35,454 nt of DNA from a virus. Below, piece after piece: positions 1 to 35,454 of the stretch. A program made the translations under genes and the position numbers. The stretch covers positions 1-35,454 of IMG/VR virus record IMGVR_UViG_3300010151_000054; one strand, written 5' to 3'. The notes below the pieces were generated by a model that worked only from the letters and a program-made list of their open reading frames with translations, did not search any database and was not told the DNA's origin. Position 1 is the first letter of the stretch. The number at the start of each line of letters is the position of its first letter.

Positions 1-3000
1 AGTAGAGAGGTAACAAGTGGAGAGGATGTTGAGACAAGAATTGGGGACAATCAAAACAAAGAGATAAAACAGACCAGAGACAAGTATGTTATAGAAGGTC
101 AAGACCATGATAGGGTAACAAATAAAATAGGTAGTTTGTATCAAGGCAACCAATCAGATGATAGCCCAGCCCTTAAGGCTGGTAGTAATGTAGATAGTAT
201 TGTACGTCAGTTTTTCATTGATGATGAGATGCCTCCTATAGATACAACAAAGATGACATCAAAGGCTTATGAAGCATTGAAGGAGGCACTTGAAGGCTTA
301 AGGGATAAACTTAAGTCAAAAGGATACATCATTCATGCAGACAATGTTGTCGTATGGGATTCTAATGCTAGCGTTGCTGGTGAGGTAGACTTATTAGTAT
401 TCAAACCAAAGACTGGTAAGTTTTCTATTATAGATATTAAGACAAGTAGCTATACTGTACATTCGCCAGCCTACACCAAACCAGTACAAGGAAATACTCT
501 AAAGAGGAGTAAGGAAAAGCAACATAGGCTGCAACTTAGTATGTATAAGAGGATTCTAGAAAACCAATACAATTCTCCAGACCTTGTAGAAGATATAATA
601 ATATACCCTCTCTTAATTGATAGGAATGGAATGGGTAAAGTTATGTCACTTAAATCAGAGGCTATGATTGTACTTGAATTTGATAAAGCTGCGATAGATA
701 ACATTGTACCATCTACCCAAACTATATCTACAACAGAAGTAAAGGAAAAGACAATTAAGAATGTATCAGAAAAGGGGAAAGGAACTGATATAGACCCAAA
801 TTTGGCTGACCCAGATGTAGATTCAATAGATTGGGATAATGTAGATGAATCTTTAAGACCTTCATGGGCTAGCACTGATAAGAAGACAGATAAAAAAACT
901 GAGAGTGCTGAAGAAGCTGATAAAGATGATGATGTAAATAATGAGAAAGAAAACGATGCTGGGTATGATGACAAAGAGATTCTTATGCAACAGGAAGATG
1001 AACAAAGTATGAGACCCAAGGTTCATAAAGACAAACCATATCTTAAAAAGCTATTGAAAAGATTAAGGAAACATTGGGGTAAACATATAACTGATGAGGC
1101 TTTCTATGGTACAATAGAAAAACATGGACTAAGAGCAGTTGGGATGGCTGTAGGTAAGATGGCTTATTGGTCACAGGATAAGGCATATATGGATACTCTA
1201 CCTCATGAATATTTTCATATCTATCTTGATTTGATGATAGACTCAGACGTAGTACAAAAGGCATTGAAGCAGTTAGAAGCTCAAGGTTTTACTGGTGAGG
1301 CGGCTATTGAAGAACTAGCTACTAGAGTTGGTCTATACTATATGATGAGGATGGATAAGAGTATAAATAAAACTACTGAGGTAGGTATAGGTGGTGACAT
1401 ATTCCAATTTCAGTTTGAACATATGAAGAGATTTAATGTTAAGGCTAATGACTTATATAAGAAGGCAAGACCTGCTAATGTATTAAAACAAATAGGTAAT
1501 TTTCTAAAGCAGTTTTGGAATAGGTTAAAGAATATATTTGGTAAGGTAACACAAGAGGATGCTATAGGATTTATAGCTGAAGAATTTTTTCAAGGTAGAT
1601 GGCTTGGACCAATGGGACAGTACGGTCTAACTGCAAACTTCCAAGCAGAAGAAGAGATTGTTGACCCCGATGGTAGAGAGACTGGCGAAGATGATATTGG
1701 AGATAATCATACAACCAATATACAACCTAGTATAGATTTCTTAGTTACCTTTTATCATAAGACGACTGGTATTATGATGAAGAATGAAACAGTATATAGA
1801 ATATCAGACCTTGCTAATGAGTATAATTCGTTTGAAGAATACCTACCACATTTCATAGACTTCATTAAAGAAGTCGGTTCAAAGTCTCATCAAGATGTAA
1901 AGACAGATTATACTGCAGAGCAGTTAGCATCATTAAAGAACCAATGGGTTAAAGATAAGACTAGGATTTATAGGGCTAGGGATGGTAGACGTGGACCAGA
2001 CACAAGGATGTACAAACAAATAGTTATACCAGACCACAAGCACTATCATGAGAAGGGTGAGAAGAGCCAGATTTCTATGTCTCCTATGAAGAGACCAGAT
2101 GATGGTCAAACACAACAAGAGTCATACACTAGGAACTTCTTTGAAGATGACTTACTACATGGATTCCTGTCATATGCTATGAAGATTACACACTTTAAAC
2201 CTAATGAAGTCTACCACAAGAGATGGGTAGAGGAAGGTAAAAGAGATTGGTATCATGCTAATATACATTTAGTAACACCAAAGATACTGGAGAAGATACA
2301 ACTTGCTGAGAACATGAAGTTCCTTGTACAGCTTGTAGCACTTGGACCAGAGGTAGCTTATCATACTCATTGGTTAGGTGCAAAGGGGAGTGATAAGTCT
2401 GAGATGCTTCAGATGCAAATAAACTCTGACATGAGAATAGAGACTCAAAAGGAATGGGATGACTACTTGGATACTGAAGTTTCTGAAGGTAGGATGAAAG
2501 ATTCTCATGCTGATATAATGAGAGAACAGTTTAAGATAAATGAAGATGGTGCTAAAGACACTCTTCGTATGATACTTAATGGGAAACTCAAGGGTAGATT
2601 CGAAAAGTATTTCAAGATGAGACAGAAGAAAGGTGAGACATTAGCAGAAGCAAAGAGCAGAATATCAAGAGAGATATTACCGATACTAGCGGCGAGAGAG
2701 GTTAATGTAGGAAAAGGATTACATGAATATTTAAAGGCTATTAAGTATGATACTTATGCCATGAATGAGAAACATATTATAGATACATACAATAGGTTAC
2801 AGATACCATTTTCTGAAGGACCCAATCCTATAGGTATTAAACCTCAAGGTAGTATGATGGTGCCGTTAAGCACTATCGTTAAACGCAGATATAAAAGAGA
2901 TGGTAAGACAGTACTAGAAGATGCTGGCACAATAGAGCAAAGAGATGGTGGTACTATTACTGGTACCAGAGCTATGAATGATATAGGTCAAGCAATAGGT

Positions 3001-5919
3001 ACTGAACATATGAGGACAGGTAAGACTGCTATCAGAGTTAAGCGTGTTCACGAGAATAAAGAAGATGACTATGTTGCTCTAAAGCATATGGAAACTGTTC
3101 CACATATAGGAATGGAATACTATAGACCTGGAGAAAAAGTACCATTTGCTAGAGTTGTTGGGAGTGATGAGGGAAGCTACTTTGAAATGCTTGATGATGT
3201 AGGTAGACCTACTGGTGAAACATTCGATAGAATGTACAGTCCAAATGAAGCTAAAGAATATGCTGGTTCATATGGTAATATGCAATATGCAAAACCAAGA
3301 GAGGATGGTTCATATGATGAGAAGTCTGGATACTACAAAATAAATATGGTAGAGGATAGAGATATTAAAATCATTAAGAACCCTCAAGGTTCAGCAGTAA
3401 CTGCAGCACATCCAGTAGCTATGGGTGAGATGTTATTAGACCCAACAATGATTGACCAAGAGAATCATCCAGATACATACTCTCCAGAGGCGTTTAATCT
3501 TTTGCAAGAAATATATAAACACTATGATAAAATTATAGGTTCTTATTTAAAGGACTTAGATAGGTATAGAAATAATCCTAAGGCTCTGTTGGCTGAGATT
3601 AAGAGACAGATAGAAGATGGTAGAGTACCAACAGAAGGGGAGAAGTGGTTAGAATTTCTAGATAGAATGGGTGGTGCTGGTGTACATGCTGGTAATATTA
3701 TACCACTATATGCTCATTATTTAAACAACAAGTTATTTAAGAAAGGGATATTTAAAGCTCGTAATAAACAGAGAGGTCATGCTACTCACTTAGTAATTAA
3801 ACCAGCAGACCATTTGAAGTTTGGAGATAAGGAGTTTGCTGTTAGTTCAGATAACAAGGTAGTACGTTATCAAGTAATGAAAGATTTTATAGACAGTAAA
3901 GGATTAAGAAATAGGAAAGAGTATCAGATAGGTGGTAAGATGCCTACATATATACAAGCGTGGCAGACATATGTAAAATTAAACAAACTTAATTTCCATG
4001 ACCAAATGAAGGCTCTGAATAAATACTTAGAGGGCAATGATAATTGGTGGCTTATACATAGACAGCCAGTAGCAAAGCTAACTGGTATGGGTATAAGGAA
4101 TTTGAATAGACTAGTTGAAGGTGGTCATGGAGAGGCTATCTTTATGAGTGAGTCTGATGTTAAGGATGTTCTTGATGCTGACTGGGATGGTGATGATGCA
4201 TTTGCGGAGAGAGTTTCTCCAGAGTTAGCTAAGGCTTACTTAGATTTTCAGAATAGTGATACTTATATTGAGAAGAATAAGATTGTAGGTCTTACTATGT
4301 TTGGGTTACCTCTAGAAAAAGATGATACTCAAGAAGATTCTACTGCTCTTAGTAAGGAGAATATATATGATGCTATCGTAGGTATATCTGCCACAAGAGA
4401 TGCACAAGGTCGTATGACAAATGCAAAAACAGTCTTTATGAACCTAGCATTTAAGGCTATAAGAATAATCATGCCTCATATTAATAAGGGGAAAGGATTC
4501 TTATCTGTTAGACAACCTACTGATTTAGTACAGATGGAGTACTTACCTCTTGATGCAAGGGGGTTGAATACTATATGGAAGGGTGAAAAAACATATGCTG
4601 ATTTGACATTTGATAATGGTGATGATATAGTAGTTAAAGATGGAGACAGTTGGGTATCAATACAAGATAACAAAAGAAAGTATTTTAATAATGATGGGTC
4701 AATAAAAGAAGGGTTAGAGGCAGACTTAGTATTGCAAACAACCTTTGAACATGAACTATCTATCATGTTTCAGAATGCAGTTGACAATAAAAAGTTTGGG
4801 AACTTATATAAGATGCAATGGAATGATGATTTTCCTCTGACAAGAATGTTTATTAGGAGTGATGGTAAGGACTTAACTACTAAGGACATCAATACTGCAA
4901 GAGTAATGTTTAACATAATTAATTTTAGTAAGCAAAGACAAGGTAGAAACGCAGCTGGTTTCAGTTCTGACATGACTGATGTTATTAATGAGAGTGCTCA
5001 GTTATCTCAAAGATTTTGGAATGAAGAAGGAAAGCCTTTAAGTCAATCAGAGAAAGAAGATGTACTACTATCACAGTTTAATGAAGAAGCACAGGAGAAG
5101 TGGACAAATAAAAAAGGTAGGACTAAAAAAACTGCTGGCATACGTCCAACAAAGATAGAATGGAATGGCAAGTTTACTCCAGGAGAAATGTTGATAGCAT
5201 CAATAGGTAAGAAATGGTATGCATGGATGAACCAGTTAAAAAAGACAGACGCAGGTAAGGATGTATTTGCATTTCTTGGTAATCACTTCTTTGATTACAG
5301 TGCTGATGCTTATGGTATTGCACACATAAGAGCAATGAAAGTATTGTCTGATGAACTTGAGAGTGTTTTATCTAGATACAGTAAGGAAGATTTAGCTTGG
5401 GCATATCAATTTTTATTATCAGCTAGAACAAATAAGATAGATGCTAATACTGGGATGCCTAAGACTGGCGGTAAAAAAATTAGTGTAGTTCAGAAATTCT
5501 ATGATATATATGACCAGTTAGATACAAGTTATGGGAACTCACAGGCTCATATATCTGCAGACTATAGTAAACCTATGATGGCATTTTTACAAGACCACCT
5601 TGAGGAGTTCCTATCATTAAGCGAGGCACAACAAGATATAGTAAATATATTATTTCTTAAAGGAATACAACAAAAGAAAAATGTTACTAGAATGTTACCA
5701 TTCGATTTGTTAAGTACAAGAGAAGGTGGTATAATGGAGAAATATATGCCTAAATTATCAAAGGAATTATTATCTTTAAAATCAAAAGATAAGAAGGTAA
5801 GACAAGGTGGTAAGATGGCAGAAAATAAACAGTATAAAAGATTACATAAGCTATCTATTGAAGGTGCAAAAGAGTTTAATAATACCCCAAAGAAATATAA
5901 AATTAAGTGTAAAGCATGA
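1..5919 (+). CDS. Giant multidomain virion protein: PD-(D/E)XK + zincin peptidase + DPBB RNA polymerase-like (5' partial)
   Basis: The frame is open from base 1 without a stop; the first start-like codon is a TTG at 136, so the true start lies left of the window. Domains seen: a PD-(D/E)XK-like nuclease fold with GEVDLLVF (Asp at 388), IIDIK (Asp 433, Lys 439) and a downstream HRLQLSMYK; an acidic linker near 780-1010; a metallopeptidase HEYFH at 1204-1218 with Glu residues at 1309-1314 as a possible third ligand; then RNA polymerase-like motifs. These are RDGGTITG at about 2941-2964, HRQPVAKLTGMGI at about 4057-4095 and DADWDGDD at 4174-4197, which parallel the beta' series NRAPTLHRLGI...NADFDGD, plus QNAVDNKKFGN near 4774. 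Two-barrel single-chain RNA polymerases of the YonO/crAss-like phage type carry DxDGD. The nuclease and peptidase calls rest on motifs. It overlaps the next giant gene by 4 bases (ATGA). It is probably packaged and injected. Confidence 0.8.
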   Translation, partial: SREVTSGEDVETRIGDNQNKEIKQTRDKYVIEGQDHDRVTNKIGSLYQGNQSDDSPALKAGSNVDSIVRQFFIDDEMPPIDTTKMTSKAYEALKEALEGLRDKLKSKGYIIHADNVVVWDSNASVAGEVDLLVFKPKTGKFSIIDIKTSSYTVHSPAYTKPVQGNTLKRSKEKQHRLQLSMYKRILENQYNSPDLVEDIIIYPLLIDRNGMGKVMSLKSEAMIVLEFDKAAIDNIVPSTQTISTTEVKEKTIKNVSEKGKGTDIDPNLADPDVDSIDWDNVDESLRPSWASTDKKTDKKTESAEEADKDDDVNNEKENDAGYDDKEILMQQEDEQSMRPKVHKDKPYLKKLLKRLRKHWGKHITDEAFYGTIEKHGLRAVGMAVGKMAYWSQDKAYMDTLPHEYFHIYLDLMIDSDVVQKALKQLEAQGFTGEAAIEELATRVGLYYMMRMDKSINKTTEVGIGGDIFQFQFEHMKRFNVKANDLYKKARPANVLKQIGNFLKQFWNRLKNIFGKVTQEDAIGFIAEEFFQGRWLGPMGQYGLTANFQAEEEIVDPDGRETGEDDIGDNHTTNIQPSIDFLVTFYHKTTGIMMKNETVYRISDLANEYNSFEEYLPHFIDFIKEVGSKSHQDVKTDYTAEQLASLKNQWVKDKTRIYRARDGRRGPDTRMYKQIVIPDHKHYHEKGEKSQISMSPMKRPDDGQTQQESYTRNFFEDDLLHGFLSYAMKITHFKPNEVYHKRWVEEGKRDWYHANIHLVTPKILEKIQLAENMKFLVQLVALGPEVAYHTHWLGAKGSDKSEMLQMQINSDMRIETQKEWDDYLDTEVSEGRMKDSHADIMREQFKINEDGAKDTLRMILNGKLKGRFEKYFKMRQKKGETLAEAKSRISREILPILAAREVNVGKGLHEYLKAIKYDTYAMNEKHIIDTYNRLQIPFSEGPNPIGIKPQGSMMVPLSTIVKRRYKRDGKTVLEDAGTIEQRDGGTITGTRAMNDIGQAIGTEHMRTGKTAIRVKRVHENKEDDYVALKHMETVPHIGMEYYRPGEKVPFARVVGSDEGSYFEMLDDVGRPTGETFDRMYSPNEAKEYAGSYGNMQYAKPREDGSYDEKSGYYKINMVEDRDIKIIKNPQGSAVTAAHPVAMGEMLLDPTMIDQENHPDTYSPEAFNLLQEIYKHYDKIIGSYLKDLDRYRNNPKALLAEIKRQIEDGRVPTEGEKWLEFLDRMGGAGVHAGNIIPLYAHYLNNKLFKKGIFKARNKQRGHATHLVIKPADHLKFGDKEFAVSSDNKVVRYQVMKDFIDSKGLRNRKEYQIGGKMPTYIQAWQTYVKLNKLNFHDQMKALNKYLEGNDNWWLIHRQPVAKLTGMGIRNLNRLVEGGHGEAIFMSESDVKDVLDADWDGDDAFAERVSPELAKAYLDFQNSDTYIEKNKIVGLTMFGLPLEKDDTQEDSTALSKENIYDAIVGISATRDAQGRMTNAKTVFMNLAFKAIRIIMPHINKGKGFLSVRQPTDLVQMEYLPLDARGLNTIWKGEKTYADLTFDNGDDIVVKDGDSWVSIQDNKRKYFNNDGSIKEGLEADLVLQTTFEHELSIMFQNAVDNKKFGNLYKMQWNDDFPLTRMFIRSDGKDLTTKDINTARVMFNIINFSKQRQGRNAAGFSSDMTDVINESAQLSQRFWNEEGKPLSQSEKEDVLLSQFNEEAQEKWTNKKGRTKKTAGIRPTKIEWNGKFTPGEMLIASIGKKWYAWMNQLKKTDAGKDVFAFLGNHFFDYSADAYGIAHIRAMKVLSDELESVLSRYSKEDLAWAYQFLLSARTNKIDANTGMPKTGGKKISVVQKFYDIYDQLDTSYGNSQAHISADYSKPMMAFLQDHLEEFLSLSEAQQDIVNILFLKGIQQKKNVTRMLPFDLLSTREGGIMEKYMPKLSKELLSLKSKDKKVRQGGKMAENKQYKRLHKLSIEGAKEFNNTPKKYKIKCKA

Positions 5920-8900
5920 GCGAATGTGGCAAACAGAATGAAGCAGTAGAAGAACAAGTTCTTAATGACTACTCTAGTTTTACTAGTGATGCACAATCTG
6001 CAGTAGCATCTTTAATAGGGTGGCCAACCAAGAGTGGTATCTTAAGAGCAAACCAAAGGTTAGCTGGGGTAGATGTTAATGCTCCTAATAGTCGGAAGCA
6101 AATTAAGAAGTTTAAGAAGCAGATAAAAGCAGAAGAGAAAAAATACGAAGACCATTTAGACTTGTTCGATGAGTTATCCTCACAAATATTAGAGGCTGGT
6201 AACCAATCTTACTTAGAGGTAGACCCATTTGATATAATAGCAGACTGGAAAACATACCTTAGTAAGAAACAGTATGGAGATTTAGACCCAAGTTCATTTA
6301 TATACAGTCCTAAGTTAGCAAAGGCTGTGTTGGTTCAAGCAAAGAAAGTTAGAAGAGAAAGAGATAAGATACTTAAGAAAGGTGGTGAATCTAAGAGAGA
6401 CATAGCTTGGAGGGGACCAACTGCTATTATGATGAGGGCTGATAAGTATGGTATACTTATGAAGGTAGTACAGAAAGGATTAAGATTGTCTACTAATGTA
6501 ATTAATTCTTACAGTACTCCTGCTGATGCCTTTAGAGTAACACTAGGGGCTCTTAGGGATAACATAATGGAAATGACTGAGAAGACTAAGCTGGGTGCGA
6601 AGATGTTAGACTTAAATAATGCTAGTCTCTGGGGTGTAGTCCAAGACCCGAAGACTGGTACTGGCTTTGTAACAACTTCTGAGTCTCCAGACTTACCTCA
6701 ACGAGAAGTGCTGATTATAGGTGAGAATCCTAACATAGAAGGAGAGCCCTCTTATAAGATTAGGCTAAGAAAAGACGATGGCGAGTGGGATATGGATAGA
6801 GAATACTGGTTACCTATGAGACATCTAAAGGCTAGTAAGACTGAAGTAAAGAGGGCTATGGTTTCTGGTATAACTGGTAGGTTTATGAATGAAGTCCTTG
6901 ATGGTGCTGCGAGGTATGTTGTTCTTGATGTAGTTCCTCCAGAGAATGTATGGGATGAAGTAAGACAGGAGTTTATACCCAATCGTGACTTTCAAAGATA
7001 TAAAGATGAAAAATGGGATGAAAGGAATGACAGATTAGTTACTGAAATGCAAGATGACTATGAACATAACAAAGACCCAGAGAATGACATGAGATTGACT
7101 CCTCATGTTTATCATACTGTTGGTCGAGATGGATGGACATATAGATATACAATGATGAGGAAACAACATCCTTCTGGTATGGAACAATGGCACGCCTTCC
7201 TTATAAGTAAAGAACCTCCAGGTTCAAGAGAAAGGCAAGACCAAGATGGGAATTATGTCAATGAGGGAAGAGAATACCTTTTAGATAGGGGTTATAGCAA
7301 GACTGAGTGGGACAATATAGATATGGAAGAGGGTTGGTATCATTCTGCAGAGGAAAAATACTTTGGTAGAATGAGAATTAATAAGCAAGGGAAAAAACTT
7401 GGTAAATCAGCTCGTAAAGCATACATAAATTTTGAGCGTATGGAGATGCAACCTCCAGAAGATTTACTTAACTATCAGACACAGCCAGAAGGAGAGCAAG
7501 AGAAGTTTCTTAATTTCTGGGAAACCTTAAGGGGAATGAGAGACATATATGAAAAGGTTGGAGAAGATGTACAGAATTTTAATGGTCAATTATCTCAGAG
7601 ACTAGCTGAAGTAAGAGACTTTATTAATAATGAATTTGATAGACTCAATTTATCTCCCGAAGATAAGTTAGCTAAGATGAATGAACTGCTATCTATAGCA
7701 GGTATGAGGTCTAAAGTATTTTGGGACCCAGAGAGTGGCTATATTACTACACCAACTACGTTCTTTAACTTGAAGGAGAACAGAAGATACTTCCCACATA
7801 TGTTTACTGAAGATAATCTTTTTAAGATGATAGACCATGCTATTACCAGAATGGAAGCTAACATAGCAGAGATGGGAGAGACAGAGTCAGATGAGTATAA
7901 AGAAATGACGGAAGGTATTGCTCATATGAGAATGATGAGGTCTAGGTTATTGGATGAAGTTGCAGATGATGACCCTACTGCAGTAAGGCAAATGGTAGAA
8001 GGTGAAAGTAATGTACACATGAAACATATCAAGGCTTGGACTGATGCAGGACTGAAGAGGACTGATGGAGAGGTACACTTTGACTATCTCAATAAGATAT
8101 ATAATAATTTACATAGACAAGACTTAGTTAATGATACTCTTGAGGCTACCGCAAAGGCTATTAGAATGGGAGGTGCGTTGCCAGAAGGTAGTGTAGAAAC
8201 ATTTGTTAATAGAATAAAGATGACTGTTGGTGATGCAAGGACAAGAGCAATAGGACTCTTTGGAATAGATGGTAGTTACGAGAACACTGCTACTATGTTA
8301 AATGGTATGCCTAAGATTATAAAGGGAGATACAGTACATACTGCTGAGTCTGCTGAAAGAATTACTAAGTGGTTAAACTCTATTGCTACCATGAGATACT
8401 TGGGGAGTAAGTCTGCTTTCGGAAACCTTACACAGATAGCTAATGAAATAATAGCTGTCGGATTTGGTACATTTTATGAATCTATGGGGTTATTGTGGGG
8501 AAAGGATAGAGCTAAGTGGGAATCAATAGTAGAGGGTACTGGTGTACTTAACATACTAACTATGTTCAATGATATAATGTTACAAGGTGGAGATTTAGAC
8601 TATAGTGATGGACCCTTTGCATTTATGGGAGTAGGTGGTAATGTAATACCTAGTAAGAACATGAAGTCTTTCATGAATCTCTTGCGTCTTGGAAGAGATA
8701 AGTTCATGACATCTAGTGATAGTAGAGTAGATAATATGCTTATGAAGATGGAAGCAAAAAGTAGAGGTATAGATACATCAGATATAGTAAGGTTGAGAAA
8801 GCTAAACGCTGAGAGAAAAAGTATATTGACTATCAAAAGAGGTGAGTTGTATGATGTATTGGCAGCACCCGCTGAAGATAATGAAGAAGCTATAATGTTG

Positions 8901-9755
8901 AAGAGGATGAAGAAACTTACTGGTGACATAGCTGATAAGAAGTTAAGGAAGATGGTTAGCTGGAAATTATCATGGCACTTTGACCCGTTCAAGGGAGTAT
9001 TCACGTTTAGTGGGACTGAAACTAACTTGAGGAAACTAACTGCTCTAATGGCTATGCTAGATGCTGAAAAAAGGGGGAGGTTAGGAGGTAACATAGAAGT
9101 AAATGGTTCTGGTGGTGATGGTAGTATCTTTAGGACAGAGACAGCTAGAAGAATAGCAAGAGATGCTGTATATAATACTCAGTTTGGTATGACTCCAGAG
9201 TTTATGGGAGAAGGATTCAATGGGTTCTGGAGATGGATAATGCAATACAAGACTTACCCAGCACAACAGATGGGACATGATATGGATGTACTAAGGAAGT
9301 GGTGGATGAGGGGGGAAGATAGGTCTGGGAGTTTATCAAGACTCTTTAAAGAACATATAGATGGGTTCCAGAGGTGGCAAAAGGGAAAAGGGTATGACCC
9401 TACTGATACATCTATAGACCATGAAGCAGTTCAAGTAATGAGAATGTTATATACTAGAGGTATAGCATCAGTTCTTGCTACATTTATGAGTGTGATACCT
9501 ATACTTGGCTTTGCATTAAGAAGATTTGGTGGAGGTAATGGGTTTAGTTTACTTAGAAGTTTCGAGAATCCAGCTCTTGGTATAACTATGAGACTACTGG
9601 CTTGGACAGTTATGTTAGGAATGGGAGATGATGATGACGATGGTGCTAGTGAGTTCTTTGAAGACTTTAGTCTTCTATTCTTACCAGTATTTATAGGTAT
9701 GATGGCAAGAGATGTGAAAGGAGTTAATGATTGGCACTCAGAATACTTTGATTAG
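5916..9755 (+). CDS. Giant putative internal/ejection virion protein (1279 aa)
   Basis: It starts in the ATGA overlap with the polymerase-like gene, so the two are translationally coupled. The protein is mostly helical and charged, with a Lys/Arg-rich coiled stretch near residues 55-75. The C-terminal part has the pattern SAFGNLTQIANE, then ARRIARDAVYNTQFGMTPEF, then MQYKTYPAQQMG, a style common to large phage internal virion proteins that end in membrane-active segments. Hydrophobic segments lie at about 1182-1204, 1219-1237 and 1251-1261, separated by an Asp-rich run (DDDDD). I recognise no catalytic motif. Its pairing with a packaged-polymerase candidate suggests a role in delivering cargo through the host envelope; this is inference. 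The gene ends 4 bases inside the convergent minus-strand gene, leaving no room for a terminator. Confidence 0.65.
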   Translation: MSECGKQNEAVEEQVLNDYSSFTSDAQSAVASLIGWPTKSGILRANQRLAGVDVNAPNSRKQIKKFKKQIKAEEKKYEDHLDLFDELSSQILEAGNQSYLEVDPFDIIADWKTYLSKKQYGDLDPSSFIYSPKLAKAVLVQAKKVRRERDKILKKGGESKRDIAWRGPTAIMMRADKYGILMKVVQKGLRLSTNVINSYSTPADAFRVTLGALRDNIMEMTEKTKLGAKMLDLNNASLWGVVQDPKTGTGFVTTSESPDLPQREVLIIGENPNIEGEPSYKIRLRKDDGEWDMDREYWLPMRHLKASKTEVKRAMVSGITGRFMNEVLDGAARYVVLDVVPPENVWDEVRQEFIPNRDFQRYKDEKWDERNDRLVTEMQDDYEHNKDPENDMRLTPHVYHTVGRDGWTYRYTMMRKQHPSGMEQWHAFLISKEPPGSRERQDQDGNYVNEGREYLLDRGYSKTEWDNIDMEEGWYHSAEEKYFGRMRINKQGKKLGKSARKAYINFERMEMQPPEDLLNYQTQPEGEQEKFLNFWETLRGMRDIYEKVGEDVQNFNGQLSQRLAEVRDFINNEFDRLNLSPEDKLAKMNELLSIAGMRSKVFWDPESGYITTPTTFFNLKENRRYFPHMFTEDNLFKMIDHAITRMEANIAEMGETESDEYKEMTEGIAHMRMMRSRLLDEVADDDPTAVRQMVEGESNVHMKHIKAWTDAGLKRTDGEVHFDYLNKIYNNLHRQDLVNDTLEATAKAIRMGGALPEGSVETFVNRIKMTVGDARTRAIGLFGIDGSYENTATMLNGMPKIIKGDTVHTAESAERITKWLNSIATMRYLGSKSAFGNLTQIANEIIAVGFGTFYESMGLLWGKDRAKWESIVEGTGVLNILTMFNDIMLQGGDLDYSDGPFAFMGVGGNVIPSKNMKSFMNLLRLGRDKFMTSSDSRVDNMLMKMEAKSRGIDTSDIVRLRKLNAERKSILTIKRGELYDVLAAPAEDNEEAIMLKRMKKLTGDIADKKLRKMVSWKLSWHFDPFKGVFTFSGTETNLRKLTALMAMLDAEKRGRLGGNIEVNGSGGDGSIFRTETARRIARDAVYNTQFGMTPEFMGEGFNGFWRWIMQYKTYPAQQMGHDMDVLRKWWMRGEDRSGSLSRLFKEHIDGFQRWQKGKGYDPTDTSIDHEAVQVMRMLYTRGIASVLATFMSVIPILGFALRRFGGGNGFSLLRSFENPALGITMRLLAWTVMLGMGDDDDDGASEFFEDFSLLFLPVFIGMMARDVKGVNDWHSEYFD

Positions 9756-10603
9756 TTGTCTGAGGCTTTGACCATTTGAAACTTCTTTTTAGATTTAGTT
9801 AAGTCTTTCTTTTTCTTAGTGGGATGCAGCCCATTCTCAATGAGCCACTCTTCACCCTCTACAGCGTGAAGTTTTTTCCCACCATAGGGCAAATCTTTCT
9901 CTAGATTATATATTACTTCAAGGTATGGGATGTACTTAACATATTCATTTATCATAGAGTCCTTACTACATGAGTATACTGTTACCCCATACTTAGGAGA
10001 TGTGTGACTAAACCATCTAAGATACTTGTCAAGGTTGGCATACAAATTGTTATTCCATATTAAAAATCTTTTATCGAGGGTAGTCCCATCATAGTAGGCT
10101 TGTTTCTTAGTACTGAAGTCACAACCAAATAAAAAAATACTCTTACAGCCCATCCACATTGCTAGATGTAGTGAGATAGCAAAGGTATTACTATGCCATA
10201 CAAAATTTGATTTCCTTTTTAAGTTCTTGAATATTTCTATTGGGTCTTTTGGTTTCTTTAATGAAGCAAAGTACTGATTGTAATTAGCATGATAAGGAAT
10301 TTTATTTTTGTCATCATCAATGATGTATCTCTTCTCATACCCTGCCCTCATTATTTTAATAAACGGTTCCCAAAAGAGTTCTCTATTGTAACAGATTGGG
10401 TCATCCATACCTAACCAAATATCTGGTCTAACAAATGGATAGGTATTATTCTGTGCCATTACTATTCTATTTTTACCATTAAGATGTTTAGGATTTATTT
10501 GCTTGAGAGATGGACCACCTCCTATAATAAATGCTACAGAATTGTTCCATTCACGATGTAAATCAAATGGAATCATTTTACCTTTATCTATATAGAAAAG
10601 CAT
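9752..10603 (-). CDS. DUF115/Rossmann-like protein with GGGPSL motif
   Basis: A 283-residue protein with AFIIGGGPSL near residues 25-34, followed by NRIVMAQNN and PDIWLGMDDP, and later SIFLFGCDF. This matches the DUF115-like, Rossmann-type proteins often found in phages near virion genes, some of which are thought to be sugar- or nucleotide-binding transferases. The substrate cannot be read from the sequence. Two starts are possible: ATG at 10603, without a clear ribosome site, or ATG at 10576 (residue 10), preceded by AAAGG four bases upstream. I list the longer form. It is the last gene of the minus block and is separated from the gene above by 49 bases that contain a TATAAT box and the repeated 14-base element, so it may have its own promoter. 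Confidence 0.6.
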   Translation of the reverse strand: MLFYIDKGKMIPFDLHREWNNSVAFIIGGGPSLKQINPKHLNGKNRIVMAQNNTYPFVRPDIWLGMDDPICYNRELFWEPFIKIMRAGYEKRYIIDDDKNKIPYHANYNQYFASLKKPKDPIEIFKNLKRKSNFVWHSNTFAISLHLAMWMGCKSIFLFGCDFSTKKQAYYDGTTLDKRFLIWNNNLYANLDKYLRWFSHTSPKYGVTVYSCSKDSMINEYVKYIPYLEVIYNLEKDLPYGGKKLHAVEGEEWLIENGLHPTKKKKDLTKSKKKFQMVKASDN

Positions 10604-10623
10604 ATCAAAAATTCATTTCAGAA

Positions 10624-10654
10624 ATTATACATACTTAAATACCACATGGGCATT
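10624..10654 (-). promoter_or_regulatory. Candidate phage promoter: 14-base repeat plus TATAAT
   Basis: On the minus strand AATGCCCATGTGGT (10654-10641) is followed by TTTAAG and then TATAAT (10629-10624), about 21 bases upstream of the first possible start of the DUF115-like gene. The same 14 bases recur at 24868-24855, upstream of the first gene of the minus block. There is no TTGACA at the usual distance; the repeat occupies the -35 area. Confidence 0.5.
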
Positions 10655-11633
10655 AGGCATAAAATGGATACCAAGTACCCGTAGTCTTAGCTACTCCCGT
10701 TTTGTTTACATATACATCAATTACCCAAAACCCAGTATGTGCTGATAGCCTCTTTGACTTCATCCATCCCGATTGCTTCTGTATACAACCAGCAGAGTAA
10801 CAATGTATGTGCCTATCGAATAAGTACATACTCTTATGGACGTGACCGAACATCATAACATTCGGCTTTGTTCCTCCAGTTAAAGACTCAACTATCTTCT
10901 GGATACGATATGATACAGCATAACTGCTACCATCTTCACCATGCCAAAGTTTTACTGTAGCTGTATCACTAAGTGATATATCTCCTTCATCATGTCCCAA
11001 AAAAGTAGCGTGCTCAATAGCCTCACAAATATCTGGGACTATATATGCTCCATTAGATTTGATAAACCACCTATCATGATTACCATCTATTAAATATATT
11101 GGGGACGGACACTTACTAAGGACTTCGATAGCGATTTCCTTTTGTTGTGTATATCCTAAGTGAGACAACTCGTAGATATGACCAGGGCGGTTGGACATCC
11201 CTTCGCATACGTCCCCAACTTGACACACGAAATCTACATTAACTCTTTCAAATTCTTTATATGCTTCATAAATATAATTTATATCACAGTATACGCTTCC
11301 AAAGTGTATGTCACCTAGTATACCTATTCTTGTTCTGTCTCCTTTTAAATTTACAACTGGTGTCTTAGGTTGTCCTGGAAGTATCTTAGCACCTTTAGCA
11401 ATAGCCATCAATTCAGTTCTAGTATAGTTTTTCTCTATATCTCTTAGTACTTTGCCTCTTTCTATGTCAACACCTAATGCTTTTGCTCTTCTTAAATATC
11501 TAGCAAGTGTTTGAGGCTTTATCCCCATCAATTCAGCAGTTTCGTCTCCGTGTATTAAGTACTGTGTTATTACTTCATATATTCTTTCTTGTCTACCGTG
11601 ACTAGTGTCTCCTACTTTATCGTTTTTGTCCAT
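10653..11633 (-). CDS. Calcineurin-like metallophosphoesterase with N-terminal HTH
   Basis: This is a 326-residue protein. The metallophosphoesterase motifs appear in order: GDIH at residues 107-110, GDVCEG at 140-145, GNHDR at 184-188, HGE at 231-233 and GHVH at 263-266. These are the metal ligands of the calcineurin-like superfamily (Mre11/SbcD and related phosphatases), so it very likely hydrolyses phosphoester bonds, perhaps in DNA or nucleotides. Residues 15-55 (ETAELMGIKPQTLARYLRR) look like a helix-turn-helix that could bring it to DNA. The ATG overlaps the stop of the upstream methyltransferase gene (TAATG), and GAGGAG lies a short distance upstream. The substrate is unknown. Confidence 0.85.
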   Translation of the reverse strand: MDKNDKVGDTSHGRQERIYEVITQYLIHGDETAELMGIKPQTLARYLRRAKALGVDIERGKVLRDIEKNYTRTELMAIAKGAKILPGQPKTPVVNLKGDRTRIGILGDIHFGSVYCDINYIYEAYKEFERVNVDFVCQVGDVCEGMSNRPGHIYELSHLGYTQQKEIAIEVLSKCPSPIYLIDGNHDRWFIKSNGAYIVPDICEAIEHATFLGHDEGDISLSDTATVKLWHGEDGSSYAVSYRIQKIVESLTGGTKPNVMMFGHVHKSMYLFDRHIHCYSAGCIQKQSGWMKSKRLSAHTGFWVIDVYVNKTGVAKTTGTWYPFYA

Positions 11634-12457
11634 TAATTAAACAACTCCTCTTGTGGCTTAGTAATTTCATAGTTAGTAATAATTAATTCTTTTCTTTCTT
11701 CCCCTCTTATGTCTGGGTTAGAGCCAACATACTTGGTTATTATTCTATCTACATTATACTCTTCATACAAATCTGCTATTCTATCTACATTATCATAACT
11801 AATCATAAACTTCGCACCTTGTTTATCTACATGGTCCATAAGTTCTTTCATTTCTTCGTGCAATTCGTAAGTAAAGTTGTTCCTATAATACTTCTTCTTG
11901 TCTGCTACTACATATGGTGGGTCTAGGTAGAGAAAATCTCCTTCTCTTATAGTATAACGAGGGATTAACTCTCTGAAATCTAGGTTTTCTATTGTGGCTC
12001 CATCTAGCTTGTCTCTTGACTGTTTTAATTCTTCCTTTATCCGTAGTCCCCAATATGTATCCTTAGAAAATGAGTTATACGGTTGGTTATTGAAAGAATT
12101 TCTCACTATATAGAAGTACTGAGATGCCCTTACTGGGTCTGGTATGTTTATCTCTTGTGTGGATTTTATTGTCTCTTTGTAATTATCATGTAGTTTTCTG
12201 CTCCTAACACTCCAATATATACGTTCTGCTAGTTCATCGAACCTATCCAACACACAAATATACAGATTAACTAGGTCATTATCAATATCATTCAGCACAT
12301 TCCAAGATGCTTTATTCTTTCTAAAGTATAGTGAACCACCACCAAAGAATACTTCAAAGTATCTTTCATGTTTTGGTAACATATGTATTAATCTTCTACT
12401 CATTTCGTACTTACCACCATAGTATGGTATTACTGTAGGACATTCTTTGCTACTCAC
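11633..12457 (-). CDS. D12-class DNA adenine-N6 methyltransferase (Dam-like)
   Basis: I chose a GTG start at 12457 because AGGAGG lies six bases upstream; this gives 274 residues. The frame extends to 12505, but the extra part overlaps a separate small gene. Class D12 motifs are present: PYYGGK at residues 11-16, EVFFGGGSLYF (SAM-binding motif I) at 35-45, NDID at 56-59 and the catalytic DPPY at 179-182. This family (Dam, M.DpnII) transfers a methyl group from S-adenosylmethionine to adenine, most often in GATC. No restriction gene lies next to it, so it is probably an orphan enzyme used for protection or regulation. GATC is almost absent from this genome piece, which makes the target of special interest. 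Confidence 0.9.
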   Translation of the reverse strand: MSSKECPTVIPYYGGKYEMSRRLIHMLPKHERYFEVFFGGGSLYFRKNKASWNVLNDIDNDLVNLYICVLDRFDELAERIYWSVRSRKLHDNYKETIKSTQEINIPDPVRASQYFYIVRNSFNNQPYNSFSKDTYWGLRIKEELKQSRDKLDGATIENLDFRELIPRYTIREGDFLYLDPPYVVADKKKYYRNNFTYELHEEMKELMDHVDKQGAKFMISYDNVDRIADLYEEYNVDRIITKYVGSNPDIRGEERKELIITNYEITKPQEELFN

Positions 12458-12459
12458 AA

Positions 12460-12558
12460 TCAACCTCCTACTAACTTGCATAACCAATCCCAAAACTCTA
12501 TACAACCATAGTACATATGTTTATACAGCATCTGCATACAACAAATAAAACTAGTCAT
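12460..12558 (-). CDS. Small Cys/aromatic-rich protein (32 aa)
   Basis: ATG at 12558 overlaps the stop of the 92-residue gene upstream (ATGA), and AGAGG lies six bases before it. The stop comes two bases before the GTG of the methyltransferase. The product begins MTSFICCMQMLYKHMYYG and is rich in Cys, Met, Tyr and Trp; its ends are hydrophobic. No family is recognised. The exact fit between two neighbours and the ribosome site argue that it is a real gene. Confidence 0.5.
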   Translation of the reverse strand: MTSFICCMQMLYKHMYYGCIEFWDWLCKLVGG

Positions 12559-12833
12559 TCTTCACCTCTATACCCTATTGATGAAATCATACTACGCTTC
12601 TTACTTCTATCATCCTCATCTCCAGGGTCATGTGCTGAATTAAATTCATCAGCAGTAGTCTTTTCTACAAGTATATACTCTGATTCATCTAATAACCTTG
12701 CATATGAACTGTAGCCTAATCTGTTCTCAGTAGGGGAAGCATCCATTATAAGAAACCAATCATCATTATCTAGCACATCTTGGGATTCGGGGAAACACTT
12801 AACTTCTAGTAAGAACCTTTTACATTTATTCAT
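12555..12833 (-). CDS. Hypothetical acidic protein (92 aa)
   Basis: The ORF starts with ATG at 12833 inside an ATGA overlap with a 47-residue ORF upstream; AAAAAGGAG lies seven to eight bases before the start. The protein is acidic in its C-terminal half (AHDPGDEDDRSKK). I recognise no family. Its place among DNA-metabolism genes gives no specific function. Confidence 0.7.
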   Translation of the reverse strand: MNKCKRFLLEVKCFPESQDVLDNDDWFLIMDASPTENRLGYSSYARLLDESEYILVEKTTADEFNSAHDPGDEDDRSKKRSMISSIGYRGEE

Positions 12834-12973
12834 TTTTTATTCTCCTTTTTTATTATTTTTAACATATGTGATATAGCACCATTTATACTTATGAGTTCAC
12901 CAGATATAACATCTAGTCTCTTAAGCAGTTCTTTTATTTTTCCGTAAACGTCTATCTTGTACTTATCCTTCAA
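12830..12973 (-). CDS. Small Lys-rich helical protein (47 aa, TTG start)
   Basis: The reading frame is open between the 77-residue and 92-residue genes. The likely start is TTG at 12973, with CGGAG about seven bases upstream, and the stop overlaps the next ATG (ATGA). The sequence LKDKYKIDVYGKIKELLKRL and on has a regular Leu/Ile spacing that suggests an amphipathic helix. Without this ORF there would be a 130-base gap in an otherwise packed operon. The function is unknown. Confidence 0.5.
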   Translation of the reverse strand: MKDKYKIDVYGKIKELLKRLDVISGELISINGAISHMLKIIKKENKK

Positions 12974-13196
12974 AGGTAACTCCGACCGTAAATGCTAGTT
13001 TAAATAACACTATTCTTATTCTAAATGTATTTACCCCAACACAAATCCCAAGTTTTAAAGGGTATATCCCTATCTTAAAGTCAGACTCATACCCATTCGG
13101 ATGCTTAAGTAATGTATAGTTAAGTATTAGAGGGAATACACCCAAGTCTTTATGTTTTACTACTTCTATTGTTGGTATTTCTACTTTATTGCTCAT
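12963..13196 (-). CDS. Hypothetical protein (77 aa)
   Basis: ATG at 13196 sits one base after the RuvC-like gene's stop, with GAGGAAGA overlapping that gene's end. The C-terminal half is hydrophobic and beta-prone (IGIYPLKLGICVGVNTFRI), with alternating charged positions. No family is recognised. It ends 11 bases inside the following small gene. Confidence 0.6.
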   Translation of the reverse strand: MSNKVEIPTIEVVKHKDLGVFPLILNYTLLKHPNGYESDFKIGIYPLKLGICVGVNTFRIRIVLFKLAFTVGVTFEG

Positions 13197-13197
13197 A

Positions 13198-13680
13198 TTA
13201 TTCTTCCTCTGTTTTAATATTGTGGTTATTCATTCCCCAGAATGCTATTAGTATAGCATCTGCTGTTTGTTTTGTTACTTTTATTTCATAGTCATGTGAA
13301 AGTTCTTCAGCTATTGATAAAAGTGAGTTCTTTCGTTCAGTATAGTTTCTTGGGAGTGGCTGATACTCTGACATCCATGTTTGTGGTATCACTTTAATTC
13401 TAGGAATAAAAGAATGACCTAGTATACCAAGCCATTTACCATAGTTTACTCCAAACGTAAATGATGACCTAACAGAGTTCATTGGTCTTGCCCAGACCTC
13501 CTCTATTACTGCTGATAATGTATACCCTCCAATTTCACTGTTACTTATACATCTATTTATTAAAGTCCCCATTGCTTCTGCATTTTTAGGGCACTTAAAT
13601 ACTTCTAAATGCTCATCCGATAAGTATGCTAGACCTCCATTAGCTCCAGGGTCTATACCTATTATTGCTCTATCTGACAT
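13198..13680 (-). CDS. RuvC-like Holliday junction resolvase
   Basis: ATG at 13680 is preceded by GGAGG at five bases; a TTG four codons earlier overlaps that site and is less likely. The 160-residue product has the RNase H/RuvC fold signature: IIGIDPGANGG with Asp10, an acidic pair VIEE at residues 58-61, and TADAILIA with Asp141. RuvC-like enzymes cut four-way junctions with two metal ions. In a phage this resolves recombination intermediates and branched DNA before packaging. Length and catalytic spacing fit a complete RuvC. It sits in the same operon as the helicase, SSB, annealing protein and nuclease. Confidence 0.85.
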   Translation of the reverse strand: MSDRAIIGIDPGANGGLAYLSDEHLEVFKCPKNAEAMGTLINRCISNSEIGGYTLSAVIEEVWARPMNSVRSSFTFGVNYGKWLGILGHSFIPRIKVIPQTWMSEYQPLPRNYTERKNSLLSIAEELSHDYEIKVTKQTADAILIAFWGMNNHNIKTEEE

Positions 13681-13888
13681 ATTTTCCTCCAAAGAGTTTG
13701 ATTATTCGTTTAGTTATTGTTGCTGTCTTCTTATTAGACCAATGCTTACATCCTATAGAGAAGACATTTGATGGTATTTCCTTATTATCTGACTGTTCTG
13801 TTTCGAAATAAGTACAAATACCATCGTCATTATATCCACAGTTGCTACAGTTATGATTCGAGCCAGTTATCTGATAATTTGCTAACAC
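13670..13888 (-). CDS. Small Cys-rich, probable zinc-binding protein
   Basis: The frame runs from an ATG at 13939, which would overlap the helicase gene by 89 bases. A GTG at 13888, with AGAGAGG just upstream, gives 72 residues and a smaller overlap; I chose it with reservation. The product has CSNCGYNDDGICTYF and later GCKHW, so four Cys plus a His that could bind zinc. It ends 11 bases inside the RuvC-like gene. The function is unknown. Confidence 0.55.
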   Translation of the reverse strand: MLANYQITGSNHNCSNCGYNDDGICTYFETEQSDNKEIPSNVFSIGCKHWSNKKTATITKRIIKLFGGKYVR

Positions 13889-15191
13889 TATCCTCTCTTG
13901 CTTTGTTCTTTGTATCGTAGAACCTACACTTATCTCCATTAAACCCTACTTTAAACCCTCCTACTGTACCATATCTACTTTTAGATGCTATTATTTCTGT
14001 CTCATACATATCGTATTCTTGATGGTCAAAGTTATATCCATAGAATATAAACAATGCTGTTTCTACTGTCTGTTCTATCACACCACTCTCTGCATAGTCA
14101 CTCATTCTAGGGTATGGGTCTATTCTTCTTTCAATCTCTCTGTTTAGCTGACTCAGTACAAATGCAGAACAATTCTCTTTCTTACATATCCACTTATACT
14201 CTAACATAATATTCTCTATTTGGAATCTTCTATCTGCATTGTTAGGAATCATTATCAGTTGTATGTAATCATCTATTACTATGTCTGGCTTATGTCTCGA
14301 TATTTCTGACATTGCATCGTCTAGATTTCTAACATCATCATACATCCTAACATCTTTATACTTCTTGGATATTTTCTCTTCTATCTCTTCTAATCTCTTA
14401 CTGTCATCTCTTAGAGTACCACTTCTTAGTTCACTATAAGATAGGTTCTGACTTTCAAGGATAATTAGCTTTCTTATCATCTCAGTATTACTCATTTCTC
14501 TATTGAAAAGGACTATCTTCCTCCCTTGTTCTACTAATGATTTTAATACATTCAACATAAGGGTCGTCTTTCCATGTCCAGGTCTACCACCTAGTACTGT
14601 AACTTCACTTCTTGTCATGCCTCCTGCTGGTCTATCCAATGCAAACATTCCGAATGGTATTATGTTATCACCCTTCTTAATCATTTGTATAGCTTCTTTA
14701 ACTATTAGGTCTACCTTTCTGCTTCTGTCTGGCTGTAAGTTTCTTAGTTCTTCTAGTATTCTTATTTGGTCTGTGACTGTACTTGATACACTTGTATAAT
14801 CTGCAAATCCCCTATTTGTTAATATGCTAGAGAGTTTAATGGCTTGTCTTTGTACGTATCTTTCCCATACAATTCTTCCATGATTCTCTATATTAGCTGC
14901 AGTTGGAGTTGATTCAAGTAAACCACTTAGATAATACGCTAAAGACTCTTTGGGATATAAATCTTTACACTTATTCCCAAGTGTCACTAAGTCAATGGGT
15001 ATTTTCTCTTTCCTTAGTTCCTTTATAGCCTGCCAAGCCATCTTGGATTCCGAAAAGTAAAATGCATCATTCTTCTTTATCCAGGGAGACACCTTATCAA
15101 ATGATGTTTCATCTAATAAGATGCCCCCAAGTATGGATTCTTCAGCAGTTTTGCTACAAGGAGACATTTTTATTTGCTCCTTTTCACTCAT
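13851..15191 (-). CDS. Replicative DnaB-family DNA helicase
   Basis: This 446-residue protein has the usual DnaB length. The N-terminal domain (residues 10-110) contains AEESILGGILLD and EKIPIDLVTL, as in DnaB. The RecA-like motor has Walker A GRPGHGKT at 202-209, Walker B IVIDD at 304-308 and LSQLNREIERR at 346-356, the region that includes the arginine finger. It would unwind the phage replication fork as a hexameric ATP-driven ring. The ATG overlaps the stop of the upstream gene (TAATGA) with GAGGG before it; a second ATG eight codons later also has a GGAG site. No primase or DNA polymerase gene is visible in this window. Confidence 0.93.
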   Translation of the reverse strand: MSEKEQIKMSPCSKTAEESILGGILLDETSFDKVSPWIKKNDAFYFSESKMAWQAIKELRKEKIPIDLVTLGNKCKDLYPKESLAYYLSGLLESTPTAANIENHGRIVWERYVQRQAIKLSSILTNRGFADYTSVSSTVTDQIRILEELRNLQPDRSRKVDLIVKEAIQMIKKGDNIIPFGMFALDRPAGGMTRSEVTVLGGRPGHGKTTLMLNVLKSLVEQGRKIVLFNREMSNTEMIRKLIILESQNLSYSELRSGTLRDDSKRLEEIEEKISKKYKDVRMYDDVRNLDDAMSEISRHKPDIVIDDYIQLIMIPNNADRRFQIENIMLEYKWICKKENCSAFVLSQLNREIERRIDPYPRMSDYAESGVIEQTVETALFIFYGYNFDHQEYDMYETEIIASKSRYGTVGGFKVGFNGDKCRFYDTKNKAREDSVSKLSDNWLES

Positions 15192-15973
15192 TATGCCCTC
15201 GCTATTGTTGCCATGTTATTTATTTTCTTGTAAATATCAGACTCAAACTTATGTGTTGCTTCTTTCTTTCTATCCATTTGATGTGTTGCTACCCAAGTAG
15301 CTACATTCAATAAATCCCAGTATGTTTTGGGTGGTTTACCCACCATCTTTCGCATTGCTACTTCCATATACTGACTTGGGAATGATGTTAAGAGGTTTGC
15401 TGTATCTTTCTTATTTAATTCAGTCTCCACTAAGTTTGGAAAGTCTGTCTTCATTATGTTTACTACACTATCAACCACATCAGTTATAATACTATCAATC
15501 TCCAACTTCTTTGAACCAATATGGTGTCTAGCACTACTCTTACCAAAAGTATAACCTATTACTAACCCATTAGAACATATCAATCTGAATGCTCCTGCTA
15601 CTGCAGATGCTTCATAGAAACCATCATAACTGTTCTTGATATGTATTGTAGGATTAACATAGTCACCTTTATCAACTTTTACCTTTAAGTCTGGAAATCT
15701 AAACTTCCATTGACATCTTGCACCTCCACCAAATATATTAGTTTCTTGTAGTACTGCTCCCATCTCTTCTAATCTGGGCAGTGCCGCATCTAATAAGGTT
15801 GAGTTGTCTATTACTTTATAGGAATTAGTCATACAAGATAAGATTTTATTTGTATCTTCTCTAACTATAAGTTTATAATCTGTCGGTACATTTCCTTGTG
15901 GTGTGTCAAATGTAACTGCAGCTTCCTTTATTGGAAACTTCGACTCTTCTAGTTTACTAAATGGTAGATTCAT
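15191..15973 (-). CDS. DUF932-like phage protein (260 aa)
   Basis: The sequence has the pattern of DUF932 phage/plasmid proteins: KLIVREDTNKILSCMTNSYKVIDN, then LPRLEEMGAVL, a beta-rich core with GGARCQWKFRF, FRLICSNGLVIG and ARHHIGS, and a helical C-terminus. The family is common in phage and plasmid replication regions, but its biochemical activity is not established. ATG at 15973 has GGAG eight bases upstream. It ends one base inside the helicase gene, so the two are co-translated. Confidence 0.75.
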   Translation of the reverse strand: MNLPFSKLEESKFPIKEAAVTFDTPQGNVPTDYKLIVREDTNKILSCMTNSYKVIDNSTLLDAALPRLEEMGAVLQETNIFGGGARCQWKFRFPDLKVKVDKGDYVNPTIHIKNSYDGFYEASAVAGAFRLICSNGLVIGYTFGKSSARHHIGSKKLEIDSIITDVVDSVVNIMKTDFPNLVETELNKKDTANLLTSFPSQYMEVAMRKMVGKPPKTYWDLLNVATWVATHQMDRKKEATHKFESDIYKKINNMATIARA

Positions 15974-16094
15974 TTTCTATCTCCGTTATTTTTATTTTTC
16001 TATTATTATTTTCATTTATGGTTCTCTTATTAAGACGTATTGTTCTTCTTATACTAGCAAACATATGCTTAACCATTTTAATTGCTTCCTTCAT
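15957..16094 (-). CDS. Small basic protein (45 aa)
   Basis: ATG at 16094 overlaps the previous gene's stop (ATGA) and AAGGAG lies nine bases upstream. The product MKEAIKMVKHMFASIRRTIR continues basic and Asn-rich. It ends 16 bases inside the DUF932-like gene. No family is recognised. The start signal and the filling of an otherwise empty gap support a real gene. Confidence 0.55.
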   Translation of the reverse strand: MKEAIKMVKHMFASIRRTIRLNKRTINENNNRKIKITEIENESTI

Positions 16095-16483
16095 TGTTGT
16101 AGTCTCCTTATTTTAGGTGCTCTTCCGAGACGTTTAATCTCGTTTATTTTACGTTTTTCTCTATTAATTGAGTCATTAAGTAATATAGCTTTCAGATACT
16201 TAAGACCTTTCCCTTCGTATTGATACCCTTTAACTAGATACCTATCTATTTCTCTTCTAAGTAATGTATCTTCTACAGCAGAAACTCCCTTTAAGAAGAA
16301 GAACTTATTTGCTGTACTATTATCAGAGGGTATATTTTGTGACACTTTTCTGAACAAAGTATCTATTGATTTTTTAGTTGCTGAACTCCTTGTATTTTTT
16401 AGTAGTAGAAGTTTTGCTGAGTAATTATATGTCTTAGAATAACTCCAACCACATACTGGACAAGCCTTGCTAATTTTTTTCAT
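16091..16483 (-). CDS. Hypothetical basic protein with CPVCG knuckle (130 aa)
   Basis: The start is taken as ATG 16483, ten bases after GGAG; a TTG two codons earlier is also possible. The N-terminus has a single CPVCG knuckle (residues 8-12), half of a zinc site, and the rest is Lys/Arg-rich with KGYQYEGKGLKYLKAI. A nucleic-acid-binding role is plausible but unproven. It overlaps genes on both sides by 4-14 bases. Confidence 0.6.
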   Translation of the reverse strand: MKKISKACPVCGWSYSKTYNYSAKLLLLKNTRSSATKKSIDTLFRKVSQNIPSDNSTANKFFFLKGVSAVEDTLLRREIDRYLVKGYQYEGKGLKYLKAILLNDSINREKRKINEIKRLGRAPKIRRLQQ

Positions 16484-16664
16484 CTGCAAACATCTCCTTC
16501 ATACAACCAATTAATTTCAACATATCTTTTGCTGTACTGTATTCGTCATAGTGTACCAATTCCTTTATTTCATCAAACTCCTTCTTCATGCTATTCTTAA
16601 AGTCACCGTTTGGTAAACCTTCATATCTTTCAATTAGTGATACTACTTCTTTCATTTTAGCCAT
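16470..16664 (-). CDS. Hypothetical small protein (64 aa)
   Basis: ATG at 16664 follows AAGGAGAAGAAACT, a good ribosome site. The protein is helical and charged (MKEVVSLIERYEGLPNG). No family is recognised. It overlaps the upstream gene by one base and the downstream gene by 14 bases. Confidence 0.6.
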   Translation of the reverse strand: MAKMKEVVSLIERYEGLPNGDFKNSMKKEFDEIKELVHYDEYSTAKDMLKLIGCMKEMFADEKN

Positions 16665-17110
16665 TAGTTTCTTCTCCTTAGTGTTGATGAATCTCTCCTT
16701 TCACTACGCATTCTTCTATCGGTAATGACTCTCGTATCAATATACTTCTTACCTAATCCAGCAAACTCTTCAAATGTATATATTTCATTATTTCTATTAA
16801 CTTCTTTTACTATTATTTCCTGTCTGCTACAATCAATAACTATCTCTATCTTTGCATCGCTAATATTATCTGTTAGTATGCCGTATCCTGTTGTACCAGT
16901 TAGTGGGTTTAAATCTCCACATAACATCTGACAGAATATCATTCTACTTAAATATGCAGCATCATTCCATCTTGTATGCCTTTTCATAGCTTCAATGACA
17001 TCATTTATTAGCATACCTCCATCAGAGTGTTGATATAATACTACTGGTCGTTCTTCTGATTTAGGTGCGGCAGCATTTTCCCAAATTTCTACTGTTGCGT
17101 GTGTACTCAT
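16664..17110 (-). CDS. Hypothetical phage protein (148 aa)
   Basis: The protein begins MSTHATVEIWENAAAPKSEE and contains VLYQHSDGGMLIND, TGTTGYGILTDN and AKIEIVIDC. The N-terminal strand followed by LYQHSDG is a pattern I associate with small phage proteins of unknown function. The C-terminus is Arg-rich (RRMRSERRDSSTLRRRN). Its start is one base after the stop of the upstream gene. Confidence 0.6.
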   Translation of the reverse strand: MSTHATVEIWENAAAPKSEERPVVLYQHSDGGMLINDVIEAMKRHTRWNDAAYLSRMIFCQMLCGDLNPLTGTTGYGILTDNISDAKIEIVIDCSRQEIIVKEVNRNNEIYTFEEFAGLGKKYIDTRVITDRRMRSERRDSSTLRRRN

Positions 17111-17111
17111 A

Positions 17112-17471
17112 TTATTCTCCTATTGAATTAAGTATTTCCCCAAAATGATATTCTCTTCCTTTCTCTTCATATTCAGCTAATTCAGATAGAACTACCTTTT
17201 GATGTTCATGTCTCTTTTCATATAACTCACCTCTTAAGTCTGGAAGCATTTCTTGTAACTTCCTTCTTGCTCTTATTATAGTTTCCCAGCCTGGAAGTTC
17301 GTCATTCCCTAGAGCTAACAGTAAGTCTATTGCTGACATACTTTTTATATCTCTTGTTGATGTTATTAAGTTATACCATATGTGTGATACTAACTTTTTG
17401 TCGTCATCTCTATATACTGCATTTTCAGTAAGAGCCTTTTCGACTATTTTCTTTGTTTGTATTAATTTCAT
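17112..17471 (-). CDS. Hypothetical phage protein (119 aa)
   Basis: I placed the start at ATG 17471, in an ATGA overlap with the upstream stop and five bases after GGAG; the frame itself runs back to 17504. The product has SHIWYNLITS, SAIDLLLALGNDELPGWETIIRARRKLQE and LPDLRGELYEKR. This resembles small phage proteins commonly found near replication genes, but the function is unknown. Confidence 0.65.
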   Translation of the reverse strand: MKLIQTKKIVEKALTENAVYRDDDKKLVSHIWYNLITSTRDIKSMSAIDLLLALGNDELPGWETIIRARRKLQEMLPDLRGELYEKRHEHQKVVLSELAEYEEKGREYHFGEILNSIGE

Positions 17472-17755
17472 TTTATCTCCTTCACTTCTGTATTTGGTGA
17501 CCATCTTTGAATACCAAGATAATATCTTTTATCTTCTTCGGTTTTAGCATGAGGACAGTAAGTTACTATTACTGTTGATGCTGATATAGTTGAACTCAAG
17601 TGTATACCTTCCATACCATTATCTAACTTAAACATACCTCCTGGCTTAATCTTTGCACAGTACACATGACCCTTTAGAGGTTTCCACTTGGGCTTGTTCT
17701 TCAAAGCTCTTCGTACCAGTGCTTTGGTCGTTAACTGCTTCACGGACTTTTTCAT
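17468..17755 (-). CDS. Hypothetical basic protein (95 aa)
   Basis: The N-terminus is strongly basic (KKSVKQLTTKALVRRALKNK) and is followed by a beta-rich part with VYCAKIKPGGMF and VIVTYCPHAK. It overlaps the upstream 89-residue gene by 110 bases in another frame. The weak AGAGACT before its ATG leaves the start uncertain; a later internal start would shorten the overlap. The function is unknown. Confidence 0.5.
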   Translation of the reverse strand: MKKSVKQLTTKALVRRALKNKPKWKPLKGHVYCAKIKPGGMFKLDNGMEGIHLSSTISASTVIVTYCPHAKTEEDKRYYLGIQRWSPNTEVKEIK

Positions 17756-17915
17756 TTAGTCTCTCCTCCATATCTTTCAGTTGTTTTCTAAGTACTACTA
17801 CATACTTTGGTAGTCTTTCATCTGGTAGTGTAGTTACCATTTCATTTATAGTACATAGTTCTCCTAAAGTTAGCTTTATTGTTACTGTTGCTTCTTTAGT
17901 TATTGTTTGTTTCAT
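17646..17915 (-). CDS. Hypothetical coiled protein (89 aa)
   Basis: AAAGGAG lies seven bases before ATG 17915. The product has a beta-prone N-terminus (TITKEATVTIKLTLGEL), a charged helix with RKQLKDMEERLNEKVRE, and a C-terminal CVLCKD. The last third overlaps the next gene. It is the first gene downstream of the tRNA and structured element. No family is recognised. Confidence 0.55.
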   Translation of the reverse strand: MKQTITKEATVTIKLTLGELCTINEMVTTLPDERLPKYVVVLRKQLKDMEERLNEKVREAVNDQSTGTKSFEEQAQVETSKGSCVLCKD

Positions 17916-17937
17916 ATTGTATCTCCTTTATCAATCT

Positions 17938-18034
17938 TATAGGGTAGTATCTTCAGTCGCGCCAACCACCGAAGATTCCAGAGTTCTCAGCCTTTAAACC
18001 CTTTTTGTTTAAAGTATCTGTATACTACCCTATA
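17938..18034 (-). ncRNA. Candidate structured RNA with 13-bp closing stem
   Basis: TATAGGGTAGTAT (17938-17950) pairs perfectly with ATACTACCCTATA (18022-18034). Inside are an 8-bp hairpin, CTTTAAAC/GTTTAAAG (17992-17999 with 18007-18014), and a second hairpin, CTTCAGT/ACCGAAG (17951-17957 with 17968-17974; one G-T pair). It begins six bases after the 3' end of tRNA-Tyr and ends 22 bases before the next start codon. No known RNA family is recognised. The strand is assumed from the operon. Confidence 0.5.
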
Positions 18035-18040
18035 TTATAG

Positions 18041-18123
18041 TGCTAAGAATAGGAGTCGAACCTATTAAGCCTAATGGCAACAGTTTTACAGACTGTCTGC
18101 TTTTCCAGATTGCATATCTTAGC
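18041..18123 (-). tRNA. tRNA-Tyr (anticodon GTA)
   Basis: An 83-base cloverleaf reads from 18123 down. The acceptor stem is GCTAAGA/TCTTAGC with discriminator A. The D-arm is TGC...GCA. The anticodon arm ACAGT-CTGTAAA-ACTGT gives anticodon GTA (about 18089-18087). A long class II variable arm (TGCCATTAGGCTTA) is as expected for bacterial tRNA-Tyr. The T-arm is ATAGG-TTCGACT-CCTAT. CCA is not encoded. It may serve phage genes rich in Tyr codons. Confidence 0.92.
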
Positions 18124-18129
18124 ATATAT

Positions 18130-18330
18130 AGGCTGGAGCCATAACATTACTCTACCAATACTAGTATTTGTAGTCTGTAACTGGCAATACCCAGCCTAAA
18201 AGTATAGGCGAACCCTGTGCTCGTAGGATTTGGGCTCATTAAGTTTACACAACCACGTCTGGAAATCATTCTGATAGGGAAGACGTTATAGCCATACAGA
18301 AGTAATAATTACGCACGTAAACACCTATTG
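18130..18330 (-). ncRNA. Gene-free stretch with three hairpins (possible ncRNA)
   Basis: No convincing protein gene lies between the SSB-like gene and tRNA-Tyr. Seen: a rod-like imperfect hairpin closed by AGGCTGG/CCAGCCT (18130-18136 with 18191-18197) with more pairing up to the tetraloop CTAG; a hairpin GAGCCC/GGGTTC in the middle; and GTTTAC/GTAAAC (18243-18248 with 18317-18322) enclosing ACGTCT/AGACGT (18255-18260 with 18281-18286). I tried to fold the first part as a tRNA and failed. The strand is assumed. Confidence 0.35.
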
Positions 18331-18337
18331 TTATTAA

Positions 18338-18937
18338 TTAGAAGGGTAAGTCGTCTTCCAATTCACTTGGTGGTAGCTTCTTTCCTTTAGTCCAAGGAAA
18401 CAATTCTGCTACCTTTACACTCTTACCACTTTCACCATTATCTCTGTTCTCCCATTTAAACTCGGATAAACGCACAAGACATGGAAGACCATTTATATCA
18501 CTTTCTTCCAGTTGTCCTAGAGATATTTTACCATCATCAGATTTATCAAATTCAACACCAAGAGCCTTCGCATATTTCACATAATTACGATTACGCCAAC
18601 TTTCTTTTGGTGAAGGATTAGGTGTTAACCACATCCCATGCTTATTATCTGATTGCAGTCTAAACTCTCTTCCTGCTATGAATCCTCCATCTATTTCAAT
18701 GTCTTTACCGCTATCATCTTTAGCTGGAGCAAATGACCCGTTACCATCTGAAACTAGTTTAGCTACTTTCTGTTTTTGTACCTCCTTTGCTACTCTAAAT
18801 GTCAAATTATAAACACTACGACCAGAGTCTTTAAAAGTGGTTATATTTGTTTTTATTAAGTGTGCTGGATATGTTCCAGGTGGTACTAATGTAAAACCAT
18901 CTGATGCTTCATCAAATGTTGCTTCTATTGGCTTCAT
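18338..18937 (-). CDS. Single-stranded DNA-binding protein (SSB-like)
   Basis: A 199-residue protein with a beta-rich body (GTYPAHLIKTNITTFKDSG, YNLTFRVAKE) and an acidic C-terminal tail ending EDDLPF. An Asp-Asp-Leu-Pro-Phe type tip is the hallmark of bacterial and phage SSB proteins, which use it to recruit helicase, nuclease and recombination partners. Overall it resembles phage DUF669-type SSBs rather than E. coli SSB. AAAGGAG stands eight bases before ATG 18937. It shares an operon with the annealing protein, Cas4-like nuclease, RuvC and DnaB, consistent with binding single strands during phage replication and recombination. Confidence 0.8.
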   Translation of the reverse strand: MKPIEATFDEASDGFTLVPPGTYPAHLIKTNITTFKDSGRSVYNLTFRVAKEVQKQKVAKLVSDGNGSFAPAKDDSGKDIEIDGGFIAGREFRLQSDNKHGMWLTPNPSPKESWRNRNYVKYAKALGVEFDKSDDGKISLGQLEESDINGLPCLVRLSEFKWENRDNGESGKSVKVAELFPWTKGKKLPPSELEDDLPF

Positions 18938-19206
18938 TACTTATTCTCCTTTGTGTATTTATTCACTAGTGTATTCCATTCCTCTTTAAGGCTTAACATA
19001 TCTTTAGTATGCTTCTTTCCTTTACCAAGACCTTGAAAGTACATCTGAGGAGATATTTTACCACCATTACCATCACTCATGTATCTCTTCTTACCTCTTT
19101 TCCTTGTACCTACAAGGTTATTTTCTTGAAGATGTTGCACTGCTTCATCATCTAGTATTTTATCCTTACGCAGTTCCTCAACTTCCTGTATTGTCAGACG
19201 TCCCAT
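18937..19206 (-). CDS. Hypothetical protein, possible HTH (89 aa)
   Basis: It starts MGRLTIQEVEELRKDKILDDEAVQHLQENN, a helical segment that could be a DNA-binding helix-turn-helix, followed by a basic stretch (GTRKRGKKRYMSDG) and a Lys-rich tail. AAAAGGAG precedes the ATG. It overlaps the SSB-like gene by one base and the upstream gene by 29 bases. No family is recognised. Confidence 0.6.
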   Translation of the reverse strand: MGRLTIQEVEELRKDKILDDEAVQHLQENNLVGTRKRGKKRYMSDGNGGKISPQMYFQGLGKGKKHTKDMLSLKEEWNTLVNKYTKENK

Positions 19207-19441
19207 TTTCAGTCTCCTTTTCTTTTCTAGTTATGCCACCATGTTCTATTGTGTATGCATGATAGCTTGGGTTTATTGTTATTTTGGTTGCACTATCTTC
19301 TGATACAAAGGCTACTTGTGGTTTTCCAAACATTGACTTCTTTCCGTCATATAATAGTTTAGAAAACTCAGTTCCTCCGTTCATACCTACTGTATAGTAA
19401 GTATCTTCTAAGAAGAAGTCTTCATCGTAATTGTCATACAT
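19178..19441 (-). CDS. Hypothetical protein (87 aa)
   Basis: Good ribosome site (AAAGGAG) before ATG 19441, which overlaps the last base of the Sak-like gene. The N-terminus is acidic and aromatic (MYDNYDEDFFLEDTYYTVG) and the rest is mixed beta. No family is recognised. Confidence 0.6.
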   Translation of the reverse strand: MYDNYDEDFFLEDTYYTVGMNGGTEFSKLLYDGKKSMFGKPQVAFVSEDSATKITINPSYHAYTIEHGGITRKEKETENGTSDNTGS

Positions 19442-20037
19442 TAGCTATTCTCCTTTATGTATTTTACCATTTGTTCTAGTTTATTAACTGCTGCATCGTA
19501 ATTGCTTTCGTTTATTGCTTCTTGTTTTATTTTAGCTTGTACGCTCTTATGTGTCTTGAAGTCTATACTCTTAGCTAACTTTAGCAGTTCTTCCTTTTGT
19601 TCTTCACTCAATAGTTTAACAACTGGTAAGTCTTCTCCAGCAAATATGTATAGTCCTAAACCATGTAATGCTATTGCTTTGGCTAAACATCTTTGTATAG
19701 ATGTATTAATCTCAAATGCATTAGGATTGGGTATTGGTTTATTCCTATTGTCTAATACTGGATGTACTTGTGTTCTAGGTATGCCACCTACTGTAAGAGT
19801 AACTTTTACAAATACTCCTAATGTAGTTTGCATAAATGGTGCTGTTATAAACTCACCGCTTTCACCTATAGAGCTGTTATACTCATGTACTTCCCATGTA
19901 GCATCTGGTGCTACCTTTAACAGTTCTCTTACTGCCCATGCCCAACTCAGATAAGTAAACTGTCCTTTCTGTTTCACATATTTACTGACATCTATTTCAT
20001 TTAAGACATCAAATGTGCTTTTTTGTTTAGTTGCCAT
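19441..20037 (-). CDS. Single-strand annealing protein, Sak/DUF1071 type
   Basis: This 198-residue protein carries the signature of the DUF1071/Sak-type recombinases: FTYLSWAWAVRELLKVAPDA near residues 27-46, TTLGVFVKVTLTVGG, and FEINTSIQRCLAKAIALHGLGLYIFAGEDLP spread over about residues 107-138. These proteins are Rad52-like or RecT-like annealing factors that pair complementary single strands. A helical tail follows (SEEQKEELLKLA). GGAG lies six bases before ATG 20037. A neighbouring SSB and a Cas4-like exonuclease complete a typical phage annealing system. Confidence 0.85.
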   Translation of the reverse strand: MATKQKSTFDVLNEIDVSKYVKQKGQFTYLSWAWAVRELLKVAPDATWEVHEYNSSIGESGEFITAPFMQTTLGVFVKVTLTVGGIPRTQVHPVLDNRNKPIPNPNAFEINTSIQRCLAKAIALHGLGLYIFAGEDLPVVKLLSEEQKEELLKLAKSIDFKTHKSVQAKIKQEAINESNYDAAVNKLEQMVKYIKENS

Positions 20038-20431
20038 TTGTCACTCCTTTTAGTAATTTTATAAATGGGTCCCTGTTCACTTCGTATTCAACTCCGTGTT
20101 CTTTTAGTATGTCTTCTATCTGTCTGTGCAATCCACCATCGAGAGTATATTTAATTCTCTCAAAAGTTGTTGAGTGGTATTGAGATAAGTCTTTCCTTTT
20201 AACTACCTCTCTAGCAAATACCTTCAACAAGTCTAACATATAGTTTGGGTTATTAATCCATAGATTTCGTATGTCATTATACCTCCTAGTCATCCTATAT
20301 GTAGGGAATCCTACTCCTTCAGCCATATGATTGTATAACATCTTAAATGTATTAAACACATGACTTGTATGCATTTCATTTATGTCCATTCCTCTCCATA
20401 TGAGGTAATCTGTCTGTTTAGCTATCTGCAT
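20027..20431 (-). CDS. Hypothetical protein (134 aa)
   Basis: It overlaps the Cas4-like gene by 10 bases and the Sak-like gene by 11 bases, and has no clear ribosome site, so translation probably depends on coupling. The product is helical and Tyr/Asn/Arg-rich (MTRRYNDIRNLWINNPNYMLDLLKVF). The conserved position between nuclease and annealing protein hints at a recombination accessory role; this is only inference. Confidence 0.6.
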   Translation of the reverse strand: MQIAKQTDYLIWRGMDINEMHTSHVFNTFKMLYNHMAEGVGFPTYRMTRRYNDIRNLWINNPNYMLDLLKVFAREVVKRKDLSQYHSTTFERIKYTLDGGLHRQIEDILKEHGVEYEVNRDPFIKLLKGVTNGN

Positions 20432-21231
20432 ATCGTTTCATAAGGACAATACTTACATTCCCATGATTCAAAGGGACTACCTTCTTCTGCTCTTCCACGA
20501 ATCATCTTATTAATAGTCATAAATGCACCATTCCATGAGTTCAGATTCTCTGGTAGCTCATCCATATCAAACAGTATATCATGTAGTCTCATCCAATAGT
20601 CTGATACACTCTGATACCAATCTGATGATATAAGTTCATGTCTCATTTGGCTTGTATTCTTGTTATACCACATAAGAAACATTTGAACTCTATCTTTTAC
20701 TTCCTCATCTGGTGGTGAGAACTCCATAAGAAATGGTTTCCACTCTTCAATAAGAGCCATCGCATATGTAGCTATTTGCATTTCATATTTGAATGAAGGG
20801 TTTTCATCTGGTTTACGACCAAACTTCTTACTCCACTTATATGCTGCAGCAGTCTTTAAATCATATATTGTTAGAGTACGCTCTTCTCTATCTATGTAAG
20901 CATAGTCTAGATGTCCTATAACTCTATGATAGTCATCAACTACCTCATATTCTATAAATGATATTTCACCCTCTTGAGTAGCTGGATGTGATGCTTGTTC
21001 TCTTAACGCTGACTCAACATCTGAATGTACTATAGTTCCAAGTCTTAACAACGACTTGCTCTTAAAATCCATATCAGACTTGGCACACTTATATATGCCA
21101 AATAGTTGCTTCTTATAACAATGTCCTGCTGAACTCGCAGACCAATAATGGCTATAGTCTTGGTTTAAATTACGGGTTCGTTCCTTTTGTTTATTGTCTA
21201 AGTACTGCTCATAGACAGTCAAAATGTCCAT
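20422..21231 (-). CDS. Cas4/RecB-like PD-(D/E)XK exonuclease with Fe-S type cysteines
   Basis: The 269-residue protein shows the PD-(D/E)XK core: VHSDVESAL (His69), GHLDYAYID with Asp109, TIYDLKT with Asp124 and Lys126, and MQIATYAMAL (Gln152). Cys38 (GHCYKK) together with Cys259, Cys262 and Cys268 (CKYCPYETIC) match the four-cysteine layout that holds a 4Fe-4S cluster in Cas4 and AddB-type nucleases. It probably degrades DNA ends to create single strands for the annealing protein encoded downstream. AAAGGAG precedes ATG 21231. No other CRISPR component is present, so this is a recombination nuclease and not part of a CRISPR locus. Confidence 0.85.
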   Translation of the reverse strand: MDILTVYEQYLDNKQKERTRNLNQDYSHYWSASSAGHCYKKQLFGIYKCAKSDMDFKSKSLLRLGTIVHSDVESALREQASHPATQEGEISFIEYEVVDDYHRVIGHLDYAYIDREERTLTIYDLKTAAAYKWSKKFGRKPDENPSFKYEMQIATYAMALIEEWKPFLMEFSPPDEEVKDRVQMFLMWYNKNTSQMRHELISSDWYQSVSDYWMRLHDILFDMDELPENLNSWNGAFMTINKMIRGRAEEGSPFESWECKYCPYETICR

Positions 21232-21243
21232 AAATTGTCTCCT

Positions 21244-21558
21244 TTAGGTCTTTGAATTTACGTTATCTTCATCATCTTTCAAAGATTTTAGATACTCGTA
21301 AACCTTTGTTGTTGTTGGTTTTGCTTCGGTTGTTTCAATCTTCACATGGGATGACAAATACTTCTTTACATACTTATCTCTTATAAATGCTGCTTCAGCA
21401 TATGAAGGATAAATACCCACAAGTACTTCATTCCAATTTATCATCTCATCTGGTTCGAGAGGTCTTTTCTTTTGTCGCTTGAGTGTTTCAAGTCTCTTAA
21501 CATTTACTTTCCTTTCTGTTCTTGCTATTACTGCCCAATTACTTCCTACATTATTCAT
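21244..21558 (-). CDS. Hypothetical basic protein (104 aa)
   Basis: ATG 21558 has GGAG eight bases upstream and overlaps the previous stop by 4 bases. The N-terminal half is basic (ARTERKVNVKRLETLKRQKKR); the middle NWNEVLVGIYPSYAEAAFIRDKYVKKYL resembles a small alpha/beta unit. The function is unknown. Confidence 0.6.
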   Translation of the reverse strand: MNNVGSNWAVIARTERKVNVKRLETLKRQKKRPLEPDEMINWNEVLVGIYPSYAEAAFIRDKYVKKYLSSHVKIETTEAKPTTTKVYEYLKSLKDDEDNVNSKT

Positions 21559-21932
21559 ATTGCTTCTCCGTCAACTGTTGATGTTGAGTCACCCATTGCT
21601 CTCATTCCTTCTAGTTTCTTAAGATTCTTTTCTAATGCTTCCTTATAGGCATTAGTAGGATGATTTGTTCTATTACCCTTGATACCAGTTATAATTCCTC
21701 TTGGGTTATACCATTCAACTGAAAGACGAGAACCCATTTTACTTAAAGCCTCATCGAACAACAGATTCAATTCTCTTATATGTTTTGTCCTCTTTTCTGA
21801 AGGTCTTGCATTAATTACTTTCATCATATTGGCTACTGTCTTTGATTGCATTACAGATATTTGGTATGTACCCTTAAATCTTGTTTCGTAGCTTATTTTA
21901 TTTTTCTTCTCGTGTTTTGTTTTCTTGTTCAT
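21555..21932 (-). CDS. Hypothetical basic protein (125 aa)
   Basis: AAGGAGGAAAGAA precedes ATG 21932. The product starts with a Lys-rich tail (NKKTKHEKKNKISYETRFK), continues ISVMQSKTVANMMKVINARPSEKRTKHIRELN and includes WYNPRGIITGIKGNR. No family is recognised. It overlaps the next gene by four bases and the previous one by 35 bases. Confidence 0.6.
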   Translation of the reverse strand: MNKKTKHEKKNKISYETRFKGTYQISVMQSKTVANMMKVINARPSEKRTKHIRELNLLFDEALSKMGSRLSVEWYNPRGIITGIKGNRTNHPTNAYKEALEKNLKKLEGMRAMGDSTSTVDGEAI

Positions 21933-22080
21933 TTCTTTCCTCCTTATTTTCTAATCTTCTTAAATAGTTCAAGCCCAGTGCTATCTCTTCAAGGCATACT
22001 GTTATTCTTGGTAGTTGTCTTATGATGGTCTCTGCCATCTGTAAGCCTGCTTTAGTCCCTATCCAATTAAAACCACTCAT
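21898..22080 (-). CDS. Hypothetical small protein (60 aa)
   Basis: A strong AAGGAGGG lies six bases before ATG 22080. The product has a short amphipathic body (AGLQMAETIIRQLPRITVCLEEIALGLNYL) and a charged tail of Glu/Lys/Arg. The function is unknown. Confidence 0.6.
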   Translation of the reverse strand: MSGFNWIGTKAGLQMAETIIRQLPRITVCLEEIALGLNYLRRLENKEERNEQENKTREEK

Positions 22081-22081
22081 A

Positions 22082-22153
22082 TTAACCCTCCTTATATATT
22101 TTTATCATTACTGCTACAATAGCAATAAATACTATCCAACTTAATACTTCCAT
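22082..22153 (-). CDS. Single-span membrane microprotein (23 aa)
   Basis: ATG 22153 directly follows the stop of the 93-residue gene, with GGGAGGG seven bases upstream, and its own stop lies one base before the next ATG. The product is almost wholly one membrane segment (VLSWIVFIAIVAVMIKIY) with Lys residues near the C-terminus. The perfect fit between two genes supports a real microprotein, perhaps acting in the host membrane. Confidence 0.6.
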   Translation of the reverse strand: MEVLSWIVFIAIVAVMIKIYKEG

Positions 22154-22435
22154 TTATCTACCCTCCCAACTGCCATCATCTGGGTTACCACTCTCATCTT
22201 CTATCTCTTCTAACCATATCCCACTAATTAAGAACTCTCTGTCTTTACAAGATAAATATGGGAAACAATCTTGTATATGTGTTCCTTGATGATATTTAAA
22301 TAAGTCTGGGGCTTTGACTGTGACTTCATGTTCTTTACCGCTATCAAACCATTTACCTTTTATTAAATATTCATGGTTCGGCCAGTTATCTTCATTGATT
22401 TTATCAAATGTACAGTTATTAAATGCATACATCAT
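22154..22435 (-). CDS. Hypothetical protein (93 aa)
   Basis: AAAGGA lies eight bases before ATG 22435. The protein is mixed beta, with two Cys in DCFPYLSC and an acidic C-terminus (EEIEDESGNPDDGSWEGR). It is the first gene downstream of the structured element at 22471-22581, so its expression may respond to that element. No family is recognised. Confidence 0.6.
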   Translation of the reverse strand: MMYAFNNCTFDKINEDNWPNHEYLIKGKWFDSGKEHEVTVKAPDLFKYHQGTHIQDCFPYLSCKDREFLISGIWLEEIEDESGNPDDGSWEGR

Positions 22436-22470
22436 GTTATTATTCCTTTATGTTAATGTTTTAAAATAGT

Positions 22471-22581
22471 AAACCTCTTGCCTACTAGCCAGTTAGAGTA
22501 GGTTTCATTATCAATCGTATAGCAATGTCTCTGCAAAATGTCTAAGCATTGCGTATGATGGGGCTGTTTATCAAGAGGTTT
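22471..22581 (-). ncRNA. Candidate structured RNA or leader, three-way junction
   Basis: AAACCTCTTG (22471-22480) pairs perfectly with CAAGAGGTTT (22572-22581). Inside, CCTACT/AGTAGG (22481-22486 with 22497-22502) forms one hairpin and about 12 pairs, ATCGTA..GCAATG with CATTGC.GTATGAT (about 22513-22557), form a second. It stands 36 bases upstream of the 93-residue gene, so it may be a leader or a separate RNA. No known family is recognised; the strand is assumed. Confidence 0.5.
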
Positions 22582-22590
22582 AAAAATGGT

Positions 22591-22642
22591 AAGCGGGACT
22601 AACTATTTGTGGAGGGGTGTAATTGTGGTGTCAGCCCCGCTT
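22591..22642 (-). terminator. Weak terminator-like stem followed by T-run
   Basis: On the minus strand AAGCGGG (22642-22636) pairs with CCCGCTT (22597-22591) and is followed after four bases by TTTTT. The loop is long (38 bases), so a terminator call is tentative; it lies just after the 149-residue gene and before the structured leader. Confidence 0.3.
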
Positions 22643-22670
22643 TTGTGTTGTCGGACTACAGAGTTAGGAG

Positions 22671-23120
22671 TTACTCATTCACTGCAGTCTCTTCCGTCGC
22701 AAAGGGTACAACTTTAACTGTGTCAACAACAACGCTATCATCTTCTAATACTTCTGGTTGTGTAGCATCTAATGCTGCCATAAACTCTTCCTTAAGTATT
22801 CGTTGCATCTCTTCTTCAACTACTCTTGTATGATACTCATTGTCATTCCATGTGAATGTACCTTCACTACCATATTCATTCCTTGCATCGAGAAATGCTC
22901 TACCAAATGATATGGTCTCCTCTGCGACTACCTCTTCTACAACATCATAGTCTGGAGTCTGTGTATTCTCATGTACTATCTGTTCATACGTTAGTGCTGG
23001 TTTAATAACTGGTGAATACTCAGCTACTTCTACTACTTCTGGTGTATGTTGATGATACAGTATAACACAGAGTCCACTTAATACTAATGTTGTTACTACT
23101 GTTGTTTTTGTTTTACTCAT
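22671..23120 (-). CDS. Membrane-anchored acidic protein (149 aa)
   Basis: AAAGGAG precedes ATG 23120. A short basic N-terminus (MSKTKT) is followed by a hydrophobic segment (TVVTTLVLSGLCVILY, residues 7-22), either a signal anchor or an uncleaved signal peptide. The remainder is acidic and Glu/Val-rich, consistent with a domain outside the cytoplasm. No Cys lipobox is clear. The function is unknown; lysis or superinfection roles are possible but not shown. Confidence 0.65.
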   Translation of the reverse strand: MSKTKTTVVTTLVLSGLCVILYHQHTPEVVEVAEYSPVIKPALTYEQIVHENTQTPDYDVVEEVVAEETISFGRAFLDARNEYGSEGTFTWNDNEYHTRVVEEEMQRILKEEFMAALDATQPEVLEDDSVVVDTVKVVPFATEETAVNE

Positions 23121-23146
23121 TGTGTACTCCTTTGTCTTATTATTAA

Positions 23147-23341
23147 TTAATATCCTCGTTCTTTTCTATTATCTCTTTGTACTTGTTGAGATATAGAATA
23201 ATGAGAATATGGTTGTTGGTCATGGTGAGTTGTGTCTTCTTCTTTTTCACCAAATTTGTATTCTAACCACGATAGTATCCACCATCCTCCTCCTAATATT
23301 AGAAAGAAGAGGAAAGGATACAACCACTCTTTGTATTCCAT
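23147..23341 (-). CDS. Small single-span membrane protein (64 aa)
   Basis: AGGAG lies about ten bases before ATG 23341. Residues 6-26 (WLYPFLFFLILGGGWWILSWL) form a clear membrane span; the hydrophilic tail is His/Gln/Arg-rich. It lies directly upstream of the anchored acidic protein, and both may act in the host membrane. No family is recognised. Confidence 0.65.
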   Translation of the reverse strand: MEYKEWLYPFLFFLILGGGWWILSWLEYKFGEKEEDTTHHDQQPYSHYSISQQVQRDNRKERGY

Positions 23342-23505
23342 TGTACTTGTTCTCCTATGTCGTTATCTTCAAAATTGTATGTCCAATAGTATTCTATCCA
23401 TTCATACGCTAAAGTTATGTCATCTTGGTAGAGATTGCACTCATGGTCCCCATTGATAAGGGACCACAAGTACAACTCTTCATCAAAGAAGCTATGAACT
23501 TCCAT
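23299..23505 (-). CDS. Hypothetical acidic aromatic protein (68 aa)
   Basis: The start is uncertain: ATG 23505 or a TTG six codons earlier (23523); neither has a clear ribosome site. The protein is acidic and rich in Trp/Tyr (DEELYLWSLINGDHECNLYQ, EWIEYYWTYNFED). It overlaps the membrane protein gene by 43 bases in another frame. The composition looks protein-like, but the call is moderate. Confidence 0.45.
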   Translation of the reverse strand: MEVHSFFDEELYLWSLINGDHECNLYQDDITLAYEWIEYYWTYNFEDNDIGEQVQWNTKSGCILSSSF

Positions 23506-23737
23506 TTGATTTATTGAGTTCAAGAGGTCTATTATTGTGATTGTACAATAGATAGTTTCTTACTTTATCTAGGTCAGATTGCTCATAGTCTTTCTGTCCC
23601 AATTTGTACAGTCTATCACTTATCGTCTTATATTCAGTCTCTTTTAACTCATACTTTCGAAGGAGTTCTGATAACATCTCAGTTAAATTAGTGATAAGAT
23701 TTGTTGTCTTCTTTATGTTTTTAGTTGTCATTGTCAT
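23492..23737 (-). CDS. Hypothetical coiled protein (81 aa)
   Basis: AAGGA lies seven bases before ATG 23737. The body LTEMLSELLRKYELKETEYKTISDRLYKL suggests a coiled coil. The function is unknown. Confidence 0.55.
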   Translation of the reverse strand: MTMTTKNIKKTTNLITNLTEMLSELLRKYELKETEYKTISDRLYKLGQKDYEQSDLDKVRNYLLYNHNNRPLELNKSNGSS

Positions 23738-23738
23738 T

Positions 23739-23969
23739 TTATTGTTCCTTTGCGTTTGTTATTGGTTTGTCTTCTTGAATACTATAGAATACTCGTGTTT
23801 GCATTGCTATAGTCTTAATGAAATATTTCTTACCATCGTCAAGTTCAACACCTACGAGCCACTTATGCTCAACCATATTGGTTGTTAGCTGGTTGTAAGT
23901 GATGTTCATTGACTCTCCTCTATCATCAATTAAGATGAAATGCTTAACATGAGGTGGGTTGTTGTTCAT
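23739..23969 (-). CDS. Hypothetical protein (76 aa)
   Basis: GAGGTGACATC precedes ATG 23969, which overlaps the previous stop. The small beta-rich product has HFILIDDRGESMNITYNQL and WLVGVELDDGKKYFIKTIA. No family is recognised. Confidence 0.55.
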   Translation of the reverse strand: MNNNPPHVKHFILIDDRGESMNITYNQLTTNMVEHKWLVGVELDDGKKYFIKTIAMQTRVFYSIQEDKPITNAKEQ

Positions 23970-24256
23970 GATGTCACCTCTTTGTATTTACATTCAATGT
24001 CATACAACTCATCATAACACTTATCACAGTTAAACCCATGTTGCTTGTCATTGTATATTGTTATGTACATATCTTCAATACGTTCCCAATCATTGTAACT
24101 CCAGACAATCTTACCATCTATCTTACGTTCACGATAGTTGTCTATACTGGTCCAACCATTGGTTATACCATAGTTACCAATAGTCTGCTTTAGTCTAGCT
24201 AGATACATTAGCCAAGCATGTTTACTGGTAAGCTGATGCTTTAGTTTATTAGTCAT
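23966..24256 (-). CDS. Hypothetical protein with CDKCYDELYDIEC (96 aa)
   Basis: AGGAG lies seven bases before ATG 24256. The N-terminus is helical (LTSKHAWLMYLARLKQTIGNYG), and the C-terminus has FNCDKCYDELYDIECK, three Cys that may bind a metal. It lies just downstream of the structured non-coding stretch. No family is recognised. Confidence 0.55.
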   Translation of the reverse strand: MTNKLKHQLTSKHAWLMYLARLKQTIGNYGITNGWTSIDNYRERKIDGKIVWSYNDWERIEDMYITIYNDKQHGFNCDKCYDELYDIECKYKEVTS

Positions 24257-24545
24257 TATTAACTCCTATTTGTCTTATTGTTGTTGAAATCTTATGTTTA
24301 TAAGTGCTAGACCAAGTGGTATCGAAAGATGTACAAGAGTAGGAAGTATGAGTCTACCTATTAGAGTAGTTGCGTTACATAGTATCCCACTCTTGTAATC
24401 ATTTGGTAGATGGTGACTGTTGCGGGCGATCGGTTGTCACTAGTTTATGCCTCATCTACCTATGAACTCAATCGGTTAATGCTGGTAATGTCATGTCATT
24501 GCCCTTATAGATGCTCGGTGGGGGGACGTTAGTCCCCCCTCCTCT
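24257..24545. other. Gene-free stretch with two long hairpins and a GC-rich hairpin
   Basis: No protein gene is supported here. Structures: TACAAGAGT/ACTCTTGTA (24332-24340 with 24389-24397) with inner TATG/CATA and GGA/TCC pairs; GGTAGATG-GTGAC paired with GTCAC and CATCTACC (24405-24417 with 24436-24440 and 24453-24460), whose 18-base loop holds CGATCG (24427-24432), the only GATC I found in the window; and GGGGGGAC/GTCCCCCC (24520-24527 with 24532-24539). It could be a structured RNA, a replication origin or a regulatory region; the sequence alone does not decide. Confidence 0.5.
24520..24539 (-). terminator. GC-rich hairpin without T-run
   Basis: A perfect 8-bp stem, GGGGGGAC/GTCCCCCC with a four-base loop, starts seven bases past the stop of the 72-residue gene. 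No T-run follows on either strand, so it may be a processing or stabilising hairpin, or a factor-aided terminator. Confidence 0.35.
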
Positions 24546-24764
24546 CTACTTAAGTGTGCTTGCACACGCTTTGATGAATCTGGCTTTGTCAGTCTTCTTG
24601 ATGGTGATGAAGTGCTTACCATTCTCATTGACAGATGGTCTCCAAAAGTGTACCTTTACCTTAGAATTCTTAGTCTCTAGGTTAAGTTGGAATCTACTAA
24701 AACCACTAAATGATTCACTTGCAATGTCACGATTGACAGGAAGGTCGATTTCGATAATGTTCAT
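24546..24764 (-). CDS. Hypothetical small protein (72 aa), first gene of the minus block
   Basis: AAGGAG stands seven to eight bases before ATG 24764. The product MNIIEIDLPVNRDIASESF continues with alternating strands (RFQLNLETKNSKVKVHFWRP, HFITIKK) and a basic helical tail. Being the first gene after the divergent promoter region, it is likely expressed early and strongly, in the way small host-takeover proteins often are; this is inference. Confidence 0.65.
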   Translation of the reverse strand: MNIIEIDLPVNRDIASESFSGFSRFQLNLETKNSKVKVHFWRPSVNENGKHFITIKKTDKARFIKACASTLK

Positions 24765-24838
24765 TTTTGAACTCCTTTTTTGATTTATGAAATGTACTTT
24801 AGGGTGACAGGGGCTGAGTTATAGGTCCACTTCATTTT

Positions 24839-24868
24839 GTAATAAGTCTTGTACACCACATGGGCATT
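24839..24868 (-). promoter_or_regulatory. Second copy of 14-base promoter-like element
   Basis: On the minus strand AATGCCCATGTGGT (24868-24855) is followed by GTACAAG and TATTAC (24844... wait-free reading: 24842-24837 area), in the same arrangement as at 10654-10624. It lies in the 123-base divergent region, about 90 bases upstream of the first minus-block gene, and could drive that block. Confidence 0.45.
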
Positions 24869-24887
24869 TCTTAATTTGCAGTAAGTC

Positions 24888-25094
24888 ATGGCTGAAAAAA
24901 TAGATATATTAGATGTACTACCACCAGATATGCAGGAAGAGATATTAGAGTTTCTTTCTATACCAAGCGATGCTGTAACTATAGAGATAGACAAGGAGAG
25001 GTATACAATACCAGCAAAGGTCAATGAGCTTATAGATAGATTATATTGTGAATTAGAAGACTTCAAGGATGAGATACAAAAGCATCAAGGGTAG
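24888..25094 (+). CDS. Hypothetical acidic protein (68 aa), first gene of the packaging block
   Basis: MAEKIDILDVLPPDMQEEIL and on is acidic and helical, ending LYCELEDFKDEIQKHQG. No strong ribosome site precedes it. It overlaps the small-terminase gene by 26 bases. Small acidic genes just upstream of terminase are common in phages, but I recognise no family. Confidence 0.6.
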   Translation: MAEKIDILDVLPPDMQEEILEFLSIPSDAVTIEIDKERYTIPAKVNELIDRLYCELEDFKDEIQKHQG

Positions 25095-25935
25095 AAGACA
25101 CTATGTATATAAGAATGAGGAAGAGTTCAAAGATGTACATCCAGAAGGAAGCATTGTTCAAGACTGGAGAGGTGGTGTAGAGGGTGATTGGGTCTATGCT
25201 GATGATGGTGGCATTGTCCAGCTATTGAGAGTATCGAAGGCTATTAAACACCCCAATGACAGGAAGAACTATAAGTACGCTAAAGGTTGGTGTAGAACTA
25301 TTGTTGGTACGTTTCTTAATACGGATAAAACTATTATGGATACGGACTTTGATAGCCACAAGAATAGATATACCTTTTCCAAGACTATTGGAAATAAGAA
25401 GAATACGAGAGTTAGAAAGTCTCCTACTAAAAAGGAGAAGATATTTGCGACTAATGTCGTTGTTGGTATGGGTCCAGTTAAAGCGTACATGGATGCTTAT
25501 AGAGAGGAAGATGAGAATCAAGCACAGAAGAAAGCAGTAATTTTATTAAAACAGGACAGAGTTATGAAAGAAATACAAAAGAGTGTAATGGACGTAGCAG
25601 AAGAGATGGGTCTTGACCATTCTTTTGTTTTAAACAAATTAAAACATCTTGCTAATTATAGTGATGATGATAATATCATTTTACAATCTACTAAAGAAAT
25701 AGGTAAGATTATTGGGACTAGTGGTACTACTGTCAAGCAGAGAGAGTCTGGGATAGTAGGGTTGTTTCAAGGTTTTACACCAGAACAGTTACAAACAGCT
25801 AATAGAAAGGAAATATCAAATGGACAAAAAATCAATGATGGAGAAGTTAACGAAGATGAGGGGACAACAAGCGGAGATGGAGCTAGCGTATCAACAACTA
25901 CTGGGAGCAATCTCGATGCTCCAATCACTAGTTGA
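25069..25935 (+). CDS. Putative terminase small subunit (288 aa)
   Basis: It lies upstream of TerL, where the small subunit is expected. Residues about 120-190 (KEKIFATNVVVGMGPVKAYMDAYREE, then KKAVILLKQDRVMKEIQKSV) fit a terminase-small-subunit type DNA-binding helix-turn-helix, followed by HSFVLNKLKHLANYSDDDNI, an oligomerisation-like region. The subunit selects phage DNA and stimulates the packaging motor. The first ~115 residues (beta-rich, with DWRGGVEGDWVYADDGG) are an extra domain that I do not recognise. The last 116 bases are shared with another frame. Confidence 0.6.
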   Translation: MRYKSIKGRRHYVYKNEEEFKDVHPEGSIVQDWRGGVEGDWVYADDGGIVQLLRVSKAIKHPNDRKNYKYAKGWCRTIVGTFLNTDKTIMDTDFDSHKNRYTFSKTIGNKKNTRVRKSPTKKEKIFATNVVVGMGPVKAYMDAYREEDENQAQKKAVILLKQDRVMKEIQKSVMDVAEEMGLDHSFVLNKLKHLANYSDDDNIILQSTKEIGKIIGTSGTTVKQRESGIVGLFQGFTPEQLQTANRKEISNGQKINDGEVNEDEGTTSGDGASVSTTTGSNLDAPITS

Positions 25936-26026
25936 TGGGCCAGTAGCGGAAAAACCTAAACCTGCTCCAATACCAGTCCCTCCAAAAGTAGGGAAAGACC
26001 CGTTAGATGAGTTTAAAACGAAGTAA
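25820..26026 (+). CDS. Small Pro-rich protein overlapping terminase small subunit (68 aa)
   Basis: AAGGA lies eight bases before ATG 25820, inside the end of the preceding gene in another frame. The product has a helical start (MRGQQAEMELAYQQLLGAISMLQSL), then EKPKPAPIPVPPKVGKDPLDEF. Similar short helical proteins often lie between small and large terminase genes. The function is unknown. Confidence 0.65.
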   Translation: MDKKSMMEKLTKMRGQQAEMELAYQQLLGAISMLQSLVDGPVAEKPKPAPIPVPPKVGKDPLDEFKTK

Positions 26027-26032
26027 GGTAAA

Positions 26033-26113
26033 GGTCGGGGAAATAAAAATACTATTTCCTTATACGATTAAAAAAGAGAATAGTTCCTTTATTTTTTTCT
26101 ATCCCGATTTTTT
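26033..26113 (+). promoter_or_regulatory. TerL leader: alternative hairpins ending in a T-run
   Basis: TCGGG (26035-26039) can pair with CCCGA (26103-26107), which is followed by six T, a terminator-like layout with a long loop. A competing hairpin, GGAAATA/TATTTCC (26039-26045 with 26053-26059), uses some of the same bases. The leader has no ribosome site before the TerL ATG. Two exclusive folds suggest possible regulation, unproven. Confidence 0.35.
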
Positions 26114-26121
26114 ACACTTTT

Positions 26122-27690
26122 ATGAAGATAAACTCCCAGAACGTATCGAGAGCAGAAGAGACTCTACAACTAGCTCATAAAGACCTAATAGCTTTTGGTA
26201 AGTTATTCTTGCCAGATGACTTTATGCGGTCTGAAACACCTGCCTTTCACTTTGAAATGGCTGATGCAATAGATGATTTGACTGTAAAGCAATTAGCTAT
26301 TATATTACCAAGAGGTCATGGGAAGACTGTACTAACAAAAGCAAGCATTTTAAAGGATTTTGTATTTTGTCCAAAAGATGATATGCACTTTTATGCTTGG
26401 GTTGCTGCTACACAGAAATTGTCTGTAGGTAATATGGACTACATTAAGCATCACTTGGAGTACAATGATAAGATAAAGTATTTTTTTGGAGCTCTCAAAG
26501 GAAACAAGTGGACAGAGGAGGATATTGAACTTTCAAATGGATGTAAACTCATATCTAAGAGTAATGTTGCAGGGATTAGGGGAGGTGCTAAACTTCATAA
26601 AAGATATGACCTTATCGTGCTGGACGACTTTGAGCATGAGGCGAACACAATCACAAGAGACGCCAGAGACAAAAATGCGAATTTGGTCACTGCTGTCGTT
26701 TACCCTGCGATTGAGCCTCATACTGGGCGCTTGCGCGTTAATGGTACTCCCGTACATTACGACAGCTTTATCAATAATCTTATTATCAATTACGAACGCG
26801 CTGTTTCAGACGGTGAGGACTTTGCTTGGAAAATAGTAACACATAAAGCTATACTTCCTTCTGGTGAAGCACTTTGGCCATCATTCTTTCCTAAATCAAA
26901 ACTAAAAGAAAAGAAGAAGTTTTACAGAGATTCTGGTCAACAATCGAAGTTCTATCAAGAGTATATGATGGAAGTTCAAAGTAGTGAGGATGCTTTATTT
27001 ACTAGAGACCATATTAAATTTTGGAAGGGTTACTATGAGTACGAAGAAGAAGAAAAAGAAAACTATATTGTTATTAGCGGTGAGAGAATGCCAGTTAATA
27101 CTTTCGTTGGTTGTGACCCTGCTACAGATATTGATACTAAAGAATCAGATTTTTCTGTTATTATGTGCATTGCTATTGATGTTGATAATAACCTTTATGT
27201 TCTAGAATATGAAAGACATAGGTCAATACCAACTATAGGTAGGAAGAATCTTAAAGGTGAGATGAGAGGAAAGAAAGGTGTTGTAGATTATATAATGGAA
27301 CTTCATCAGAAGTATCATTGTACATCATCTACTGTGGAGGATGTTGCTATGAATAGGTCAATCTTTCAATCATTAAATGATGAGCGTCGTAGGTTAAATA
27401 GGTTTGATGTAGCTGTTATACCAGAGAAACCTGGAGGTACTCAAAAGATTAACAGAGTTTATTCTGGTCTATCTGGAAGATTTAGCATGGGGACCGTACA
27501 TTTAAGAGAAAATATGTTTGATTTAATCAATGAAATTGTTACTTTTGGTCCACGCATGGCACATGATGATACCATAGAGACACTTTTTTATGCACAACTA
27601 CACTCATTTCCGCCCAATAAGGTACACAATGAGAAAGAAAATGCATGGTTTACACCTAAAAAGAAAGCAAAGCATTGGATAGTAGCTTAA
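26122..27690 (+). CDS. Terminase large subunit (TerL)
   Basis: This 522-residue protein is the packaging motor. The ATPase part has Walker A PRGHGKT (residues 63-69), Walker B LIVLDDFE (164-171) and VNGTP as the coupling motif near 207-210. The RNase H-like nuclease part has FVGCDPATD with Asp332, VEDVAM with an acid at 406-407 and HDDTIETL at 481-488. It pumps DNA into the prohead through the portal and cuts it. The length is complete. The ATG at 26122 has no Shine-Dalgarno site, which is unusual here; no alternative in-frame ATG lies upstream before a stop. Confidence 0.95.
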   Translation: MKINSQNVSRAEETLQLAHKDLIAFGKLFLPDDFMRSETPAFHFEMADAIDDLTVKQLAIILPRGHGKTVLTKASILKDFVFCPKDDMHFYAWVAATQKLSVGNMDYIKHHLEYNDKIKYFFGALKGNKWTEEDIELSNGCKLISKSNVAGIRGGAKLHKRYDLIVLDDFEHEANTITRDARDKNANLVTAVVYPAIEPHTGRLRVNGTPVHYDSFINNLIINYERAVSDGEDFAWKIVTHKAILPSGEALWPSFFPKSKLKEKKKFYRDSGQQSKFYQEYMMEVQSSEDALFTRDHIKFWKGYYEYEEEEKENYIVISGERMPVNTFVGCDPATDIDTKESDFSVIMCIAIDVDNNLYVLEYERHRSIPTIGRKNLKGEMRGKKGVVDYIMELHQKYHCTSSTVEDVAMNRSIFQSLNDERRRLNRFDVAVIPEKPGGTQKINRVYSGLSGRFSMGTVHLRENMFDLINEIVTFGPRMAHDDTIETLFYAQLHSFPPNKVHNEKENAWFTPKKKAKHWIVA

Positions 27691-28545
27691 TTGGTAAGGA
27701 AATTAATAGAAAAACTCTTAGGATTTTTATATAACATGACTAAAATAAAACAAGATAGTACAACTACAGAAGTAAAGAAGACTGATTTAGAATTAGCAAC
27801 TACTGGTGCAAAGGATTCTTTAAGGAAGAAAGAAGAATATAAAGTATTGCAAGATGTTGCTAATGAAATGGATTTTTCATTTGATGACTTGGTTACCATG
27901 TATATGGCAGAATCAAGTGGAAGGTCTGATGTTGAAAATGATTTAGGATATGTAGGTGGATTTCAGTTTGGTAAAAAAGCTGGAACAAAGTATGGACTCG
28001 TTAGCGATTATGGAGACTTTAGAAAAGATTTAAGGAAGAGTGCAACTGCAGCTATTAAATTTGCAAGAGATAATACTAAAGATGATATTTTATTGAGTGA
28101 TGGTGTAGATGCAAATGGTGACCCTAAATTTAAAAAGATGGGAAAGACTTTTAGTAACCTACTTGCAGAAAATGATATACCAGAGAGTTTAGCTGTGTAT
28201 CTTACTCATCAACAAGGGAGAGGTGGGTTTATTGATTTAGTAACTGGTTCTAAGAGCGGAAGAGTATCTGAAGGTACTATAGATAAAATGTCTGAGAATC
28301 TTGGGTTTAATGATAAACAAAAAGAAGAGTTTAAGTTAAATGCGAATAAGGGTGATTCAGCTAAGTTGTTTCTCAATTCTTGGAAAAATCGTTGGTCTGA
28401 AAAAAAGAAGGAGGCAGCCAATTGGATGGCTGAAGGTGCTCCAACAGACCACAAAGTATTTAATGCAGTGAAGGATAGTGGTAAGTCAGAAAATATTGTA
28501 TCAGAAGCAGATGATGGAGGAACTAATGCTATACGACCAGATTAA
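27691..28545 (+). CDS. Lysozyme-like transglycosylase, probably virion-associated
   Basis: The 284-residue frame starts with TTG directly after the TerL stop; ATG 27736 is an alternative start. It has the lysozyme-like fold signature: MAESSGRSD with Glu74 as likely catalytic acid, YVGGFQFGKKAG (87-97), and LAVYLTHQQGRGGF (167-180), the HQQG signature found in phage transglycosylases. It would cut the glycan chains of peptidoglycan. Placed among head genes rather than in a lysis cassette, it is more likely carried by the virion for local wall opening. No signal peptide is seen. Confidence 0.75.
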   Translation: MVRKLIEKLLGFLYNMTKIKQDSTTTEVKKTDLELATTGAKDSLRKKEEYKVLQDVANEMDFSFDDLVTMYMAESSGRSDVENDLGYVGGFQFGKKAGTKYGLVSDYGDFRKDLRKSATAAIKFARDNTKDDILLSDGVDANGDPKFKKMGKTFSNLLAENDIPESLAVYLTHQQGRGGFIDLVTGSKSGRVSEGTIDKMSENLGFNDKQKEEFKLNANKGDSAKLFLNSWKNRWSEKKKEAANWMAEGAPTDHKVFNAVKDSGKSENIVSEADDGGTNAIRPD

Positions 28546-28984
28546 ACAAAATAAGATTGCTGGTATAAGAAGTATTATGGGTATGAAGAATAAGCCAATG
28601 GATTTAAGTGGGTCTAAGCCAGTAGGTGGCTCAATTGATTTAACTGGTAGCAAGGCTACTGGAAAGGCTCAATCAAGTTTATTACAGAAACTAGGTGCTC
28701 CTCCCCCGTCACCTTCTACACAGTCAAGTGGTACTCAACCACAAATGAAACAGCAAGGTAATTTATCAAGTCAACTCCCAGTAAAACAAAATATGTTTAG
28801 TATGGCATCTGAAAGACAACCTCAATGGGGACCACAAAATAAACCATTTGGTACTCAGAAACCTCTCGGTGTCCCAGGTCCGAATGAACCTGCTGGTTGG
28901 CAACAACCTGCTAGGAATCAAAATTCTAAGTTAAGTGATGCTTTTAATCTTCTAAAGGATTCTGGAATAGGGGGAATGTTTTAA
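28526..28984 (+). CDS. Low-complexity Gln/Pro/Ser-rich protein (152 aa)
   Basis: I chose ATG 28526 because GGAGG stands six bases before it; it overlaps the transglycosylase by 20 bases. After a short helical start (MLYDQIKQNKIAGIRSIMG) the chain is rich in Gln, Pro, Ser and Gly (LDLSGS-type repeats, PPPSPSTQSSGTQPQ) and looks disordered, ending DAFNLLKDSGIGGMF. It may be a virion linker or chaperone-like peptide; the function is unknown. Confidence 0.65.
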   Translation: MLYDQIKQNKIAGIRSIMGMKNKPMDLSGSKPVGGSIDLTGSKATGKAQSSLLQKLGAPPPSPSTQSSGTQPQMKQQGNLSSQLPVKQNMFSMASERQPQWGPQNKPFGTQKPLGVPGPNEPAGWQQPARNQNSKLSDAFNLLKDSGIGGMF

Positions 28985-29760
28985 TGGCTGATACTAGTGG
29001 AAGAATATTATATAGTTGTCATTTAAGGGCTGATGAGCATGTTTCTAAAGCTGAAGACTCCAGAGGGAGTACATGGTCTAATATAACTATTAAAAGCAAG
29101 GAAGTTAATACTTCTACTACTAATACAAAATATTATGCAGACTCTCTAAAGTTATATGATTCTGCTGGTATTGGGCACGGCTATACTGATGGTAAGAGAG
29201 TATACCATGTTGCTAATACTTCTGCTCTTTCTCCTTTAGACCAGAATGATAGTGAGGCAATGACTCATTTAAAATATGCATGGATAAAGCATACTGGGTA
29301 TCAAGGAACAGATTTTACACATACTGATTGTGATATAACTAGTGGTTCTGAAAATGTGTCTGTAACTGATTCTTCTGGAATAGTTGCTGATATGTGCATT
29401 TTAAATAGTAATTTCCCTTCTGGGACATATGTTTTGTCAGTTGATGCTACACTAACACCTCAAAAGGTTGTTATGTCACAACTTTCTACAGCAACTGCTA
29501 CTGGTGAAACAATAAGATTTCTAGGACAGTCTACTACAGTTAATGCTACAGACTATTTAGCTGTTTATAATGGGACTACTCTAATTACATTATTGCCTCC
29601 AGGTGGAGGAATATCTATACCTATATTCTCATCAAGTTCATGGACTACTGCTATCGGTTCACAACAACTACAAGTAGCAAGTAAGACTGTAGCTGATGTT
29701 GATATATATGGTTCTAATAACATAGCTGTTGAATATTTATTATTTGAGGATAGTGACTAA
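28984..29760 (+). CDS. Putative virion protein, beta-rich (258 aa)
   Basis: It starts in a TAATG overlap with the preceding stop. Ser/Thr/Gly-rich and beta-prone throughout (RILYSCHLRADEHVSK, NVSVTDSSGIVADM, GGGISIPIFSSSSWTT). No family is recognised, but the composition and position between terminase and portal fit a head decoration or accessory protein. Confidence 0.6.
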   Translation: MADTSGRILYSCHLRADEHVSKAEDSRGSTWSNITIKSKEVNTSTTNTKYYADSLKLYDSAGIGHGYTDGKRVYHVANTSALSPLDQNDSEAMTHLKYAWIKHTGYQGTDFTHTDCDITSGSENVSVTDSSGIVADMCILNSNFPSGTYVLSVDATLTPQKVVMSQLSTATATGETIRFLGQSTTVNATDYLAVYNGTTLITLLPPGGGISIPIFSSSSWTTAIGSQQLQVASKTVADVDIYGSNNIAVEYLLFEDSD

Positions 29761-29952
29761 TGCAAACTAAGAAAAAGAAGAAGAAGTTTAAAAAGGTTAA
29801 GACATTTAAATCTCCATTACTTAAGCAGAAGGAGAAAATGGAAGCAAAAGCAAAGACAAAGGCAAAGTTGAAAAAGATGCAAGATAAATTTGCTGCGGCT
29901 AAGAAGAAACAGAAGAAGAAGTCTTCTGCTATTTTAGCTTCAAAGAGAAAAA

Positions 29953-29960
<8 letters not shown>
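29760..29960 (+). CDS. Extremely Lys-rich small protein (66 aa)
   Basis: ATG 29760 overlaps the stop of the preceding gene (TAATG). About 28 of 66 residues are Lys (KKKKKKFKKVKTFK, AAAKKKQKKKSS), with almost no acidic residues. It resembles a histone-tail-like or DNA-condensing peptide, perhaps packed with the genome. It overlaps the portal gene by eight bases. Low complexity could also arise by drift, but the frame is intact and precisely placed. Confidence 0.65.
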
Positions 29961-32942
<2,982 letters not shown>

Positions 32943-32992
32943 AAAGTATTATGTAATATGCTAAAAAAATATTAAATTAATAGGAGATTAAA

Positions 32993-33850
32993 ATGAGTAT
33001 TGACCAACAAGTAGACAACGTATCAGCAGATACCCCCGAAAGTTCTTCATTCGATGATACATCTGATTTCTTTTCAGAGTTAGATGCGTCAGTAAATGGA
33101 GCAATTCTCGAATCTAGTGATACTTCAAAACAAACCTCTCAGGAAAATGCTTCTGCATCACTTGGGAGCCCAGCTGGAGTTCAGAAACAGGACGAGTATC
33201 AAGTTCTGCAAAAGAGGTATTCTGATTCAAGTAGAGAGGGAAAACGACTTAACACTCGTTTAACTGAACTTGAACCATATGTACCAATTATTGATGCAAT
33301 GAAGGAAGACCCCGACTTAGTTTCTCATGTGAGAGGTTATTTCGAGGGTGGCGGGAAAGCTCCAAAGAGTATGAAGGAAAAACTTCAATTACCAGAGGAC
33401 TTTGTGTTTGACCCCGATGACGCTATTGCAGATTCCAGTTCTGATTCAGCTAAAGTTTTGGATTCCACTATTGATGGAGTTGTTCAGCGTAGGTTAAATG
33501 ACCATGCAGGACAGCAGAAACGTGAGAATACAAGACTAGCTGCCGAAACCGAATTTCGTAAGAGATTTGAGATTGGCGATGATGAATGGCAAGACCTTGT
33601 ACAGTATGCTAAAAGCAGACCTCTTGAGTTAGAGGATATTTATTATCTTAAAACTCGTAATGAAAGAGAGAAGAATATAGCGAACTCAGCAAGTACTCAA
33701 GTTGCACAGCAAATGAAGAATGTCTCTGACAGACCACAATCACTTGCTACATCTGGTTCTCAAACAGTAGAGACCACTATGGATGATAAAGTTTTTGACA
33801 CCATACTAGGAGCCGACTCTAAATTGGATTCGTTATTTAGCGCAAGCTAA
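32993..33850 (+). CDS. Putative scaffolding protein (285 aa)
   Basis: AGGAG precedes the ATG by seven bases. Ser/Asp/Glu-rich N-terminus (ADTPESSSFDDTSDFFSELD), a coiled middle (KRYSDSSREGKRLNTRLTELE), then SHVRGYFEGGGKAP and a second helical region. Acidic, helical proteins of this size placed just before the major capsid gene are typically scaffolds that guide prohead assembly and then leave. No protease motif is seen. Confidence 0.75.
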   Translation: MSIDQQVDNVSADTPESSSFDDTSDFFSELDASVNGAILESSDTSKQTSQENASASLGSPAGVQKQDEYQVLQKRYSDSSREGKRLNTRLTELEPYVPIIDAMKEDPDLVSHVRGYFEGGGKAPKSMKEKLQLPEDFVFDPDDAIADSSSDSAKVLDSTIDGVVQRRLNDHAGQQKRENTRLAAETEFRKRFEIGDDEWQDLVQYAKSRPLELEDIYYLKTRNEREKNIANSASTQVAQQMKNVSDRPQSLATSGSQTVETTMDDKVFDTILGADSKLDSLFSAS

Positions 33851-33881
33851 GTAACTTAATTAAGCAAAAAAGGAGAAGACT

Positions 33882-35420
33882 ATGCCCGATTTATTTGGCT
33901 TAGAGTCTGGCTTATCAGAACAATCCTCTCCGCAGGGCTTAGACCCAATATCATCCAGTTTAAGTACTGGTGACCTTCGCAGACGATATGACTTTGGTGA
34001 CAGGGTTTCTGAACTATCTATACCTCAAGACCCTTTTTTCAGATTAGTATCAAAACTTGCGAAGAAACCAACGGATGACCCCGAGTTTAAGTTCACAGAG
34101 AGGAGACCATCGTTTCATAAACGATATGCTTATGCAGTTGGAGTTTTTAATAACTCTGGCTCTGAAGTAGAGACAGGTGCCTTAGGTGATGATTTGACTG
34201 CATCTAATTTCTCCACATTTAAAATAAACATGGCTTGTGATTATCTGAAAGATGGTAACCTATCTAATGTTTATGGACAATCTGGAAATGAAATTAAAGT
34301 AGGTCAAGACAACACACAACCTCAGTTCTTCCTAGAAGGACAGATGGTAAAGATTCCACTTCAAACGTCAGTACCTGGAAGTCTATCAGCCGCTTCGGCT
34401 GAGGACTTTGCAGTTATGAGAGTAACGAAAGTTACTTCTTATGCAGGCGCTGGGGATTTTGATAGTGGTATTGTTGGCAATGCAAACCAGTGTGATTTAG
34501 TTCAGCTGGAAGGTGTAATCGTCAGAGATGGCGGTGCCAGCATTGTCAGTTTAGGTAGCCCAAATGCAGTAGCAGGTGACTCAACATATAGCTTATCACA
34601 AGAACAGCTTGAAAATAGCAGATGTTATGTGGTAGGAACTTCACACGGACAGGGTACAGGTTACCCAGCGACATGGAAAGACCAGCCTTTCTCGACTGGT
34701 TATGGACGCACTCAGATTTGGAAAACAGCCTTAGCAATGGATAACACGACTCGTGCTACCGTTCTAAAGTATGAACCTAATGAGTGGGCTCGTATCTGGA
34801 GAGAGAAGTTGATTGAACATAAATGGGATATTGAACAGAGTATGTTGTTTAGTACACAGGGTAAAGTAGATACTACTACCTGGACTACTCAAGGTGCTGT
34901 TGATTACATTCTCAATTATGGAAATGTCTTCGGATTAACCCATGCTACTAAAACACAAGATGACTTCTTGGACGACATGAGTGCTTTCTTAGACCCACGT
35001 TACAATAATGCAAATGCAACATTGTTCTTCGTGGATACAGCAACCTATAATTGGTTGCATAAGCTAAGTGGGTATTTCACAAACAACCTTGAAATCTCAT
35101 CTAACTTTAGAGCAGACATGGCTCTGACTGGAAAGAAGAAGGTCTTTGGTGTTGACATAACTACTATCAGTACACCTTATGGTGATATGAATGTAGCTAG
35201 AAACATCCACCTTGATAGTACGAAGATTAAGATTCTTGCAATTAACATGAGGTACTTGGCATATAGACCTCTTGTCGGTAACGGCTTGAATCGTGATACG
35301 GCTATCTATGTAGGTGTACAGACCTTAGAGAATAGTGGCGTTGACCGTAGAGTTGACTTAATCCAAACAGAAGCAGGAATGGAGTTTCAAATGCCAGAAG
35401 CCCATGGCATCTGGTCATAA
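33882..35420 (+). CDS. Major capsid protein (512 aa)
   Basis: A strong AAGGAG is seven bases before ATG 33882. The sequence has DPFFRLVSKLAKKPTDDPEFKFTERRP near residue 45-75, many Gly and beta strands, FFVDTATYNWLHKL, GKKKVFGVDITTISTPYGDMNV and the C-terminal VDRRVDLIQTEAGMEFQMPEAHG. Position after the scaffold and length fit an HK97-fold major capsid protein; the exact family is not certain. Codon use looks smoother than in the minus block, as expected for the most abundant protein. Confidence 0.85.
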   Translation: MPDLFGLESGLSEQSSPQGLDPISSSLSTGDLRRRYDFGDRVSELSIPQDPFFRLVSKLAKKPTDDPEFKFTERRPSFHKRYAYAVGVFNNSGSEVETGALGDDLTASNFSTFKINMACDYLKDGNLSNVYGQSGNEIKVGQDNTQPQFFLEGQMVKIPLQTSVPGSLSAASAEDFAVMRVTKVTSYAGAGDFDSGIVGNANQCDLVQLEGVIVRDGGASIVSLGSPNAVAGDSTYSLSQEQLENSRCYVVGTSHGQGTGYPATWKDQPFSTGYGRTQIWKTALAMDNTTRATVLKYEPNEWARIWREKLIEHKWDIEQSMLFSTQGKVDTTTWTTQGAVDYILNYGNVFGLTHATKTQDDFLDDMSAFLDPRYNNANATLFFVDTATYNWLHKLSGYFTNNLEISSNFRADMALTGKKKVFGVDITTISTPYGDMNVARNIHLDSTKIKILAINMRYLAYRPLVGNGLNRDTAIYVGVQTLENSGVDRRVDLIQTEAGMEFQMPEAHGIWS

Positions 35421-35431
35421 GGAGGTAAACA

Positions 35432-35454
35432 ATGGCAAATCCACTATATGGTTC
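35432..35454 (+). CDS. Start of next head/neck gene (partial)
   Basis: GGAGG lies six bases before ATG 35432, and the frame MANPLYG runs off the right edge. Too short to identify; position suggests a small capsid or head-completion protein. Confidence 0.6.

Follow-up and report, generated by a model that had tools for sequence, protein, structure and literature searches.

A Giant Phage Protein with a Predicted Two-Barrel RNA Polymerase Behind a Nuclease and a Zincin Motif

The window analyzed here, a linear viral contig of 35,454 bases, begins with a giant open reading frame whose product almost certainly carries a two-barrel polymerase domain. We read the protein as a single-chain two-barrel RNA polymerase (RNAP) that would be packed in the virion, ejected and used to transcribe the first viral genes, a full mechanism that we consider probable by analogy with crAss-like phages. 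The motifs, their conservation, the family links, the predicted fold, the domain order and the gene position described below were all computed.

The giant ORF and its motifs

The giant ORF is the C-terminal part of a longer protein, its 5′ end being cut by the contig start, and translation of frame 1 meets no stop upstream as far as that start; complete relatives are about 2500–3250 aa long, and, judging by the relatives, a whole genome would measure about 55–60 kb. The features of the ORF and of its downstream neighbor are as follows.

1–5919, plus strand: giant ORF, frame 1, 1972 aa, C-terminal part
91–741, plus strand: PD-(D/E)XK nuclease domain, residues 31–247 (GEVDLLVF...FSIIDIKTS...QLSMYK)
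1204–1218, plus strand: HEYFH zincin-type metallopeptidase motif, residues 402–406
2845–3378, plus strand: first β-rich domain, presumed barrel A, residues ~949–1126, from alignment and AlphaFold2 secondary structure
2941–2964, plus strand: RDGGTITG, DG opening of presumed barrel A, residues 981–988, with D982 and G983 invariant in 9 sequences
3082–3084, plus strand: K1028 (xKH), invariant in the alignment, may correspond to the catalytic lysine of barrel A
3781–4212, plus strand: second β-rich domain, presumed barrel B, residues ~1261–1404, with the R-x-P and DxDxD elements, from alignment and model
4057–4068, plus strand: HRQP, with R1354 and P1356, invariant R-x-P ahead of the putative catalytic loop
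4174–4197, plus strand: DADWDGDD, residues 1392–1399, predicted metal-binding triad D1394, D1396 and D1398
5916–9755, plus strand: downstream ORF P0002, 1279 aa, directly after the giant

Translation of the ORF places RDGGTITG, HRQPVAKLTGMGI (starting at residue 1353, nucleotide 4057 of the window, plus frame 1) and DADWDGDD where the original prediction had located them, with 40 residues from Arg1354 to Asp1394; the "codons about 2800–4700" that it had named for structure prediction are nucleotide positions, not codons. The motifs of barrel A (D982, G983 and K1028) and those of barrel B share one open frame. Bare DxDxD occurs in 61% of 20,000 shuffles of the giant protein, D[FWY]DGD in 0.7%, and RxP with [AG]DxDGD at the right distance in 0.01%, and thus the motif combination, which arises in about one of 10,000 shuffles, is not a product of chance, whereas bare DxDxD alone would be. 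A DNA-pattern scan of IMG/VR for ADWDGDD returned eight other contigs whose contexts are plainly unrelated, so the motif by itself is not diagnostic.

Conservation among relatives recruited through the terminase

IMG/VR scans with the giant itself (P0001) and 300-aa scans at first returned no relatives. IMG/VR contains at least 598 relatives of the window's terminase gene (26122–27690), and it was through this gene, not through the motif, that the giants of the relatives were recruited. All eight terminase-bearing contigs of at least 38 kb encode a giant ORF, mostly of 2750–3250 aa when complete, in which R-x-P is followed 37–40 residues on by D-x-D-x-D. All 10 sequences compared (the window and nine giants from the eight contigs) agree at R1354, P1356, D1394, D1396 and D1398, in an alignment that has very few further invariant columns. 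HMMs of the two main groups confirmed the core in the same eight contigs. This conservation across terminase-recruited giants is stronger proof than the shuffle statistics. Further scans yielded 24 sister-group loci and additional loci of the window's subfamily; the patterns that recruited group B and the majority of group A loci contained DxDxD, and motif conservation is therefore claimed for the nine terminase-recruited giants and the window only. The loci fall into four groups.

Group A, DWDGD: P0001, L116, L117, L118, L145, L146, L147, L148
Group A′, D[QH]DGD: L119, L120
Group B (sister family): DFDID, DYDID, DFDGD, DMDGD
Group C: DFDLD, DFDFD

The Trp of D-W-D-G-D had been singled out as unusual, and it proves to be so: each of the eight members found of the window's subfamily has DWDGD, the sister groups have Phe, Tyr, Met, Gln or His at this position, and 13 crAss-type polymerases have Phe or Tyr only. 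As DWDGD is confined to the window's subfamily among the groups compared, the Trp is a signature of that subfamily. The proposal that RDGGTITG forms the DG opening of a first barrel is likewise supported, with the DG invariant in the subfamily and located in the first β-rich region, where the alignment also shows K1008, K1028 and H1029 to be invariant. The position of K1028 after the DG is what one would expect in a first barrel, and group B has an invariant Lys too, within F-T-S-A-S-K.

Profile link to crAss-type RNA polymerases

In all 13 crAss-type RNAPs, which include those of phi14:2 (6VR4) and crAss001 (gp50), [YF]R-x-P precedes D[FY]D[IV]D by 39 residues. Comparison of groups A and A′ with group B by hhalign gave P = 3.1e-8 and a score of 80 over 318 columns (connector, barrel B and beyond), against a maximum score of 19.5 in 40 column shuffles, and groups B and C were joined at P = 1.4e-25. 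Group B in turn matched the crAss RNAPs at P = 4.6e-5 with a score of 54.6 (shuffles at most 20.2, reversed 17) and with R-x-P and DFDID in exact register, and all groups together matched them at P = 7.7e-6. The window's subfamily alone gave no significant hhalign match to the crAss RNAPs (P = 0.15–0.29); its proposed link to them runs via sister group B. Low similarity beyond the DxDxD region is usual between such polymerase families (PMC10770324).

The order of R-x-P and DxDxD, read in the original prediction as that of the β′ subunit, is thus kept as a core in very divergent giants and is tied to the crAss RNAPs through the sister family. Of the profile support that had been foreseen, the hhalign link through group B stands, and the Rpb1 family PF00623 has no match in the polymerase region of the window. 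Searches of the giant with Pfam RNA polymerase models, PHROG and PDB sequences gave no match that reaches the polymerase region, and the polymerase regions of groups A, B and C had no tblastn match in a phage collection of 50,697 records.

The Flavobacterium phage Fpv1 (L157, 34368–47573), which is not classed in Crassvirales, encodes a giant "structural protein" with a crAss-type polymerase core, FRTP...DYDID.

Predicted fold

An AlphaFold2 model of window residues 820–1760, built from nine sequences (the window and eight homologs; pLDDT 69, pTM 0.65), has two β-rich regions, the first of which holds the DG motif and the second of which ends with the DWDGD loop. Foldseek comparison of this model with the PDB gave 25 matches with E ≤ 0.001, and every one of the 50 best PDB matches listed is a two-barrel RNAP; these include QDE-1 (E = 4.7e-6), 6VR4 (the crAss phi14:2 RNAP; E = 8.5e-6, probability 1.00), the AR9 non-virion RNAP, and bacterial and plastid β′. 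A second model, of group B alone and from a non-overlapping alignment (pLDDT 75, pTM 0.75), matched 6VR4 at E = 6.4e-10, nearly six orders of magnitude ahead of the next match, and again the 50 best PDB matches listed are RNA polymerases only. In both models the two β-rich regions stand where a two-barrel enzyme should have them. Matches in BFVD comprise unnamed viral proteins, down to E = 2.5e-34, and several crAss-phage giants. Global TM-scores to the PDB are low (0.27–0.34 for the best matches and at most 0.35, with an rmsd of ~22 Å), and the domain packing in the models is therefore unreliable. The enzyme assignment, which had been drawn from motif order, is now supported by conservation, profile comparison and predicted fold.

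A nuclease and a zincin motif upstream in the same chain

The nuclease domain of the window is homologous to residues 1687–1903 of crAss001 gp47 (tblastn 30% identity, E = 3e-16; pairwise E = 3e-23), and its match to a PHROG exonuclease is weak in the window (E = 0.01) and reaches E = 4e-9 in the homolog L117. The HEYFH motif at residue 402 corresponds to HEAFH at residue 2157 of gp47, in the same order and at similar spacing after the nuclease, and the zincin region (residues 324–507) has a weak pairwise similarity to gp47 (E = 0.002). The window giant thus contains a gp47-type unit, a PD-(D/E)XK nuclease followed by an HExxH zincin, in which the zincin match is weak. All eight DWDGD giants contain HExxH, which groups A′, B and C lack. 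In crAss001, gp47, gp49 and gp50 have been detected in virions by mass spectrometry (PMC10172136).

The giant of L117 has a DUF7831 domain at ~810–917 (Pfam E = 1.3e-36), upstream of the nuclease; the counterpart in the window would lie beyond the contig start.

Gene neighborhood and phage identity

An ORF of 890–1314 aa follows the giant in most relatives in which downstream DNA is seen, a placement like that of crAss001 gp49 after gp50. The similarity of P0002 to gp49 or to the downstream ORF of the sister family was not above that of a reversed control, and homology to either is not claimed. One relative (G005) carries the terminase, portal, capsid, tail fiber, further genes, the giant and the downstream ORF on one strand, with another set of genes grouped on the complementary strand. 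This 111-kb IMG/VR contig (loci L097–L101, ~13–111 kb) apparently contains two phage genomes in head-to-tail order, each of them with a terminase and a giant polymerase of its own (the DWDGD type at 34.4–43.0 kb, the DFDID type at 92.3–101.3 kb), and is possibly a concatenated assembly.

The terminase, portal and capsid of the window belong to phrog_38, phrog_156/P22_portal and phrog_1328/SU10_MCP, whereas those of crAss001 belong to phrog_6681, phrog_6547 and phrog_11589, the crAss001 portal touching phrog_156 as well, and pairwise BLAST of the three proteins found no similarity (E above 0.2). Because these signature genes fall into different PHROGs and lack pairwise similarity, the phage is not a member of Crassvirales by this measure. 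No relative of the window terminase was found in 84,980 bacterial and archaeal GTDB genomes; several of the sample numbers resemble those of what we take to be ocean metagenomes.

Shared k-mers upstream of the minus-strand block, sought as promoter candidates, were no more numerous than in shuffles. Sigma-70-like promoter matches in 9000–26200, the presumed early block, number 51, fewer than the 69.6 (s.d. 8.5) of shuffles, a shortage that is compatible with a private polymerase and is not used as evidence here.

Other genes of the window include the following.

9752–10603, minus strand: MptE-like/sialyltransferase-like protein (PHROG 4603; Pfam MptE-like just below cut-off), convergent with the polymerase operon
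11633–12505, minus strand: D12-class DNA adenine methyltransferase (E = 2.6e-26)
13198–13692, minus strand: small protein with IIGIDPGANGGLAYL near its start, which recalls RuvC-type Holliday junction resolvases; no Pfam match
32247–32942, plus strand: protein with collagen-like Gly-x-y repeats, encoded between portal and presumed scaffold gene, which may decorate the head or form a fiber

Proposed mechanism and alternative readings

In the mechanism that we propose, residues ~950–1700 would form a single-chain DNA-dependent RNAP of the two-double-psi-barrel kind, in which barrel B would supply the metal-binding triad D1394/D1396/D1398 and the R-x-P loop, and barrel A the DG opening and a conserved Lys. 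Its gene closes the late module of head and tail genes, and the polymerase stands behind the nuclease and the putative zincin protease in one chain. The giant would be packed in the capsid and ejected via portal and tail, before or together with the DNA, and would perhaps be cleaved by its own zincin; the injected polymerase would then transcribe the first viral genes and so make early infection independent of the host polymerase. We infer catalysis, packaging, ejection, the early-gene role and the roles of nuclease and zincin, and our confidence in the full mechanism is lower than in the enzyme assignment because packaging, ejection and early transcription are argued by analogy with crAss phages.

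Phage two-barrel RNAPs are known in both virion and non-virion forms (PMC10770324), and the protein could instead be a non-virion enzyme, synthesized in the cell to serve middle or late transcription, as is P23-45 gp64. We judge this unlikely, given that the chain is fused to the nuclease–zincin unit of a virion protein, crAss001 gp47, and that giant size and a place in the late structural module beside the tail genes are typical of ejected proteins. The fold leaves room for another activity, since two-barrel folds include RNA-dependent enzymes and PolD, and the window model has QDE-1 as its top PDB match among those listed. However, a polymerase that copies RNA in the manner of QDE-1, or that primes DNA replication, rather than transcribing DNA, is very improbable here: the phage has a dsDNA genome, with a DnaB helicase among other ordinary replication genes, and the sister family best matches the DNA-dependent crAss enzyme by a wide margin.

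The very fast divergence of sequence outside the core could point to a catalytically dead two-barrel domain retained as a structural part of an ejectosome or tape measure, but nothing in the entire protein is better conserved than the three Asp residues and the R-x-P loop, the opposite of what relaxed selection would leave, and we accordingly give this reading hardly any weight. A chance likeness of an acidic stretch to the β′ motif, in a protein that is something else, would draw on the frequency of bare DxDxD in shuffles (61%) and on the eight ADWDGDD-bearing IMG/VR contigs of unrelated context; it is contradicted by the conservation, the profile links and the fold matches, and its probability is negligible.

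Comparison with known systems

The preferred reading, a virion-borne single-chain RNAP, has its closest parallel in the crAss-like virion RNAPs such as crAss001 gp50, with which the window giant shares the single chain, the two-barrel fold according to Foldseek, an R-x-P that stands about 40 residues ahead of D-x-D-x-D, a further large ORF next to it, and a nuclease–zincin unit in the transcription block (gp47). It differs in having DWDGD in place of D[FY]D[IV]D, in uniting nuclease, zincin and polymerase in one chain, in a polymerase region that lacks direct BLAST similarity, and in a terminase, portal and capsid that belong to another lineage. QDE-1 and the cellular RNA-dependent RNAPs of RNA interference (PDB 2J7N) are also single-chain two-barrel enzymes, and QDE-1 gives the best PDB fold match listed for the window model; QDE-1 is, however, eukaryotic, takes RNA or ssDNA as template, and has neither sequence similarity to the giant nor a nuclease or zincin.

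Thermus phage P23-45 gp96 (PMC10770324) is likewise a two-barrel RNAP within a giant virion protein, found via its DFDGD motif, but its fusion partner is the tape-measure protein of a long-tailed phage, and it is not among the fold matches listed for our models. As described in PMC5512222 and PMC12633501, the N4-like (Schitoviridae) virion RNAP follows the same strategy, with a giant virion protein of ~3500 aa in which the polymerase is fused to zincin domains. The N4 enzyme has its relatives among the T7-like single-subunit polymerases, however, and not among two-barrel ones. The polyvalent proteins are multi-domain injected phage proteins in which zincin is the commonest domain; the consulted portions of PMC5512222 do not mention a double-psi-barrel polymerase among them, whereas the window giant has the polymerase as its core.

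Significance

Giant two-barrel polymerases are a kind already familiar, chiefly from crAss-like phages and one Thermus phage, and the window's relatives extend that kind to another lineage. What would be new is the lineage itself, the DWDGD subfamily and the nuclease–zincin–polymerase fusion, none of which we found described in the literature searched. Because the phage collection, Pfam and PHROG fail to recognize them, such giants would pass as "hypothetical protein". Their diverse D[W/F/Y/M/H/Q]D[G/I/L/F]D set could help to relate single-chain, RNA-interference and cellular polymerases. On balance, we favor the view that a large lineage of uncultivated phages outside Crassvirales, with a P22-like portal and an SU10-like capsid, opens infection with an injected two-barrel RNAP, and that in the window's subfamily this RNAP would be part of a self-processing nuclease–zincin–polymerase chain, a fused form of separate crAss virion proteins. 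The fused chain offers a testable model in which a giant would be threaded out of the virion and matured in the host.
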